Positions 1-64,000 of a DNA stretch of 64,000 nt are shown here, piece by piece (within the stretch, counting starts at the first letter, position 1; each line of letters starts with the position of its first letter). The position numbers and the translations under genes were made by a program. The notes beneath the pieces were generated by a model. It made no database searches, had not been told where the DNA came from, and saw only the letters and a program-made list of their open reading frames with translations. The stretch is from Ramlibacter agri (lineage in GTDB: Bacteria; Pseudomonadota; Gammaproteobacteria; Burkholderiales; Burkholderiaceae_C): assembly GCF_012927085.1 (NCBI RefSeq), contig NZ_JABBFX010000004.1:1-64000 (forward strand), given 5' to 3'.

Positions 1-1
1 G

Positions 2-229
2 GGCGTGCTGCTGGACGCGGGAGCCGAACTGCTCCCCACAGCCTGCGGTGCCTGCTCCGGCTACGGCGGCAGCATCCCGGACGGCGCCAACGTGGTGGCG
101 ACCACCGCGCGCAACTTCAAGGGCCGCATGGGCTCGGCGACCGCGCAGGTCTACCTGGCCTCGCCGTACACGGTGGCAGCCTCCGCGCTGCGAGGCCGCA
201 TCACCGACCCGCGCGAGGTGCTGGCATGA
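2..229 (+). CDS. Aconitase/LeuC-family dehydratase large subunit, C-terminal part
   Basis: This is the last 75 residues of a gene that begins before the window. The segment PTACGACSGYGG holds the C-x2-C pair that ligates the [4Fe-4S] cluster in LeuC/aconitase proteins, and NFKGRMGS matches the conserved substrate-loop region of isopropylmalate dehydratase large subunits. Its stop overlaps the start of the small-subunit gene by 4 bp (ATGA), so the two are translated together as the two halves of one dehydratase. The third gene is a flavoprotein rather than a leucine-pathway enzyme, so a catabolic hydroxyacid dehydratase (for example a dimethylmalate or isopropylmalate-like substrate) is as likely as leucine synthesis. 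The family is certain; the substrate is not. Confidence 0.85.
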   Translation, partial: GVLLDAGAELLPTACGACSGYGGSIPDGANVVATTARNFKGRMGSATAQVYLASPYTVAASALRGRITDPREVLA

Positions 230-741
230 GCGACAAGGACCAGCACAAGGTCTGGCGCCTGGGCGCCGACATCGACACCGACCAGCTCGCCCCCGGCGCG
301 TACATGAAGCTGGGCATCGACGGCATTGCGCCGCATTGCCTGGAGGTCGTGCGCCCCGAGTTCGCAGCCGCGGTTCGGCAAGGTGATGTCATCGCCGCCG
401 GCCCCAACTTCGGCATCGGTTCCTCGCGCGAGCAAGCCGCCGGCGCACTGGTGCAACTGGGCGTGCGCGCGGTGATCGCCCCCAGCTTCAGCGGCCTGTT
501 CTTCCGCAACGCCTTCAACCTCGGACTGCTCTTGCTGACCTGCAAGGAAGCAGAACAACTGAACGAAGGCGAACAGGTCACGCTCGACCTGCAGCAGATG
601 CAGGTCGTAACCGCAAATGGTCGGCAACTGGCCTGCGACCCCATCCCCGATTTCCTGCTCGACATGGTGCAGGCGGGTGGCCTGATGAACACGTTGCGGC
701 GCCGCCTGCAGCAGTCTCCCTCGACCCGAGCCGCATCATGA
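226..741 (+). CDS. Aconitase/LeuD-family dehydratase small subunit
   Basis: A 171-residue swivel-domain subunit that pairs with the upstream large subunit to form a [4Fe-4S] hydro-lyase. The fingerprint FGIGSSREQAAGAL (about residues 64-77) corresponds to the GSSREHAP substrate-binding loop of LeuD, and the early segment DIDTDQLAPG matches the start of the swivel domain. The length is normal for stand-alone archaeal-type or catabolic LeuD-like subunits and shorter than enterobacterial LeuD. It starts at an ATG overlapping the large-subunit stop, and its own stop overlaps the next gene by 4 bp, so all three genes form one operon. The substrate is unknown. Confidence 0.85.
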   Translation: MSDKDQHKVWRLGADIDTDQLAPGAYMKLGIDGIAPHCLEVVRPEFAAAVRQGDVIAAGPNFGIGSSREQAAGALVQLGVRAVIAPSFSGLFFRNAFNLGLLLLTCKEAEQLNEGEQVTLDLQQMQVVTANGRQLACDPIPDFLLDMVQAGGLMNTLRRRLQQSPSTRAAS

Positions 742-2132
742 GCAAGTCCCCCGCACCCAGCCTCGTCCGCAACCAGCCGCTGCCCGAAGGCACGCCGCAC
801 GTGCCGGTGGTGATCGTCGGCGCCGGCGCCTGCGGCCTCACGACCGCCATCCGCTTGCGCGACGCCGGCATGGACTGCGTGCTGCTGGAACGCGACCAGG
901 TGCCGCAAGGTTCCACCGCGCTGTCCTCGGGTTTCATTCCCGCTGCCGGCACGCGGCTGCAGCAATCCAAGGGCATCGAGGACTCGCAGGCGCTGTTCGC
1001 CGAAGACGTGGTCGCGAAGACCCACGGCGAGGCCGCGCCGCACCTGGTGCAGGCCTACACCCGCGCCGTGCCGCAGGCGATCGACTCGCTGGAAGCGCAT
1101 GGCATCGTCTTCGAAGTGCTGGAAGGCTTCCTTTACCCCGGCCACCGTGCGCTGCGCATGCACGCCGTGCCGCAGCGCACCGGGGCCGCGCTGGTCGCGG
1201 CGCTGGAGCGGACGGCGACGGCAGCCGGCGCGGACATCCTCACCGAGGCGCTGGTGCGCGAGCTGTGGCTGGATGGCGATCGCATTGCCGGCATCGGCTA
1301 CGTGCGGCCCGATGGCGGCATGGAACACATCGCCTGCGACGAGGTGGTGCTGGCCTGCAACGGCTTCGGCGGCAACCAGGAGATGGTGCGCGAACTGCTG
1401 CCCGAGATGGCGAACGCCGATTACGGCGGCCACGTGGGCAACGACGGCACCGCCATCGCCTGGGGCAAGCAGCTGGGCGCGCGGCTGGCGGACCTGCGCG
1501 CCTACCAGGGCCACGGCTCCTGGGTCATCCCGCAGGGCGCCCTGATGACGTGGGCCGTCATCATGGAAGGCGGCGTGCAGATCAACGGGGAGGGCAAGCG
1601 CTTCCACGACGAGACGCACGGCTACTCCGAAGCGGCCGTGCACGTGCTGCACCAGCCGGGGCGCGTCGCCTGGAACGTCTTCGACGAGCCGCTGCTTGCG
1701 TTGGCCCGCACCTTCCCCGATTTCGTCGAGGCCGAGAAGGCCGGCGCGCTGCGCACCGCGCAGAACGAGGACGAACTGGCCAAGCTGCTTGGCTGCGACC
1801 CGCGCGCGCTGCGCGAGACGCTGGCAGGCGTCGCCGCCGGCCGCACCGACGCATTCGGCCGCAGCTTCAAGCGCGCGCTGGCCGCGCCTTTCCATGCGGT
1901 CAAGGTGACCGGGGCGCTGTTCCACACCCAAGGCGGCCTGGACATCGACGAGCAGTGCCGTGTGCTGCGCACCGACGGCACGCCGCTGCCCAACCTGGTC
2001 GCCGCCGGCGGTGCGGCGCGGGGCGTGTCGGGCAACGACGTGTCCGGTTACCTGTCCGGCAATGGCCTCCTCAGTGCCGTGGGCGGCGGCTGGGTGGCTG
2101 CGGGCACCGTCATCGATCGCTTGAAGGCCTGA
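738..2132 (+). CDS. FAD-dependent oxidoreductase, fumarate reductase flavoprotein family
   Basis: A 464-residue FAD_binding_2-type flavoprotein. The N-terminal Rossmann fingerprint VVIVGAGACGLTTAIRLRDAG (residues about 25-45) is followed by an acidic ribose-binding residue (LLERD). The segment GEGKRFHDETHGYSEA resembles the active-site helix of soluble fumarate reductases and ketosteroid dehydrogenases, and GGLDIDEQCRV and GNDVSGYLSGNGLLSA match the C-terminal FAD-binding part. There is no export signal, so it should be cytoplasmic. It is the third gene of the dehydratase operon (4-bp overlap), which suggests it oxidises or reduces the unsaturated acid made or used by that dehydratase. The substrate is inferred from context only. 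Confidence 0.8.
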   Translation: MSKSPAPSLVRNQPLPEGTPHVPVVIVGAGACGLTTAIRLRDAGMDCVLLERDQVPQGSTALSSGFIPAAGTRLQQSKGIEDSQALFAEDVVAKTHGEAAPHLVQAYTRAVPQAIDSLEAHGIVFEVLEGFLYPGHRALRMHAVPQRTGAALVAALERTATAAGADILTEALVRELWLDGDRIAGIGYVRPDGGMEHIACDEVVLACNGFGGNQEMVRELLPEMANADYGGHVGNDGTAIAWGKQLGARLADLRAYQGHGSWVIPQGALMTWAVIMEGGVQINGEGKRFHDETHGYSEAAVHVLHQPGRVAWNVFDEPLLALARTFPDFVEAEKAGALRTAQNEDELAKLLGCDPRALRETLAGVAAGRTDAFGRSFKRALAAPFHAVKVTGALFHTQGGLDIDEQCRVLRTDGTPLPNLVAAGGAARGVSGNDVSGYLSGNGLLSAVGGGWVAAGTVIDRLKA

Positions 2133-2205
2133 GAGCGACGCCGGCGCGGAATATTGCGCGCCGCGCCGGGGAGGGCGGCAGGCGCGCTCAAGCATAATTC
2201 CGGCG

Positions 2206-2922
2206 ATGCGCCAGATCGTCCTCGACACCGAAACCACCGGCCTGTCCGCCGAAACCGGCGACCGCATCATCGAGATCGGCTGCGTGGAGCTGCTGGCCCG
2301 CAAGCTGACCGGCAACAACAAGCACTTCTACCTGAACCCGGAGCGCGACTCGCACGAGGACGCGCTGAAGGTGCACGGCATCAGCAACGAGTTCCTGCGG
2401 GACAAGCCCAAGTTCGCCGCCGTCGTCGACGAACTGATGGAGTACTGCGCCGGCGCCGAGATCATCATCCACAACGCCTCGTTCGACATCGGCTTCCTGA
2501 ACAAGGAGCTGGAGCTGCTGGGGCGGCCGCCCTTCACGGGCCACGTGTCCAAGGTGACCGACTCGCTGGCCATGGCCAAGGAGCTGTTCCCGGGCAAGCG
2601 CAACAGCCTGGACGCCCTGTGCGACCGGCTGGAAGTGGACAACTCCGGCCGGACTCTGCACGGCGCGCTGCTGGACGCGGAGCTGCTGGCCGACGTCTAC
2701 ATCAACATGACGCGCGGCCAGGACGCGCTGCTGATGGACGTAGCGGATTCCGGCGCCGTGGGCGCCATCGTGACCCGCGTCGACCTGCGCCAGTTCACGC
2801 TGCCGGTGCTGCTGGCCAACGACCAGGAAGCGGCCGAACACGAGGACATGCTGAAGCAGTTGGACAAGGCGAGCGGCGGCAAGACAGTCTGGCGTCAGGT
2901 CCCTGTTTCAACTGTGGCATAA
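2206..2922 (+). CDS. dnaQ: DNA polymerase III epsilon subunit, 3'-5' proofreading exonuclease
   Basis: A 238-residue DEDDh exonuclease that proofreads for the replicative polymerase. All catalytic residues are visible: D7 and E9 in LDTETTG, D94 in HNASFDIGF, and H152 and D157 in LHGALLDAE. The length matches bacterial epsilon, and the tail carries a QLDKASG-type segment near the clamp and polymerase binding region. It lies immediately upstream of tRNA-Val, a common betaproteobacterial arrangement. The end of the gene overlaps a plausible extended -10 element (TGTGGCATAAT near 2913-2923) that may drive the tRNA. Confidence 0.93.
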   Translation: MRQIVLDTETTGLSAETGDRIIEIGCVELLARKLTGNNKHFYLNPERDSHEDALKVHGISNEFLRDKPKFAAVVDELMEYCAGAEIIIHNASFDIGFLNKELELLGRPPFTGHVSKVTDSLAMAKELFPGKRNSLDALCDRLEVDNSGRTLHGALLDAELLADVYINMTRGQDALLMDVADSGAVGAIVTRVDLRQFTLPVLLANDQEAAEHEDMLKQLDKASGGKTVWRQVPVSTVA

Positions 2923-2955
2923 TCGCTTTCTTCGCTGCACAACAGCAGCGAAATC

Positions 2956-3030
2956 GGGTGATTAGCTCAGCGGTAGAGCACTGCCTTCACACGGCAGGGG
3001 TCGCAGGTTCAAACCCTGCATCACCCACCA
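2956..3030 (+). tRNA. tRNA-Val (anticodon CAC), reconstituted at the integration site
   Basis: A full cloverleaf can be folded: acceptor GGGTGAT with ATCACCC, D arm GCTC/GAGC, anticodon stem CTGCC/GGCAG around loop TTCACAC (anticodon CAC, reads GUG), T arm GCAGG/CCTGC with TTCAAAC loop, and an encoded CCA. Length is 75 nt. From position 2982 on, the tRNA sequence is supplied by the integrated element, because the same 51 bp recurs at 57284-57334. The gene therefore remains intact after integration. Confidence 0.95.
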
Positions 3031-3032
3031 AT
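2982..3032 (+). repeat. attL core: left 51-bp direct repeat
   Basis: Identical over 51 bp to 57284-57334. It begins at the second base of the tRNA-Val anticodon stem and runs through the CCA end plus two bases. Immediately to the left the copies differ (C here, T at the right end), and to the right they diverge as CTCAAG versus TCGAGG. This is the usual signature of tyrosine-recombinase integration into a tRNA 3' half. Confidence 0.93.
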
Positions 3033-3035
3033 CTC

Positions 3036-3070
3036 AAGGCCTCGTAAGTCAATGATTTACGAGGCCTTTT
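3036..3070 (+). terminator. Element-borne terminator for tRNA-Val
   Basis: A perfect 12-bp hairpin (AAGGCCTCGTAA pairing with TTACGAGGCCTT, 9-nt loop GTCAATGAT) is followed by a short T run. It lies inside the element just beyond attL, so the element supplies the terminator for the rebuilt tRNA. It closely resembles the chromosomal hairpin at 57338-57373. Confidence 0.8.
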
Positions 3071-3196
3071 CAATTCTCAAGGCGTCCCGATCGTTCCCTC
3101 ATTGGCCCGCTTGGCTGTCGAAAATGCGGCTTCGCGACAGTTTTGCGCCAATGCCCTCCTGTACCCGCCGCAAGGCTTTTTCAGGAGAAATGATCG

Positions 3197-4597
3197 ATGG
3201 CTACCTTTGCAAAGCGCACTTACCAAACCTGGCGCGTGAAGTCCGAGAAGTCGGGCGTCCGTCAGCGCACCTTTCCCACCGAGGAAGCCGCACTGACCCA
3301 TGCGCGTGAACTCGCCGATGCCGGCTTCTCGGATGCGAAGGTCGTGGCGTTTACTTCCACATCGTGGCAGGTGCGCATCCGCACCGAGCTCGTGGGGGAG
3401 TTGACCAAGACCTTCAAGACCAAAGCGGAAGCGTCACAGTGGGCCAAGGAGCGGGAAGGAGAGATCGCCAAGCGCGAATTCGTGGACTACCGAACCGCGG
3501 ACCAAACCACCCTCGGACAGCTGCTGCAGAAGTACGAATCGAAGAAGCTCGGCGACAAGCCTGCTGATCATCCCGACAAAAGTCGGGTGCACAAGCTGTG
3601 CCGCCACCCGATCACCAGGTTCAAGATGTCTGTCATCCAGCCGAGTGACTTCGCTACCTATCGCGATCAGCGCCTCAAGGGTGAATTCGTGGAGCGAACG
3701 GCATCGGGGGCCGAGATCCGGTGGGACGCGGTCAAAGGGGCAACGGTCAACAAGGAACTGGAGCTGATGGCGCGGGTCATCGCGCTCGCGCGCAAGGAAT
3801 GGCACCTCCACCTGGCAAGAAATCCCGCATCTGGACTGTTGGTCAAACGCGTCGAGCTCACCGAGGCGGACGAGCGCGACCGCCGGCTGCACACCGAAGC
3901 AATGCGGGAGAACCTGGTCCCGTCCCGCGATCGCCGTAAGAGCGCGGACGACGAGTTCGAACTCGACCCCGAGACCGACGAACTGCTGGCGATGAGCCAG
4001 ACGGAGCAGCAATTGCTGCTGCGGGCTGCCAGGTACCCCGAGTGGTTTCGGCCACGAAAGAAAGTAGTAACGGTGGCCACGTTGCGGGCCCGCAAGAAGG
4101 CTCAGGAGAAGCCGCGGATCAAGACCCGCTTGAGGCGCAGCGCGAAGGTGTGGCCGATCATCAGCTTCGCGATCGAAACTGCGATGCGGCGAGGAGAGAT
4201 GCTCAAGCTTCGCTGGGAGTACGTGTATCTCAAAGACGGTTACCTGTTGCTGCCCGGAAGCATCACCAAAAACCGGAAGAAGCGGCTGGTTCCCCTGAGC
4301 CTGCGTGCGAAGCGCATCCTGCAAACCCGCCCGCGTACGTCTGAGTTCGTGTTCGACACCACGAAGGACACGATCAAGAAGGGGTTCGAGCGTGCCAAGC
4401 AGCGCGTCAACGTCGAAGACTTGCGCGTGCATGACCTTCGCCATGAGGGCACCAGTCGCCTTTTCGAGCGCACCAGCCTGCGGTCTGAAGAAATTGGGCA
4501 CATCACGGGTCACAACGATCCGCGCATGCTCAAGCGTTACTACAACATGCGGCCGGAGGAGTTCGTCCAGCGCTTCCAGAGCTCCTTCGTCAAGTGA
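3197..4597 (+). CDS. Tyrosine recombinase / site-specific integrase
   Basis: A 466-residue phage-type integrase that should catalyse insertion at, and excision from, tRNA-Val. The catalytic set is visible: R331 in AMRRGEML, a basic beta-turn region KNRKKR, H412-x2-R415 in HDLRHE, H439 in GHNDP, and nucleophile Y448 in LKRYYN. The N-terminal region (about 1-110) would be the arm-binding part, and residues 110-200 the SAM-like core-binding domain. The ATG at 3197 has AGGAG about 9 bases upstream. Residues about 215-300 hold a long charged insert between the core-binding and catalytic domains. It sits next to attL, the normal position for such an integrase. Confidence 0.95.
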   Translation: MATFAKRTYQTWRVKSEKSGVRQRTFPTEEAALTHARELADAGFSDAKVVAFTSTSWQVRIRTELVGELTKTFKTKAEASQWAKEREGEIAKREFVDYRTADQTTLGQLLQKYESKKLGDKPADHPDKSRVHKLCRHPITRFKMSVIQPSDFATYRDQRLKGEFVERTASGAEIRWDAVKGATVNKELELMARVIALARKEWHLHLARNPASGLLVKRVELTEADERDRRLHTEAMRENLVPSRDRRKSADDEFELDPETDELLAMSQTEQQLLLRAARYPEWFRPRKKVVTVATLRARKKAQEKPRIKTRLRRSAKVWPIISFAIETAMRRGEMLKLRWEYVYLKDGYLLLPGSITKNRKKRLVPLSLRAKRILQTRPRTSEFVFDTTKDTIKKGFERAKQRVNVEDLRVHDLRHEGTSRLFERTSLRSEEIGHITGHNDPRMLKRYYNMRPEEFVQRFQSSFVK

Positions 4598-4650
4598 CAT
4601 CCAGGCCCGCGCTGTTCGGGCGGGCAGGACGCGGCGCAAATAGTGGCCGA

Positions 4651-4758
4651 GTACACCGGGTACAGCCGGTACAGGCCGTATAGGCGGTACAGGCGATATA
4701 GGCGGTACAGGCGGTACAGGCGGTACAGGCGGTACAGGCGGTACAGGCGGTACAGGCT
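4651..4758. repeat. Twelve tandem copies of a 9-bp unit
   Basis: The unit is GTACAGGCG. Six copies from 4705 to 4758 are nearly identical, and six to the left (4651-4704) are progressively diverged (GTATAGGCG, ATATAGGCG, GTACAGCCG and similar). It lies between the convergent ends of the integrase gene and the minus-strand operon. The period of 9 would read as a tripeptide repeat, but no credible gene runs through it. It could be slippage-prone filler, an accessory-protein binding array or part of the attachment-site arms. Confidence 0.9.
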
Positions 4759-4789
4759 TCGCCGTTCAGTGTGACAGCCATTGAGCGGG

Positions 4790-4903
4790 TCAATCCCCGC
4801 GCCGGTATTCCCACCACAGAAGCGCCAATCCCACCGCGGCCGGGCCGCAGAGCACGAGAAGATACAGGACTTCCATCAAGTACCCCCAGGAAAGCAACGT
4901 CAT
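4790..4903 (-). CDS. Small single-span membrane protein, 37 residues
   Basis: This short frame starts at an ATG that overlaps the stop of the zinc-ribbon gene (ATGA) and is preceded by AGGAAGGA at good spacing. The product begins MTLLSWGYLMEVLYLLVLC, continues through an uninterrupted hydrophobic stretch of about 25 residues, and ends WWEYRRGD before TGA. That gives one membrane span, a tryptophan pair and a positively charged tail. It is the last gene of a four-gene operon with LAGLIDADG, AAA+ and zinc-ribbon proteins. Small membrane proteins in such positions are often membrane-damaging effectors or anchors; that role here is inference. No homologue is recognised. Confidence 0.6.
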   Translation of the reverse strand: MTLLSWGYLMEVLYLLVLCGPAAVGLALLWWEYRRGD

Positions 4904-5505
4904 GTTGGTCCTTCCTGCTGGGCCCGGTCCCTGAGCTCCTGTAGCCACGAATGCATGCTGTCAGAGTCAAGGTTGTCGAGGGCGAAGGTCGTGGGTGGAT
5001 TGCTGGCGATGGCCGCGGCCTCAGCGGCTGCGCGAATCAAGAGAGCCCTGGGCGAGAATTGCAACTCGTGGGCGAGGTCCACTGACCCACACCGCGCCAG
5101 GGCGATCACACTGGTGATGTCGAGCGCCAGCAGTCGTGGGCCTGCACATTCGCCGCATAGGGTGGCTTGCTGCCAATCGACCAGTTCCCGCAGTTTCCCG
5201 GGTTTCCCGCACTCCATGCAGGTGTGCATTGCCTTCTCGCGCGCTTTCCGCAGCAGGCCCTGAACCACCCGGTCTGTGGTCTCTGACTGGACCTGCAGCA
5301 GCCCGTCCTCCTCCCACCCTCCGTCGATCCGGATCGTGCAACGTTTCGAGCACGAAATGACAGCCAACCGGAAGCGGAGTTCTCCGTACAGCCGCTGCCA
5401 CCCCAGAGGAATTCGCTCGACGTGAAGGTTCAGCCGGTTCCAGCTGTCCGTAAACGCGTTGCGATCCTGGAGCGCGGTGTCGCACATCATCTGTTCAGTT
5501 GTCAC
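4900..5505 (-). CDS. Hypothetical zinc-ribbon protein
   Basis: A 201-residue protein of unknown function. A treble-clef or zinc-ribbon-like element is visible at about residues 110-145 (CMECGKPGKL, then LCGECAGPR; two C-x2-C knuckles). The GTG at 5505 is chosen because it lies one base after the AAA+ stop and has GGAGAG just upstream; a longer frame runs into the AAA+ gene. The C-terminal half (LAHELQFSPRALLIRAAAEA) is helical, with no enzyme motif that I can see. Its position between the AAA+ ATPase and the small membrane protein suggests a substrate or nucleic-acid adaptor for the ATPase. Confidence 0.7.
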   Translation of the reverse strand: MTTEQMMCDTALQDRNAFTDSWNRLNLHVERIPLGWQRLYGELRFRLAVISCSKRCTIRIDGGWEEDGLLQVQSETTDRVVQGLLRKAREKAMHTCMECGKPGKLRELVDWQQATLCGECAGPRLLALDITSVIALARCGSVDLAHELQFSPRALLIRAAAEAAAIASNPPTTFALDNLDSDSMHSWLQELRDRAQQEGPT

Positions 5506-5506
5506 G

Positions 5507-6868
5507 TTACTCTCCGTAGGGGTGCGCTGAAACAAAGCCGATCGGATGCCTGGATCGGAAATGCCGAGTCGGGACGTCAGCAACCTGCAGTTCGCGACGA
5601 CCCTGCGCCACGGCCGCGGCGCAGGCATCTTCGAGCGCGTGCCACACCTCACGGGCTGTGCGATTGAGAAGAGAATCGATGACGGCCTGTGGCAAGTGCT
5701 CCGGGAAGCTCTCCGCCCACGGCTCACGCCTGCGCAAGGCGCGGAATACGCTGCGCACAACGTGTACGCACTCGTCGTCAGTGGGCTCCCTCACTTCGAA
5801 GATGCGAAATCGCGATCGAAGTGGCCCATCGACCTCGGAGAGATCGTTGCTGGTGCCGATCCACTGCACGTGAGATGCGTCGACCTTCAGCCCAACGAAG
5901 GCGTCTTGAAAGTGGCTGGCCGAGACGGGTTCTAGCAGGCCTAGTAGAAAGTTCGCGCCGCCGTCGCTGTTCAGAGCGCGCGTTTTATCGATCTCGTCAA
6001 GCAGCACGACTGGCGAGAGGTATTCGCACTGCAGCGCGTTCCAGACGACCCCCGGCTTCCCTGTGCTGTAGCCCGCATCCAATCCAACGATGCTGAAACT
6101 CGCACTGAGGCTCGACATGTCGACGCGCGAGATTGGCATCCCCACCCACTTTGCGAGTCGCTCGGCAAAGGCGGTCTTGCCGCATCCCGCCGGGCCATTT
6201 AACAGAACCGGCGGCAGCCGAAACTCTGCACCGGCCACGCTACCGGCCAGTACGGCGCGCTTCCATACGAAATCGAGCACAGACCCGAAATGCGGGAATT
6301 CATTCCTTAGTTCCTGAAACTCCACTGAGGATCCAGGTGCCCCGAGTCGACGCATCTGTCCTGACATTGCAGCCCGTTCCAGTGTCTGAACAAGGCCTTC
6401 GCGTACGTCTTGCCGTTGCTTGCGCGCCCAGGCCAGCCGCTCGGTCATTTCATCGGCTTGGTAGAGGGGACGAAGGTGGCACAGGCGCCTGCCGTCATCA
6501 ACTGCAACGTCGTGTTCAGTGGCGTCTTCACGTTTCCCCGCGTCCCTCGCATCGCCGGTGGCAACCGTGATCTCGGGCGCTGCAGATAACTTGAGGGGCA
6601 CTTTGCTGGCGAGCGCCCGAACCGCGGCAAGCTGCAAAGCGAGATCCCGATCAGCCGAGCGACCTGCACGCATGCGTTCCCCTCGCACTTGCACCGCTGT
6701 CATTTGAGCTTGCGAAAGCAGGTCTCGCGCGCCCGCCGCGCCCGGGCGCAAGCCGATGTGGCCCTTGCTGACTGATCCGCGTGCGACTTGTGCCTCTGGC
6801 CCCTTTCGCACCAGGAACTTCTTCAGGCGCCGGATCACCTCGCGGTTGATGCTCCTTTGCACTTTCAC
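5507..6868 (-). CDS. AAA+ ATPase, Lon-like
   Basis: A 453-residue protein with one AAA+ module. Walker A GPAGCGKT is near residue 224, Walker B VVLLDEIDK near 286, sensor-1 WIGTSND near 345, and an arginine-finger region LRSRFRIF follows. The segment GYSTGKPGVVWNAL and the overall spacing recall the ATPase part of Lon, but no S16 protease domain follows. The first 200 residues are basic and of unknown fold. The GTG at 6868 gives a GTGA overlap with the LAGLIDADG gene; a frame extending to 6973 is less likely. It is probably the motor of the operon, remodelling a protein or nucleic-acid complex. Confidence 0.85.
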   Translation of the reverse strand: MKVQRSINREVIRRLKKFLVRKGPEAQVARGSVSKGHIGLRPGAAGARDLLSQAQMTAVQVRGERMRAGRSADRDLALQLAAVRALASKVPLKLSAAPEITVATGDARDAGKREDATEHDVAVDDGRRLCHLRPLYQADEMTERLAWARKQRQDVREGLVQTLERAAMSGQMRRLGAPGSSVEFQELRNEFPHFGSVLDFVWKRAVLAGSVAGAEFRLPPVLLNGPAGCGKTAFAERLAKWVGMPISRVDMSSLSASFSIVGLDAGYSTGKPGVVWNALQCEYLSPVVLLDEIDKTRALNSDGGANFLLGLLEPVSASHFQDAFVGLKVDASHVQWIGTSNDLSEVDGPLRSRFRIFEVREPTDDECVHVVRSVFRALRRREPWAESFPEHLPQAVIDSLLNRTAREVWHALEDACAAAVAQGRRELQVADVPTRHFRSRHPIGFVSAHPYGE

Positions 6869-7512
6869 GCCTCGCCGCGATTGAGGGCCCGCATGCGGTT
6901 GTAGTACCACTCCCTGCGCTTCCAGATGTCTTTTGAGTGGCCATGGGGCCCGGGGTGGACGTGGATAGCGCATTCACGCCTGAAGTTTTTCGCTTCAACC
7001 ACGTGGACGCGCTTGCGACGAAGATGCTCGACCAGGCGCTCCATCACGGCGTACGCGCTGAGGCCGTCGTAGATCAGCGAATAGCAACGGCGCCGCTGCT
7101 TTTTCGTCACCGGCGGCTCGGCGATGGTGCCGCAAATGCCGACCACCCACTCGAATTCCTCGAGAAGAGTACGACTTGTTTGGGCGATCTGCACGCGCAG
7201 CCGGTACACCGGCCGGCGCCCCGACTTCTTTCCGAACTTTTGGCGAGCGATGTGGATGCAACCCTCGCCATCCAGAATTCCAGCCGCCCATCCGATGTCC
7301 GCCTCGTTGGGGGTCGTGCATTTGCTGTACGGACTCATGAGGAATGGCTTCTTCAGTTTGCCTACCGTAGCGAGCATCTCGTCGACGGTGCTTGCTGCGG
7401 ATCGCGCTTGCGAAACTCCGTAGGCTGTGCCATCGAGATTCATGGGGTGCATGTCCAGACGGGCAGCGGTTGAAACGGTGGGCGGAGTGGCAGACGCGGT
7501 CGCAAGCTTCAT
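6865..7512 (-). CDS. LAGLIDADG-type endonuclease-like protein
   Basis: A 215-residue protein with one LAGLIDADG helix: IGWAAGILDGEGCIHIA at about residues 73-89, whose final acidic residue (E) is retained. It is followed by the beta-strand pattern of the fold (YRLRVQIAQTSRTLLEEF, GICGTIAEPP) and a basic helix LVEHLRRKRVHVVEAKNF. A single motif implies a homodimeric nuclease or DNA-binding protein. The ATG at 7512 is supported by AAAGGAG. Unlike classical homing endonucleases it is not inside an intron or intein; it heads a coupled operon with an AAA+ ATPase. Either a restriction-like nuclease or a WhiA-style DNA-binding regulator is possible. Confidence 0.8.
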   Translation of the reverse strand: MKLATASATPPTVSTAARLDMHPMNLDGTAYGVSQARSAASTVDEMLATVGKLKKPFLMSPYSKCTTPNEADIGWAAGILDGEGCIHIARQKFGKKSGRRPVYRLRVQIAQTSRTLLEEFEWVVGICGTIAEPPVTKKQRRRCYSLIYDGLSAYAVMERLVEHLRRKRVHVVEAKNFRRECAIHVHPGPHGHSKDIWKRREWYYNRMRALNRGEA

Positions 7513-7662
7513 TCGATCTCCTTTATGTGCGTTGAATGTCGCGTATATGAATCATGAGTCGTTTAAGAGATTCATGCAAGCGCAATACATCTCGCGCATC
7601 GTCTCTATGTCGCGTTAATGCAACATTTGGGGCGTATATTCGGACAGCAGAGGAGACCTCGG
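7513..7662. promoter_or_regulatory. Divergent promoter/operator region
   Basis: This 150-bp AT-richer spacer separates the minus-strand LAGLIDADG operon from the plus-strand HTH/helicase operon. ATGTCGCGT occurs twice in direct orientation (7536-7544 and 7607-7615). An inverted repeat ATGAATC / GATTCAT has arms at 7547-7553 and 7569-7575. These are plausible binding sites for the HTH protein encoded at 7663, which would let one regulator control both operons. Confidence 0.55.
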
Positions 7663-7998
7663 ATGATTCGCTTTCACTTGGCTAAGCTCATGGCCGACAA
7701 GGGCTTTACGGAGCGGCGCCGAATAGAGATCGGGGAGATTTCGGTGGCGACCGGCATTCACCGCAGCACGCTTTCGCGCGTCCTCAACAAACCGGGGGTC
7801 AACCTCACAGCTGACAACATGTCTCGGTTGTGCGGGTTTTTTGGATGCACGCTAAGCGACCTGGCGGAGTACGTGGATGATGTTCCGCCCGCGAGTGCCT
7901 CCGAGATCGCAGCGCGTCCGACAAAGCAGCCGCCGGCATCCAAGCGCGTAACCGCGAAGAAGGTGCGAGCGGCCAAGGCGCGTCCAGGAGCCGCGTGA
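7663..7998 (+). CDS. Cro/CI-type HTH transcriptional regulator
   Basis: A 111-residue protein with a helix-turn-helix at about residues 20-65 (ISVATGIHRSTLSRVLNK, then MSRLCGFFGCTLSDLAEY), typical of the short XRE/HTH_26 family. The tail is rich in lysine and alanine and may bind DNA non-specifically. The ATG at 7663 has GAGGAG upstream; an in-frame ATG at 7618 lacks a good ribosome site. The stop overlaps the helicase gene, so regulator and defence genes are one transcript. It probably represses its own operon, and perhaps the divergent one, through the repeats in 7513-7662. Confidence 0.82.
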   Translation: MIRFHLAKLMADKGFTERRRIEIGEISVATGIHRSTLSRVLNKPGVNLTADNMSRLCGFFGCTLSDLAEYVDDVPPASASEIAARPTKQPPASKRVTAKKVRAAKARPGAA

Positions 7999-10900
7999 TG
8001 AACTTGCCCGCAAACCCTGTGTCTGTGGCGCCGGTGTCGTCCACTTCGCTGCCCCGCGTCGGGATGCTCGCCACGGTGCGCAACCGTCGCGGCGTGGTGT
8101 CCGCCGTTGAGCCATTTGCCGCGACCAAGACTTCCGAACTTCTCCATCTGGTCACCATCGAGTTCAGTGACGCCGATGGAGATGCGGAGGAAACGCTGCT
8201 CTGGGAACGTGAGTGTCGGCCGGTCGTCCTGGAGCCTAACGCCCTGCCGCGCGCGGGTGTCGAGGCTCCGATGCACATGCGGGACTTCCTCGCTCTGCAG
8301 CGAGCCACACGCTGGACCGCTATTTCTCCGTTCCTGTCGGCTGATTCGCCGGGCCGGCGCGGCGATTCGGTGGCTACTGCGCCTGTCTATGGGGCTGTGA
8401 GCGCGGACGATTTTCAGTTGGTGCCTCTTGCACGAGCCATGCGTATGCCGCGCGTCTCTCTGCTGTTGGCCGACGACGTCGGATTGGGCAAGACCGTGGA
8501 AGCGGGGATGATCCTCGCCGAACTGGTGCGCAAGCGTCGCATCAGACGTGTTCTGATCCTGACGCCCGCCTCGCTGCGCACGCAGTGGCAGCAGGAAATG
8601 GAGGAGAAGTTCTCTCTGGGGTTTGACATCGTGGACAAGGCTGCCACGCACAAGCTACAGAAGGACATGGGGCTGGATGCGAATCCGTGGCGCGCGTTTC
8701 CCAGGATCATCACGTCCTATCACTACCTGCGACAGCCTGACGTGCTCGAGCAGTTCATTGCCAATTGCCGCACTGCGCAGGCCCACCAAGGCGCGCAGCT
8801 TCCCTGGGACCTGCTGATTGTTGACGAGGCGCACAACCTGATGCCCTCGAACTTCGGGGAAGACAGTGACCTCGCTGAGATGCTGCGTCTTCTGACCCCA
8901 TGGTTCGAGCATCGCCTTTTCCTCACGGCCACACCGCACAACGGTCATACGCGGTGCTTCTCCGGGCTGCTGGAGCAACTCGATCCCGTCCGTTTCACGC
9001 GCACGCCCGAATTCACGGGCAAAGAGCGCCAGATGATCGGGGATGTGTTGATCCGCAGACTGAAGAGCGAGATCAACGCGCAGGACAAGGAAGCCGGACG
9101 TCCTCCAAGGTTCGCCACGCGCTACCTGGAGCCTTTGCCGCTGTACCTGCCCAAGGTCGAGAAGGAGTTGGCGACCTCCGTTCGGGCGTTCTGCGCGGCG
9201 CTGAAGCGCCAGATTGTTGCTGCACCGGAAGCTCGCACAGTCTTGAACTTCGCGATCGAGGTGCTTCGTAAGCGGCTGCTTTCCAGCTCTGTCACGTTTG
9301 CGGACAGTTGGCTGCGCTTCAAGGCTGGATTGGCGGAGCAAGAGACTGCGCAAGCCGGCGAAGTGCTCGCCGCAAGACGGGCCCTTGAAGAAGACATCGA
9401 TGACGACCAGGAACGCGAAAGCCGGAACCTCCACGCGAGCCACGTGGTGGGGGCGTGGATGCATCCCTACCTGGGATCGTTGACTTCTGAGGTGGCCGCA
9501 GTTGACGCGGCGTTGAAGGCCCTGAAGCTGGATCAACTCCCTGTTGTCAGCAAGGTGCCGGCCGTGGACGCGCGTTTCGATCGGCTGATGGAGCTGGTCA
9601 AGCAACGCCTGCGCAACGCCGACGCCTGGAATCGCAGCGAGAGACTGATCGTCTTCACCGAATACAAGACGACGCTGGACTACCTGGTGCACCGGCTCGA
9701 ACGCGAGTTCGAAGCAGGAAGCGGCGCGATCATCCAGCTCTATGGAGGCATGAGCGACGAGGACCGGGAGCGCATCAAACGCGACTTCAATGACCCTGAT
9801 TCGCCCGTACAAATCCTGGTGGCCACCGACGCTGCATCCGAGGGTTTGAACCTTCAGCATACGGCACGCCTGCTGATGCACTTCGAGATCCCGTGGAATC
9901 CGTCCCGGCTGGAACAACGCAACGGCCGTATCGATCGCCACGGCCAGTCACGTGATGTGACCATCTATCACTTCGCCAGCGACGATGACGCCGATTTGAC
10001 CTTTGTTTCCCGTGTGCTGGAAAAGGTCCATGAGATTCGCGAAGACCTCGGCTCCGTTGGTGAATTGTTCGATGCCGCCTTTCAACGCCGGATGATGGAG
10101 CTCAATGAGGACAAGGAGGTGTTGTCGGACCTGGAGCGGGAGATCAGCACGCGCCAGCGAGCCTCTGATGATGCACGGATTCGAACCAGGGAGCGAGGAA
10201 CAGAGGAACGGGCCCGGCTTGTGCAACTGCTGGCCGACCTGGACTTGAGCCCTGAGACGCTGCGGGAAACCCTTCGAATCGCCTTGGGTGTCGGGTCTGC
10301 GCAAGAGCCGCTGGAAGGCCCGGATGCTCGTGGTCGTATGCGCCTTCGCACACCGCTTCCACTGCGCTGGCAGGCCGTCGTGGACGACAGCCTGCGGTTG
10401 CGTGCAAATAAGGGCATCTCCGGTGCAATGCCCTGGCTGGTTTTCGACAACCAGCACTTCATCCACACCGTGAACGGACGCCCAGTGTTTCGTCCATCCG
10501 CGGACACGGTTTTGCTGCACCTGGGCCATCCAGTCATGCGGCAGGCGCTGACGTCGTTCGCTCGCCTGCGGTTCCCGGGCGGTCAGAATGATTTCACCCC
10601 TCCCAGTCGCTGGGTGGTGACGAGTGGTGAAGTTCCCTCGGGCGCTGATGCCTTGCTCGTACTGACGGTGGAGGAGATGGCCGTCAACGAGCTGCGCGAG
10701 ACATTCCACCACTGGGTTCGAACCGTTGCCTTTCCGGTCAAGGCCGGGGATCTGGGCGCGGAACTGCCTTACGCCGGTCCGCACGCTGCACTCCATCCGG
10801 GTGTGGAGAACCCAGATGGCTTGTCACGCGCCCGTGAGATCTGGGACGACATCGACCACTCCGTTCGCACGTGGATCAGCGCGTACCGTAACCGGCTGAC

Positions 10901-11288
10901 CGAAACGATTGGAATCGAGCTCAATGCTGCCGGGGTTGAAGCTGCCGCGCATGAAAAGGAGGCCTTCGAGCGACGCATTCGGGAGGTTTCGGCGCTTCAG
11001 CGCGATCAGAGCATTGACAAACTCAAACGCGAGATCGACGAACAGCGCACGGCATCGCTGCAGTATTCGCTGCTCGAGGATGCCAACGAGTTAGCCGAGC
11101 GTCGCCTGCGCGATCTGCAAGACGAGCTCAAGCGGCGCCAAGGACAATTCGGCGACCTCCTTGAAAGGCTGCAGCAAGAGCGTGATCGCATCCTGCGGCA
11201 CGTCGTTCCGAATCGCTTCAGCCTGCGTTCCACCGCGCAGGTATTTCCGGTGACGGTCGAAGTGAGATTGCCGGGGGAGAAGGCGTGA
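7998..11288 (+). CDS. SNF2-family helicase/ATPase, DISARM DrmD-like
   Basis: A 1096-residue superfamily-2 translocase. Motif I DDVGLGKTVEAGM is at about residue 158, motif II DEAHNL at about 276, motif III TATPHNG at about 310, and motifs V-VI ATDAASEGLNL and QRNGRIDRHGQ at about 608-650. The C-terminal 130 residues form a charged coiled coil. The size and partnership with an adenine methyltransferase and a DUF1998 helicase match DrmD of class 1 DISARM; RapA-like and BREX BrxH-type helicases are alternatives. The ATG at 7998 is 7 bases after AGGAG and overlaps the regulator stop; a GTG at 7995 is also possible. It ends in a GTGA overlap with the methyltransferase gene. Confidence 0.85.
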   Translation: MNLPANPVSVAPVSSTSLPRVGMLATVRNRRGVVSAVEPFAATKTSELLHLVTIEFSDADGDAEETLLWERECRPVVLEPNALPRAGVEAPMHMRDFLALQRATRWTAISPFLSADSPGRRGDSVATAPVYGAVSADDFQLVPLARAMRMPRVSLLLADDVGLGKTVEAGMILAELVRKRRIRRVLILTPASLRTQWQQEMEEKFSLGFDIVDKAATHKLQKDMGLDANPWRAFPRIITSYHYLRQPDVLEQFIANCRTAQAHQGAQLPWDLLIVDEAHNLMPSNFGEDSDLAEMLRLLTPWFEHRLFLTATPHNGHTRCFSGLLEQLDPVRFTRTPEFTGKERQMIGDVLIRRLKSEINAQDKEAGRPPRFATRYLEPLPLYLPKVEKELATSVRAFCAALKRQIVAAPEARTVLNFAIEVLRKRLLSSSVTFADSWLRFKAGLAEQETAQAGEVLAARRALEEDIDDDQERESRNLHASHVVGAWMHPYLGSLTSEVAAVDAALKALKLDQLPVVSKVPAVDARFDRLMELVKQRLRNADAWNRSERLIVFTEYKTTLDYLVHRLEREFEAGSGAIIQLYGGMSDEDRERIKRDFNDPDSPVQILVATDAASEGLNLQHTARLLMHFEIPWNPSRLEQRNGRIDRHGQSRDVTIYHFASDDDADLTFVSRVLEKVHEIREDLGSVGELFDAAFQRRMMELNEDKEVLSDLEREISTRQRASDDARIRTRERGTEERARLVQLLADLDLSPETLRETLRIALGVGSAQEPLEGPDARGRMRLRTPLPLRWQAVVDDSLRLRANKGISGAMPWLVFDNQHFIHTVNGRPVFRPSADTVLLHLGHPVMRQALTSFARLRFPGGQNDFTPPSRWVVTSGEVPSGADALLVLTVEEMAVNELRETFHHWVRTVAFPVKAGDLGAELPYAGPHAALHPGVENPDGLSRAREIWDDIDHSVRTWISAYRNRLTETIGIELNAAGVEAAAHEKEAFERRIREVSALQRDQSIDKLKREIDEQRTASLQYSLLEDANELAERRLRDLQDELKRRQGQFGDLLERLQQERDRILRHVVPNRFSLRSTAQVFPVTVEVRLPGEKA

Positions 11289-14200
11289 ACGACAACATAG
11301 AGTGGTGGAGCAGCCTGAATCACGGTGGGCTGCTGATCTCACCCGAAAAGACGACTACGCACTTTGGAGCAACGCTGGCTCCGCTTGCCTTGTGGCAGAT
11401 AGAAAAGCTCAGGCGCGCGCTGACTGCTTTCGACGGTACCAACGAGCGCCTCAGTGCCTTGCTGGATTTCATGCTTGAGGATCTGTCGGGTCTGCCGGAG
11501 CCCGAATGGCAGAAGGCACAAGGTGTCGAGGCGCGATGGACTCTGCGTAGTTTCACCGGCGCGCAGGTGAAGCCACGTCGCTTGTGGCAGGGGTCGCAGG
11601 GGGAAGTGCTGCCCGTTTTCGTTCCGGAAGAGGGTGCGTCGCGGCAGTTCGCCAGCCGGTTGGGAGTCGGCCGTTCACGCCAGCTGCTCAGTCGAGTGGT
11701 GGAGTGGCTTCGACAGAAGCGCCAGTCCCTGGCGCTGGTGACAAATGGTCGCCAGTGGCGTTTGGTCCACGCGGGACAGGACTATGAGGCCTGGTGTGAG
11801 TGGGACATTGATCTGTGGTTCGTGGAGGGCATGCCCGGTCCTCAGGTGTCGGCATGGCGGCATCTGCTCTCCCGCGATGCCTTGGCAGCGCCTTCCGGCC
11901 AAGCGCCCGGGGTACTGCTTGACGCCGTTCTCGCTTCCCGCAAGGGACAGGCCGATCTGTCCGCAGTCTTGGGTGAGCGTGTCCGCCAAGCCGTGGAGGA
12001 ACTGATCACTGCATCGCACAGCGCGATCGAACAAGCCCAGCAAACCGGCACCGCGCCGGCCTATGCAGACCTGTACGTGGCCGGTTCGCGCATCGTGATG
12101 CGCTGCATCATCACGCTCTTCGCCGAAGCGCGGAACCTGCTGCCAGTGGACAACCCGATCTACCAGCGCGCCTACAGCCTGGAAGGCCTGCGCCAGCATC
12201 TGGACCGCCGTGCCTCGGGCCGTGGCAACGAACGCCTGTCTCAAGGCCGCAGCGCGTGGCCGCGGCTGATGGCGTTGTTCAGGCTGATCCATGAGGGCTC
12301 ATCGCACGAGGCCTTGCCCGTGCCGCACTACAGCGGCGCTCTGTTCGCTTCGGGCGACGAGGAGTCGCAGGATGGCATAGACCGCGCCCTGGCCTTGCTG
12401 GAAGGGCCGCAGAACGCTGTCTCCGACCGCCAGGTTCAACGCATGCTGCGACTTCTCACGCGCACCCGGGTTCGCGTGCGCCAGGGTCGCAGCAACAAGC
12501 TGGTTGATGCACCGGTGGACTTCTCGGCGCTGTCGTCCGAGTACATCGGCATCCTGTACGAAGGCCTCCTGGACTTCGAGTTGAAGCAGGCCGCTGTCGA
12601 TGATCCGGTCATCTTCCTAGCCGTGGGCAACGAACCGGCCTTGACTCTGTCGCAGTTGGAGGGCATGGGTGATGCCGTGATCAAGCAGCTGTTCGACGCC
12701 CTCAAAAAGAAGGACAAGGCCGACAGCGGCGGCGACGAAGAAGCAGGGGGTGGTGACGAGGACTCGGGCGACAGTGAAGCCGACGACGAGGTTGGCACCG
12801 ATGCAGAGGCCGACGAACCCGATGTTGCATCGGAGCCCGAAGACGATGCCTCGGCCGCGTCTGCCGACGACGAATTGGCTCTCAGCCAAGACCATCTCCA
12901 GCGTGCCCAGGCCTGGCTGGAGAAGGCTGCCGTCATTGCCGGCCTGGTTAAAAAGCCCCGTGGCCGCCGGCCGGCCGGCGCCACCGGCGGAGAAGAAGCC
13001 GAGGCCTTGGCCACGGCCGCACGCAGCCTGTGCGCCCGCTTGGTGGCCCCTGGTCAGTTCTACGTAGTGCGCTGGGGCGGCACGCGCAAGGGCGCTGGCA
13101 CGTTCTACACCCGTCCGCAGCTGGCCGCACCCACGGTGCGGCGTACGCTGCAGCCGCTGGCCTATGAGGCCGTGCGTACCGAGGTGGACCCGCGCACCGG
13201 CCTGACCGAGGTGGTGGAGTGGCAGCCCAAGCGCCCCGAGGACATCCTGGCGCTCAAGGTGTGCGACCCGGCCATGGGCTCTGGCTCCTTCTTGGCCGGC
13301 GCATTGCGCTACCTGACCGATGCTCTGGTGGCCTCGCTGTACCACCACAAGCTGATCGAACGCGCGGAAGACGGCGGCGTGCCCCGCATGGCCGACGGCC
13401 AGATCAGCGAGGTGCTGAGCGACGAACTGCTCAAACTGCGCCCCACAGACGAGGGCTTCGAGGACGCGCTGCGCGCCCAGCTGAAGCGGCACATCGTGGA
13501 GCGTTGTCTCTATGGCGTAGACCTGGACCCGCTGGCCGTTGAATTGGGCCGCATGGCCCTGTGGGTCGAAACCATGGACCGGGACTTGCCCTTCGGCTTC
13601 CTGGACCACAAGTTCAAGGTGGGCAACGCACTGGTAGGCACATGGTTCGACACCTACCGTGACTACCCGGCCCTGGCCTGGGAGCGCGAAGGCGGCGACA
13701 AGGACTACCAGAAGGACAAGCCGCAGAACCTGGTTAACCACCACTACACCGACGCCAAAGGCAAGCAGCGCGGCGACAAATTCACCGCCGCAATCGCTGC
13801 CCGCGCCAAGGCCGTACCGGAGCAATTGGCCAGACAGCTCAGTGGCCAGATCGCCCTGGAAGGCGGCTTGGAAGCCAGCGAGGTGCACGATGAGCTGCTG
13901 AAGGTGTTCAAGAAACTGCACCGCCTGCCCGTGCACGACAGCGACCGCCGCGCCAGCGTCTACCGCGACGAGGTGCTGGCCAACCCGCACTACCACGCGC
14001 TGAAGGCCCGTATGGACCTGTGGTGCGCTCTCTGGTTCTGGCCTGATGAGCAGGTCCAACTCGCTCCGCTACCAATGCAGTTCGGGCAGCCCGAAGAGGC
14101 TGCGTTGGTGATCGCAGCCAAGGTGGCCGAGGAGCTGCGCTTTTTCCATTGGGAACTCGAGTTTCCTGATGTGTTCACTGCCAAACAGTCCGGCTTTGAT

Positions 14201-16366
14201 GCCGTTCTGGGGAACCCGCCTTGGGAAACCATGCAGCCGAACTCCAAGGAGTTCTTCTCCAACCATGACCCTCTGTATAGGGCGTACGGCAAACAGGAAG
14301 CACTAGAAGCGCAGCTGGACTACTTCAGGAAGCACTCACGCCTCGAACATGACTGGCTTTCCTATGTTGCCGGTTTCAAGGCTTTTGCGAACTGGATGAA
14401 CAACTGCGGTGCCCCATTCGGCGATCGCGTTAGCACCACCAGTGATGGGAAACCGAAGCATGACCTGAATCTTGGCGGTCGAGGAAAGGATGCCTTCGCC
14501 GCATCTCATAGGCTTCATGAGAAGTGGTTAGTGGAGCGAAGGAAGCGAAAGGGTTTCGCCGATCGAACGCACCCCTTTGCAAATCAAGGCTCCGGAAAAC
14601 CCTATCTTCAAAAGATGTTTTTGGAGCTGAGCCATGCACTGGTGCGCCCGCATGGGCGCATGGGCATGATCGTGCCCAGCGGCATCTACACCGACAAAGG
14701 CACGACCGACCTGCGCACGCTGTTCCTGGACCACTGCGACTGGCAATGGCTGTTCGGCTTCGAGAACCGAGAAAAGGTCTTCGACATCGACTCGCGCTTC
14801 AAGTTCTGTCCGCTGGTGGTCCAGAAGACCGGTACGACCCAGGCCATACGCGTGGCCTTCATGCACCGTAACGTAGACGACTGGGCCAGCGCTGAGCAGC
14901 ACGTCTTGGCCTATCCCAGAGAACGCGTAATTGAGTTCTCTCCGAAGTCAAAGGCAATCCTTGAGATCCGTAGCGAACGTGACCTGCTCGTACTTCAAAA
15001 GGTCTACTCTCGGGGGGTCTTGCTTGGAGGTGAGGGCGCAGAGTGCTGGGGGGCGAAGTATCGGCAGGGGGACTTCAACATGACGTCCGATTCAAGACTT
15101 TTCCCCCCACGATCCAAGTGGGAGGAAAGAGGCTATCGGCCGGACGAACATGGACTTTGGCTCAAGGCGCTTTGGCATCCCTATGGCGGGCCCTCCAGCA
15201 TCCTCAATCGCCAGAAAGGCCTGATTCTCTCCCGAGATGGGACCCACGCTGTTCACGTGAAAGATGTTGAAGATGTAGCACTCCCGCTGCTAGAGGGAAA
15301 CATCATCGATCAGTTCCAGACCTCTTCGAAGGGCTGGGTTTCTGGTAAAGGTCGATCAGCGGTCTGGCGTGACATCCCGGCGGAATCGGAGGTGCTTGAG
15401 CCACAGTACCTTATCGGGGTCCGAGAAGCAGCTTCCAAGACGTACAAGACGGGAGATCTTGCGGGAGAACCGAAGTGGCAGCCTGTGCCAAAGCTGACCT
15501 TTATCGACGTCACGTCGGCAACAAACGCGCGCACTGCTCGGGCGACTTGCACCCCATTCCTGCCGTGCGGGAACACCTCCGCAATTTTGGAAGTCGACGA
15601 GAACCTGTTTGCGCTCGCTGTCGTCATGAATTCTTTTGTCTACGACTTTGTCGCTAGAGCAAGGTGTGGCGGTTTGCACTTGAACTGGTTTGTCGTAGAG
15701 GAAACGGTACTTCCGAAGAAGTCTCTAGCTGCCGAGCTTGAAGGCATTGGACAAGCACTCATTGCGCATTCGGTCCTCTTCTCGTCTGTAGTTCAGAAAC
15801 CGGGGCGCGAGTTCGCGACATCGCCAGCCGAGCGACTTCGTCTACGTTGCATTGCGGAAGCACTGATTGCCGACCATCTATCGCTGTCCATGGACGACAT
15901 GCGGTACATCTTGGCGGGTTGCGACTTCCCTGTCAGGTGGTTGAATGACGAGTTCACTGGGAAGCTGGATCCGAAGGGATTTTGGAGAATTGACAAAGCA
16001 TTGGACCCCGAGTTGCGCCTATCCGTGCTGTCCATGATTGCCTTCCAAGATCTATGCAACCAAGGTCGGAATGAGTTCCTTTGTCAAAACAATGGCAAAG
16101 GTTGGGGCCTTCCAGATGCAGTACGGCTAGCCGACTATGGCCTGGGACACGACGGACGTGCAGGCGACTTTCAGCCAGTCGCGGAGAGATTGAACACGCA
16201 CTTCGGCAGCGCTCAAGCGAGCGTTGAGACAGAACGCCGCGCAAGGGCGCGCGCGGCACACGCTGACTTGATCAAGCAGCTCGTTCCCCTATCGAACGCC
16301 TCCGTGAGGAGAGGCGAGCCTGGCGAAGGTAGCAGCGAAGATCTTCCACAAGGAGCGCTTTTCTAA
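11285..16366 (+). CDS. Giant Eco57I-like N6-adenine DNA methyltransferase, DrmMI/PglX-like
   Basis: A 1693-residue protein predicted to methylate adenine to mark self DNA, or to act with the helicases in restriction. SAM-binding motif I DPAMGSGSF starts at D661, and the catalytic NPPW is N977-W980; about 310 residues, with extra charged segments, separate them. Residues about 476-540 form a very acidic low-complexity linker. The N-terminal region resembles that of type IIG/BREX methylases and could carry a specificity or degenerate nuclease domain; I see no clear PD-(D/E)XK motif. The C-terminal part probably recognises DNA. It starts with GTG overlapping the helicase stop, and its TAA overlaps the next ATG by one base. 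Confidence 0.88.
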   Translation: MNDNIEWWSSLNHGGLLISPEKTTTHFGATLAPLALWQIEKLRRALTAFDGTNERLSALLDFMLEDLSGLPEPEWQKAQGVEARWTLRSFTGAQVKPRRLWQGSQGEVLPVFVPEEGASRQFASRLGVGRSRQLLSRVVEWLRQKRQSLALVTNGRQWRLVHAGQDYEAWCEWDIDLWFVEGMPGPQVSAWRHLLSRDALAAPSGQAPGVLLDAVLASRKGQADLSAVLGERVRQAVEELITASHSAIEQAQQTGTAPAYADLYVAGSRIVMRCIITLFAEARNLLPVDNPIYQRAYSLEGLRQHLDRRASGRGNERLSQGRSAWPRLMALFRLIHEGSSHEALPVPHYSGALFASGDEESQDGIDRALALLEGPQNAVSDRQVQRMLRLLTRTRVRVRQGRSNKLVDAPVDFSALSSEYIGILYEGLLDFELKQAAVDDPVIFLAVGNEPALTLSQLEGMGDAVIKQLFDALKKKDKADSGGDEEAGGGDEDSGDSEADDEVGTDAEADEPDVASEPEDDASAASADDELALSQDHLQRAQAWLEKAAVIAGLVKKPRGRRPAGATGGEEAEALATAARSLCARLVAPGQFYVVRWGGTRKGAGTFYTRPQLAAPTVRRTLQPLAYEAVRTEVDPRTGLTEVVEWQPKRPEDILALKVCDPAMGSGSFLAGALRYLTDALVASLYHHKLIERAEDGGVPRMADGQISEVLSDELLKLRPTDEGFEDALRAQLKRHIVERCLYGVDLDPLAVELGRMALWVETMDRDLPFGFLDHKFKVGNALVGTWFDTYRDYPALAWEREGGDKDYQKDKPQNLVNHHYTDAKGKQRGDKFTAAIAARAKAVPEQLARQLSGQIALEGGLEASEVHDELLKVFKKLHRLPVHDSDRRASVYRDEVLANPHYHALKARMDLWCALWFWPDEQVQLAPLPMQFGQPEEAALVIAAKVAEELRFFHWELEFPDVFTAKQSGFDAVLGNPPWETMQPNSKEFFSNHDPLYRAYGKQEALEAQLDYFRKHSRLEHDWLSYVAGFKAFANWMNNCGAPFGDRVSTTSDGKPKHDLNLGGRGKDAFAASHRLHEKWLVERRKRKGFADRTHPFANQGSGKPYLQKMFLELSHALVRPHGRMGMIVPSGIYTDKGTTDLRTLFLDHCDWQWLFGFENREKVFDIDSRFKFCPLVVQKTGTTQAIRVAFMHRNVDDWASAEQHVLAYPRERVIEFSPKSKAILEIRSERDLLVLQKVYSRGVLLGGEGAECWGAKYRQGDFNMTSDSRLFPPRSKWEERGYRPDEHGLWLKALWHPYGGPSSILNRQKGLILSRDGTHAVHVKDVEDVALPLLEGNIIDQFQTSSKGWVSGKGRSAVWRDIPAESEVLEPQYLIGVREAASKTYKTGDLAGEPKWQPVPKLTFIDVTSATNARTARATCTPFLPCGNTSAILEVDENLFALAVVMNSFVYDFVARARCGGLHLNWFVVEETVLPKKSLAAELEGIGQALIAHSVLFSSVVQKPGREFATSPAERLRLRCIAEALIADHLSLSMDDMRYILAGCDFPVRWLNDEFTGKLDPKGFWRIDKALDPELRLSVLSMIAFQDLCNQGRNEFLCQNNGKGWGLPDAVRLADYGLGHDGRAGDFQPVAERLNTHFGSAQASVETERRARARAAHADLIKQLVPLSNASVRRGEPGEGSSEDLPQGALF

Positions 16367-19300
16367 TGCTCAACCCCATCACGTACACGGAGCAGGTTGT
16401 CGGCGACTTTCTGCGCTACCAACTCAGCACCTACGCCTTCGCCGACGCCGGTCTATACCAGCAAATGCGGACGCTGCTCAATCTGGAGCACACCCGCAAC
16501 ACGCCACTCCTGAAGGGGCCGTACATCTCGCTGTCGCGCACCTTCCAGCAAGGCGCCACGCTCGAGCAACTGGTGAAGGAAGGGGTACTGCATAGCCACA
16601 TCCGCCACCTGTCGCCTTACCCGGCGGCCTACCGGCACCAGGAGCAGGCCTTCCGCGCCATCCACGCCGGCCAGCCCACGCTGGTGGCAACGGGCACGGG
16701 ATCGGGCAAGACCGAGTCCTTCCTGTTCCCCATCATCAGTCGCTGCCTGCAGCTGCGCGACGAGGACGCCACCGCTGGTGTCACCGCCGTGATCGTCTAC
16801 CCGATGAACGCGCTGGCCGAAGACCAGTTGCAGCGCATGCGCGCGCTGCTGGCCGGCACAGGCGTGACCTTCGGCATGTACGTCGGCAAGACGCCGCAGA
16901 AAGAGTCCGACGTGGTGGGCGTGCGCCTGCCCCCGGGCAGCACTGCAGCCGACTACCAGCACAAGCTGACCGATATGCAGACCAAGAAGCAGGACGTGGC
17001 CCTGCACCCGGCCGAGGAGCGCACCAGCCGCGAGGTCATGCGCACACCCGGCCAGCAGCCACGCATCCTGCTGACCAACGTGAAGCAGCTGGAGCTGCTG
17101 CTGACCCGCCAGCAAGATTTGGAGTTGTTCGACAACGCCCGGCTGGAGTTCATGGTCTTCGACGAGGCCCACACGTTCACCGGCGCGCAAGGTGCCGAGA
17201 CGGCCTGCTTGATCCGCCGGCTGCGTGCCTACTGTGGCAAGGACCAGGGGAGCACCACCTGCATCGCCACCTCGGCCACCATCGCCGACCCGGTCAAGGG
17301 CCTGGATTCGGGGCGCGAGTTCGCCAGCCGCTTCTTCGGAGTGGATGGCCAGAACGTGGCCCTGGTGGGCGAGAGCTACGAGGCCGATGTTTGGGGCACG
17401 CCGCGCACCCCCAGCCCGCCGCTGAATGGAGACCAATCTGCCCAGCTGCAGACGCTGCTGGAGGTGCTGTCGCTGGTGGATCGGGAAGCTGCCACCGAAG
17501 GCGATGTGCAAGCCCTGCGGGTATGGTTCACCACCGCCACGGGCAGCCGCCTGAAGGCTGGCCCCTGGCGCGAGGCCATCGGGCACTGGATGAGCCACAA
17601 CGAGGTGGTGTTTCAGGTTGCAGAAGCGCTGCGCCGCCCCCGGGCGTTGGATGACCTGCTTGTGAATCTCGGCGGCAAGGTGGGCCGGGCCATCTCGCAA
17701 GAAGAAGTCTTGGTGTGGCTCGCGCTGGGCGCCGCCGCGCGCCAGGGCAATCGGCCGCTACTGCGCCCGGTGGTGCACGGGTTTGTGCGCGGCGTCAGCG
17801 GTGCCGTTGTTACCTTCCCGGACCAGGGCAAGGACTCCAAGCTTTGGCTGTCGGCCGAAGATGCGCTGGCTGAAAACACCGAGCTGCATCGCTTTCCGTT
17901 GCTGAGCTGCACTACCTGCGGCCAGCACTACTTTGAGCACGGGCTCGAAGATTTCGACTTCACCGGTGCGCATCCTGGCGGCGGTGCGGCTGAGGGTAAG
18001 GGGCGCGTCTGGCGCGGGGCGGACCTCACGCTGGGCGGCATGCGCGCGCTCTCACTGGACCACCAGGTGGGCAGCGATGCCGATGAAGAACCCGTTCGCA
18101 CTGAATCACTGTTCGCCTGCCGATACTGCGGAACCGTGCATGACGACAACGTGGCCGAGTGCGTCGGCTGCGGCCGAAACAAGGCGCTCAAGCCGCTGTA
18201 CTTCGTGCAGCAGAAGGATGAGCACAAGGGCAAGCTGACGCGCTGCGTGTCCTGCGGGGCCGCAGGGCGGCGGTTCAGCGGCAACTACCGCGAACCGGCC
18301 CGTCCGGTGCGGGCCACTACGGTGGCTGATGTGCATGTGCTGGCCCAGAGCATGATTCACCGGGCCGAGCGCCGCCGCTTGCTGGTGTTCGCCGACAACC
18401 GGCAGGACGCCGCATTCCAGGCTGGATGGATGCAGGACCGCTCCCGCCGCTACCGCTTCCGGGAATTGATCTACCAAAAGCTCAAGCAGGGGCCGGTCTC
18501 GGTCAGCGACCTTACCTTGTGGCTGGACCAGCACCTGGACGCCGACGATGAGTTGTCGCGCGCGCTGATCCCCGAAGTGTGGCGAGTCGAACCCAAGTCA
18601 GAGACGGGTCAGGCCCACGGCCAAGAGCGCAAGTGGTTTCTGCGTGTGCAGATCCTGCGCGAGCTGGCCATCGGCGGCCGGCAGCGCCTGGGTCTGGAGC
18701 CCATGGGGCGCCTGAAGGTGGACTACCTGGGGCTGGACGGGGAGCGGCCCGAAATCAAGCGCTGGGCCGCCAAGATCGGTTGCGAATCCGAGGCGCTGGC
18801 CCAAGGCGTGGCATCACTGCTGGATGCAGCGCGGTCGCGGCGCATGCTGTTTGACAGCGTCACCGGCGTGTACTCCAAGGTCTGGCTGGACGGTGAGTTG
18901 CAAGTCATGAGGGGCTATCTGCCTTCGATGAAGGGCGTTCCCTCGGCACTGAAGTTCCAGCGTGACGGGCAAGACGACGAGACCCGCATCAAGCAATGGT
19001 TCAGTACCCATGCCACGGTGGCGCGGCAAGCGGCTGTGGCCTGGGGCGTGCCAGCAGCGGAAGCGGGCGAGTTCCTCAACGACATGTGGACGCTGGTCGC
19101 CAACGAGCTGTTGTTGCTGGCCCAGGTACAACTAAAGGGTGCGCGCGGCAAGTTGCTGCCCGGCTGCGTGGGTGCCCACCAGGTGGACGTGGACCGGCTG
19201 AAGATGCGGCCGGCCCAGGGCATGTACCGCTGCCAAACCTGTCGGCGCCTGCACAGCCGGCCGAACCCGACGCTGTCGTGCATGGCCTGGCGCTGCGCTG

Positions 19301-22300
19301 GCAAGCTGGTGCTGGAGCCGGAGAACGCGGACGACTACGACCTGCTGCTGCTGGACCAGGAGTTCGCGATGCTGCGCGCGAAGGAGCACTCGGCACAGAT
19401 CCCAGGCCCTGACCGCGAACGCATTGAAAACGCCTTCAAGGGCGACAACGAGCGCATCAACACCCTGGTGTGCACGCCCACGCTGGAGATGGGTGTGAAC
19501 ATCGGCGCGCTGGACGCGGTGTTGATGCGCAACGTTCCCCCGCTGCCAGCCAACTACTGGCAGCGTGCGGGCCGTGCAGGGCGCCAGTTCCGCATGGCGT
19601 TGGACATCACCTATGCCCGCGCAACCAGCCACGACCGTGCCTACTTCAATGAACCGTTGAAGATGTTGGAAGGACTGGTGGAGCCGCCCAGCTTCAACCT
19701 GCGCAACCCCATCATGGTGGCCAAGCATGTGCATGCCACGGTGCTGACGGCGGTGTTCAAGTTGCTCCGCGACAAGGCCCTGCCACAAGCCGCGCTGGAT
19801 GAACTCCAGGACGCCGTACGCAGTTGCCTGCCGCAGCAGATCAAGACCTACCTGTTCACGCCTGAGGGCATGGTGCGCCAGTCACCGATGAAGGTGACCG
19901 CGCTGGAAACGGTGATCCTGCGGCACCGCAAGGCATTGCTGTCGGCCGTGATGACCGCTTTCCAGCAGGGTTGGCCTGCGGCGGATGCCGAGGTCGTCAA
20001 CCAGGACAGCGTGGAAGCCACCATCGACGGGCTGGCGAACGAACTGCAGGTGGTGGTGGACCGTCTGTTCCAGCGGCTGCAGTGGGCCTTGAACCAGTTG
20101 GAGCGCCTGCGCAAGGTGGCAAGCGCCAAGGGCGCATTGGACCCTGACGAGGAAGCCCTGCGCAGCCGATGCGAACGCCTCGTCAAGAAGCTGAAGGGTG
20201 AGGCCCGCCGCCGCGCCAACCAGGCTGAAGGCGTGGACGACACGAACACGTACGGCGTGCTGGCAGCTGAAGGTTTTCTGCCGGGCTATGGCCTGGACAC
20301 AGGTGCGGTCAGCATCACGCACATTGCGCCGCGTTTTGGGTCGGACATCTCCGACTGGGAACTGCGCCGCAATAGCGCGCTGGCCGTGCGCGAGTATGTG
20401 CCGGGCAACCTGATCTACGCCAACGCGCACAAGTTCGTGCCGCGGACCTTCCACCTGGTGCCGGAAGAGCCGGTCGTACTTGCGGTGGATCTCGCCAACG
20501 AGTCGATCCAGGAAACCGGTGGACTGGGCAAGGCGACCGCGCCAACGCAGGCTGAATCGGTGGGTGTGTCCAGCATCTTCGGCGTGCAAGTGTGCGACGT
20601 GGACGCGCCGCACCAGTCCTACATCTCGGACGACGAGGACTACCGCTTCCAGCTGCCGGTGGCCGTCTTCGGACAGGACCAAGGGCGACATTCCGGCGGC
20701 AAGGCCTACGAGTGGGGGGCGGCCACGTTGCACCTGAAACACGGCCTGCACATGCGCTTGATCAACGTGGGTGCGGCATCGCAGGTCCGCTCCACCGGGG
20801 AGATGGGTTACCCGGTTTGCATGGTCTGCGGCCAGAGCCGTTCGCCGATGAGCACGCTCAAGGAGCTGGACGCCTTCAACGAACATCACATCGAGCGCTG
20901 CGGGAGGCCGATCCAGAAAGTCGCGTTCTACGCCGAGGTGGTGGCTGATGCGCTGGTGATGCCTGATTGCGTGTCCAAAGAGGCCGCGTACAGCGTGATG
21001 GAGGCCCTGCGCCAAGGCGCCGCGGGTGTGCTGGACATGGAGATTTCGGACCTGCAGGTACAGGTGCTGGGCAAGCCGGGATCGGACAAGTTCGATGCGC
21101 TTTTGTATGACCCGATGCCTGGCGGCTCGGGCCTGCTGGAGCAACTGCTGGAGCATTGGCAAGCAGTGGTCCAACACACCCTCGCGTTGGTAGAAGACTG
21201 CCCGTCAGCTTGCGACACCTCGTGCATCGACTGCCTGCAGAATTTCCGAAACTCGTTCTATCACGAACACCTGAACCGGCATGTGGCCTTCGAGCACCTC
21301 ACGACCTGGGGCGATGCACTCGCCCTGAGCCACGCGATTCCTGCCGTGCTGCCGGACGACAACCAGCTGAAGAAGCCTGGCAACCCTCCCGAGCAGCAGT
21401 TGGTGGCCATGCTCAAGGCGGCCGGTCTCACGAATTTCGAGACCGAAAAACCCATCGCGCTGTCGGGTGGTGTCACTACCCGGCCGGACGTCTACTTTCA
21501 TGCGCCCAACGACCAGTACGCGGGCGTTTGCTTGTACCTGGACGGCATGAGCGAACACCTGCATGGCAACGCGCAGACAGCTGCGAAGGACAGGCAGATC
21601 CGCGCAGAGCTGCTGAACACCGACTACGAAGTGGTGGCTATCCAGTACCAGGAGCTTTACGACAAGGTCGTGATGCGCTCCCACATGCGTCGCATCGCCA
21701 AGGCGGTTGCGGGAATGAAGAAGGCGCGGGAGGTGGAGGCAAACGACGCTTGGTTTGTCGGGGCGGTCTCCACAAAAGAAGTCGCGAAGAGCGACGCCAC
21801 CACGGCAACGATCTATCCATTCCCGGTTATCTCGCCGGCGGCAGCCAATTTCGAGGCCTATCGCAATTGCGTTCCGTTTAGCACGCTCAAAGCCGCTGCT
21901 GGCGGGTGGAGCAAGGAGCAACAGGGGCTCGATGGGCAGGCAAGCCATGCCGCCGAGTGGGCACTGCTTGACGGCATCAAGGTTTTGCCGGGCATGTTCG
22001 TGGCTCAGGTTGTCGGGCATTCCATGGAGCCGCTTGTCCCGTCGGGTAGCTATTGCCTCTTCCGACCTGTGCCAGAAGGCAGCAAAGAAGGCCGGAAGCT
22101 GTTGATCTGGCATGAGGGATTGACCGACCAGGAGACGGGCGGGCAATTTACGCTAAAGGTCTACCACAGCGAAAAGGCCGCAGGTGAAGAGGGCGGCGAG
22201 CCGGCCAATCAGAGAATCGTGCTCAAGCCACTCAATCCCGCGTATAGCGACATCGTTCTGGAACCGCCAACGGACGGGTCTGTCCGGGCGGTCGCTGAAT

Positions 22301-22317
22301 TCGTTCGGCTTGTTTGA
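16366..22317 (+). CDS. DEAD/DEAH helicase with DUF1998, Vsr-like nuclease region and S24 peptidase-like domain
   Basis: A 1983-residue multidomain protein. SF2 helicase: motif I ATGTGSGKTES near residue 107, DEAH in VFDEAHTF near 264, motifs V-VI EMGVNIGALD and QRAGRAGR at about 1038-1072. Cysteine pairs of zinc ribbons lie near 513, 583-630 and 950. DUF1998 spans roughly 1450-1640 and includes the four-cysteine cluster CPSACDTSCIDC. Residues about 1700-1775 (TRPDVYF, CLYLDGMSEHLHG, KDRQIRAEL) follow the DUF559/Vsr endonuclease pattern. The last 150 residues look like an S24/LexA-type domain with S1886 in GHSMEP and K1931 in FTLKVYHSE. It resembles DruE/MrfA helicases and fused DrmA-DrmB functions; the S24 tail is unusual. 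Confidence 0.85.
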   Translation: MLNPITYTEQVVGDFLRYQLSTYAFADAGLYQQMRTLLNLEHTRNTPLLKGPYISLSRTFQQGATLEQLVKEGVLHSHIRHLSPYPAAYRHQEQAFRAIHAGQPTLVATGTGSGKTESFLFPIISRCLQLRDEDATAGVTAVIVYPMNALAEDQLQRMRALLAGTGVTFGMYVGKTPQKESDVVGVRLPPGSTAADYQHKLTDMQTKKQDVALHPAEERTSREVMRTPGQQPRILLTNVKQLELLLTRQQDLELFDNARLEFMVFDEAHTFTGAQGAETACLIRRLRAYCGKDQGSTTCIATSATIADPVKGLDSGREFASRFFGVDGQNVALVGESYEADVWGTPRTPSPPLNGDQSAQLQTLLEVLSLVDREAATEGDVQALRVWFTTATGSRLKAGPWREAIGHWMSHNEVVFQVAEALRRPRALDDLLVNLGGKVGRAISQEEVLVWLALGAAARQGNRPLLRPVVHGFVRGVSGAVVTFPDQGKDSKLWLSAEDALAENTELHRFPLLSCTTCGQHYFEHGLEDFDFTGAHPGGGAAEGKGRVWRGADLTLGGMRALSLDHQVGSDADEEPVRTESLFACRYCGTVHDDNVAECVGCGRNKALKPLYFVQQKDEHKGKLTRCVSCGAAGRRFSGNYREPARPVRATTVADVHVLAQSMIHRAERRRLLVFADNRQDAAFQAGWMQDRSRRYRFRELIYQKLKQGPVSVSDLTLWLDQHLDADDELSRALIPEVWRVEPKSETGQAHGQERKWFLRVQILRELAIGGRQRLGLEPMGRLKVDYLGLDGERPEIKRWAAKIGCESEALAQGVASLLDAARSRRMLFDSVTGVYSKVWLDGELQVMRGYLPSMKGVPSALKFQRDGQDDETRIKQWFSTHATVARQAAVAWGVPAAEAGEFLNDMWTLVANELLLLAQVQLKGARGKLLPGCVGAHQVDVDRLKMRPAQGMYRCQTCRRLHSRPNPTLSCMAWRCAGKLVLEPENADDYDLLLLDQEFAMLRAKEHSAQIPGPDRERIENAFKGDNERINTLVCTPTLEMGVNIGALDAVLMRNVPPLPANYWQRAGRAGRQFRMALDITYARATSHDRAYFNEPLKMLEGLVEPPSFNLRNPIMVAKHVHATVLTAVFKLLRDKALPQAALDELQDAVRSCLPQQIKTYLFTPEGMVRQSPMKVTALETVILRHRKALLSAVMTAFQQGWPAADAEVVNQDSVEATIDGLANELQVVVDRLFQRLQWALNQLERLRKVASAKGALDPDEEALRSRCERLVKKLKGEARRRANQAEGVDDTNTYGVLAAEGFLPGYGLDTGAVSITHIAPRFGSDISDWELRRNSALAVREYVPGNLIYANAHKFVPRTFHLVPEEPVVLAVDLANESIQETGGLGKATAPTQAESVGVSSIFGVQVCDVDAPHQSYISDDEDYRFQLPVAVFGQDQGRHSGGKAYEWGAATLHLKHGLHMRLINVGAASQVRSTGEMGYPVCMVCGQSRSPMSTLKELDAFNEHHIERCGRPIQKVAFYAEVVADALVMPDCVSKEAAYSVMEALRQGAAGVLDMEISDLQVQVLGKPGSDKFDALLYDPMPGGSGLLEQLLEHWQAVVQHTLALVEDCPSACDTSCIDCLQNFRNSFYHEHLNRHVAFEHLTTWGDALALSHAIPAVLPDDNQLKKPGNPPEQQLVAMLKAAGLTNFETEKPIALSGGVTTRPDVYFHAPNDQYAGVCLYLDGMSEHLHGNAQTAAKDRQIRAELLNTDYEVVAIQYQELYDKVVMRSHMRRIAKAVAGMKKAREVEANDAWFVGAVSTKEVAKSDATTATIYPFPVISPAAANFEAYRNCVPFSTLKAAAGGWSKEQQGLDGQASHAAEWALLDGIKVLPGMFVAQVVGHSMEPLVPSGSYCLFRPVPEGSKEGRKLLIWHEGLTDQETGGQFTLKVYHSEKAAGEEGGEPANQRIVLKPLNPAYSDIVLEPPTDGSVRAVAEFVRLV

Positions 22318-22871
22318 CAAAGGCGAGGGAACGCGTCTGCGCGGTCAGCTTCGATAGCGTTGGTGGTCGACATCGTGGCTGCGCCGCATCCAAGTGGCGT
22401 CGGCATCGACACTTCATCGACGGCGAAGTCCTTCGTTTCCGATGCGACCGTCGAAAGCGAGGGCTGCGTGGCCCTCAGCTCGGTCCCGTCATGAAGCGGC
22501 ATCGCTCACGGAGTTGAGCGCTGCGACGGTTGCTTCCCGCGCCGGATGAATTCGAGGGCACAACGGGGCGCGAACTCCCTCCATTTTGCGGCGAGAGGAC
22601 GGGGGGAGAGAGAGCCGAGGTTTCGCGCTCGGAATGCTTCGCCTGCGAGATCTACGTTGCCGATGCGGATTCGGTCGCGAAGTCGCTGAGTCTGGGTTTA
22701 CGCTGCGATAGCGTTGAAGACTCCGTCATCGAAGCGTGTCTGCGATGTCGAAGAGCTGTCTCGGCATCGAAGTTCACGAGATCGATGAGGGCTCCGGCGC
22801 CGGCGGGCTCGGCGGCGGACTGCGCACCTAAGAGGTTTCCCTGTCCGGGAAGCCAATGGCTCCCGGAAAGA
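22318..22871. other. Intergenic region between the helicase operon and the mobilization gene
   Basis: About 550 bp with no convincing gene. An open frame on the plus strand (22530-22943) has cysteine/arginine-rich content, no recognisable motif and runs into the opposite-strand mobilization gene. CGATAGCGTTG occurs twice (near 22352 and 22707), and the area is rich in short GATCG/TCGAAG words, but I cannot assign a role. I see no clear terminator after the helicase stop. Confidence 0.5.
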
Positions 22872-23315
22872 CTACTTCTGAAGCCCCAGATCAACGTCCG
22901 GAAGGTGCGCGGTGGCATCGCATGGGGAGTCGCCCGACTCTGACCTGGACCTGATAACTGCCCACACCCGATCCAGGAGCTGCCTGTCCTTGTCGGACAA
23001 ACGGAAGAGATCCTGTGACGACATCGCGAATGCCGCCGGTCCGTCGCTTTGCATGACCGTGAGAACCAGACCACCCAAGACAAACTTGAGACGCTTGTAT
23101 TCCTGCATTTGCTGGTTGCGCTGACGCCGGCGGGCCCGCGCCTCGTCCTCCGCCACGGCCTGGGCGAGCTGTGCCCGCGCCTCATTGAGCCGCGCGAGCG
23201 TCTTTCGGCGCTTCTCCTCCAGCTGGCGCAGCTGGTCCCGCCTCTTGGCGGCGGTCTTGCCGATACCCCTCTCCTCATCGGCGCTGGGGCCCTGGTTGCT
23301 CGGTTTGTCTTCCAT
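22872..23315 (-). CDS. Small helical mobilization-type accessory protein
   Basis: A 147-residue protein encoded divergently from the relaxase. The ATG at 23315 has a strong AAGGAGG just upstream. Residues about 20-75 form a highly charged helix (KRRDQLRQLEEKRRKTLARL and on), followed by a basic patch RARRRQRNQQ and a short hydrophobic strand FVLGGLVLTVM. The C-terminal part LFRLSDKDRQLLDRVW is conserved-looking in MobC/TraD-like partners of MobA/MobL relaxases. By position it may help the relaxase recognise oriT in the shared 230-bp spacer. The function is inferred from context and composition. Confidence 0.65.
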   Translation of the reverse strand: MEDKPSNQGPSADEERGIGKTAAKRRDQLRQLEEKRRKTLARLNEARAQLAQAVAEDEARARRRQRNQQMQEYKRLKFVLGGLVLTVMQSDGPAAFAMSSQDLFRLSDKDRQLLDRVWAVIRSRSESGDSPCDATAHLPDVDLGLQK

Positions 23316-23545
23316 CGTCGTTCCTCCTTGAAGTCCGTTCTTGGACGACATCAGGATAGGTAAGAAGCGGAACGCCACGCCGCAATGGATACAGGTTCAG
23401 AGGCGAAAAGTTTGGCGCTTTATCGACGGCATCCCGGCGCGGGGGCGAGTGCCCAAAGAAAAGCACGCGCTCGCAGGCCAATTGGCGCCGCGAAGGGGGT
23501 TTATGTAGTTAACGTCAGCAATACAACGAGGAGAGGAAGGCGTAG
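23316..23545. promoter_or_regulatory. Candidate oriT and divergent promoter region
   Basis: This spacer between divergently transcribed mob genes is where MobQ-type oriT sequences usually lie. It contains an imperfect inverted repeat, GCGAGTGC at 23445-23452 with GCACGCGCTCGC at 23463-23474, and a small GTCC/GGAC repeat near 23337. I cannot identify the nic site. Confidence 0.4.
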
Positions 23546-24853
23546 ATGTTTCACCTGCATGTTCGCTACAGGAGCCGCGATAGTGGAGGTTCGTGTGATT
23601 CGGCAAGGCAGTACATCGCGCGGGAAGGACGCTTCGCGGGGCGGGGCGACAAGGTAAGGTGGGTGCAAAGCTTCCACATGCCCGAGTGGGTCCGCGGTGA
23701 TTCAGCGCCGACATACTGGCGGGCTGCGGAGGGGCCGAACAGTCGGGTCAACGCGCGCACGGCAATTCTTCTGGAATTCGCAGTACCCAAGCCATTGGCT
23801 CGTGAAGATCAGGATGCCCTGGTTCGCGAGATGGCGGAGCATCTCTCGAAAATGGGTATAGAGAGTGAAGATGCTGGAGTCCGGCTGCCCGTGACGATGG
23901 CCTTTCACGAAGGCTACGGTCGAAATCCACATGCGCACGGCCTCGTGAGTCTTTCGCTCAACGACGGCATCGCGCGAAATGAGCAGACGTGGTTCCGGCG
24001 CTACTCAGCCGAGAACCCGGAAAAGGGCGGCGCCCGCCGTTCCGAGTACGTGACGAAGCGTCGCTGGCTGTACCGAGTGCGCGAGCTCTGGGCGCGCCTT
24101 GCAAATGCGGCGCTGATACGACGCGGTATGGAGCCTGCCCTGGATCATCGGTCTCATGCCGATCGCGGCCTTCGTACTGAGCCGCAAATCCATCTCGGTC
24201 CACGCATCGCAGAGATGTCGAGGAAGGGGGTGATCACCACACGCGGCAGCCGGAGTCGCGCGATCGAAGGAGCCAACGCACTCGCGCTCACCGTGGAAGC
24301 GCAGCTTCTCCGTAGGCGCCAGGAGGTGCGTCAGGCGGAACTCGAGGCGCAGGCCAGCCTGGATGCCGAGCGAAGATGGCGGTCAATGCAGCAAGTGGAG
24401 TGGATCGAACTTCTCCGAAACCATCCGTTGACTCGCGCGCCGGGCGAGCTCAAGGGACACGCGTCGGCAGTGGTGGTCGAGTCCGACAGATCCAATGCCG
24501 GCACCGTGGGCCAGGCGCTCAACACGTACTCAGACGTGAAGCTCTTTGCTGCCGCCCTGGGGCCGGATTGGGACGCCGTTGCCACCCCTGACGGATTTTG
24601 GGCGTTCAGGCCCGGGCAGGAGAGCGTGGTGTTGCTCGGCCGAGGATACGTCGCCACGGATGGTCAGGACGAGGGAAGCTTGCGAGCGTTGCTGAACTCC
24701 GTACCCATGCTCCGCATGAAGCAGCCACTGGTTGCAATCAAAGAAAACCTGAGAGATGCCGCAGAAGGACTTCTCAGGGCACTGGGTCTTGGCTGGCGCA
24801 TCGCTCCAATTGATTCGCCAGCCCACAGGAAGAAGACGCGGCCTTCGGTGTGA
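23546..24853 (+). CDS. MobA/MobL-family relaxase
   Basis: A 435-residue DNA relaxase that would nick oriT and pilot the strand in conjugative mobilization. The metal-binding histidine motif is visible in GYGRNPHAHGLVSL (about residues 131-144), preceded by the N-terminal strands MFHLHVRYRSR and SARQYIAREGRF, which would supply the catalytic tyrosine region. Residues about 205-225 (DHRSHADRGL) match the conserved HRS segment of the family. There is no primase or helicase domain; the C-terminal half is of unknown fold. The ATG is preceded by GAGGAGAGGAAGG. With no mating-pore genes nearby, the element must use another element's machinery. Confidence 0.85.
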   Translation: MFHLHVRYRSRDSGGSCDSARQYIAREGRFAGRGDKVRWVQSFHMPEWVRGDSAPTYWRAAEGPNSRVNARTAILLEFAVPKPLAREDQDALVREMAEHLSKMGIESEDAGVRLPVTMAFHEGYGRNPHAHGLVSLSLNDGIARNEQTWFRRYSAENPEKGGARRSEYVTKRRWLYRVRELWARLANAALIRRGMEPALDHRSHADRGLRTEPQIHLGPRIAEMSRKGVITTRGSRSRAIEGANALALTVEAQLLRRRQEVRQAELEAQASLDAERRWRSMQQVEWIELLRNHPLTRAPGELKGHASAVVVESDRSNAGTVGQALNTYSDVKLFAAALGPDWDAVATPDGFWAFRPGQESVVLLGRGYVATDGQDEGSLRALLNSVPMLRMKQPLVAIKENLRDAAEGLLRALGLGWRIAPIDSPAHRKKTRPSV

Positions 24854-24976
24854 GCGAGTCGCGCCGGGCAGCGTCGTGATTTGCCGATGCCCCTCGCCAA
24901 GTTGCGCGCGGCGCTTCAGACCCAAAAGAGAACATAAATAGTTTTACGTTCTTGCTCGAATTCCTTATCATGAGTC

Positions 24977-26542
24977 ATGAAACGGATGAGTTGGCTTATA
25001 TCTTGGGTCGGGCGAACTGATCACGAGGCAGCTGAGAGCGGTGCCGAGCAGGACATTGGCCCCATAGCGACGGCGCTAGCTGGCCCCAAGCGGTACGACC
25101 GGATTTACCTGCTCACCAACTACCCCTTCGAGCGAAGCAGGCGCTATTGTCATTGGCTGCAGAAGCGCTCTGGGTACGGCGATAGCAGTGTCGACCTCTT
25201 TCAGGTTGATCTGCCGAGCCCAATTGACTACGCCGCCATTTACTCCGAAGTTTCGAAGAACCTGAAAGAGGCCCGACTCCCTCGGGACGATATAGACCTC
25301 ACGTTCCACTTGAGTCCGGGCACGCCCGCGATGGCGGCGATCTGGATCATCTTGGCGAAAACGCGCTTTCCCGCCACGCTGATTCAGACGTCTCGCGAGC
25401 GGGGGCTTGAGCCGGTGGACTTCTTCTTCGATCTGGCGAGCGACTTCCTGCCAGAGTTTCTCCAGCGCAGCGGCGATCGAATCGGGCGGCTCGCGACTGG
25501 GCTGACCGACACCGCTGCGGGCTTCGCCAAGATTCTCCATGCGAGCGACGTCATGCGACGTCATATAGCTCTGGCCCAACGAATAGCGGTGCACGAGGTT
25601 CCTGTGCTTGTCCTGGGCGAGACCGGGACCGGGAAGGAGCTGTTCGCCGAAGCCATCCACGCGACGAGCACCAGGTCTGACAAGCCGTTTCTCGCCGTAA
25701 ATTGCGGAGCCATCGCGTCCGAGTTGGCGAACTCCGAACTGTTTGGGCACAAGAAGGGCGCCTTCACTGGTGCGACCGCAAATCGTGCTGGACACTTCCG
25801 CGAGGCCGATGGAGGAACGCTTTTTCTCGACGAAGTGGGCGACCTTCCACCCGATACCCAGGTGCGGCTTCTCCGAGTCCTGCAGTCCGGAGAAGTTACC
25901 CCCGTAGGGGCGTCTGCTCCCGTCAAAGTGAACACTCGGGTCATTGCCGCAACCCATCGGGACCTGCCTGCCGACGTGGCCGGCGGGCGCTTCCGGGAAG
26001 ATCTTTTCCACCGATTGGCCGGCGGCATCTTGCGATTGCCGCCCCTCCGAGAGCGCGGCGAAGATGTGGCGCTGCTGATCGATGCCTTTTTGAAGCGCAT
26101 CAACCAGGATGCCCATGGCCGACCCGAGGCCCAGGAGAAAACGATCTCTCCGCAGGCGAGGGCCCTGTTGCTTGCGCACCCGTGGCCTGGAAACGTCCGG
26201 GAGCTCTATCACACCCTGGTTAGGGCCTCGATCTGGTCAACGACACCCCAGATCCAGCCTTCCGATGTGAGTTCGGCCGTTCTGCAGCCGTTCAAGCCTG
26301 GCGCGACGCTGCTCGATCAGCCCTTGGTGCCAGGTTTCAGCTTGCAGGAGGTGCTCGACGAAGTGACGAGAACTTACCTCTCTCGAGCCCTAAATCAGGC
26401 GGGCGGACGAAAGTCGGTTGCGGCATCGCTGCTTGGTTTCGCCAACTACCAGACGCTCGACAACCGCATGCGGAAGGTGCAACTGATGCCCGACGGTCAG
26501 ACTTCGGAGATCAAGTCAATAAAAAAATCAGATGAAAAATAA
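24977..26542 (+). CDS. RtcR-like sigma-54 activator with CARF-type sensor domain
   Basis: A 521-residue bacterial enhancer-binding protein. Residues 1-190 resemble the RtcR/CARF ligand-binding domain: LTNYPF near 42, and the loop HLSPGTPAM near 110-118 typical of CARF folds that bind RNA ends or cyclic oligonucleotides. The central AAA+ domain has Walker A GETGTGKE near 214, the sigma-54 contact loop GAFTGA at 261-266, LFLDEVGDLP, and the arginine-finger region FREDLFHRL. A Fis-type HTH ends the protein (GGRKSVAASLLGFANYQTL). RtcR normally controls rtcBA, but those genes are absent here. A -24/-12 promoter lies immediately downstream, so the next operon is the likely target. The start at 24977 is weakly supported; 24986 is possible. 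Confidence 0.88.
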   Translation: MKRMSWLISWVGRTDHEAAESGAEQDIGPIATALAGPKRYDRIYLLTNYPFERSRRYCHWLQKRSGYGDSSVDLFQVDLPSPIDYAAIYSEVSKNLKEARLPRDDIDLTFHLSPGTPAMAAIWIILAKTRFPATLIQTSRERGLEPVDFFFDLASDFLPEFLQRSGDRIGRLATGLTDTAAGFAKILHASDVMRRHIALAQRIAVHEVPVLVLGETGTGKELFAEAIHATSTRSDKPFLAVNCGAIASELANSELFGHKKGAFTGATANRAGHFREADGGTLFLDEVGDLPPDTQVRLLRVLQSGEVTPVGASAPVKVNTRVIAATHRDLPADVAGGRFREDLFHRLAGGILRLPPLRERGEDVALLIDAFLKRINQDAHGRPEAQEKTISPQARALLLAHPWPGNVRELYHTLVRASIWSTTPQIQPSDVSSAVLQPFKPGATLLDQPLVPGFSLQEVLDEVTRTYLSRALNQAGGRKSVAASLLGFANYQTLDNRMRKVQLMPDGQTSEIKSIKKSDEK

Positions 26543-26593
26543 GAAAAGTTATCCATTCTACTGCGTTCGCGTCCGTAAGTCATTGATTTACAA

Positions 26594-26630
26594 CGATTTG
26601 AATCGTGCTCGAAGGTGGAACAACTTTCGC
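26594..26630 (+). promoter_or_regulatory. Sigma-54 (-24/-12) promoter with adjacent palindrome
   Basis: TGGAAC-N5-TCGCA at 26616-26631 keeps the invariant GG (26617-26618) and GC (26629-26630) at the required 10-base interval. Transcription would start near 26642, 20 bases before the DUF4258 ATG. A small perfect palindrome, CGATT-TG-AATCG at 26594-26605, lies just upstream and could be part of an activator site, although enhancer sites are usually farther away. The adjacent gene encodes a sigma-54 activator. Confidence 0.65.
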
Positions 26631-26661
26631 AATACAGATGGCACACAGACTGGAGGCCATC

Positions 26662-27003
26662 ATGTTTTACAGCGAAGACCTGACTTGGGATACGTCAATC
26701 CCGGACCTGACCAAGCACGCAAGCATTCGTATGCAGCAGCGAGGCATCCGGCGGGAGGACGTCGACGCTGCACTTGCGTACGGACGGAGGATCCACGCCA
26801 AGGGCCTAACGTTCTTTGTGATCGGGGAGAAGGAGGTTCGGCGCTACTTGGACAAGGGCATCGACCTCGCTCAGATGGTGGGCGTGCAGGTACTGGTGTC
26901 CCGTGAGGGCGCGGTCGTTACCACGTATCGCAGCCGCGATCTCCACGCAATCAGGGTGACGCCACGCGCACACCGCCGTGCCCGGACCAAGCGTCCGCAC
27001 TGA
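26662..27003 (+). CDS. DUF4258-family small protein
   Basis: A 113-residue basic protein. The segment TKHASIRMQQRGI (about residues 16-28) with VTTYRSRDLHAIR near 88 matches the DUF4258 pattern, a small fold linked to RNase-type toxins. Start ATG 26662 follows GGAGG and sits 20 bases after the predicted sigma-54 start point, so this is the first gene of the induced operon. The C-terminus is rich in arginine and lysine, suiting nucleic-acid binding. Whether it is a toxin, an antitoxin-like partner or an RNA-binding sensor cannot be told from sequence. It is separated from the VWA gene by 23 bases with a good ribosome site. Confidence 0.7.
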   Translation: MFYSEDLTWDTSIPDLTKHASIRMQQRGIRREDVDAALAYGRRIHAKGLTFFVIGEKEVRRYLDKGIDLAQMVGVQVLVSREGAVVTTYRSRDLHAIRVTPRAHRRARTKRPH

Positions 27004-27026
27004 ATCAAGTCGAAGGAGACCGGAAC

Positions 27027-27827
27027 ATGGGCTGGGCAAGCATGAATGAAGACAACGAAAGCCGATTCTTCAACGCAACGATCATCAGGAACGAGGTAGA
27101 CAAGAAGATGAACACACCCAAGAACAGCCCCGAGAAGGGCGGCGCCATCACCAAGCTCAAGGCATTCGCGGCCCCTCAGGCGCGCCCGCTGCCCGTGATC
27201 ATCCTGGCGGACGTGAGTGGCAGCATGGCCGAGAACGGGAAGATCGAGGCACTCAACGTCGCGATCAAGCAGATGGTGACGAGCTTTGGCAAGGAGTCGC
27301 GCTTGCGCGCCGACATTCAGGTCGGACTGATCACCTTCGGTGGCCGTCAGGCTGACCTCCACCTTCCGTTGATCAGCGCTCATTCGGTCAGCGAAGTCGA
27401 GGCATTCACCGCGGTGGGGGCCACGCCCATGGGCGCGGCTTTCGAGCTCGCGAGGCAGTTGCTGGAAGACAAGGAGCGCGTGCCGGCGCGCGCGTACCGC
27501 CCGGTGCTGGTTCTCGTTTCGGACGGGGTGCCTACCGATGACTGGGAGAAGCCGCTGGCAGCGCTGAAGGGCAGCGAGCGTGCCCAGAAGGCCTCGCGAT
27601 TTGCGATGGCGATCGGTGCCGATGCGGACCGGGAACTGCTGGCGCAATTCGCCGACGACGTCGAGGCGCCGGTGTTCGAGGCACACGAAGCAGATGACAT
27701 CCGGCGCTTCTTCCGGGCAGTCACGATGAGTGTGGTGGCGCGCTCCTCCAGCCCTAGCCCGGACCAGCCGCTTACGCTCGATGTGAGCGAGATTCCTGCG
27801 GATGACCTCGACTTGGACGCCATCTGA
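27027..27827 (+). CDS. TerY-like von Willebrand factor A (VWA) protein
   Basis: A 266-residue VWA protein with a full MIDAS metal site: DVSGS at about residues 63-67, the threonine of GATPMGAAF near 131, and SDGVPTDDW near 167. This is the TerY pattern found in TerY-P triads, where a VWA protein, a PP2C phosphatase and a kinase are encoded together and regulate a stress or defence complex by phosphorylation. The 55-residue N-terminal tail is polar and disordered-looking. AAGGAGA precedes the ATG at 27027; a second ATG after it (27108) is less supported. The phosphatase gene starts directly at the stop codon. Confidence 0.88.
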   Translation: MGWASMNEDNESRFFNATIIRNEVDKKMNTPKNSPEKGGAITKLKAFAAPQARPLPVIILADVSGSMAENGKIEALNVAIKQMVTSFGKESRLRADIQVGLITFGGRQADLHLPLISAHSVSEVEAFTAVGATPMGAAFELARQLLEDKERVPARAYRPVLVLVSDGVPTDDWEKPLAALKGSERAQKASRFAMAIGADADRELLAQFADDVEAPVFEAHEADDIRRFFRAVTMSVVARSSSPSPDQPLTLDVSEIPADDLDLDAI

Positions 27828-28538
27828 ATGTTGCGAGCGGCAGGTGCGAGCGTCGCCGGGCCCGGCCACTTGCGGCTGGGAGAGGACAGCCAAGACGCCT
27901 TGTCCTTGAAGGGCTGGCGGGGCGGATGGATCGCAGCCGTCGCCGACGGCTTGGGTTCGCGAGCCCAAAGCGCCCGAGGCGCACGCGCCGCAGTCGAGGC
28001 GGCGCAGGCCGTGGCACGGACCTGGAAGCGGTCGGGCGAATGGCGTGACCTGCCGGCACGCCAGGTCGCCACGGACATCTACCGCCGGTGGCTCCGGGCG
28101 CTCCCTTGGAGTGACAAGTCGATGGCGGCCACTACCTTGCTGCTCGCCGTATGCGACGCGCATGGCTACGCGCGCGTATGGCAGATGGGGGACGGCCTGG
28201 TGATCAGCTTGGTGAACGGTCGCGCCGAGGTCCTGACCCCGACGCGAAGCGGATTCGGCAACGAGACGCGCGCACTGGGCACGGACACGTCCTGGTCTGC
28301 ATGGAACACGCAGGACGTCATTCTCGTTCGGCGTGGCGACGCGATCCTGCTGATGACCGATGGAATTTCCGACGACGTGCCTGGCGAACTGGTCGAAGGC
28401 TTCGCAATTGCAGTGCGGCGAGAGCTGCGTAAGCGGTCCCGGCGTGCCGGGCGCAAGTGGCTGCGCCGGGAGCTCACTCATTGGGCAACACCGGGGCACA
28501 CGGATGACAAGACCCTGGCTGCCATTTTTTTGGATTGA
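27828..28538 (+). CDS. PP2C-family protein phosphatase
   Basis: A 236-residue PPM/PP2C serine/threonine phosphatase, the second member of the TerY-P triad. Metal-binding motifs are present: GEDSQDAL near residue 18, AVADGLGSR near 37, TTLLLAV near 104, MGDGLVISL near 121 and LMTDGISDDV near 175, with a terminal HTDDKTL carrying the last aspartate. It probably removes phosphates placed by the kinase encoded next. It starts immediately after the VWA stop and ends just before the kinase start. Confidence 0.88.
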   Translation: MLRAAGASVAGPGHLRLGEDSQDALSLKGWRGGWIAAVADGLGSRAQSARGARAAVEAAQAVARTWKRSGEWRDLPARQVATDIYRRWLRALPWSDKSMAATTLLLAVCDAHGYARVWQMGDGLVISLVNGRAEVLTPTRSGFGNETRALGTDTSWSAWNTQDVILVRRGDAILLMTDGISDDVPGELVEGFAIAVRRELRKRSRRAGRKWLRRELTHWATPGHTDDKTLAAIFLD

Positions 28539-28546
28539 GAAGAAAC

Positions 28547-29974
28547 ATGGGAAAAACCTCCGAGCCCGCGGGCAGCCCACCCCCGCGCAAACCGCGTGTA
28601 ATGGATGACAAGGGAGGTGTGTACGAGCTGGGCAAGCGCATCGCCGAGGGCGGGCAAGGGATCGTGTGCCCCACGCAGGATCCACGCTTCCTCGTGAAGG
28701 TCAGCAGGCATCCAGCCGGCGATCCGCGAACGGAGGCATGGAGCCGGCAGATCGCCGCAGTCCAGCAAATGCCGATCGAGGAGAACGACCTGCCGATCGC
28801 GATGCCGGTGGCCTTGGTCACGAAACCGCGGCCGGGTTACGTCATGGAACTGATGGACGGACTCGTCCCGATGGAGGATGTGCTCCGGCAGGCGCACGAG
28901 CGTCTGCTTGCCGAAGACAGCCTGGCAGGTTTTCTCGCCACTGGCGGCCTCGCCCGCCGGCTTCGTCTGCTCGCCCGGCTCGGGCGCGTCCTGGCCCGGC
29001 TGCACGGGCTCGGTATCGCGCACGGGGACTTGTCTCCCAAGAACGTCTTCGTATCTCGTTCGGTCGAGCACGACCAAGTATGGCTGATTGACTGCGACAA
29101 CCTAACGTATGCGGTGAGGAACAGCGATCTGCAGATCTACACGCCAGATTACGGCGCACCGGAGATCTTTCGCGGTGAGCTCGGCATCAGCACCTATACG
29201 GACATCTGGAGCTTCGCCGTCATGGCGTTCCAGACGCTGACCCTCCTGCACCCCTTCAAGAGCGGCGCCTTGGTCGATGCGGACAGCGAACTGGAGACGG
29301 CGGCCTTTCGCGGCGACATCCCCTGGGTTGACCACGACAGCGACGAGCGCAATCGCGCCGCCGCTGGGCTGCCGAGAGAGTTCGTGTGTACGCCGCAACT
29401 TGTCGGGCTTTTCCAGCGCTGCTTCCAGGACGGCCTGAGCGCACCCGAACGTCGGCCCGTCATGGCGGAATGGGCGCAGGCGCTGGAGGCTGCGGCAGCC
29501 TTGCAGGTCCAATGCGAGGAGGACGATGGTGGCTGCGGCAGCACCTTTCTATGGTCCGAAGCCATGGAGTGCCCGTTCTGCGGGCAGGTGGGGCGAGGAG
29601 CGAAATCGTCCGTACTCATGGATCACCTGGTTTTCGCGCCCAAGTCGTTCTTGGGCGAGGATGCAAAGCCGCAAGACCAGTGGACCGTCACCGGCCAGGC
29701 GCAGGTCGTTGGCGTTACGCCCGTATCGCTGCGTCTATCACCCCCAGGCACTGCCAGCTTTCCGGACAGCCGGGCGCTCGCCTCCGTCTGGATCCAAGGT
29801 GGTGCGCTGACGATTCAGGTCGTTAGTGGCGAGAACGTGACGCTGCAGACGTCGGGTGTGAAGCAACTCGAACCTCTGCACGGCCGTGTCCGACTGCCTG
29901 CGCGTGGCGCCCGCATGGCGCTGCACCTGGGGCGGCTTGACGCGCCGCACGGCGTTTGGCGTTTGACTTGGTGA
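28547..29974 (+). CDS. Serine/threonine protein kinase with C-terminal zinc ribbon
   Basis: A 475-residue kinase, third member of the TerY-P triad. The glycine loop AEGGQGIV is near residue 34 and the catalytic lysine in FLVKVS near 49. The catalytic loop is HGDLSPKNVF near 158; the metal motif is DCDN where DFG is usual. APEIFRGELG and DIWSFAVMAFQ follow. After the kinase domain, CEEDDGGCG and CPFCG form a zinc ribbon (about 323-349), then a beta-rich FHA-like or unknown tail. The ATG at 28547 is preferred over an in-frame TTG at 28535. It probably phosphorylates one of the operon's ATPases when the sensor fires. Confidence 0.87.
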   Translation: MGKTSEPAGSPPPRKPRVMDDKGGVYELGKRIAEGGQGIVCPTQDPRFLVKVSRHPAGDPRTEAWSRQIAAVQQMPIEENDLPIAMPVALVTKPRPGYVMELMDGLVPMEDVLRQAHERLLAEDSLAGFLATGGLARRLRLLARLGRVLARLHGLGIAHGDLSPKNVFVSRSVEHDQVWLIDCDNLTYAVRNSDLQIYTPDYGAPEIFRGELGISTYTDIWSFAVMAFQTLTLLHPFKSGALVDADSELETAAFRGDIPWVDHDSDERNRAAAGLPREFVCTPQLVGLFQRCFQDGLSAPERRPVMAEWAQALEAAAALQVQCEEDDGGCGSTFLWSEAMECPFCGQVGRGAKSSVLMDHLVFAPKSFLGEDAKPQDQWTVTGQAQVVGVTPVSLRLSPPGTASFPDSRALASVWIQGGALTIQVVSGENVTLQTSGVKQLEPLHGRVRLPARGARMALHLGRLDAPHGVWRLTW

Positions 29975-29980
29975 GACCCG

Positions 29981-32900
29981 ATGCAGTTGCATGAATCCCC
30001 GCTGCTGCAGCCGGAAGTGCTGGTTGCGCGTCCCGCCGAACCATCGTTCGACCCTCAAGCCTGGGCCGTCAACGAAGAGGTCGTCGTACGGGCCGAGCAC
30101 GATGTCATCCTCGTTCGGCAGGGATCGCGCGTTGCGCGGCTCGCGCCAGGGCCGCAGTCCGGGCGACTGGAACAGCTGGCCTCTAATACCGACGTGCTCT
30201 GGCTGGTGGTGCGTGTGAAGGCCAACCAGATCGGGCTCAAGTGCATGGTGCCCGTCAGTGCGACCTCTTTCGAAAGGCTGGACTTGTCCGTGGACCAGCG
30301 CGTCGCGGACGAGTTGCACAGAAAGGGGCGCATCGATGTCCCCGGCGTAGCTGAAGCGATCGAATGGCTGAACGAGGAATTCGTGCAGGGGAGCGACCCG
30401 CAACGTGTGTTCGCCGTGGTTCACCCCCGGGGCGATGAGCGCAGGCTGCAGCTGCATGGCAGACGCTACCTGGCCGACCTTACACGGACAGCCGAGGGCC
30501 CCATCGTGGTGGATCGCGTGGCCGACCGGCCACGCAATTCCTTGGCTCCAATTGCCGTCCTTTCGGGGAAGATCGGTTTCGTCAATGTTGCGGATCCTCG
30601 TTCAGAGGTGCCGCACATTGACCGCACGCTGCTGGACAGCGCAGTCACCAGCTACGGCGCCTACCTGGATCTTTGGCGACTCTACAGCGAGAAGGAGTGG
30701 CAGCGGGATGTGGCGCGGGCAGCCGCGATTGGCGCGGTGCGCTATGACTCGTGGCGGCCGATCAGCGAGGAGGGAGGGGGCTGGATGTTGGCGATCGACG
30801 CCAGGCAGTTAGCGGACCTCAGGGATGCCTGGCGCGACCACGCGACGGACGACGACCAGGTCGAGCTGGACGAAAGTGCGCCGGAATGGACTTCGGAGCG
30901 CTATACCGACCTGAGTGCGGTGGATAAGCGTAAACGCGCGCGCGGACGACCCCAGTTCACACCCGATGGGATCCTTCTCAAGACCGACGACCGACTTGCG
31001 CCGCCTGAATCGGGTTTCGTCTATCTCTCACTCACCGGCAATCGCACGCAGCAGGAGCGACGGGACCGTGCGCGCCGCTCGATTGAAGCGGGTCTGGGGG
31101 TGCCGACTCTGAACCGGCTGTTGCAGGACCTGCCGCTGCCTTGGCAACGCCGGTCGACCCACGAAGGCCTGACGTCCTATGCGAGGCAAAGTTTCAGGGA
31201 GGGAAAACCCACGGAGATGCAGGAACGTGCGGTGAAGGTCGCACTGAATACGCCCGACGTGGCGCTGATCATCGGTCCGCCGGGAACGGGCAAAACGGAG
31301 GTGATTGCGGCTCTCGAGCGACAGCTGGCTGAACTCAACGAGGGTCGTGCGATCGCGCAGCAAGTGCTGATTTCGAGCTTTCAGCACGACGCCGTCGAAA
31401 CGGCGCTGGGGCGAACCGAGGTGTACGGACTGCCGGCGGTCAAGGTGGGTTCCAGGTCCCAGAGCGGTATCGATCCGGTCGAAACCTGGCGCTTGGCACA
31501 GCATGCGAAGGTGGCATCGGAACTGGAGTGCCTCGAGGAGCAGGAGCCCGCGGCGAAACTCCTGGAGCAACTCGATCGGATGCTCAATGAATTGTTGGTC
31601 GCGGGCGCTCCTGCGGATGTCCGGGGTGCAAAGTTCGATCTGCTGGAGCAGATACTGGACCAGCTTGCAACTGCGGCGCGGATCCGCACATCGCTCGACT
31701 GGCGCAGCAGGTGGGATGCCTACCGCGAGGCGACGCCAAGCATTCCTTCGTCGAGCGGCCAGCTGTCGGCCGTCACACGAAGGCAGCTGACCCGCGCGGT
31801 TCGATCCCTGCGTGTGCTGCCTGTCTCCTTCGAGGACGACGGACCGCGACGCGCATTGCTGGTCCTGCGTCTTGCACAGGGCTCCGCATGGTGTGCGCCT
31901 TCGCATGCAGAAGTTCTCGCGAAGCTGGCAGAGGTAACGGCACCATCTGTGGAGCAACTGGATGAGTTGCGCGGTATACGCGACGCGCTGTTGCGCCTCC
32001 TGCGGGTGGATCGCCGGCCGGCGAAGGTCCGCAAGACGCTGGACGAGGAGGCGGTCAAGCTGCTGGGCGAACTACAGCAGGAACTGGCCGCCAAGGTGGC
32101 GAAGTCGCGCGCCGGCGCCTACGGAGTAGTACGGCGCTTCGCGGACGCCCTCGTGTCGCAGCCAGCGTGGGTGCGGCGGGCGGTGGAGAACTACAGCAGC
32201 ATCGTGGGCGCCACCTGCCAGCAGTCGGCCAGTCGCATGATGACGCAGCTGAAGAACCTCTCGCCGGATGCTGCGCAGGCGATTCAGTTCCAGAGCGTGA
32301 TCATCGACGAGGCTGCACGGGCCAATCCCCTCGACCTGTTCATTCCCATGGCCATGGCCCGCCGCCGGATTGTTCTCGTCGGCGATCACCGGCAGTTACC
32401 ACACCTCTTGGACCCTGAGATCGAGGGAGACATCCGCGCCGAACGAGGCGACCAGGTGCAGGCCGATACCTACCGGCACAGCCTCTTCGAGCGGCTGTGG
32501 CGGCAGTTCACCAAGCGTCAGGAGGTCGACGGCATCCCGCGCGTTGTGATGCTGGACAAGCAGTTTCGGATGCACCCGACGCTCGGTGATTTTGTCAGCA
32601 AGAATTTTTACGAGGCGGCCGGGCTGGGCAAGGTGTCATCGGGCAAGGAAGCCTCCGACTTCCCAGAGACTGTTCCCATCTACGGTCGCGCAGTGTGTGC
32701 TTGGGTGGACGTGGCCGCTCACGAAGGTGCGGATACGAGGGTGGACGGCGGCAGTCGGCTTCGGTCTGCCGAGGCGGCTCGGACCGCACAGGAAGTCAAG
32801 CGCATGCTGGAGCAGCTCCCGCCCAATCAAAGCATCGGCGTGATCACCTTCTACTCGGCACAGCGAGACCGCATTTTTGAGGAACTGGCCCGGCTCGGGC

Positions 32901-33289
32901 TTGCCGAGAGGACGCAAGAGGGCTGGCGCATCAAGGATGAACATGCGTCGAACCCGCAATGTCGCGAGCGTCTGCGTGTCGGAACGGTCGACGCCTTCCA
33001 GGGCAAGCAGTTCGACGTGGTCTTCCTGTCCGTCGTCAGAAGCAGCACCAAAAGGCTTGAATGTCGTGCGGAGCAGGAGAGTGTGGATGCCTTCGAGCAG
33101 CTCGCCAGCCGGAAATATGGCCACTTGCGCAGCGCCAACCGTCTGAACGTGGCCATGAGCCGGCAACGGCGCCTCCTCATCGCCGTTGGCGACAAGAACA
33201 TGTTCATGGATGCTGCGGCAAAGGAGGCGGTACCGGAACTGTGCGCATTCCTGGACCTTTGCGATGCGGAGGCCGCCCATGTCGGCTGA
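29981..33289 (+). CDS. Superfamily 1 DNA/RNA helicase, UPF1/AAA_11-AAA_12 type
   Basis: An 1102-residue SF1 helicase. Walker A GPPGTGKTE is near residue 431, motif II IIDEAARANP near 773, motif III VGDHRQLPH near 797, the QFRMHP motif near 866, and C-terminal motifs VGTVDAFQGKQFDVV near 1002 and NVAMSRQRR near 1055. This is the COG1112 architecture shared with Mokosh-type and other antiphage helicases. The first 420 residues are of unknown fold and may be the specificity or partner region. An insertion between motifs I and II (about 500-760) is largely helical. It follows the kinase by 6 bases and overlaps the next gene by 11. Confidence 0.85.
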   Translation: MQLHESPLLQPEVLVARPAEPSFDPQAWAVNEEVVVRAEHDVILVRQGSRVARLAPGPQSGRLEQLASNTDVLWLVVRVKANQIGLKCMVPVSATSFERLDLSVDQRVADELHRKGRIDVPGVAEAIEWLNEEFVQGSDPQRVFAVVHPRGDERRLQLHGRRYLADLTRTAEGPIVVDRVADRPRNSLAPIAVLSGKIGFVNVADPRSEVPHIDRTLLDSAVTSYGAYLDLWRLYSEKEWQRDVARAAAIGAVRYDSWRPISEEGGGWMLAIDARQLADLRDAWRDHATDDDQVELDESAPEWTSERYTDLSAVDKRKRARGRPQFTPDGILLKTDDRLAPPESGFVYLSLTGNRTQQERRDRARRSIEAGLGVPTLNRLLQDLPLPWQRRSTHEGLTSYARQSFREGKPTEMQERAVKVALNTPDVALIIGPPGTGKTEVIAALERQLAELNEGRAIAQQVLISSFQHDAVETALGRTEVYGLPAVKVGSRSQSGIDPVETWRLAQHAKVASELECLEEQEPAAKLLEQLDRMLNELLVAGAPADVRGAKFDLLEQILDQLATAARIRTSLDWRSRWDAYREATPSIPSSSGQLSAVTRRQLTRAVRSLRVLPVSFEDDGPRRALLVLRLAQGSAWCAPSHAEVLAKLAEVTAPSVEQLDELRGIRDALLRLLRVDRRPAKVRKTLDEEAVKLLGELQQELAAKVAKSRAGAYGVVRRFADALVSQPAWVRRAVENYSSIVGATCQQSASRMMTQLKNLSPDAAQAIQFQSVIIDEAARANPLDLFIPMAMARRRIVLVGDHRQLPHLLDPEIEGDIRAERGDQVQADTYRHSLFERLWRQFTKRQEVDGIPRVVMLDKQFRMHPTLGDFVSKNFYEAAGLGKVSSGKEASDFPETVPIYGRAVCAWVDVAAHEGADTRVDGGSRLRSAEAARTAQEVKRMLEQLPPNQSIGVITFYSAQRDRIFEELARLGLAERTQEGWRIKDEHASNPQCRERLRVGTVDAFQGKQFDVVFLSVVRSSTKRLECRAEQESVDAFEQLASRKYGHLRSANRLNVAMSRQRRLLIAVGDKNMFMDAAAKEAVPELCAFLDLCDAEAAHVG

Positions 33290-34733
33290 ACGCTATCTTC
33301 GCTGGGACCACAGGGGGCCTCGGAGTCGGCAACAGTCGCTGCTTTGGCCTGTGGAGGTCTGGACGATCCTGGCGCCCGATGCGACTCGACGCCTGAACGT
33401 ATTCCAGGAAGCCATCCTCGGGCTGCTGCAAACTGGGATCCGCGATCGCCAGCAGCTGGCGAAGCTGCTGGGGCTGGAGGAGAGCCTCATCACCTTCGTT
33501 CTTGCTCACGAGATCATGCCTGCTGGCTGGGTCGACGGGCAGTTCCGGCTAACGCCCGCCGGAGAGGATCTCCTGTCCGGCGGCATCGATACCCAAGGCG
33601 CGCCGTCGCTGCAGTACGCCTATCGGGATAGCGTGTTCGGACGCTGGCTGCCCCGTGTTAGCCGCGATCTGCCCGACGTCTATCCGCTTGAGATGGGCGC
33701 GCAAAGGTTCCCAGCATTCCGCGACAGCCGGGAGGGCGGCGGAGAGGTTCGACCCTTTTTGCTCCCGCGCCGGCAGGACGTCTCCACGCCCGCCAAGGCG
33801 GACATCCTGAAGGCGTGGCGCGCCGGCTTGCGGGATGCACTGCGGGCTGATGGCGACGAGGAGGGCGTTCCGGAGATCCGCAGCGACGACATCGAGATCC
33901 TCGGGAACGAGCCCACGCTGGCCTACGTGTGGTGCGAGGTCATCCACGTCCCCGGCGACCTTCACCCGTGGCTGGTGACGGATCCCTGGCGCATCACGCC
34001 GGTCGCCAGATGGCTGCGAGAACCGTTGCAGGCGAGCCTGGACTCGATGCCGACGCTGGAGCGCCGCATTTCCGCCGTGCTCCCTGCGGCAGATGCTTCA
34101 GTGCTGTCCGCCGATGCGCTGAGCAGGCAAATTGAGCGAGATGTGGAAATGCGTCTCTCCCGTTGGCCCGCACTGGACGTGCCCGGCCTGTCGGAGTTGA
34201 AGCACCACGTGGGGAGGGTGATGCGACAGAAGGCCAGGACGGAGACGCTGGAGAAGGCCACGCAGGAAGAACTAGCCAGCCTGGTGCAGGAGTGTGGGTC
34301 CCTTCTGGAAGCGCTGGTGCAGTGGATGCTGGAGAACTGGCCGGTCGGTGAAATCGTCTGGCCGCGCGATGGCCAGAACCGAGGTGCCGCGGAAGCCATG
34401 CTCGATGCCGTCCCCCTTCGCGCTCCGCTGCCTGAGCGCAGCAGGGGCATGCTGGCCGGCCAGAACTTTCGGGACGTTCGCCTTGCCGCGAGATCCCGCG
34501 ATCGACCCTTCAAGGCATTGCTGTTCGCCGCGCTGCTTTCGACGCACGCCCACCCAGATCACCCGTTGCGCGAGCTTGACGACGCGCAAGTGCAATGGGA
34601 ACGGCTCCTGGACTTGATCGGTATGCGCAACAAGGGCGCACATGCGAGCGGCAGACGTCTGCAGCGGGGGGACGCTCTCTCTGAAGCTGGCTTCGCGATT
34701 GGCTGGTTCGAGAATTTTTCCAAGTATTTTTGA
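33279..34733 (+). CDS. wHTH protein with C-terminal HEPN-like RNxxxH motif
   Basis: A 484-residue protein that I do not recognise as a named family. Residues about 30-95 look like a winged helix (GLLQTGIRDRQQLAKLLGL, then QFRLTPAGEDLL). The middle region is mixed alpha/beta with WRITPVARWLREPL near 245. The last 100 residues are helical and contain R450-N451-x3-H455 in GMRNKGAHASG, the Rx4-6H signature of HEPN ribonucleases, on a helix following DLIG. The ATG at 33279 overlaps the helicase stop; longer frames start inside the helicase. If the HEPN domain is active, this could be the RNA-cleaving effector of the operon. Confidence 0.7.
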   Translation: MSAERYLRWDHRGPRSRQQSLLWPVEVWTILAPDATRRLNVFQEAILGLLQTGIRDRQQLAKLLGLEESLITFVLAHEIMPAGWVDGQFRLTPAGEDLLSGGIDTQGAPSLQYAYRDSVFGRWLPRVSRDLPDVYPLEMGAQRFPAFRDSREGGGEVRPFLLPRRQDVSTPAKADILKAWRAGLRDALRADGDEEGVPEIRSDDIEILGNEPTLAYVWCEVIHVPGDLHPWLVTDPWRITPVARWLREPLQASLDSMPTLERRISAVLPAADASVLSADALSRQIERDVEMRLSRWPALDVPGLSELKHHVGRVMRQKARTETLEKATQEELASLVQECGSLLEALVQWMLENWPVGEIVWPRDGQNRGAAEAMLDAVPLRAPLPERSRGMLAGQNFRDVRLAARSRDRPFKALLFAALLSTHAHPDHPLRELDDAQVQWERLLDLIGMRNKGAHASGRRLQRGDALSEAGFAIGWFENFSKYF

Positions 34734-34748
34734 AGAGGTCCAAAGAAA

Positions 34749-37145
34749 ATGGGCAAGAAGGCCAAGAACAATCAAGTGGGACGTCCCGCGATCCCGCAAC
34801 CCGTCACCACGGCGTCGCCCGCACCTTCGGCGCTCGTGCGGCTGATGGCTTCGGTCTCGCAAATTGCGCCCCTGGTCGGGGAGTCCGTTCCGGGGTGGTC
34901 GGAAGACACGGTCAAGGGATTCGTCACCAAGCTGCCGGAGGGCGATCGGAGCCCGTTCCTGACGTTTGTCGACGACTTCGCGCGCTTGGGCGCCAGAGCA
35001 CGGGAGGTCCATGACGAGGTCAAGGCAAAGGAGACATCCCTGGAGGATGGGCGCGCAGCACTACAGGCAGACCGTGAGGGACTGGTGGTCGAAAGGGCGT
35101 CGATGGACGAGGCGCGCTCCCGGTTCGATGCCGATGCCTTGAAGCTGGCAACTGAACGCGATGAGGTCTCCAGGCTTCGCAATGAGCTCGTCGGGGCCAA
35201 GCAGGAACTCGCTCTGAGGGAGGCTGAAGTGCGGGGTGGCCTCGTGCTCGAGCGCGAGGCGTCGCTAAAGGTCCTGCAGGAGCAGATCCTCGCCCTCGAA
35301 CGGCAGCGAGATCAACTTCCGTCCGAAGTTTCCCGGCGCCGGCAGGAACTCCTGGAGGAAGCCCGGCGTGAGGCAGCCCACGTGCTGGAAGCGGCACAGG
35401 AGCAGGCTGCTTCCCTCGAGCAGAAGGAAACTGAACTGGCGCTACAGGACGTCGGCCTTAAAAGGCGCGAGAACAAGATCCGAGTCGAAGAGGAGGTCCT
35501 TCGCACCCGTCAGAGAAACCTCCAGGAAGACGCCCGACAGCATGCCAAGGACCTCCTAGAGGAGAAGGAGACGGAGATCGCCCGGCACGTGCGGGAGATC
35601 GAGCGGCTGCGCAAGGTGGTAAGCGGGCAGCAGTCCGAACTCGATGAACTTGACGCACTTCGGCAGGTGACCGGGGACGATCCTGAGAAACTTCTACATG
35701 ACGTGGAGTCACTGCGTGCGCACAACAAGGAACTGGATCGCAAACTGCAGGAGATGCGCTCCAGCCAGTCCGAGGGTGACGCCAAGGAACTCCGGGAACA
35801 GCGCGATGCGTTGCAGCGAAGTCTTGATGCGGCGAAGGGCGAGCTGTTTGGCCTGCGACAGCAGGAGGAACAGTGGAAGCTCAGCGTGATGGAAAGGGAG
35901 AACGCCGAGACGATGCGCGTGGTGCTCGAAAAACACAAGGCGCTGCTGGGTAGCGCGGTGCAGGAGCTTCGAGCGCAGGTGGATGACCTCATAGACCAGG
36001 GCAAGGAGGCAACCGCCTTCCCCGAGCTCACGCGCATGGACAAGGAGCTCGCGCTGCGGATTCCCACGGTACCTGCGCCGGCCCTGTCGGCCTTGGTTGG
36101 CGACCTGCAGGCCCGCATCGCGCACGCAGAGGAGGGGAAACAGTTGCATTTTTCCAAGGAGGTCCTGCAGCTGTTCGTGGGCGGCCTGGCGATGAGCCGA
36201 CTGCACATTTTCCAGGGCATCAGCGGGACCGGCAAGACCAGCTTGGCAACGGCGTTCTGCGCAGCCATCGGCGCCACTTGCACGGTGGTACCCGTTCAGG
36301 CGGGATGGCGCGACCGGGCCGATCTGATCGGGCACTACAACGCCTTCGAGAAGCGGTACTACGAAAAGGACACGTTGCAGGCGCTGTACCGCGCGCAGAC
36401 CGAAGCACAGGGCGACATGCTGCACGTCGTCCTTCTGGACGAGATGAATCTGTCGCGGCCCGAGCAATACTTCGCGGAGTTCCTGTCGGCGATGGAGGTC
36501 TCACAGGCCAAGCGGCTCATCACGCTCATGGAGTCGCGCCCTGCGAGCGGTGCGCCCGCGCTGCTGGTGGATGGACGCCAAATCCGCTTGCCCGCTAACC
36601 TGTGGTTCATCGGCACGGCTAATCATGACGAAACCACCAACGCGTTCGCGGACAAAACCCATGACCGTGCCTTCGTGCTTGAACTACCCAAGCATGGCCC
36701 GTCCGCTGAAAGGATCGCACGACCGTCTGACCGTGTGACCTGGTCATTCGACAGCCTGATGCACCTGTTCGATGAAGCCCGCAGGAAGCATGCGACGCAC
36801 GTGAAAAAACTGCTCTCCGCGCTCGATTCCTGCCGCCTCACGAAGATCCTGAACGATAGCTTCGGTCTGGGCTGGGGCAACCGCTTGGAGCAACAGATGG
36901 TCCGCTTCATGCCTGTGGTGCTGGAGTGCGGGGGCACCGAGGCTCTGGCCCTCGACCATATGCTGGCGACCCGCATGTTCCGCGACGGAAAGGTCACCGG
37001 CCGGCACGACAAGCGCGCCGACGACCTGCGCGTTGTGGAAGACGCGCTGAACGCGTTCTGGAGAGATGCCAAGCTCGGGGATACGCCGACGTCCTGCCTC
37101 ACGGCGATCGAAGCCGACATCCAGCGGTTGGAGCGCGGCGGATGA
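34749..37145 (+). CDS. McrB-like AAA+ GTPase/ATPase with long coiled coil
   Basis: A 798-residue protein. Residues about 85-420 form a nearly continuous coiled coil rich in E, R, L and Q. The AAA+ domain follows: Walker A GISGTGKTS near 490, a McrB-type Walker B VVLLDEMNLSRPEQYF near 560, sensor 1 WFIGTANHDETT near 620. McrB proteins form hexamers that drive an McrC nuclease; here the coiled coil replaces the usual N-terminal DNA-binding domain and could span, sense or assemble on DNA. The ATG follows GAAGAGG, 15 bases after the HEPN-like gene. It ends in an ATGA overlap with the DUF2357 gene, the expected McrC-side partner. Confidence 0.87.
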   Translation: MGKKAKNNQVGRPAIPQPVTTASPAPSALVRLMASVSQIAPLVGESVPGWSEDTVKGFVTKLPEGDRSPFLTFVDDFARLGARAREVHDEVKAKETSLEDGRAALQADREGLVVERASMDEARSRFDADALKLATERDEVSRLRNELVGAKQELALREAEVRGGLVLEREASLKVLQEQILALERQRDQLPSEVSRRRQELLEEARREAAHVLEAAQEQAASLEQKETELALQDVGLKRRENKIRVEEEVLRTRQRNLQEDARQHAKDLLEEKETEIARHVREIERLRKVVSGQQSELDELDALRQVTGDDPEKLLHDVESLRAHNKELDRKLQEMRSSQSEGDAKELREQRDALQRSLDAAKGELFGLRQQEEQWKLSVMERENAETMRVVLEKHKALLGSAVQELRAQVDDLIDQGKEATAFPELTRMDKELALRIPTVPAPALSALVGDLQARIAHAEEGKQLHFSKEVLQLFVGGLAMSRLHIFQGISGTGKTSLATAFCAAIGATCTVVPVQAGWRDRADLIGHYNAFEKRYYEKDTLQALYRAQTEAQGDMLHVVLLDEMNLSRPEQYFAEFLSAMEVSQAKRLITLMESRPASGAPALLVDGRQIRLPANLWFIGTANHDETTNAFADKTHDRAFVLELPKHGPSAERIARPSDRVTWSFDSLMHLFDEARRKHATHVKKLLSALDSCRLTKILNDSFGLGWGNRLEQQMVRFMPVVLECGGTEALALDHMLATRMFRDGKVTGRHDKRADDLRVVEDALNAFWRDAKLGDTPTSCLTAIEADIQRLERGG

Positions 37146-38995
37146 AGGTCTGGGATCGCCATGCGGGTCAGGAGGTTGAGCTGCCGGCGACGGTGGAGCC
37201 CGGACGATTCCAGTTGCTGGCGCCGTGCGTTCTCAATGGGCACGCGTCCCTCGACAAGGGCGACATCCTCTGGGGGGATGGCAATGTGCGCTGCGTCCTA
37301 TCCACCGACGGCGCAGACCGAAACTTCGCACTTCCGGTGGCGGGGTCCGCGGGAGATTCGCCCAACCCGCTGATCGACGAAGCTGTCGGTGCGGTGACAG
37401 ATGGGATCCTGGACGGCGAGCTGCCATCGCCCATCATGCCCGCGCAACTCGAGAAGCACGTGGACCTGCTGGACATCGAGAGGCTTCTTTCCGAACTCCT
37501 CGATGCCGGGCATCTGCAGGCGATCTCGCAGCGGCCAAGACTCGACATGCGCTATGACGCGGAGGTGCTGCCGGTCTCCCGCGCCAGAAGGCTGGCGCAG
37601 GACGCGCTGACAACGCTGGCGTCCAACTCGAGAGACTGGAGCCGCCGCCGCATCACGGGGATCGTGCCTGCGCGACTGAAGGCCTTGGTCAGCGAGGACG
37701 AGCACGCCATCTACGAGAACGTGGTTTTCGCGCGGCTGATCGACCGTGTCTTGGCGCACCTCCGTGCCCGAATCCACGAGGTGCTGCAACTGCTGGAAAA
37801 GCACGAGCTAGCAAAGCAGCTCTCGGATGCGCAGCATCTGGATCACCGGCTGCGCCAGGAGATCTGCGCGCTGTGGGGCCAGTCCTTTGCCGACAACCCG
37901 GAAGCAGGTGCGCGAGCGAAGGAAACCCATGAAGTGCTGACGAGCCTGTACGGCAAGGTTAGGCAGCTGGAGCATCGTGGGCTGTATCCGCATGTCCCTC
38001 GCAACATGAATGTTCCCATTGCCCTACGGAACACGAACATCCTCCAGCACGATCCTCACTACCGGCACCTGCGTCCACTCTGGTTGCTGGTGAACTCCGG
38101 CGCCGCCAGGGAAGTGCAGACACCGCAGCAGAAGTTCGAGACGGCCAAGGCGCGGGGTGCAAGGTACGCGGCATTCATCGAGCTGTTGGTGCGGAAGGCG
38201 TTGGATGCCAGCGCCCTGCTTGCCTGGGACGACGTGGGCCGGTCGGCGGCCTTCGGCCCCTGGGAACTGCGGCTGCGATTGGAGCAGGGCGCTTGCAGCC
38301 TGGAGCTTCTCGACGATCAGGGTGCTCGTGCTGACCGGTTGACGATGGTGGCTGGCTGGCGGGGTCGGTTACCTTGGCAGCAGCAGCGCGAAGACTACTA
38401 CGTGTTCTTTTGCCACGATAGCGAGTCAATGGATGACGAGCTTGGCGAAAACAGCGTTCTCCATCCATTGCAGTTCTACGCGGTGGAGAGGGTGCGGCTA
38501 GCCATCGAGAAATGGCTGCTCAAGCAGGTGCTGAGGTGCTATCCCTTCGCGGTTGCGCCAATTCCGGGAGACCTTCAGGGCGCCATCATTGCCGCGGCGG
38601 AGGCGAAGGTGCAGAAGGCGGGTCATGGGGTCAAGCTTGTGGGACTGCTAACGCCCAGGATTGAGGCCGATGTGGAGGGCATCGTGCAACGAAGTTCCGC
38701 CAACGGACCTACCAAGAGCGGGCTCCTTTCGTCACTCAAGCTGGTGCGCATCATTGGGTTGTGCCGCGTTTGCGGGCACCGTCTCCACCCTTCGTCATTT
38801 CACGGCTCGGATAGTGGCTTCAAGGCCCACTGCGGGCAGTGCGGCGCGACCTGGACGCTGGCGGTGGTCGATGGTAGGGCTCGGGTTGAGTACCGAATCG
38901 GGAAGGTGGAACGTCCGTTCTCTGAGGTGGGGTGCAGAGAAATGACGCTGGCTTGGTTGGTCCGAGGGGCGCGCATTGACGCCCCCTCCGGCTAG
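37142..38995 (+). CDS. DUF2357 / McrC-like nuclease-partner protein with zinc ribbon
   Basis: A 617-residue protein translated with the McrB-like gene (ATGA overlap). The first 130 residues are beta-rich. The central helical part (ENVVFARLIDRVLAHL near 200) is typical of DUF2357, the domain that precedes a PD-(D/E)XK nuclease in McrC-like proteins. Residues about 340-480 hold the expected nuclease-fold region (AAFIELLVRKAL, ELRLRLEQGACSLEL), but I cannot fix the catalytic residues with certainty. CRVCGHRL and CGQCGATW near 540-570 form a C-terminal zinc ribbon. It is probably the DNA-cleaving or DNA-binding output of the operon and its last gene. Confidence 0.78.
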   Translation: MKVWDRHAGQEVELPATVEPGRFQLLAPCVLNGHASLDKGDILWGDGNVRCVLSTDGADRNFALPVAGSAGDSPNPLIDEAVGAVTDGILDGELPSPIMPAQLEKHVDLLDIERLLSELLDAGHLQAISQRPRLDMRYDAEVLPVSRARRLAQDALTTLASNSRDWSRRRITGIVPARLKALVSEDEHAIYENVVFARLIDRVLAHLRARIHEVLQLLEKHELAKQLSDAQHLDHRLRQEICALWGQSFADNPEAGARAKETHEVLTSLYGKVRQLEHRGLYPHVPRNMNVPIALRNTNILQHDPHYRHLRPLWLLVNSGAAREVQTPQQKFETAKARGARYAAFIELLVRKALDASALLAWDDVGRSAAFGPWELRLRLEQGACSLELLDDQGARADRLTMVAGWRGRLPWQQQREDYYVFFCHDSESMDDELGENSVLHPLQFYAVERVRLAIEKWLLKQVLRCYPFAVAPIPGDLQGAIIAAAEAKVQKAGHGVKLVGLLTPRIEADVEGIVQRSSANGPTKSGLLSSLKLVRIIGLCRVCGHRLHPSSFHGSDSGFKAHCGQCGATWTLAVVDGRARVEYRIGKVERPFSEVGCREMTLAWLVRGARIDAPSG

Positions 38996-39082
38996 ACGAC
39001 GGCACTCCATGCGTGGGCGACGCCCAAGCGCATTTGGCGCGAACCGGCCGCGCCCTGTGTCCCCATCATTGTCGGGCCTAAG

Positions 39083-39700
39083 CTATTCGGGATTTTTTGG
39101 GGGGGACGGGGCCTTGGACTGACGCCTTTGCCGTCGCGTCATCATGGCGAACTGCTCACGCATCAGCGCATTCTCCGCTGCAAGCTTGATATTCGTCCTC
39201 GCATGTTGAGCACACTCGGCACGGGCGTTCTCAAGGTCCGAAATGAGCTGTTCGGTTTCGCGGTTGGCGCTTGCCGCCTCAAGGCGAGCCAGCAACCCAG
39301 CGCAGCGCATCCGTTCTGCCTCCAGGGCTGCATGAAGGCGCTGCACGTCGGCTTCCATTGCGCGAATCTGCTCGAGCGCCCGTTCAACGACGAGATCGCG
39401 CGCTTCGAGTTCAACACGGAACTCATTCCGGGCCGCAGCAATCCTGGGCTCCAGCTTGCACATAGCCTCGGACCAGATGGCGCTTGCGAGCGCTCGCGCA
39501 CGCACCTCCAGGCCTTCCGGCATCGGCTCGATGCCGGGCTTTCCCTTCAGTCGCCACGCTTCGAGAAGGGGCCCAACAGTGCTCTTGCTGCCGCCACCGA
39601 TCTTGGCGATGACGGCGTCGATGGTCAATGCCTGGCCGCTACCGTGCAGTTCGTCGGCTGCGTCAAAAACACTTTTCGGTGTGGCGATTGCGGAGGTCAT
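39083..39700 (-). CDS. KfrA-like DNA-binding coiled-coil protein
   Basis: A 205-residue protein with the KfrA N-terminal DNA-binding pattern (VFDAADELHGSGQALTIDAVIAKIGGGSKSTVGPLLEAW, about 9-48 taken as a whole) followed by a long coiled coil (about 65-190). KfrA proteins are plasmid-encoded regulators and partition accessories, common on broad-host-range plasmids and integrative elements. The ATG at 39700 matches the usual family start; the frame continues upstream to 39847. The tail is lysine and proline rich. Together with the adjacent HTH protein it probably governs element maintenance rather than defence. Confidence 0.8.
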   Translation of the reverse strand: MTSAIATPKSVFDAADELHGSGQALTIDAVIAKIGGGSKSTVGPLLEAWRLKGKPGIEPMPEGLEVRARALASAIWSEAMCKLEPRIAAARNEFRVELEARDLVVERALEQIRAMEADVQRLHAALEAERMRCAGLLARLEAASANRETEQLISDLENARAECAQHARTNIKLAAENALMREQFAMMTRRQRRQSKAPSPPKNPE

Positions 39701-39743
39701 AGAGACTGGTCCAGGATATGAGGGGTAGTTGGCGGGCCGCACT

Positions 39744-40091
39744 TCACTGGCACTTGTGGACGCGACGCGTCCTGGCCCGCAGTTCTTCGCGAGCAATCCA
39801 ATCAATGAGGTCGCGTCTGACATGGACGCCGCCCTGACCTCCGGCAAGGTGCAGCGGCTGCGGATACTGGTCGCGTTTGTGCTTGTTACCGCGCCGATTG
39901 ATCAGCGTCTTTTGACTGATGCCCAAGACCTGCGCAAGCCACTTGTCCGGCACGTACGGTCCCGGCGGCACCTCCTGCTCAAGGCGAGAGACGATCTGCG
40001 CAAGGAGATCCTTGCTTCCCAAGTCCGGCGGGCTGGCCGGAGCGAGGGCAGAAGGTTCCGTAGCGAGTTGGCTGGCGATTTGGTCAAACAT
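39744..40091 (-). CDS. Small HTH protein, AlpA/excisionase-like
   Basis: A 115-residue protein. The segment VPDKWLAQVLGISQKTLINRRG (about residues 46-67) is a helix-turn-helix of the MerR/AlpA type, followed by a wing-like HVRRDLIDWIA. Proteins of this kind act as excisionases or as regulators of integrase genes on tRNA-borne islands. It is encoded just upstream of the KfrA-like gene on the same strand. The start at 40091 has only a weak ribosome site. It is far from the integrase gene, so a direct excisionase role is a guess. Confidence 0.62.
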   Translation of the reverse strand: MFDQIASQLATEPSALAPASPPDLGSKDLLAQIVSRLEQEVPPGPYVPDKWLAQVLGISQKTLINRRGNKHKRDQYPQPLHLAGGQGGVHVRRDLIDWIAREELRARTRRVHKCQ

Positions 40092-40256
40092 CTGGTGCGC
40101 TCTTCAGCACGAACACAACGTGACTATGCAGATGAAACTCACGCTGTGCCGGATGGGTGGCATCGTAAGGAGCGAAAAGTTCTGGCGACCCATTTCGTCC
40201 TGCGTTGCGCTCCACACCCTTTAAGAATCACCTCTCTTTTGTGCTAGGAAGGTTTG

Positions 40257-40535
40257 GTGTCCAAGCCGCCGTCGATGCGAGGCAGTCCATTGCGTTGTTT
40301 CGACGACAGGTTGATGGTGAATTCAGAGGTCAGGCGCGTTGGCCAAGGCCGAATCAACGCGGCCCTCGTCAGAGCAAAGATCGCCGACCAGTGCACGACT
40401 CAGCCAGCAGCGCAGGTCTTCAAGTGGTCGACCTCCTCGCGTCGGAGGTTCGTCGCGTTTTACGTGGAAACTTCGACCGGCCGGATGCGATACAGGCAGG
40501 CGCGATTGGATGCCTATTGCAGCGTCAGCTACTAA
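40257..40535 (+). CDS. Hypothetical protein, 92 residues
   Basis: A short frame with strong third-position GC bias, the best argument that it is real. AGGAAGG lies just ahead of the GTG at 40257 (a TTG three bases earlier is also open). The product is basic (DRLMVNSEVRRVGQGRINAA near 20, SSRRRFVAFYVETSTGRMRY near 60) with no recognised motif. It converges on the minus-strand helicase gene and overlaps its end by 11 bases. About 165 bp upstream toward the HTH gene hold no other gene. Confidence 0.4.
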   Translation: MSKPPSMRGSPLRCFDDRLMVNSEVRRVGQGRINAALVRAKIADQCTTQPAAQVFKWSTSSRRRFVAFYVETSTGRMRYRQARLDAYCSVSY

Positions 40536-43500
40536 GCGGCGGCGGCCGCAGGTTGATTGCTGCGGTCGCTGCCAAGTCAGGCGTCACGTTGTCGTCGGCC
40601 TCGAGTTCTTCCAGGAGAGGGCCCGGATTCGTTGCCCCTAAAACCATTCTGTAGAGCGCACGAGCCCTTTCCAGCATTGCGCCTTGCTGGTGCTCCCTGC
40701 TGCCTGCCGGTGCGAAATTGCATTGAACTGTGGTCGCCTGATCCACGCACCACCAAGGCGTCATCTGGGTGTGCGAATCTTCGAGGCTCGTGGCCCATCT
40801 GGCCACGGCTTTCCATGGACTTTCGCCTTTCTCGCGTTGATCCAGCGTTGCCTGCTGTGCCAGCGCCAAGCGTATCGACAGGCCGGAAAAGCGGGCTACA
40901 CGCCCCTCCCGCTGCTCAAGTTCAACTGGCCCTCGTGCGGGGTCCCAGTGGCACACCGATCTGCACCAGGTATGGAAATCCAGGCCCTCCTGCCCCACAC
41001 TGGTGGTGGAGACCACGTGCGGCCAAAAGGGGCTGTTGAATGCATGGCGAACCTGGTCGGGACGCGCGGGACGCTCTCCCGGCAAGCTGTCGGCATCCGA
41101 CTTTGCCGGGTGCAACGGCATGGCGACATGGCATCTCAGATCAATCCGCAGGGTGCCTTTTCCCCGCTCGCGAAGGCGTGACCGGCCACCGGAGACATTG
41201 AGCGCATCCGTGAGCTCCTCGATGCCTTCATCCCAGCTTTTGCCGGAATTGGACATGGTCCAGAAGTGCTCATCCAACACGGATTCCAGATTGCCAGCGA
41301 CCACCGCTGCACGAAGATCGGACGGATAGTCCTTGGGCCTTTTGCTGCCTTCGGTGGCTGCGCCGCTTCCGTTGCCGGCCAGTGATGATGCAAACCACGG
41401 TTTGTCGAAATACCGGCGAAACCCGTTGACCAGCAGCATCTGGATCGTCTCGCGCTGATCGCGCGCTCCGGGCCAATGCCGCCTCAACGCCCGCTCAACC
41501 ACAACCCCAGGCAGATCCAGCGCGAGGTCGACTAACAGGTCGAATTCGGATTGCGACAGTGCAGTGAAGTCCGATTTGGCCTTGTTCTCCCAGTCCCGCA
41601 CCGCCGACAGGGCGGCCGCCTTCGATACCGACCCGCCCGCCGCGAGCGCTTTCACCCAAGCATCGCGTGCCGCAGGCCAAGTCTGTTGCCGCTTCTCCAG
41701 TGCGATGAGAAGCACATGAGGTTTCATGAGCGGCCGCTTGACCTTGTTCACCACCTCGGCATTGATCCGGGCGCGCAGTTGGCGGCAGAGGGCATTTTTT
41801 GCGGCCGAAACCGTGCGGGGAAATCCGCTGGCCAGAGGGTCTAGTGAGGCGAGAAAGGAGCTTGCGAAAAACAGCGTGAAGAGCGCGGGTGCGTCCGCCT
41901 TAACCTTGAAGTGCGAAGCCTTGCCAACCGACTCATATGTTTTGCCCGTGGGCCGAGAGCCGAGCATGCGCGTTTCGACTTCGTAACTGACCAGGCCGGA
42001 TACCGCGCCGGGTGTGGCAGCAAAGCGGCTGAATACCAGCAGCTTCCCATCCAGCTTCGATGTATTCGCGGCCGCCCAGGGACCTCGGCTGCGCCACCAT
42101 TCAAGCGAGGGTCTGATCCATGGGAGGGCCAGGGTCTTTGGCGGCAATGCATCGAGCATGCCTCGCAGCTTCGGATGCGGCCAGTTGCGCGGAATCACGC
42201 CTTCATCGACCTGTTTGCGTTTGATGATGGGCTGGGTTCCTTTGAAGCTGGTGTTGTTCCAGCATTTGTATTTGGAGCCCAGCGTCTGGATAGGCGCGGG
42301 CACGGATGCCCATAGTGGCACTGCCCAGGACTGGACGCCGTTGTCCATGGAGGTGGCCAGCTCGCCGAACGCTTTCAGATCAGCAGGCAGGAGAGCCGGT
42401 GCTTCGATCTGCAGATCGTGGCGCTGTTGGGGCGGTCTTTCCGTGCGGCACATCACCTTTAAGAGCATGCGCCTTAGTTCGTCGCGCGCCTGCGCTAGCT
42501 CTGCCGATCGATAGGCACTCTTTCTGAGTTCCGCTTCCATCAGGCTGAACTGCTCACGGATCTTTCTGCGGTGGCTGGCGCCCTGGTTGTGGTGCTCGAA
42601 AAGGAAGTCGACGATCCTGAAAAAATCGCTGTCGCCGTCTTCGTGTCGATGCCGTGCCCCCACGCCTGCTGTCAGCGCCTCATACGGTGTGGCGGAAAGC
42701 ATCAGCAGCTTCACGGACTCGTCACGCGCCAGGACCACATCGATGATCCGCCGTTGAGACCCGTGCATTCGAAGGTCTTTGGAGAGGTCGCCATCGCCGC
42801 GCGCCATCAGTTCGCGGAACCGCTGGAACTCGTCAAAGATGACAAGGTCGGGCTTGAGCGCACGTAGCACCGCTGCTGCCATGACGTTGCGAACAATGGA
42901 GGCCATCACGACAGGCCGCTCCTGGCGCAGGCTTTCCAGCACCTCCCAAAGCCGCCCCCGCGACACCTTGAGCGCCATCATGAGTTCAAGGCGAAACGCC
43001 TTGAGAAAGCGCTTGGTGTCAACGTCTGATTCGGCCACCTTCGCGGCCAAATCCGCCCGGTATCGCCGGACCATGTCGCCGAATCCGCCAACGCCCATCG
43101 ACAGATGATTCTGCACTCGCTGCAATGGTTTGCCGACCACATTGTGCAGGAATGCGCATGCCAACGCCCTCTCCAGCGCGTGGCCGCGCTGCAGGCCGCG
43201 GCGGCCTCCGGAGTACATGGTCATCGGTGTCAGCGTGAAGAGGCGGACTTCGCGATGCGAGGGAAGCTCGCTCAGCGGCAGCAGGCTCGGCCGGTCGGCC
43301 TTGGCGCGCGCCTTGGCAATCTCTTTGTCGTTGTCCAGAAAGGAGAGGAGCGAATCGGCATTCTGGGACGCAATAGGTTGGCTGCTGCACACATAAAACA
43401 CGGTGAGTCGGCCGCGCTTGAGATCGGCCAGATTCTGGATGACGCCGCGCGCCACCATGGTCTTGCCCAGTCCCGCCTCATCGGCGACCAAGAACCTGCG

Positions 43501-43575
43501 TGCCGAACCTTCGTTGAGAATCGCCGAAACATGACTGATCGTCTGCTTCTGAAAGGCCTTTGGCTTTCGGCTCAT
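40525..43575 (-). CDS. SNF2-like superfamily 2 helicase of the DUF6361-PLD operon
   Basis: A 1016-residue helicase. Motif I DEAGLGKT is at residues 32-39, motif II FDEFQRF near 237, motif III LSATPYEAL near 275, and motif VI QREGRVARFSG near 905 after TSVGQEGLDFHTW. The long central region (about 330-800) is a family-specific insertion. The ATG at 43575 overlaps the PLD stop (ATGA) and has GGGAGG upstream. The three-gene order DUF6361, PLD nuclease, helicase suggests a DNA-targeting defence complex in which the helicase translocates and the PLD protein cuts. I cannot tie it to a named system with certainty. Confidence 0.83.
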   Translation of the reverse strand: MSRKPKAFQKQTISHVSAILNEGSARRFLVADEAGLGKTMVARGVIQNLADLKRGRLTVFYVCSSQPIASQNADSLLSFLDNDKEIAKARAKADRPSLLPLSELPSHREVRLFTLTPMTMYSGGRRGLQRGHALERALACAFLHNVVGKPLQRVQNHLSMGVGGFGDMVRRYRADLAAKVAESDVDTKRFLKAFRLELMMALKVSRGRLWEVLESLRQERPVVMASIVRNVMAAAVLRALKPDLVIFDEFQRFRELMARGDGDLSKDLRMHGSQRRIIDVVLARDESVKLLMLSATPYEALTAGVGARHRHEDGDSDFFRIVDFLFEHHNQGASHRRKIREQFSLMEAELRKSAYRSAELAQARDELRRMLLKVMCRTERPPQQRHDLQIEAPALLPADLKAFGELATSMDNGVQSWAVPLWASVPAPIQTLGSKYKCWNNTSFKGTQPIIKRKQVDEGVIPRNWPHPKLRGMLDALPPKTLALPWIRPSLEWWRSRGPWAAANTSKLDGKLLVFSRFAATPGAVSGLVSYEVETRMLGSRPTGKTYESVGKASHFKVKADAPALFTLFFASSFLASLDPLASGFPRTVSAAKNALCRQLRARINAEVVNKVKRPLMKPHVLLIALEKRQQTWPAARDAWVKALAAGGSVSKAAALSAVRDWENKAKSDFTALSQSEFDLLVDLALDLPGVVVERALRRHWPGARDQRETIQMLLVNGFRRYFDKPWFASSLAGNGSGAATEGSKRPKDYPSDLRAAVVAGNLESVLDEHFWTMSNSGKSWDEGIEELTDALNVSGGRSRLRERGKGTLRIDLRCHVAMPLHPAKSDADSLPGERPARPDQVRHAFNSPFWPHVVSTTSVGQEGLDFHTWCRSVCHWDPARGPVELEQREGRVARFSGLSIRLALAQQATLDQREKGESPWKAVARWATSLEDSHTQMTPWWCVDQATTVQCNFAPAGSREHQQGAMLERARALYRMVLGATNPGPLLEELEADDNVTPDLAATAAINLRPPPLSS

Positions 43576-45476
43576 GCTTGCGAGCCTCCCAGCGCCGACT
43601 GAACAGCGCTCCAACTCTTTAGCAAAGACTTTAGCTGCCGTACGGCCGCGCGATCGGCGGTACTCGCGCCGTCATAGGCGGCGGCTAGGTCCAGAACTTT
43701 GGTTGCCCGCTGGATCACCTCAGGCCCGGCTTTCCCCGCCCGCCGCCAGGCCGCTAGGACGGACTCCACAGAGAAGCCGAGCATCCGCGACTTGCCTCGT
43801 TGCCTGTCTTTCTCCGAAGGAAGATGGTCCCATGGCTCGCGATCGACCTCCGGCAAACCATGCAGTTCCAGTTCGTCCGCGAAGAGGTCCAGAAGCCCCG
43901 AAAGTCCCAGGTAAGACGTAGCCAATGCATCGTCGCGCGCGTCGGGCAGTCCGCCTTCAAAGGGCGCGCTTTGCAGCCAGTGAAGAGAGTTTCCTTGCAG
44001 AGTCAGCTCGATATGCAGCAACTCGCTCTCTTTCTCTATCTCCACGACTGGAAGAATGACTTCGCTTGCAGCTTGCGGCCAAGGAATGCGCGCATCGCTC
44101 ATCCGGCCAATCTTCATGCGCGCGCCATGTTTAAGTACCACCGGCGTGTGCGTGACAACCAACACGGCCTTGTCCGCTCGAAATTTCTGCTTGAGCGCGA
44201 GAGTGGCGGCGAGCTGTTTTCTCATGTCCTCCAGAACATCCTCGGAGGTTTTGGGCTTTGGGCCTTTGCTCAGCGAACCGGGCTCCACCCGATGGCAGCG
44301 TTGCCTGAAGGCTTCAAAACCTTCCGCAAGAGCCGTGGCAGCCGGACTGCCGCGCTTGATTTCCAGGTGCGCGTGAATCTCCGCATTGCGCTCCCAGCCG
44401 CGGGCGGTCAGGTTAGGGCTTCCCAAGTACAAGACGTCGGTCTTCTCATACCGGGCCCAAAGAAACTTGGCATGGAGGCCCCGGGCTTCCGGGTCCTGGT
44501 CGTGGCCCGGACTGTCGGCGTCCTCGATGTCCAGCGCGTCCTCATCGACGGGCGCCAGTTCGTACAGATTGGTGAACGTTTCCAAGGTCTTGCTCGTGGT
44601 GCGCGCTACGTCCTCAAGCGAGGGGCGTATGGAGACCAGGGACCGATCGGCGTTACCCGTGCTCTCGGCCAGCTTCTTGAGGCTGGTGACATCCAGGAAG
44701 GGCGCGACGGCCAGAACGCTTTTGGGAGACGCCGGCAGCGCCGGAAGTCGCCGCGAATCATCGGGTTGCAAGTGCAGTTTGATACCCTTGATTTCAACGC
44801 CTCGCGGCACGTCCCACGTGACGCCGTCCAGTTCATCCAGCAATGGAGCCCATGCGGCGGACTGGGCCGCCTTGTGCGCGAGACGGCTTGTCACCTCCCT
44901 GACGCCGGGCACGGTGCTGCCGCCCTTGACGGCGCTGCTCAGGAAGAGAGCCAGGTCCCAGCTGTCATCCTTGGTGAAGTTGCGGCTGCCAAGCCAGAGT
45001 CTCCAGTGGTACGGAGGCTCGCCTTGCTTGATCAGGCCTGGGTCGGCCGGCCGGTAACGGGCGATACACACCTTGGGGTGCCAGGATTTGCCGGAATGTC
45101 CGGCTTCGTCATAGGGCACCGGCACGATGAAACGGTCCAGCATCGCGGGCAGTGCGTCCAGTCCGGGAGGCACGGCGAGGCGCCCCTCCTGCAGCATGAA
45201 ATGAACTTTGCCTCTGAGTGCGCGCATCGCGCGGACCAAGGCGACCCGAGAACCCTTGCCCGAGTATTTGCTCCGGTTGATCATGGCCAGCAGCAAGGCG
45301 CACAGGACTGCAGGGTGCGCGGAATATGCTGCGCAGAGCGCGCGGTCCAATTGCCAACCTTCAGGAGGCTCGAGATGCGCGAGCAAGGGAACCGATGGCA
45401 GGTGCTTGCGAACCCCGAGGTCTGCTTGGGCGGGCGAATCTGGCTTCGCGGGCGGGCTAAATTTTCGGGGCGGCAT
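43572..45476 (-). CDS. Phospholipase D-family nuclease
   Basis: A 634-residue protein with two HKD half-sites. The first is H133-x-K135 (WHPKVCIARY) followed by LWLGSRNFTKDDSWD; the second is H335-x-K337 (LHAKFLWARY) followed by LYLGSPNLTARGWERNAE. Two such motifs on one chain form one active site through a phosphohistidine, as in PLD nucleases used by DISARM (DrmC), Mokosh and other systems. The C-terminal 250 residues are of unknown fold. The start overlaps the DUF6361 gene by 20 bases and the stop overlaps the helicase start, so expression is coupled. Confidence 0.85.
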   Translation of the reverse strand: MPPRKFSPPAKPDSPAQADLGVRKHLPSVPLLAHLEPPEGWQLDRALCAAYSAHPAVLCALLLAMINRSKYSGKGSRVALVRAMRALRGKVHFMLQEGRLAVPPGLDALPAMLDRFIVPVPYDEAGHSGKSWHPKVCIARYRPADPGLIKQGEPPYHWRLWLGSRNFTKDDSWDLALFLSSAVKGGSTVPGVREVTSRLAHKAAQSAAWAPLLDELDGVTWDVPRGVEIKGIKLHLQPDDSRRLPALPASPKSVLAVAPFLDVTSLKKLAESTGNADRSLVSIRPSLEDVARTTSKTLETFTNLYELAPVDEDALDIEDADSPGHDQDPEARGLHAKFLWARYEKTDVLYLGSPNLTARGWERNAEIHAHLEIKRGSPAATALAEGFEAFRQRCHRVEPGSLSKGPKPKTSEDVLEDMRKQLAATLALKQKFRADKAVLVVTHTPVVLKHGARMKIGRMSDARIPWPQAASEVILPVVEIEKESELLHIELTLQGNSLHWLQSAPFEGGLPDARDDALATSYLGLSGLLDLFADELELHGLPEVDREPWDHLPSEKDRQRGKSRMLGFSVESVLAAWRRAGKAGPEVIQRATKVLDLAAAYDGASTADRAAVRQLKSLLKSWSAVQSALGGSQA

Positions 45477-46698
45477 GCAGGTCGGTCAGAAGCTGGCGAA
45501 CGTTCTTCCACCTAAAGTGCAGGGGCTCGGCATGAGCGCCCGACTCCTTGTCGGCCCACAGCGCCAGGCGGGCCCTCGAGATGTCGGTGCCACCCAATCG
45601 AGCACGGCCCTTTTTGCGGAACCTTTCGGTTTGCTTGTAGGAAGGCAGCAGCAATTCGATGTTAGTGCGGCAAAGGCGCAACCACTTCTGGGTGTCGCTA
45701 AAAAGCGCCGGCAGCGGATCGTCGGCGTGGAAATGAATGCCGCGCGCGGCCAGCTGGCTCAAATCCAGTTGCAAGGCTGTGTCTCGATGCTCGTCGAGCA
45801 GTTCTTGCAGGTGATCGCGGTGCGCGCCGGCTTCCCCGAAGCCGGCGCGGGCAGCCTGCTGTTCCACCATCGCCAGGTACAAGCCCCTGCAGATTCCGCC
45901 TAGCGACGAGCACTTGCGTGCGAAGTCAAGGAACTGAAGATGTTGCTGGGTAGCCGCGGCGTGTACGACAGGGTCCAGCCACGGCATCGACGCTCCCGGC
46001 GCACGATCGGCCTCGGCCAGCCGCGACAACAGGCTTGCTCCGCCATCAGGGGCACGCACTGCTGCAAGATGCCCCTTGAGGAAGTTGGCCTCCGGCCGCC
46101 GCAGCACAAATGTCGTGGGTTTGGATTCCCAGAAACCGGCGGGCTCTTGAGGCAGGCCCGTGAAAGCGGCTGCCGCTTCCGAAAGCACGCGCCCCTGTTC
46201 ATCCTTAACCCCGGTCTTCTCAGCGCTCCTTGCTTCGGTCATATGGCTCAGGACTTGCCGCCGGGTCAGGCCTTTCAATCGGGGAGAAAGAATGCGCCAG
46301 GCCGACAGCGCAGTCCAATACGAGAATGAAGGCGGCTGAGCGGCGGGCTCGGGCGACTTTCTTCGCCCGATCACCCCGTCCGTGTCGGACGAGTCCTTGA
46401 GGCCCTCAATCAGGTCCTTGGTCAGCTGGACTTCGAGCCGCTCGAGCGCCTTGGCAGGAGCACGCGGAGACTCTTCGGCCGCGCGCCTGAGCATCCACGG
46501 AACGAAGAGCGCGTAGCGCAACCTGGTGTGCAGCACTGAGGTACCCGGGAACAGCGTGTCCGAGATCACTTGGTGCAGCTGCAAGATGCCCAGTTCATCG
46601 CGGACGCCCTTGACCTCGTCCAGGAGCGCGCGTTCCGCGTGGGCGACGTCCTGTTTGGAAACGAGCACCCATCCGATCAAGTTTTGTGTTTTTGCCAT
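45457..46698 (-). CDS. DUF6361-family protein
   Basis: A 413-residue protein that begins QNLIGWVLVSKQDVAHAERAL and continues ELGILQLHQVISDTLFPGTSVLHTRLRY, the N-terminal pattern I associate with DUF6361. No catalytic motif is visible. AGGAGGGAG precedes the ATG. As first gene of the operon with a PLD nuclease and an SNF2-like helicase, it is probably a DNA-recognition or scaffold subunit; this is inference from order only. Confidence 0.75.
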   Translation of the reverse strand: MAKTQNLIGWVLVSKQDVAHAERALLDEVKGVRDELGILQLHQVISDTLFPGTSVLHTRLRYALFVPWMLRRAAEESPRAPAKALERLEVQLTKDLIEGLKDSSDTDGVIGRRKSPEPAAQPPSFSYWTALSAWRILSPRLKGLTRRQVLSHMTEARSAEKTGVKDEQGRVLSEAAAAFTGLPQEPAGFWESKPTTFVLRRPEANFLKGHLAAVRAPDGGASLLSRLAEADRAPGASMPWLDPVVHAAATQQHLQFLDFARKCSSLGGICRGLYLAMVEQQAARAGFGEAGAHRDHLQELLDEHRDTALQLDLSQLAARGIHFHADDPLPALFSDTQKWLRLCRTNIELLLPSYKQTERFRKKGRARLGGTDISRARLALWADKESGAHAEPLHFRWKNVRQLLTDLHAAPKI

Positions 46699-47413
46699 CT
46701 CCCTCCTGATTCCTCCATTCAGTTCCGGGTCGCTTTAGGACTATAGCGCGAGCTCCTCCTTGCTCCTGGTCAATTGGCCTCGAGCATCTCCAAGTACATA
46801 GCGCCTTGAGCGTCTTCCACAAAGACTTCGCCGCGATGCTCTTTGTTTGACCTCGCGATGTACGTCTGCTATCGGGCCGATGGCGATCGCTCGTCTCGCC
46901 TGTCGCCCGATGTCGGGTATCAGGAGCCGCCTACAGTGGGAAGCGCCAACCTGACCGACCGGCCCCCGGTCTGAAGCGGAAGTCCGCTGCAGCGGATGGG
47001 ATCCAAGTTGTCGGTCGGCCATCACTGCCCAAGTGATGGTGCAACTGTTGAAGGTGGCTGATGTCTCGACAGTCCTCTCGGTAGGCGTACGACTTCTCAT
47101 GTGCGTTGGTCTCCACTTTTATTGTTCACGTCGCGCTGCAGGCTCGCCGCACCGTCGCTCCAACACTGGAAGCAGGCCAGCGACGCTGCATCGGGAGATG
47201 CCGGCAAACCGGGTCTCGCTCTGGCGGGCCCGAATCTGCCGTGAAGTGGAGGGGTGATGATGTGAACCGGGTGCGTGCCCCGGGGAAGCTGACCGCTAAG
47301 TCGCCGACTCCCCTGAGACGGTCTGCTCTTACGGCGAACCTAACGTAGAACCGGACCTGATTCGGAGCTAGATCAGCTTCGGCTTGTTCTTCCGTCACAA
47401 ATAGATTCGCCGA
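46699..47413. other. Intergenic region between the DUF6361 and WYL modules
   Basis: About 715 bp without a convincing gene. The open frames present are short, arginine/serine-rich and lack motifs or good ribosome sites. It should contain the promoter of the minus-strand DUF6361 operon near 46700-46760. A perfect 14-bp palindrome, TCCGCTGCAGCGGA, lies at 46983-46996. The stretch looks like a junction between independently acquired modules. Confidence 0.5.
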
Positions 47414-48322
47414 TCAAGTGCCGCCGTGCGGGAGGAGCTTCATGACGCTTGCCCTATTGCGCAGAACTATTTGCTGACCCCGCAGATTGGCGGTGTCGGA
47501 GTCTAGTAGGCCAAGCCGCTTGAGGGTGTAGAAGAGCACTGCTTGGCGGCATTCCAGAATGACTTCTCCGTTCTCCATGCCGTAGTCAAGTTCGATGACG
47601 CGTCTCGATGCCTTGGGCAGCCGAGAGTTTGGAGCGAGGACAAGGTTCACCACCTGATGCCAAGCTGCATCGTCCTTTCCGGCGGTCCCAGCTACTTCGA
47701 CAAGTTCCACGTCCAGAATTCGCGCGAGCACGAAATCGCGGAATTCGTGGCGCAAGTGGCAGTAGGCCCGGACGTGCCATCGGAAGCCGTCGAATGCGAC
47801 GCCGTGGGGTGAGAGCATCCGAATCGAGGGTTCCGGGGTGGACATCGATTGGTAGGTGACGTTCAAGCGCACGCCGCGCCGGATGGCGGTGAGGACTGCA
47901 ATCACCGTGTCCGGCCGGAGTCGGCGCGCGGGAGTGGGTACCGTGACGGTGGAGGGCGTCCACCCGAGAAAACTCAGTTCGCTGGGCACCACGCCGGTAG
48001 TACGCGCAAGGAGCTCGTCGAGGTACCGGTCAGGCTCATTGGTTGGAAACAGCGGCTTGAAACTAGACAGCGCGATGTACATGCGCGTACTGCGGTCATA
48101 GGAAGCGTTCCCTGGAGCGCGCTCGAGGTATTTGCTGATGTCATTGGTCGCCTGGGGAATGGAGATGCCGAAGAAGGATGTCAGGTCACTTCGGTTGATG
48201 CGGCCGTCCCAGCGCAGGCGGAAGTCCAGAAACTCCAGGCGGCGGTCCTGGCTCCAGCGCAGTGACTTCTCTGCGCCGGGCTCGCTGGTGGTGTCCGCGG
48301 CCGTATTCGGTTCCTCAGTCAT
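47414..48322 (-). CDS. WYL-domain transcriptional regulator (BrxR/CapW-like)
   Basis: A 302-residue regulator with an N-terminal winged helix (LEFLDFRLRWDGRINRSDL, then FFGISIPQATNDISKYLE, about 25-65), a WYL domain at about 125-205 (LNVTYQSM, SPHGVAFDGFRWHVRAYCH, FVLARIL) and a WCX-type C-terminus. This is the layout of BrxR and CapW, repressors that head many defence operons and respond to nucleotide or DNA-damage-related ligands. It is transcribed away from the RmuC/SMC operon across a promoter with a large palindrome (48360-48392). It probably represses that operon and itself until infection or damage. Confidence 0.88.
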   Translation of the reverse strand: MTEEPNTAADTTSEPGAEKSLRWSQDRRLEFLDFRLRWDGRINRSDLTSFFGISIPQATNDISKYLERAPGNASYDRSTRMYIALSSFKPLFPTNEPDRYLDELLARTTGVVPSELSFLGWTPSTVTVPTPARRLRPDTVIAVLTAIRRGVRLNVTYQSMSTPEPSIRMLSPHGVAFDGFRWHVRAYCHLRHEFRDFVLARILDVELVEVAGTAGKDDAAWHQVVNLVLAPNSRLPKASRRVIELDYGMENGEVILECRQAVLFYTLKRLGLLDSDTANLRGQQIVLRNRASVMKLLPHGGT

Positions 48323-48359
48323 GAGGACATGGTACCAAAAACCAGCCCTTTGCGAACAG

Positions 48360-48392
48360 TAACTATGCGCGTATAGTATATTCGCATAGTTA
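48360..48392. promoter_or_regulatory. Palindromic operator for the WYL regulator
   Basis: Two perfect 10-bp arms, TAACTATGCG (48360-48369) and CGCATAGTTA (48383-48392), flank a 13-bp AT-rich spacer containing the -10-like word TATAGTATA. The site sits in the 98-bp gap between the WYL gene and the downstream leader ORF, so a bound dimer would cover the promoter. Confidence 0.78.
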
Positions 48393-48420
48393 GTAGCCTT
48401 TCATGTGGAGGAAAACCGGC

Positions 48421-48450
48421 ATGCGCGTTACCTTCGGAATTCGGTTATGA
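48421..48450 (+). CDS. Nine-codon leader ORF coupled to the RmuC-like gene
   Basis: An ATG with GGAGG at good spacing opens a nine-codon frame (MRVTFGIRL) whose TGA overlaps the ATG of the RmuC-like gene (ATGA at 48447-48450). The RmuC-like ATG itself has only a weak ribosome site, so this mini-ORF may load ribosomes for it. The alternative is that translation starts in frame at the GTG at 48405, giving a 14-residue longer RmuC-like protein. Confidence 0.4.
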   Translation: MRVTFGIRL

Positions 48451-50450
48451 CTGAGACCCATTTCTTCATCCTTCTCGCACTGGGCATCGTTCCGACCCTA
48501 TTGCTCCTCGCTCTATTGCTGCGAAAGCTAAAGTTCGAGACCCCCGCAGACCTCAGCGCCCGGCTGGGTCTCCTAGAGCAGGTCGCCCAAGGTTTGGTAC
48601 AGGCCGTCTCGCGAAACGAAGGGGGCATGCAGCGTATCGAGCAGCAGCTGCGAGGATTTACAGAGGCCACCGCCGCGGCCATGGCGGTCTCAAAGACTTC
48701 GCTTGATGAACAGCTCGAGCGCACGGTTGGGGAGGCCAGAAATGGACGTTCGGAGCTCAATCAGGCGTTCCATGCGTTCGAGGGACGGCTTGGGCATCAG
48801 GTGGCGGCGCTCTCAACCAGCGTTGGCGAGCGAGTTATCGAGCTGCAGCGGACAACCATGGATAGCCTCGAGACGAGCCGGAAGGTTGTCGATGAGAAAT
48901 TGGCGCAGACGCTTGACGAAGCGAGAAGCGGACGCATTGAGCTAACCAATGCGTTTGGTGTATTCGAAGCGAAGCTGGACCAGCGTTTTGGTTCTTTCGA
49001 TACGGCGCTGGGTGCACGGTTCGAGACCTTGCAGACAGCTCTCGTGGGCCGTCTGGACGCCTCGAGCAAAGCCCTGATGGACTTGCTCACGCAAGCACAG
49101 ATCGATGCCGCGAACGCCCGCACAGAAACCTCCCAGGCACTGGCTACCTTCCGAACGGAGATGGCCGTGCACCTAGGTACGGTCGCACAGGAGACCGGGA
49201 AGTCTCGTCAGGCTCTGGCCGACAGCGCTGTTGCGTTCGAGGCGCGCATTCAGGAGCGTTTTGAGGCCTTGACCGCGGCAACCCGTGGGACGCTGGATTC
49301 CCTCAAATCGGACATCACCAACCAGCTCGGCGTGATGTCGACTGCGATGAAGGAGCAGCTGGAGGGCAACGGCAATCAGATTCGGAACCAGTTCTCGACA
49401 CTTCAGGATGCGGTCGGCCAGCAACTGACTGCTATGGCGCAGGGTTCGCAGACCAACTCGGAGCAGCTTCGTACGACGATGAATGAGCGGTTGGCCGCCA
49501 TTCAGAAGGACAACACGGAGAAGCTGGAGGAGATGCGGCGGACCGTCGACGAGAAGCTTCACGCGACGCTCGAGCAGCGATTGGGTGACTCCTTCAAGCT
49601 GGTCAGCGAGCGCCTCGAACAGGTTCATGTCGGGCTAGGTGAGATGAAGAACCTCGCGGGCAGCGTGGGCGACCTCAAGCGGGTGATGACGAACGTGCGC
49701 ACTCGCGGTACATGGGGCGAGGTGCAGCTTGGCGCCATCATGGAGAGCTTGCTCACAGCGGAGCAATTCGCCCGCAACGTCAAGACTGTTCCTGGCAGCA
49801 ACGACCTCGTCGAGTTCGCCGTGAGGATGCCGGGGAAGGCCGACGATGCTCCTGTATGGTTGCCCCTGGACTCCAAGTATCCGGTCGAGCACTACCAGCG
49901 GCTTCTCGACGCGCACGAGACGATGGAGAAGGCGGTCATTCAGCAGGCGGCCGGGGCGTTCGAGTCTTCCATTCGGGCCGAAGCAAAGAAGATTTCCAGC
50001 AAGTACGTCAGCCCTCCGCACACCACGGACTTCGCCATCCTCTTCCTGCCCACCGAAGGCCTCTTCGCCGAGGTCGCACGAATTCCCGGTCTGGTCGAGG
50101 CACTGCAGAACGAGCACCGGGTTGTCGTCGCAGGCCCGACGACGCTCGCGGCTATGCTCAACAGCTTGCGACTCGGATTTCGCACCTTGGCAATTGAGAA
50201 GCGCTCATCCGAGGTCTGGGGAATTCTTGGCAGCGTCAAGACGGAGTTCCAGAAGTTCGGCGACATCGTTGATGCCACGAAGAAGTCGATTGACGCTGCG
50301 GCAAAGAAATTCGACGAGGTCGGAGTCCGGACGCGGGCTGTCCAGCGGAAATTGCGCGACGTTCAGGAGCTTCCCGTTGCCGACACACCTCCAGCGCTTG
50401 ATGCCGGCGATTTGCTTATCTTGGATGAGGACCGCGACGTCGCTTCTTGA
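48447..50450 (+). CDS. RmuC-like membrane-anchored nuclease-family protein
   Basis: A 667-residue protein. Residues about 4-26 are a hydrophobic anchor (FFILLALGIVPTLLLLALLL), then a long coiled coil spans about 40-400 with repeated heptads. The RmuC domain (about 400-625) shows TRGTWGEVQLGAIMESLL, LPLDSKYPVEHYQRL, DFAILFLPTEGLFAEV and VVAGPTTLAAMLNSLRLGF. RmuC has a PD-(D/E)XK-like fold and limits inversion and recombination at short repeats; the D-S-K segment would be part of the active site. It is the first long gene after the WYL operator and precedes the SMC-type set by 160 bases, which implies co-regulation. It is longer than chromosomal RmuC because of the coiled coil. Confidence 0.85.
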   Translation: MTETHFFILLALGIVPTLLLLALLLRKLKFETPADLSARLGLLEQVAQGLVQAVSRNEGGMQRIEQQLRGFTEATAAAMAVSKTSLDEQLERTVGEARNGRSELNQAFHAFEGRLGHQVAALSTSVGERVIELQRTTMDSLETSRKVVDEKLAQTLDEARSGRIELTNAFGVFEAKLDQRFGSFDTALGARFETLQTALVGRLDASSKALMDLLTQAQIDAANARTETSQALATFRTEMAVHLGTVAQETGKSRQALADSAVAFEARIQERFEALTAATRGTLDSLKSDITNQLGVMSTAMKEQLEGNGNQIRNQFSTLQDAVGQQLTAMAQGSQTNSEQLRTTMNERLAAIQKDNTEKLEEMRRTVDEKLHATLEQRLGDSFKLVSERLEQVHVGLGEMKNLAGSVGDLKRVMTNVRTRGTWGEVQLGAIMESLLTAEQFARNVKTVPGSNDLVEFAVRMPGKADDAPVWLPLDSKYPVEHYQRLLDAHETMEKAVIQQAAGAFESSIRAEAKKISSKYVSPPHTTDFAILFLPTEGLFAEVARIPGLVEALQNEHRVVVAGPTTLAAMLNSLRLGFRTLAIEKRSSEVWGILGSVKTEFQKFGDIVDATKKSIDAAAKKFDEVGVRTRAVQRKLRDVQELPVADTPPALDAGDLLILDEDRDVAS

Positions 50451-50610
50451 CCAGAGTAGTGGCTGGTTCAAAACGGAATCACGCGCGAACGCAATTTATT
50501 CGAGTGGTCTATTGACGAGGTGATTGGCCGAGCGATGGGCTTGGAGTTGAAAGGACTCGAGGATTTGGTGTCAAACGGCGGCTAGGCAGACGCTGAGGAA
50601 CGGAAACAAG

Positions 50611-53600
50611 ATGCAGGAAACAGCGAAATACCAGCTCCGTCGGATGGTGCTGGTGAATGCGGGTACAAACATCCACGTGCCCAGCGGGCGCATTACCGCG
50701 ATAGACCCGCGGGGTGGCGCAGCTGTCCTCGGAGACAACGGCGTCGGCAAGACGACCACGCTGCGTATCCTGCCGCTGTTCTTCGGTCATCTCCCGAGTC
50801 AAATTGTCTCTGGTGGCCAGGGGCAAGAGGCGATGATTCGCTTCATCCTTCCCACCGACGCGAGCGCTATCGCCTTCGAGTACCAGCGTGGTTCCGATAG
50901 GGAAGATGACCTGCGCCTGATGGTCATTCGACGGCGCACCGACGAGCCGGATGTGCCGTTCTACCGCATGTATCGCTGCGGTTTTCGTAAGGAGCTATTC
51001 GTCGAGTATGGCCAGTTTCTCGACGACGACCGGACGCAGTTGGCGGCGACGAGCTTGGACATACAGACCACCTCGAAGCTCACGACCGCGGAGTACCGCT
51101 CCGTCATCCTGCGCACGCCGGCCACCAGCAAGGAGAAGGAGCGCCTGCGCCGCTACGCGCTGGAGTGGTCCTTCGGTCCCCGTCCGCTGAACAACCTGGA
51201 CCGGCTTGTGGCGGCCATGGTGAAGAAACACATCAACTTCGGCGACATCGTGCAGGTCGCGGTTGGCTTGGTGCAGCAGGACCTGGGACTTGGTGCCGAG
51301 CGGGCGAAACTAACCTTCAAGCAGGGCAAGGGCCAAATCGACCTCTGGCTCAAGACCCGCCAAGCCTGCGTGGACGCGTTCAAGCTGGCGCCGAAAGTGA
51401 CCGAGCTGGAAGGCGATATTCAGGCGTTCCATGCGGCCGTGGCCCGGTTCCGCACCCGCCGCGCAGATGTGGCTGCGCTGAAGGACTTCCGCGACGGGGA
51501 GCGCTTCCAAGTTTCAAAGGCCATCGATGCTCTGGTCGAGGAGCACGACGCCGCGATTGCGAAGCAACTGGTAGAGCGCGTCGGCCTCACGGAGGCGTCC
51601 GCAAACGCCAGCAGTGCGGCTGCCAAGGGCCGGCAGACGTACGAAGAGCAGGCCACTGAGGCGCAGTATTTCGAAAAGCATGGTGCTCGCGCCTGGGAGC
51701 AGAAGGTGCAGGAGCTGCCGACGCTGCGCCTGAAAATGCAGAACCTGCAGGACCAGGCCGCAGCGGCTGAAGCCGAGCACGGCGAAGCCACCACCAAGTA
51801 CGAGCGCCTGAAGCAGGAGGCAACCGCCTCCTGCTCGAACATGAGCCTGCAGCTGGAGCAAAGCAAGCAGCCTCACCGTGACCGCTACGTGAAGGCGCTC
51901 GAGCAAATCGGGGCAGCGGAAGCGACTGCGAAAATGGAGGCCTCGGCGCTGCACACGCAGCTTCGATTGGACCTGGAGGTCGCCCTCGAACCGCTGCTGG
52001 AAGAGCAGGGCAACTGGAAGGAGCGCCAGAAGGCGCCCGCGGCTTCCGAGGCGGCGCTGAAGGACGTCCAGGAGGCCCAGGACCGCCTGCAATCCCACAT
52101 GGAGGAGCACGGGCGGGCCACCCAGGCCTATTCCGAAGCGAGTGGCGCGGAAGGCGACACTCGACGGGCCTTTTCCGCCCACGAGGACGCTGTCCGCAAG
52201 GCAAAGGGGGACCTGGAAACCGCCGAGGCTGGTGTCAAGGCAGCTCGCCTGCTGCTGGCGCCCAACCCGGGCAGCCTGCTGGCAGCGCTGCACTCCCACC
52301 CCGACGACTCCTGGAAGCGCAACCTGGCCAAGGTCATGCGTCCGGAACTGCTGGACCGGGATGACCTGGACCCAGCCGCTGTCGAGGAGGCCGCCCAAAC
52401 CTTGTACGGCTGGCAACTGAACACGGGCGTCCTCGCGGCACCCGACTGGACGGACGACGAGCTCGCGCGGAAGGCGGTCGAAGCTGCGGAATCGCGCCAG
52501 TCCGCGTCGCTGGCGCACCTGCAGACCTTGCAGGACGGCTTGGCGGGCAAGGCCCGCGCCCTGAAGGACGCAGAAGAGGCCACCCGGCTGAAGCAAGCTC
52601 GCTGCAGCGTGCTGGAGGGGCAAACTGGCGAGCTCAAGACCGCGGTGGCAGCTGCTCGCCAGCGGGTCGAATCCGAAAAGAAGGAAGCGACGTCCAAGGC
52701 GGTCGCGGAACTGGCGCGGCTGAAGGGCGAAATCGACGCGGTCCGAGCCCAGCAGCGCGCGCTGGCCACCCAAGCCGATGAGGAGCTGACGGGCATCGCC
52801 AAGGCCCATGGAGAGCAGCGAACCGACGCCAAGAGTCTGCAGGACGAAGCCATCCGGGCCATCGACGAGAGCATCAAGCAACTCGCCGCCGACCTGAAGT
52901 CGACCCTGGCCGCCTACGACGCGCAGTTGCTGGAGCACCTCGCGTCCAAGGGGGTGGACGTCAAGCGCCTAGAAGCGCTCAAGGGCGAGGCTTCGGCCAT
53001 CGCGATTGAGGTCAAGACGCGAGAGAACAATTTGGCGCTGGTGGAGCGCTGGCGCGCATGGATGGACGCCGGCGGCCCGACCACCTTGGCCGGCCTGAAG
53101 TTCGCCGCCGAACAGGCCCAGGAACAAGCGCGGCAACAGGCCGAGAAGCTTACCCAGTTCAACCAGCGCGCCCAGAAGGTCACGGAGCAGTACCAGGCAG
53201 CGGTCTCCACCAAGGAAAAGCGCGCGGAGGAAATCGACGCGGAGCTGGCAATCCTGGGGGAGCTCGAGCTGGAGTTCGAAAGCTACATGGCTTCCGGGGT
53301 GTCGGCCATCGACGCGAAGACCACAGCAAAGGACCTGCGCGGCAGGGTGCGGGCGGACCGCACCACGCTGAAGTCAGCCGAGGAGACCGTGCACAACCAC
53401 TACAGCTTCTTGCGCCAACAGCTGACCGGGCGGGACAACGCCGTGCAGGAGCTGGTGGAGGCGAGTCTGAAGAGGGTGGAAGAGAGCGACATCCTTCGCG
53501 CTTCCGAGCTGTGCACCTGCTACAAGCTCATTGGCCCGCAGGTTGCCAACAACGTGAACATCACGCTGAAGACGCTGCTGGCCAACATCGGCGCGTTCCA

Positions 53601-54312
53601 GAAGGCGATTCAGTCGTTCGAGAGGGAAGTCTCCGTATTCAACCGCCGGCTGCAGGCAGGACTGACCGAGGTGCGTTGCTTTGAGCGCATCAAGGACCTG
53701 CGGCTGGACATCATCACGAACTTCGAGAATCTGGGCTTCTACAAGAAGCTCTCGCGCATGGACGACATCCTGCGCGCGCACGCCAACGAATACGGCAAGG
53801 ACTACTCCCGCGAGCTGCCGCCGGACCAAACGGCGCAGGCCCTGGGCGACTTCATGAGCGTGCTCAGCTCCGACGGCAACGTTGAAGTGAACCTGTCCTC
53901 GCATATCACCTTGCGCGGCAGCGTCACCGACAACGGCCTGCACAAGGAGTTCAAGCGGTCCAGCGAGCTGGAAAATATCTCCTCGGAGGGGCTCACCTCC
54001 CTGGTGCTCATCACGCTGATGACGGCACTGCTCAACACCATCCGCGGCTCCGAGCCGGTCCACGTGCCGTGGGTGACGGACGAAGTGGGCAAGTTCGACC
54101 CGAAGAATTTCACTGCGCTCATGCGCATGCTGCAGGACAACCGCATCGACGTAGTGACCGCATCTCCGGAGCTGGGCGCTGCGCAGCAAGCCATGTTCGC
54201 GCGCCGCTACCTGTTCCAGGACCGCGGCCGAATCCATGAATACAGACCCAGGGTGGTGGGCGCCGACAAGGCACAGGCATCTAGGCCCGCAGAAGGGGAG
54301 GCAGTGTCGTGA
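50611..54312 (+). CDS. SMC/MukB-like ATPase (JetC/MksB-type)
   Basis: A 1233-residue SMC-family ATPase. Walker A GDNGVGKTTT is at about residue 44 in the N-terminal head. A coiled coil runs from about 230 to 1000 with a probable hinge around 560-640. The C-terminal head holds SSEGLTSLVLITLM near 1127 as the signature-motif region and a Walker B at VHVPWVTDEVGKFDP near 1150. Such proteins, with MukE/MukF-like subunits and a Toprim nuclease, extrude loops and cut plasmid DNA in Wadjet and MksBEFG systems. The usual LSGG signature is degenerate. It ends with a GTGA overlap with the MukE-like gene. Confidence 0.85.
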   Translation: MQETAKYQLRRMVLVNAGTNIHVPSGRITAIDPRGGAAVLGDNGVGKTTTLRILPLFFGHLPSQIVSGGQGQEAMIRFILPTDASAIAFEYQRGSDREDDLRLMVIRRRTDEPDVPFYRMYRCGFRKELFVEYGQFLDDDRTQLAATSLDIQTTSKLTTAEYRSVILRTPATSKEKERLRRYALEWSFGPRPLNNLDRLVAAMVKKHINFGDIVQVAVGLVQQDLGLGAERAKLTFKQGKGQIDLWLKTRQACVDAFKLAPKVTELEGDIQAFHAAVARFRTRRADVAALKDFRDGERFQVSKAIDALVEEHDAAIAKQLVERVGLTEASANASSAAAKGRQTYEEQATEAQYFEKHGARAWEQKVQELPTLRLKMQNLQDQAAAAEAEHGEATTKYERLKQEATASCSNMSLQLEQSKQPHRDRYVKALEQIGAAEATAKMEASALHTQLRLDLEVALEPLLEEQGNWKERQKAPAASEAALKDVQEAQDRLQSHMEEHGRATQAYSEASGAEGDTRRAFSAHEDAVRKAKGDLETAEAGVKAARLLLAPNPGSLLAALHSHPDDSWKRNLAKVMRPELLDRDDLDPAAVEEAAQTLYGWQLNTGVLAAPDWTDDELARKAVEAAESRQSASLAHLQTLQDGLAGKARALKDAEEATRLKQARCSVLEGQTGELKTAVAAARQRVESEKKEATSKAVAELARLKGEIDAVRAQQRALATQADEELTGIAKAHGEQRTDAKSLQDEAIRAIDESIKQLAADLKSTLAAYDAQLLEHLASKGVDVKRLEALKGEASAIAIEVKTRENNLALVERWRAWMDAGGPTTLAGLKFAAEQAQEQARQQAEKLTQFNQRAQKVTEQYQAAVSTKEKRAEEIDAELAILGELELEFESYMASGVSAIDAKTTAKDLRGRVRADRTTLKSAEETVHNHYSFLRQQLTGRDNAVQELVEASLKRVEESDILRASELCTCYKLIGPQVANNVNITLKTLLANIGAFQKAIQSFEREVSVFNRRLQAGLTEVRCFERIKDLRLDIITNFENLGFYKKLSRMDDILRAHANEYGKDYSRELPPDQTAQALGDFMSVLSSDGNVEVNLSSHITLRGSVTDNGLHKEFKRSSELENISSEGLTSLVLITLMTALLNTIRGSEPVHVPWVTDEVGKFDPKNFTALMRMLQDNRIDVVTASPELGAAQQAMFARRYLFQDRGRIHEYRPRVVGADKAQASRPAEGEAVS

Positions 54313-54968
54313 ACGCACAAGTTTTGAAGCTCCTGCTGGCCGGAGAGTACATCTGTCCGCACCGCTATGGACCCGAGTTCCTCCTGCTGGAGGACGTCGC
54401 CGAGCGCGAAGAGGTGGACGCCTGGCTGCTGCCCCTGGGGATGCGCACCGCACGCCTGAGCGAGGAGGGCGCCTTTTTCATGGCCTATGAACGCATTGGC
54501 CTCAAGCAGGTCACGCAGGTCAAGAACGAGCTGCTCAAGTTCCGAGACGAGTACGGCCCGGCCGTTCTCACGCTGGACCTCATTCGCCAGTCGGACACAA
54601 GCCGCGTGCAGCTCACGCCCGGCGAAATCATCATGCTGTACCAGCTAGAGGAGGCGGTGGCCCAATCCAGCACTCTCGAGTCTCAGCTCAAGGGGCTCCT
54701 GGGCGTCATCACCAACGCGGCGATGCGCAACACGAACCACGAGAACCTGCGCAGGATGATGGAGCACTTGGCCAAGGACGGCTATGTGGTGCTGGCCAAC
54801 AAGGACACTGGTGCGTACGAGGTCACGGGCAAGATTGAGCAGCTCTACGCGGTGCTGCAGTTCCTGGACGAGAACAAGGTCATCCCGGACACTGAAGTCG
54901 ACGACCGTGACGAGGTCGATGACGACTTGGTCGACCAGGCCAACGCCGATTCGGGAGAGAGCTCGTGA
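54309..54968 (+). CDS. MukE-like winged-helix subunit (JetB/MksE-type)
   Basis: A 219-residue protein. It begins AQVLKLLLAGEYICPHRYGPEF and is mostly helical, with a winged-helix-like segment NLRRMMEHLAKDGYVVLANKD (about 139-160) and an acidic tail. In SMC systems of the Muk/Mks/Jet type this is the kite subunit that binds the kleisin. GTG start with GGGGAGG upstream, overlapping the SMC stop; its own stop overlaps the next GTG. Assignment rests on size, wHTH pattern and gene order more than on strong motifs. Confidence 0.75.
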   Translation: MNAQVLKLLLAGEYICPHRYGPEFLLLEDVAEREEVDAWLLPLGMRTARLSEEGAFFMAYERIGLKQVTQVKNELLKFRDEYGPAVLTLDLIRQSDTSRVQLTPGEIIMLYQLEEAVAQSSTLESQLKGLLGVITNAAMRNTNHENLRRMMEHLAKDGYVVLANKDTGAYEVTGKIEQLYAVLQFLDENKVIPDTEVDDRDEVDDDLVDQANADSGESS

Positions 54969-56206
54969 GCGAGCGCGGCGAACAGGTCCAGAGGCTCCTG
55001 GCCGGACTTGCGAAGCATGCTGACCTCGTGGCCGAGGCCTTCGAGGGCTCGGTTTCCGGGGGCGACAGGCAGCGCAATGCCAGCATCGAGGCTCTCTCCG
55101 GCCTGAGCGTCCTGAAGCCTTACGACGAGGACAGCTACCGCCTCAACCCACGGCTGCGCGAGTTCATCGCCGACTACTTCACGAGCTACCAGGCCTTCCA
55201 GGCCCTGCGCCGGGTGTCTGGCACCATGCAGCAGGCCCGGGAGCAGTGGCGCGAGCTGCGCCGGCTGAAGCTCGCCGGCGCGAAGAGCAAGGACATCATC
55301 CGGCTGCAGGTTGCCTTCGACGAGTCTGTCGTGGAGATGGCCTATGCCATCGAGAACAACCTGCGCCTGCTGCATTCGCTCATAGCCACCCAGTACGGCA
55401 ACGTCGACGACTTCGGCACCAAGCTGCGGCAGAACAGGTACTACGCCCAGCAGGTGAGGCACTTCCTGCAGGACGTGGAGGCCATCGACGGGTTCGTGGA
55501 GATGGTGTCCGATGAAGCCATCGCGGCTGGACTGCCGCACATGAAGCAGTTGGTCACGCGTCGCCTGGGCGCCAAGCGCCTGCAGTGGACCTCCGAAATC
55601 AAGGATGCGCAGGCTGTTATCAGCAAGCGACTGTTCGAGGCGAAGCTCATGGAAGTGCGCGTCAAGCGTCTTTCCCGATTCGCACTCTGGCTAGCGCGTA
55701 ACCGTACCTCGGATGGCTGGGAGGTGACCCTCGACGAGAGTGCAGACCCAGCCTTAGTTCGCCCTGAGCCCTTCTTATTGCGGCCGCAGCCGGACGTGAC
55801 GGATACGTACCCCGAGGTGCGCGATGGGCTGCTTGCGGCCGTCGCCAAGATGCCGAAGGCGGTCGTTGCCAAGCCTGTGGAGGCCGACCCCGGCCCGCAG
55901 CTGCTGCAGGAAGACGAAGCCGAGATCGAGGAGCTGCAGGAGCCACACCAGGCGGCGCTGCACGACTTGGTCGCGGAGGTGGCCGCGACGAGCGAGCCGA
56001 TTTCGCTCCTTCGCTGGAAGACCGGCCGTCCGGAGCTTGCCGACATGCCGGACGAGGCGTGGCTGATGTATTCCTGCTTGCAATTGCGGGGAAGCGGATT
56101 CCCGGTCGATTTCATCGACGACGACGCGGAACTCGAGCCATTCCCTATAAACGAGCAGTTTCAAGACATCGAAGTACGAGGGTTGCCCATCCTTGAGGTG
56201 GCGTGA
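54965..56206 (+). CDS. MukF-like kleisin subunit (JetA/MksF-type)
   Basis: A 413-residue protein. A winged-helix-like N-terminus (GLSVLKPYDEDSYRLNPRLREFIADYF, about 48-74 as a whole) is followed by a helical bundle (about 80-260) and an acidic linker (LLQEDEAEIEELQEP near 313). The C-terminus is a second small helical domain (LADMPDEAWLMYSCLQLRG). This is the expected shape of a MukF/JetA kleisin that bridges the SMC heads. It starts with GTG at a 4-bp overlap with the MukE-like gene after GGGAGAG, and it ends at the nuclease start. Confidence 0.75.
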   Translation: MSERGEQVQRLLAGLAKHADLVAEAFEGSVSGGDRQRNASIEALSGLSVLKPYDEDSYRLNPRLREFIADYFTSYQAFQALRRVSGTMQQAREQWRELRRLKLAGAKSKDIIRLQVAFDESVVEMAYAIENNLRLLHSLIATQYGNVDDFGTKLRQNRYYAQQVRHFLQDVEAIDGFVEMVSDEAIAAGLPHMKQLVTRRLGAKRLQWTSEIKDAQAVISKRLFEAKLMEVRVKRLSRFALWLARNRTSDGWEVTLDESADPALVRPEPFLLRPQPDVTDTYPEVRDGLLAAVAKMPKAVVAKPVEADPGPQLLQEDEAEIEELQEPHQAALHDLVAEVAATSEPISLLRWKTGRPELADMPDEAWLMYSCLQLRGSGFPVDFIDDDAELEPFPINEQFQDIEVRGLPILEVA

Positions 56207-57033
56207 TGGCCTTCAGTGCAGCACAAGTTGCTTTCTTGCAGCGCCTGGTGAGCCGGCGGCCAGCCGTCAGGCGGGGTGGCGACTACGCGCTCTTCTTCAG
56301 CGAGCACTACAGTCTTGGCGTGTCTCTAGGCAACCGGGTGGAATACACCGACGTCCACTTCCTCATGGCCGAGCGACTTCTTCGCGCACACGACTTACCT
56401 GTCACACCTTTGGGCCCCGGCGCCACGCGCGCGGATTCGGCCGTCTATGGCGGAATGTCCGAGAAGGACTTCAGCTCCGCGCCACACGCGAACTCGGTCG
56501 CCGTCAAAAGCCTCGGTCGGTGCCTTCTGGACGGCCATGAGCTCTTTGCACCTGAAGGCGCCTACATTGTGCTAACGCCAGAACAGGCCTCCGAGGTCAC
56601 ATGTGATCGCCTCATGCTGATCGAGAACCTTGAGTCGTTTCGACGACTGGAGGCCTACACCTGGATTGGGCGAGGCGAACAGGACGTGCTCGCTGTTTAC
56701 CGGGGGGACCCGGAACTCGCCAACAAGGACGTGGCGGAAGTGGTCCTGTCGCGCAGCGAGCCGATTTGGGGATTTGTTGACTTCGACCCCGCGGGGTTGG
56801 GCATCGTCAATTCCTTGCCGCCAGACAGGCTTGAGCGCGTGGTCCTTCCCAGCAAAAGCTGGCTGGAGAGGGCCGCTGACACACCGCGCGGGCGGCAGTT
56901 GTTCGACAGCCAAGTGGGTCAGTACGCGCGGTCGCTGGAGGCGGCAGGGCATCCGGAAATCGTGAGCGCCTGGGCGCTCATGAAGAGGCTCCGAAGTGCC
57001 GTGACACAGGAGCGGATGGTTCACGTCGAATGA
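56206..57033 (+). CDS. Toprim-type nuclease (JetD/MksG-like)
   Basis: A 275-residue protein with Toprim residues: E140 in MLIENLESF and D192/D194 in FVDFDPAGL, the E...DxD metal triad of JetD and MksG, which cut DNA caught by the SMC complex. The N-terminal 90 residues (FLQRLVSRRPAVRRGG) are basic and probably bind DNA. It is shorter than typical JetD (around 380 residues) and lacks the larger N-terminal arm. The ATG at 56206 is preferred to the GTG just before it. It is the last gene of the SMC operon and the last gene of the element, 250 bases before attR. Confidence 0.82.
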   Translation: MAFSAAQVAFLQRLVSRRPAVRRGGDYALFFSEHYSLGVSLGNRVEYTDVHFLMAERLLRAHDLPVTPLGPGATRADSAVYGGMSEKDFSSAPHANSVAVKSLGRCLLDGHELFAPEGAYIVLTPEQASEVTCDRLMLIENLESFRRLEAYTWIGRGEQDVLAVYRGDPELANKDVAEVVLSRSEPIWGFVDFDPAGLGIVNSLPPDRLERVVLPSKSWLERAADTPRGRQLFDSQVGQYARSLEAAGHPEIVSAWALMKRLRSAVTQERMVHVE

Positions 57034-57283
57034 TGGGGAGCCGCGACGCAATTTTCCTCCGCGACGACTCTGCCTTTGAACGCGGCAATGCCAGGCTGGA
57101 TAGAAACCCGACTCTTGCGCCAATTTTGCGCCACAGCCAATCGGGCAAGACCGGGAATCGTCGGGAACTCTCGGCTTGCGCAGGGCCGTTGACTGGTTCC
57201 TAAGTTGATGATTTAATTGAAGAAACCGGGGGTTCTAGGGAATGCCCGGGAACCTTGAGGAACGTGGGAAGAAGTGAAACTCT

Positions 57284-57334
57284 TGCCTTCACACGGCAGG
57301 GGTCGCAGGTTCAAACCCTGCATCACCCACCAAT
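57284..57334 (+). repeat. attR core: right 51-bp direct repeat (tRNA-Val 3' fragment)
   Basis: A perfect copy of 2982-3032. The first 26 bases of the tRNA are missing, so this is not a functional tRNA gene. It marks the element's right end; chromosomal sequence resumes after it. The 250 bases to its left (57034-57283) carry no gene and are the probable right att arm. Confidence 0.93.
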
Positions 57335-57337
57335 TCG

Positions 57338-57373
57338 AGGCCCTCGCAAGTCGATGATTTGCGAGGGCCTTTC
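57338..57373 (+). terminator. Original chromosomal tRNA-Val terminator
   Basis: A 12-bp hairpin (AGGCCCTCGCAA with TTGCGAGGGCCT, loop GTCGATGAT) followed by TTCTC. It lies just beyond attR and would have ended the tRNA transcript before integration. It is now separated from the tRNA by the whole element. Confidence 0.75.
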
Positions 57374-57735
57374 TCATTGGGGCGGTGGCCGGTCCCGCGC
57401 ACGGCCGCGATTGGAACTTCCGTGTTAACAGGGTTTCACCGTACCCCTTAAGGGCGCGAATGATATCGGCGGGTAACCGTCTGCAACGGCCGTCGAAGGG
57501 CCGCCGGCCCTTCGAAACGCGCATCGCCAAACAGGTGTAGTGCGATGCGCGCTGGGCCGCCTATGCTCCGCGCCCCAATGACAGAACGCCGAAGCGGTGA
57601 CGCAAGCGCCCGCGGCTCGAGCCCATGAATCCCTCCAAGTCCAGCGCACGATGCCCTGGCCAGGCACGTGTCTATGTCCGTTGCCGAATGCAACGGGGCA
57701 TGTCCGCTCTGGACAAATAGTTTCGAGGGGTTACG
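57374..57735. promoter_or_regulatory. Upstream region of the secretion-type operon with inverted repeat
   Basis: About 360 bp without a gene. CCGTTGC / GCAACGG (arms 57678-57684 and 57690-57696, 5-nt spacer) forms a 7-bp inverted repeat, and TGTCC/GGACA arms (57701-57715) follow directly, so two dyads lie within 60 bases of the start codon. They could be operators or a leader hairpin. Confidence 0.45.
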
Positions 57736-59685
57736 ATGGCCGACCTTTGCAGGAGGGACCCGCATGCAAGCGATCCTCGGCCACGCGCGGCGGCGATGAA
57801 CACCGTCACCTCCGCGCCTTTCGGAGCCCGTGATGGCACCGCCCTGCATGCGCACGCAGCCACCGACGCGCATGCATGGACGGCCTTTGCCAACGCCGGT
57901 TCCGACGCGGAGTTCTGCCTGGCCTGGCTCGCCCTCCAATGCACGGCGGTCCCCGGCGTCCGCGCCGGCCTCCTGCTCCTGAAACCACCCGGCACCGACA
58001 GTTACGTGCCGGCCGCGGTGTGGCCCGACCCGCGCCGCGACCTCAGCTACCTCACCGAAGCCGCGCAGCGCGCGCTGGGCAGCCGCAGCGGCACGGTGCT
58101 CGGCCTCGAAGCAGCCGATCAGGCGCTGGTCGCGGGCGGCACGCTGCACGTGGCCTTCCCCGTGGAGACCGAAGGCGCCGTCCATGGCGCGGTGGTTCTC
58201 GACCTGGCCGCGCGGCCCGAAGCCCAGTTGCAAGCTGTCCTGCGCCAGTTGCTGTGGGGCGCGGGCTGGCTCGAGGCCCTGCTGCGCCGCCAGGGCGCCG
58301 GCCGCGAATCGCGCCGGCTCGAGCGTGCCGCCGCCGCCCTCGACCTGCTGCAGGCCATGCAGCAGCACCATGAACTCGGCGAGGCCGCGATGGCGCTCGT
58401 CAACGAGCTCGGCACGCGGGTGCAGGCCGACCGCGTCTGCATCGGCCTGCTGCATGGCGGCCAGCTGAAGGTGCAGGCGCTGTCGCGCACCGCCTGGTTC
58501 GATCCGCGTTCGCAGCTGGTCGAGGCCATCGCGACGGCGATGGAAGAAGCCATCGACCAGGACAGCGCGGTCGCCTTGCCCCCTGTCGCGTCGGCGCGCG
58601 GCCGCGTCAGCGTGGCGCATCGCGAGCTGGCGGCGCGGGCTTCGGCCGAGGCCGTGCTCACGGTGCCGCTTGCCAGCGGCGGACGCAACATCGGCGCTCT
58701 GATGCTCGAACGCAGCAAGGGCCCGGCCTTCGACACGGAAACGGTGCTGCTGGTGCAGGTGCTTGCCGAACTGGTGGCGCCCGGCCTGGAGCGCCTGCTG
58801 GAGCGCGAGCGTCCGCTCGGCGGCCGCTGGGTCGAGCAGCTTGCCGTCCTGCGCGAGCGCCTGTTCGGTCCGCGCCATCCCACCTTGAAGCTGGGCGCGG
58901 TGCTGGCCGTCGCCGCCTGCGTCTTCGTGCTGCTGGCGCACGGCGAGTTCCGCGTCTCGGCGCGCACCATGATAGAGGGCGCGACGCAGCGCTCCATCGT
59001 CGCGCCCTTCGAGAGCTTCCTGGCCGAGGCGAAGGTGCGTGCCGGCGACCACGTCAAGGCCGGCCAGTTGCTCGCGCGCCTGGATGACCGCGACCTGCAG
59101 CTGGAGCGCGTGCGCTGGACCAGCGAAAAGGAACAGGCCGAGCGCAAGTACCGCGACGCGCTGGCCCGGCGCGACCGCGTGGCTTCGCGCATCCTCGCAG
59201 CCCAGGTCGGCCAGGCCGACGCGCAGCTGTCCCTGGTGGATGAGCGCCTCGCGCGCACCCAATTGACGGCGCCGTTCGACGGCATCGTCGTCACGGGCGA
59301 CCTGTCGCAGCTGCTCGGCGCGCCGCTGGAGCAGGGCAAGGTTCTGTTCGAAGTGGCGCCGCTGGACGCCTACCGGGTCGTGCTGCAGGTGGACGAGCGC
59401 GACGTCGGCTTCGTGCGGCCGCAGGAGCAGGGCACCTTGGCGCTTGCGGGCCTGACCGAACGCACGCTGCCTTTCTCGGTGCGCGCCGTCACCTCGGTCT
59501 CCACGCCGCGCGACGGCCGCAACTTCTTCCGGGTGGAGGCGACGCTCGCCGACGCCCCGCCCACGCTGCGCCCCGGCATGGAAGGCGTGGGCAAGATCGA
59601 CGCCGGCCGGGCCAGCCTGGCCTGGATCTGGACCCGCTCCTTCGTGGACTGGGCGCGCATTGCCTTCTGGTCGTGGACACCATGA
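57736..59685 (+). CDS. GAF-domain / HlyD-type membrane-fusion adaptor fusion protein
   Basis: A 649-residue protein joining a sensor-like half to an export adaptor. Residues about 215-350 form a GAF-like domain (VQADRVCIGLLHGGQLKV, AVLTVPLASGGRNIGALML). A membrane span follows near 390-405 (LGAVLAVAACVFVLLA), then a HlyD/biotinyl-lipoyl-like module (RSIVAPFESFLAEAKVRAGD, TAPFDGIVVTGD) and a beta-barrel. The topology would put GAF in the cytoplasm and HlyD in the periplasm. ATG 57736 has GAGGGG upstream; 57796 is an alternative, overlapped by a short ORF. It heads an operon with an M50/HlyD protein and a SecA-like ATPase, suggesting regulated export of an unknown substrate. Confidence 0.82.
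   Translation: MADLCRRDPHASDPRPRAAAMNTVTSAPFGARDGTALHAHAATDAHAWTAFANAGSDAEFCLAWLALQCTAVPGVRAGLLLLKPPGTDSYVPAAVWPDPRRDLSYLTEAAQRALGSRSGTVLGLEAADQALVAGGTLHVAFPVETEGAVHGAVVLDLAARPEAQLQAVLRQLLWGAGWLEALLRRQGAGRESRRLERAAAALDLLQAMQQHHELGEAAMALVNELGTRVQADRVCIGLLHGGQLKVQALSRTAWFDPRSQLVEAIATAMEEAIDQDSAVALPPVASARGRVSVAHRELAARASAEAVLTVPLASGGRNIGALMLERSKGPAFDTETVLLVQVLAELVAPGLERLLERERPLGGRWVEQLAVLRERLFGPRHPTLKLGAVLAVAACVFVLLAHGEFRVSARTMIEGATQRSIVAPFESFLAEAKVRAGDHVKAGQLLARLDDRDLQLERVRWTSEKEQAERKYRDALARRDRVASRILAAQVGQADAQLSLVDERLARTQLTAPFDGIVVTGDLSQLLGAPLEQGKVLFEVAPLDAYRVVLQVDERDVGFVRPQEQGTLALAGLTERTLPFSVRAVTSVSTPRDGRNFFRVEATLADAPPTLRPGMEGVGKIDAGRASLAWIWTRSFVDWARIAFWSWTP
57764..57799 (+). CDS. Possible 11-codon ORF overlapping the GAF-HlyD start region
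   Basis: An ATG preceded by AGGAGGG opens MQAILGHARRR in another frame; its TGA overlaps an in-frame ATG of the GAF-HlyD gene (57796) by the ATGA pattern. If used, GAF-HlyD would start at 57796 by translational coupling. It may equally be chance. Confidence 0.25.
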   Translation: MQAILGHARRR

Positions 59686-59686
59686 C

Positions 59687-61837
59687 ATGACCGCGCAGTC
59701 TTTCCTCAGTCCCTCTTGGTATCGCTTGGCGCGGTTGCGCCCGGCGATCAAGCCGCAGGCGCGCGTGCGGCGGCACCGCTTCCGCGGCGAGGTCTGGTAC
59801 GTGGTGCACGACACCGCTTCGGGCCGCTTCAACCGCTTCACGCCGGCGGCCTGGCAATTGCTCGGGCTCATGGATGGCCGCCGCACCATGGACGAAGTCT
59901 GGGCCGAGGCGGTGGAGCAGCTGGGCGACGACGCACCGGGGCAGGAGGATGTGATCCGCCTGCTGTCGCAGTTGCATGCCGCCGACCTGCTGTATTGCGA
60001 AGTGACGCCGGATTCGGCGGAACTGTTCCAGCGCTTCGGCCAGGTCTCGCGCCAGCGCAAGAGCGCGCAGTGGAAGAACCCCTTCAGCATCCGGCTGCCG
60101 CTGTGGGACCCGGACCGCTTCCTGGAGCGCACGCTGCCTTATGTGCGGCCGCTGTTCGGCGTGCCGGGCGCCATCGCCTTCTGCCTGCTGGGCCTCATCG
60201 CGCTGTCGCTGGTGGTGGTGCACCTGCCCGAGCTCACGCGCAACCTCGACGACCGGGTTCTGTCCGCCCACAACCTGTTGCTGCTGTGGATCTGCTTCCC
60301 GGTGGTGAAGTGCCTGCACGAGCTGGGCCACGCGTACGCGGTCAAGGCCGGCGGTGGCGAGGTGCACGAGATGGGCGTGCTGCTGCTGGTGTTCACGCCG
60401 GTGCCTTATGTGGATGCGTCCGCCGCCAATGGCTTCCGCAGCAAGTGGCGGCGCACCTTGGTGGGCTCCGCTGGCATGATGGTGGAGCTGTACCTCTCGG
60501 GCATCGCCATGCTGGTGTGGGCGGCGGCGGAGCCGGGGCTGCTGCGCGCCGTCGCCTTCAACGTGATGCTGATCGCCGGCGTGTCCACCGTGGTGTTCAA
60601 CGTCAACCCGCTGCTGCGCTTCGATGGCTACTACATCCTGGCCGACCTGATCGAGATGCCCAACCTGGCGCAGCGCGGCACGCTGTACTGGCGCCACCTG
60701 GCCGAGAAGTACCTGTTCCGCATGCGCGACGCCGAGCCGCCGCCGCTGACCGCGGGCGAGCGCCGCTGGCTGCTGGCATACACGCCGCTCGCCTTCGCCT
60801 ATCGCGTTACGGTGCTGGTGGCCATCGTCACTTATGTGGCGGGCGCCTGGTTCTTCATCGGCGTGATCCTGGCGTTGTGGGGCGCGGCGTCGATGCTGCT
60901 GCTGCCGGTGTTCAAGGCGGTCGGCTGGCTGTCGGCGCTGCCGCGGGCGCAGGGCCAGCGCCGGCGTGCCGCTACGGCCATGGCGGTGTTGGCACTGGGC
61001 GTCGTCGTCATCGTGCTGGCCGTGCCGATGCCGCTGCGCACGCGCACCGAAGGCGTGGTGTGGCTGCCCGACGAAGCGCAGGTGCGCGCCGGCGCCAGCG
61101 GCTTCGTGCGCAAGGTGATGCTGGCGCCTGGCGCCCGGCTCGTGCCCGGGACGGCGCTGGTGCAGACCGAAGACCCGGCGCTCGCCCAGCAGATCGTGCT
61201 GTCGCAGGCCAAGCTGGAGGAGTACCAGGCGCGATTGGACAGCCAGCTGTTCGACGATCGCGTGCAGGCCGAGATCACCCGCCAGGACATCGCGCGCGAA
61301 AGCGCCGCGCTCGCGCGCTTGCAGGAGCGAAATGCGCAGCTGGTGGTGCGCAGCGCCGCGACCGGCCGCTTCGTGATCGACCGGCCCGAGGACCTGCCGG
61401 GCCGCTTCCTGCGCAAGGGCGAGCTGATCGGCTATGTCGCGCAGGACGCGCGCACGCTGGTGCGGGCCGTGGTCTCGCAGGACGACATCGCGCTGGTGCG
61501 TGCCGGCGTGGTACGCGCCGAAGTGCGGCTGGCCGACCACTTGGAGCAGGTGCATCCGGCGCGCGTCGTGCGCGAGGTGCCGGCCGCACGCGAACAGCTG
61601 CCCAGCGCCGCGCTCACCAGCCAGGGCGGCGGCGCCATCGCGGCGGACCCGCGCGACCCGCAGGGCGCCCGGGCGCTGGCGAGCACCTTCCAGTTCGACC
61701 TGGAGCTGCCGCCGGAAGTGACCAGCGCCAGCTACGGCGGCCGCGCCTACGTGCGCTTCATCCATCCCCCCGAACCGCTGGCCGAGCAGTGGTACCGGCG
61801 GCTGCGGCAGGCCTTCCTGCAGCGCTTCAACGTCTGA
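59687..61837 (+). CDS. PqqD-like / M50 site-2 metallopeptidase / HlyD fusion protein
   Basis: A 716-residue membrane protein. The N-terminal 110 residues have a PqqD-like wHTH pattern (RFTPAAWQLLGLMDGRRTMDEVW), used by other systems to hold peptide substrates. The M50 core spans about 150-430 with several membrane helices. Its zinc motif is H211-E212-x2-H215 (HELGH) and the second motif NPLLRFDGYY contains D313. After helices near 360-390 and 440 comes a HlyD-like barrel and lipoyl-type region (about 465-716). It starts one base after the GAF-HlyD stop. Such proteins probably process or escort peptides for export; the substrate is not visible in the window. Confidence 0.85.
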   Translation: MTAQSFLSPSWYRLARLRPAIKPQARVRRHRFRGEVWYVVHDTASGRFNRFTPAAWQLLGLMDGRRTMDEVWAEAVEQLGDDAPGQEDVIRLLSQLHAADLLYCEVTPDSAELFQRFGQVSRQRKSAQWKNPFSIRLPLWDPDRFLERTLPYVRPLFGVPGAIAFCLLGLIALSLVVVHLPELTRNLDDRVLSAHNLLLLWICFPVVKCLHELGHAYAVKAGGGEVHEMGVLLLVFTPVPYVDASAANGFRSKWRRTLVGSAGMMVELYLSGIAMLVWAAAEPGLLRAVAFNVMLIAGVSTVVFNVNPLLRFDGYYILADLIEMPNLAQRGTLYWRHLAEKYLFRMRDAEPPPLTAGERRWLLAYTPLAFAYRVTVLVAIVTYVAGAWFFIGVILALWGAASMLLLPVFKAVGWLSALPRAQGQRRRAATAMAVLALGVVVIVLAVPMPLRTRTEGVVWLPDEAQVRAGASGFVRKVMLAPGARLVPGTALVQTEDPALAQQIVLSQAKLEEYQARLDSQLFDDRVQAEITRQDIARESAALARLQERNAQLVVRSAATGRFVIDRPEDLPGRFLRKGELIGYVAQDARTLVRAVVSQDDIALVRAGVVRAEVRLADHLEQVHPARVVREVPAAREQLPSAALTSQGGGAIAADPRDPQGARALASTFQFDLELPPEVTSASYGGRAYVRFIHPPEPLAEQWYRRLRQAFLQRFNV

Positions 61838-61842
61838 CCGGC

Positions 61843-63843
61843 ATGGCCACCGAAACCGCATTCTGGCGCAGCGTCGAACGCGGTCCCGCGCCCTATGCGG
61901 AGCGCGCCGACCGCTGGGAAAGCGCTTTCGACCGGCGCCTGCTCGCGGCCAGCGCCTGGCTGCGGCGGCCCTTGCCGACGGCATTGAAGGAGGAACGTGA
62001 ACTGGTGCGGGAAGTGGAGCGCCTGCAGCCAGCCATCGACGCGCTCGGGCGCGAGGCGCTACGCGGCGAGGCCGAGGCCTTGCGGCCGGCGCTGCTGCGC
62101 CAGGGTTTCGCGCTGCCGCTCGTGGCACGCAGCTTCGCGCTGGTCCGCGCCGCTGCCTGGCACGAGCTGGGCCTGCGCCACTTCCCGGTGCAGATGATGG
62201 GCGGCCACGCCATGCTGATGGGCCTGCTGGCCGAGATGGACACGGGCGAGGGCAAGACGCTCACCGCTTCGCTGCCGGCCGCCACCGCGGCGCTGGCGGG
62301 CCAGCCGGTGCACGTGATCACCGTCAACGACTACCTCGCGGCTCGCGACGCCGCCATGCTGCGGCCGGTCTACGAAGCGCTCGGGCTCAGCGTCGGCGTC
62401 GCGCAGGAAGACCAGGAACCGGACGAGCGCCGCGCCGCCTGGCTCGCCGACATCACCTACTGCACCAACAAGGACCTCGGCTTCGACTACCTGCGCGACG
62501 GCCTCGTGCTGGCCGGCAACCGCGGCCGCGGCCGGCTGCTGGTGCAGCAGATGTTCGGCCTGGGCGACCGCGCCGAGCGCCTGCTGCTGCGGGGGCTGGC
62601 CTTCGCCATCATCGACGAGGCCGACAGCGTGCTGGTCGACGAGGCGCGCACGCCGCTGGTCATCTCCGCGGGCGGCGACGACGTGGCCCAGGCCGAACTG
62701 CACGCGACGGCCCTGGCCATCGCGCAGGCGCTCGATGCCGCCGAGGACTTCCGCATCGAACGGCAGGACCGCGCCGCGCACCTCACGCCCCAGGGCCGCA
62801 AGCGCCTGCAGGAGCTGGCGCACCGCTTGCCGCCGGCGTGGCGCTCGGAGCTGGCGCGCGAGGAACTGGTGCAGCAGGCGCTGGCGGCGCTGCACCTGTT
62901 CGTGCTGGACGTGCACTACCTGGTGCGCGACGGCAAGGTGATGATCATCGACGAATACACCGGCCGCGTGATGCCGGACCGCTCCTGGGAGCGCGGCCTG
63001 CAGCAGCTGGTCGAAGCCAAGGAAGGCTGCACCGTCAGCGCGCGGCGTGGCACGCTGGCGCGCATCACCTACCAGCGCCTGTTCCGGCGCTACCTGCGGG
63101 TTTCGGGGATGAGCGGCACCGCGCGCGAGGTCGGGCCGGAGCTGGAAGCGGTGTACGGCCTGAAGGTCACGCGCATTCCCACGCACCGCGTGACCCAGCG
63201 GCGCGACCTGGGCACGCGCCTCTACGCCGACCGCACGCGCAAGTGGCAGGCGGTTGCCGGGGCCGTGCAGGAGCAGCGCGCCGCCGGCCGCCCGGTGCTG
63301 GTGGGGACGCGCTCGGTGGCTGCGTCCGAGGAGCTCGCCGAGGTGCTGTCGGCGCTGGGCATCGAGCACATGGTTCTCAACGCGCGCCAGGACAGCGCCG
63401 AAGCGGCGATCGTCGCCGAGGCCGGCGGGACGGGGCGCGTGACCATCGCCACCAACATGGCGGGCCGCGGCACCGACATCCGGCTCGCGCAAGAGGTCGT
63501 GGCGCGCGGCGGCCTGCACGTGATCCTGACCGAATTCCACGAGTCTGCGCGCATCGACCGCCAGCTGTTCGGCCGCTGCGCGCGGCAGGGCGACCCGGGT
63601 TCGCACGAAGCGATCGTGTCGGTGGACGATGCTATATTCGCGCGCCATTCGCCGGGCCTGGCCCGGATCCTGGCCGCACGCTACGCAACGCGCGAGCAGG
63701 CGCTGCCCGGCTGGGCGGCACGGATCCTGCAGGCTCGCGCGCAACAGGCCGCGGAGGCGGCCAATGGGGCCGACCGGCGGTCCACGCTGGAGCAGGACAG
63801 GCGGCTGGACCGCGCACTCGCCTTCGCGGGCGGAACCGAATGA
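61843..63843 (+). CDS. SecA-like preprotein translocase ATPase, C-terminally short
   Basis: A 666-residue SecA paralogue. Motif I MDTGEGKTL is near residue 131, YCTNKDLGFDYLRD near 206, motif II IIDEADSVLVDEARTPL near 256, and the conserved NMAGRGTDIRL near 537. FDEGKRF-type C-terminal helical-scaffold and zinc-binding regions of housekeeping SecA (about 900 residues) are absent. The first 90 residues are divergent. The frame is open far upstream, but only the ATG at 61843, five bases after the M50 stop, gives SecA-like sequence. It is probably an accessory SecA dedicated to this operon's substrate, not the essential SecA. Confidence 0.87.
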   Translation: MATETAFWRSVERGPAPYAERADRWESAFDRRLLAASAWLRRPLPTALKEERELVREVERLQPAIDALGREALRGEAEALRPALLRQGFALPLVARSFALVRAAAWHELGLRHFPVQMMGGHAMLMGLLAEMDTGEGKTLTASLPAATAALAGQPVHVITVNDYLAARDAAMLRPVYEALGLSVGVAQEDQEPDERRAAWLADITYCTNKDLGFDYLRDGLVLAGNRGRGRLLVQQMFGLGDRAERLLLRGLAFAIIDEADSVLVDEARTPLVISAGGDDVAQAELHATALAIAQALDAAEDFRIERQDRAAHLTPQGRKRLQELAHRLPPAWRSELAREELVQQALAALHLFVLDVHYLVRDGKVMIIDEYTGRVMPDRSWERGLQQLVEAKEGCTVSARRGTLARITYQRLFRRYLRVSGMSGTAREVGPELEAVYGLKVTRIPTHRVTQRRDLGTRLYADRTRKWQAVAGAVQEQRAAGRPVLVGTRSVAASEELAEVLSALGIEHMVLNARQDSAEAAIVAEAGGTGRVTIATNMAGRGTDIRLAQEVVARGGLHVILTEFHESARIDRQLFGRCARQGDPGSHEAIVSVDDAIFARHSPGLARILAARYATREQALPGWAARILQARAQQAAEAANGADRRSTLEQDRRLDRALAFAGGTE

Positions 63844-63853
63844 AGGGGCGAGC

Positions 63854-64000
63854 ATGAGAGCTGTACGACCCGTCCTGGTGCTTTTGGCCGTGGCCACGGG
63901 TGCCTGCGTCCTGCCGGCGCGGGCCGCGGATTTCGACTGCGTCATCGAGCCGCGCGAGATCATCGAGCTGCGCGCGCCCATCGAAGGCCTCATCGAAAAG
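63854..64000 (+). CDS. Exported HlyD/RND-type adaptor protein, N-terminal part
   Basis: The gene runs off the window. The first 49 residues show a signal peptide (VLLAVATGACVLPARAA, cleavage after ARA or AA) followed by DFDCVIEPREIIELRAPIEG, the first lipoyl-domain half of a periplasmic adaptor. It starts 10 bases after the SecA-like stop, so it belongs to the same operon and would link inner-membrane and outer-membrane parts of the exporter. Confidence 0.75.
   Translation, partial: MRAVRPVLVLLAVATGACVLPARAADFDCVIEPREIIELRAPIEGLIEK

What the first reader, a model, noticed from the sequence alone, without database searches (positions are those of the whole stretch)
26662..38995. Phospho-regulated defence operon joining a TerY-P triad, SF1 helicase, HEPN-like protein and McrBC-like pair
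VWA, PP2C and kinase genes form a TerY-P triad. They are followed by a UPF1-like helicase, a HEPN-motif protein, a coiled-coil McrB and a DUF2357 protein with near-zero spacing. Sensor, promoter, phospho-switch and effectors are contiguous, so this is a strong candidate for a multi-gene system not yet studied as a unit.
Basis: partly seen in the sequence, partly recalled or inferred. Interest (0 to 1): 0.87.

Follow-up and report, generated by a model that had tools for sequence, protein, structure and literature searches.

The report
RtcR-controlled Type II CoCoNuT defence operon
This nine-gene stretch is a bacterial defence system of a kind already described in print, predicted to cut RNA; what looks new is a conserved DNA switch in front of it that may turn it on when RNA in the cell is broken.

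Summary
The genes at 24977-38995 form a Type II CoCoNuT, named and predicted as an RNA-targeting Type IV restriction system by Bell et al. 2024 (PMC11090510): NxD GTPase motif, one HEPN RxxxxH motif, UPF1-like helicase, TerY-P triad with kinase zinc ribbon, DUF2357-type CnuC, upstream RtcR and a DUF4258 (BrnT-like) gene. I found no experiments on this type in the papers I could search. New here: a conserved control module before the operon, made of a palindromic enhancer, a sigma-54 -24/-12 box and, in part of the loci, an IHF-like site. The box is in 33 of 41 loci with RtcR and 2 of 8 without (those two on cut contigs); the window's own box is weak. The same palindrome lies before rtcR in 15 of 37. 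Twelve of 20 loci with a non-adjacent rtcR have a second box after rtcR, so the CoCoNuT may be induced in parallel with the DNA-restriction genes, not after them as proposed.

The parts
24933..24968 (.). palindrome like the enhancer motif, 8 nt before the rtcR start: candidate RtcR operator / autoregulation site
   Evidence: held-out scan with the matrix learned at CoCoNuT promoters, p=0.005 by 200 shuffles
24977..26542 (+). RtcR-type CARF-AAA+-HTH sigma-54 activator (RtcR_PspF2)
   Evidence: PDLC01995 E=9.5e-190; PF00158 E=2e-65; each position of GAFTGA kept in 20 or 21 of 21 relatives
26518..26553 (.). palindromic upstream activating sequence (candidate RtcR site), overlapping the rtcR stop
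   Evidence: palindrome-constrained EM on 25 loci, 204.7 against a shuffled maximum of 74.5 at width 36; the window's own site is a middling one (10.4)
26576..26588 (+). IHF-like site TAAGTCATTGATT
   Evidence: 9 of 9 to YAANNNNTTGATW (consensus recalled), p=0.02, 26 nt from the -24 box
26615..26631 (+). sigma-54 -24/-12 box GTGGAACAACTTTCGCA
   Evidence: GG-N10-GC, 9 of 13 consensus positions; not significant alone (p=0.11) but placed like the better boxes of relatives
26662..27003 (+). DUF4258 (BrnT/RelE-like) small protein, first gene after the promoter
   Evidence: PF14076 E=4.6e-7; relatives
27027..27827 (+). TerY-like VWA protein, MIDAS-type residues kept
   Evidence: PF00092 E=5.7e-13; D35, S37, S39, T106, D139 in 35 of 35 full ORFs
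27828..28538 (+). PP2C phosphatase, conserved aspartates kept
   Evidence: PF13672 E=6.4e-35; D40, D122, D178, D227 in 48 of 48
28547..29974 (+). Ser/Thr kinase with C-terminal zinc ribbon (alternative start TTG 28535)
   Evidence: PF00069 E=7.9e-11; C323, C330, C342, C345 in 49 of 49
29981..33289 (+). CnuH, UPF1-like SF1 helicase
   Evidence: PF13087 E=1.1e-36, PF13086 E=5.3e-30; MkoA-like E=1.1e-82
33279..34733 (+). CnuE, winged helix plus one HEPN-type motif (RNKGAH)
34749..37145 (+). CnuB, coiled coil fused to McrB-type GTPase with NxD motif (NHDE at residue 625)
   Evidence: N, D and E of NHDE in 46 of 46 (numbered there from an inner ATG at 34845)
37142..38995 (+). CnuC: N-terminal beta strands, DUF2357-like helical part, C-terminal zinc ribbon, no conserved nuclease triad
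   Evidence: AlphaFold mean pLDDT 85.6; DUF2357 in 26 of 35 aligned members; C544, C564, C567 in 45 of 45

Best explanation
This is a Type II CoCoNuT (coiled-coil nuclease tandem) under RtcR/sigma-54 control. Inferred mechanism: phage attack or other damage produces RNA ends with 2',3'-cyclic phosphate; [quoted passage not shown] RtcR assembles on the palindromic enhancer, IHF bends the DNA where its site exists, and sigma-54 polymerase starts at the -24/-12 box before the DUF4258 gene. The transcript yields a TerY-P phosphorylation switch, the CnuH helicase with its HEPN partner CnuE, and the CnuBC GTPase complex, which together recognise and cut RNA (target unknown). HEPN cleavage may make more cyclic-phosphate ends and so feed back on RtcR. 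Shown by sequence here: gene content, order, conserved active-site residues, the conserved cis-module and its statistical link with RtcR. Inferred: ligand, RNA as target, phospho-control, defence role.
For: Family hits; type-defining motifs; seven genes in order in 44 of 51 loci, six of the rest contig-cut; set found through CnuC alone: 2 of 2 uncut loci have all seven, 2 of 2 cut ones have CnuE-CnuB-CnuC. sigma-54 box in 35 of 47 upstream regions against 1 of 47 on their reverse strand. Box in 18 of 21 loci with adjacent rtcR and 15 of 20 with rtcR elsewhere on the contig, but 0 of 6 with no full-length RtcR_PspF2 in the genome; these six genomes do have sigma-54. Palindrome found by EM above shuffles for 25 loci and for 10 divergent ones, and again, held out, before rtcR in 15 of 37 loci against 4 of 191 control regions. 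A UAS, an IHF site and a sigma-54 site are named for E. coli rtcBA (PMC9650030, passages).
Against: No experiment. The window's own box scores only 9 of 13 and is not significant alone. Two further loci, L020 and L028, have the box (11 and 13 of 13) although their assemblies hold no RtcR_PspF2; their contigs end 0.7 and 2.3 kb upstream, so with them the count without RtcR is 2 of 8. Eight of 41 loci with RtcR have no strict box. The IHF-like site reaches p<=0.05 in 8 of 15 DUF4258-first but only 4 of 22 VWA-first loci. Loci are related (19 clusters at 60% CnuB identity), the score cut-off of 10 was set after seeing the scores, and the loci without RtcR are few and partly divergent. HEPN and dead-nuclease folds were not established by fold search. 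Phospho-control rests on conserved residues only.
Confidence: 0.74

Rival explanations
1. A chance defence-island neighbourhood: an independent TerY-P triad, a helicase/HEPN pair and a Type IV McrBC system that happen to lie together.
For: The window is a defence island with other systems; six other genomes of 61 have weak McrB-like matches (neighbourhoods not examined).
Against: Same seven genes in the same order and strand in 44 of 51 loci, mostly with short gaps, and in 2 of 2 uncut loci found by CnuC alone.
Confidence: 0.03
2. A Type III-A CoCoNuT rather than Type II.
For: Shares TerY-P, CnuH, CnuE and RtcR association with Type III-A (PMC11090510).
Against: One RxxxxH and no RxH in CnuE; CnuC is 617 aa with a C-terminal zinc ribbon, and none of the 35 aligned members matches an Hsp70 family at E<=0.1.
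Confidence: 0.04
3. A Mokosh-type system (MkoA helicase-kinase, MkoB) with extra genes.
For: CnuH scores MkoA E=1.1e-82, CnuE MkoB E=3.5e-7, kinase MkoA E=9.9e-11.
Against: The CnuE match covers about 130 residues only, kinase and helicase are separate genes, and the McrBC-like pair, phosphatase and VWA are fixed parts. Best read as a shared helicase plus winged-helix-effector ancestry.
Confidence: 0.05
4. The operon is a Type II CoCoNuT but is read mainly from constitutive or host promoters; the sigma-54 box and palindrome are minor or decayed, and RtcR serves other genes.
For: The window's own box is weak (9 of 13); 8 of 41 loci with RtcR have no strict box and 2 of 8 without RtcR have one.
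Against: Where present, the box sits at a nearly constant place before the first gene and mostly follows RtcR; the palindrome recurs before rtcR.
Confidence: 0.16

Closest known systems
Type II CoCoNuT (Bell et al. 2024, PMC11090510; abstract and sections 7, 9 and 11 read, passages elsewhere; no figures or supplements seen)
   Same: RtcR, BrnT-like gene, VWA, PP2C, kinase-zinc ribbon, CnuH, CnuE with one HEPN, CnuB with NxD and coiled coil, CnuC with DUF2357 and zinc ribbon
   Different: The paper infers RtcR control and a superoperon read in gene order; the passages returned for sigma54, promoter and upstream activating name no site. Here a conserved enhancer and sigma-54 box sit directly before the operon in most loci
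E. coli / Salmonella RtcR-rtcBA (PMC9650030, PMC7790460; passages only)
   Same: CARF-domain activator of sigma-54; a UAS and an IHF site are named for E. coli rtcBA
   Different: Drives RNA repair (RtcA, RtcB), not RNA cleavage
Mokosh (PADLOC models MkoA/MkoB)
   Same: related helicase, kinase and winged-helix protein
   Different: No fixed McrBC pair or TerY-P triad (recalled); matches partial
TerY-P stand-alone systems (as told in PMC11090510)
   Same: VWA, PP2C, kinase triad
   Different: Here the kinase ends in a zinc ribbon, not an OB fold, and the triad is fixed to CnuH-E-B-C

Membership tests
CoCoNuT (any type) | McrB-like GTPase with NxD motif | tested here: met
   NHDE in the window; N, D and E in 46 of 46 aligned CnuB
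CoCoNuT (any type) | long coiled coil fused to the GTPase | tested here: met
   SMC-type coiled-coil profile matches over residues 78-414; no coiled-coil program was run
Type II CoCoNuT | UPF1-like SF1 helicase CnuH with large insertion after Walker A | tested here: met
   PF13087/PF13086; Walker A at residue 432, DEAA at 776-779; that the insertion is helical was not modelled
Type II CoCoNuT | SmpB-like OB fold and RelE-like domain at the CnuH N-terminus | not tested
Type II CoCoNuT | CnuE: wHTH plus a single HEPN with RxxxxH | tested here: met
Type II CoCoNuT | CnuC with DUF2357 and zinc ribbon | tested here: met
   DUF2357 in 26 of 35 aligned members, not in the window protein itself; C544, C564, C567 in 45 of 45
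Type II CoCoNuT | N-terminal beta-sandwich in CnuC | tested here: inconclusive
   seven strands in residues 2-62 of a confident model, fold not identified
Type II CoCoNuT | inactivated PD-(D/E)xK domain in CnuC | tested here: inconclusive
   no D...(D/E)xK triad among the conserved columns, but the fold searches did not identify the domain
Type II CoCoNuT | TerY-P triad with kinase-zinc ribbon (frequent, not core) | tested here: met
Type II CoCoNuT | RtcR upstream, often with a BrnT-like gene (frequent, not core) | tested here: met
   PDLC01995 E=9.5e-190; DUF4258 gene 26662-27003; that DUF4258 equals the paper's BrnT-like protein is inferred from position and size
Type III-A CoCoNuT | two HEPN motifs (RxxxxH and RxH) in CnuE and Hsp70-like unit fused to CnuC | tested here: not met
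   one RxxxxH and no RxH in CnuE; no Hsp70 match at E<=0.1 in 35 aligned CnuC
Mokosh | MkoA and MkoB as the system's proteins | tested here: inconclusive
   partial matches; no phylogeny made
anti-phage defence system | protects against phage | not testable with these tools
   needs an experiment

The most novel reading that the evidence does not exclude
Type II CoCoNuTs carry their own RtcR/sigma-54 control module (palindromic enhancer, in part of the loci an IHF site, -24/-12 box), the same enhancer also marks rtcR in part of them, and where other genes lie between rtcR and the CoCoNuT there are often two sigma-54 boxes. So an RNA-damage signal would switch on both arms at once, and the published idea that gene order in one long transcript delays the suicidal arm would need revision. 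(Odds lowered from 0.60 in my draft: the recount gave both boxes in 12 of 20 such loci and the box in 2 of 8 without RtcR.)
Probability: 0.56. Interest if true: 0.62.

Novelty: new member of a known kind. Interest (0 to 1): 0.47.

Why it matters
The operon adds a complete Type II CoCoNuT with adjacent rtcR on a 54-kb tRNA-Val integrated element. The control module gives exact DNA sites and promoters to test whether broken RNA is the alarm for this defence, so far argued in what I read from gene neighbourhood and from RtcR of RNA repair, and whether its DNA-cutting and RNA-cutting arms are timed in series or in parallel.

Tried and rejected

Rows and choices: 30 of 78 pattern stretches were not confirmed by the tool. 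L040, L043, L060 (no VWA) and L044 (too short upstream) left out of 51, giving 47 upstream regions; L044 is counted among the 44 with a cut VWA. RtcR was called present if a match covering nearly the whole PDLC01995 profile reached E<=1e-170 (cut chosen after seeing the gap) or if my RtcR profile matched directly upstream; three of the 21 adjacent ones are imperfect (L026 partial, L030 with an internal stop, L032 cut by the contig). L023 was not held for and is counted from the locus itself; the IHF list leaves out loci with box score under 9, L014 and L056. further leaves out RtcR-adjacent VWA-first loci except L049, leaving 25; searches used 18 of those 25 sites. One search used 200 shuffles for rtcR and 100 for controls. 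G762 (E=0.001) was not followed. L060's and L026's full-length rtcR lie on other contigs.

Full report
What is there. The region 24977-38995 holds nine genes on the + strand, packed end to end. Family searches name an RtcR-type activator, DUF4258, VWA, PP2C, kinase, UPF1-like helicase, a winged-helix protein, a coiled-coil AAA protein and an unassigned protein. The last, CnuC, has no Pfam match itself, but 26 of 35 aligned members match DUF2357, best E 3.9e-7.

What it is. Ten features of a Type II CoCoNuT as given in PMC11090510 (abstract and sections 7, 9, 11 read) were listed: seven were met, two were inconclusive and one was not tested (Membership tests). The GTPase carries NHDE, the shortened NxD motif, kept in 46 of 46; CnuE carries a single RNKGAH with R, N and H kept in 49 of 49; the kinase ends in a four-cysteine ribbon kept in 49 of 49; CnuC keeps three cysteines in 45 of 45. 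Type III-A is excluded by the single HEPN motif and the lack of an Hsp70 match. AlphaFold models of CnuC (mean pLDDT 85.6) and CnuE (87.0, pTM 0.51) show N-terminal strands, long helices and a C-terminal strand-rich part for CnuC, and a winged helix plus a helical C-terminal half for CnuE. The HEPN and dead-nuclease folds were not proven by fold search.

Is the association fixed? A scan of one genome per species with a three-sequence CnuH alignment gave 48 loci, and two plasmid records were added. Counting the window, 44 of 51 loci hold VWA, PP2C, kinase, CnuH, CnuE, CnuB and CnuC in that order on one strand; six of the other seven end at a contig edge and one, the divergent L056, lacks a recognisable CnuC. 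Because that set was chosen by CnuH, I repeated the test from CnuC: 3 of 369 genomes of the class, 4 of 398 of the phylum (one marginal, not followed) and 1 of 399 of the order have a match, the window's own genome included each time. Both new loci with enough upstream DNA hold all seven genes and both cut ones hold CnuE-CnuB-CnuC.

The control module. Directly before the first gene of the operon (DUF4258 or VWA) most loci have a sigma-54 box, GG-N10-GC with at least 10 of 13 consensus positions (consensus recalled): 35 of 47 regions, against 1 of 47 on their reverse strand; 32 of 47 are at p<=0.05 against shuffles. It is present in 18 of 21 loci with adjacent rtcR and 15 of 20 with rtcR elsewhere on the contig. 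It is present in 0 of 6 loci whose genome has no full-length RtcR_PspF2 match, but also in L020 and L028, 2 of 2, whose assemblies have no such match either and whose contigs end 0.7 and 2.3 kb upstream. Fisher's test of 33 of 41 gives p=0.0003 against 0 of 6 and p=0.004 against 2 of 8; it ignores kinship, and the loci form 19 clusters at 60% CnuB identity. The six genomes have sigma-54. In 11 of 15 DUF4258-first loci the best IHF-like match lies 26-27 nt upstream of the box; 8 of 15 of these loci, but only 4 of 22 VWA-first ones, reach p<=0.05.

The palindrome. Further up lies gtAAaAAtatTTaC-N6-GtAAataTTtTTac, found by a palindrome-constrained search (score 201.1 against a shuffled maximum of 64.7 at width 34). 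In the width-36 run it lies 60-65 nt from the box in 18 and 72-75 nt, about one helical turn more, in 5 of 25 loci. Ten divergent representatives still exceed shuffles, 82.6 against 57.8. A matrix made from 18 of these sites finds the same palindrome within 250 nt before rtcR in 15 of 37 loci at p<=0.01, 13 of the 15 within 43 nt, against 4 of 191 control regions; the window has it at 24933-24968. A UAS, an IHF site and a -24/-12 site are named for E. coli rtcBA (PMC9650030, passages).

A point against a published detail. Bell et al. propose that RtcR starts the expression of the whole cluster, DNA-restriction genes first and the CoCoNuT last, so that the suicidal arm is delayed (section 11); they allow for internal RtcR-independent promoters. 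Of 22 full-length rtcR genes not directly before a CoCoNuT on the same strand, 19 have a strict sigma-54 box 1-15 nt after the stop, 15 of 22 at p<=0.05; L034, L036 and L048 have none. Before the CoCoNuT, 15 of the 20 such loci with rtcR on the same contig have a box, and 12 of the 20 have both, one of them (L054) with rtcR on the other strand. The gap from the box to the preceding same-strand ORF is 54-236 nt in 14 of 15 and 532 nt in L054. If both boxes work, the two arms are induced together. This is an inference from sequence.

How it most likely works. RtcR senses RNA ends with cyclic phosphate (shown for Salmonella RtcR, PMC7790460, passages), binds the palindrome and drives the operon; TerY-P sets a phosphorylation state; CnuH and CnuE act as helicase and RNase; CnuB and CnuC form a GTPase complex that may find the target. 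The last three steps rest on family knowledge and on conserved active-site residues. The host has sigma-54 and RtcB.

Limits. The window's own box is weak (9 of 13, p=0.11) and a whole-window scan would not pick it out. Nothing here shows phage defence, RNA cutting or phospho-control. In print I found no experiments on Type II CoCoNuTs and no named sigma-54 site for them; this rests on searches and the passages, in a library that lacks most subscription journals.

Noticed in passing
2982-3032 and 57284-57334: A 51-bp exact direct repeat covering the 3' end of tRNA-Val, with an integrase gene at 3197-4597: the window appears to hold a whole 54-kb integrated element.
   Followed up: partly
7995-22317: Three same-strand genes (BrxHII/DrmD-like helicase, PglX/IIG-like methyltransferase, YprA/DruE-like helicase) resembling ARMADA of PMC12458937 (passages only), upstream of the CoCoNuT; the last carries a Peptidase_S24-like stretch just under the Pfam cut-off.
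   Followed up: partly
23546-24853: MobA/MobL-type relaxase directly before rtcR, also matching PADLOC DpdH.
   Followed up: no
40525-46698 (-), 47414-48322 (-): ZacABC-like genes (PADLOC names) with a WYL regulator beside the CoCoNuT; by annotation the Rhodoferax plasmid L012 has WYL, PLD and helicase genes at 25754-32729 beside its CoCoNuT too.
   Followed up: partly
48405-57033: RmuC protein with long coiled-coil-like part, then a 1233-aa, a 413-aa and a DUF7281 protein; the last three have no PADLOC match at E<=1e-5: a possible undescribed operon.
   Followed up: no
L056, L057: Divergent CoCoNuT-like loci in Anaerobiospirillum and Paenibacillus with larger gaps and weak CnuE (L056, L057) and weak or missing CnuC matches.
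   Followed up: no
L030, L052: Apparent damage: one in-frame TGA in the rtcR of L030's genome, and a CnuH frame matched over only 64% in L052.
   Followed up: no
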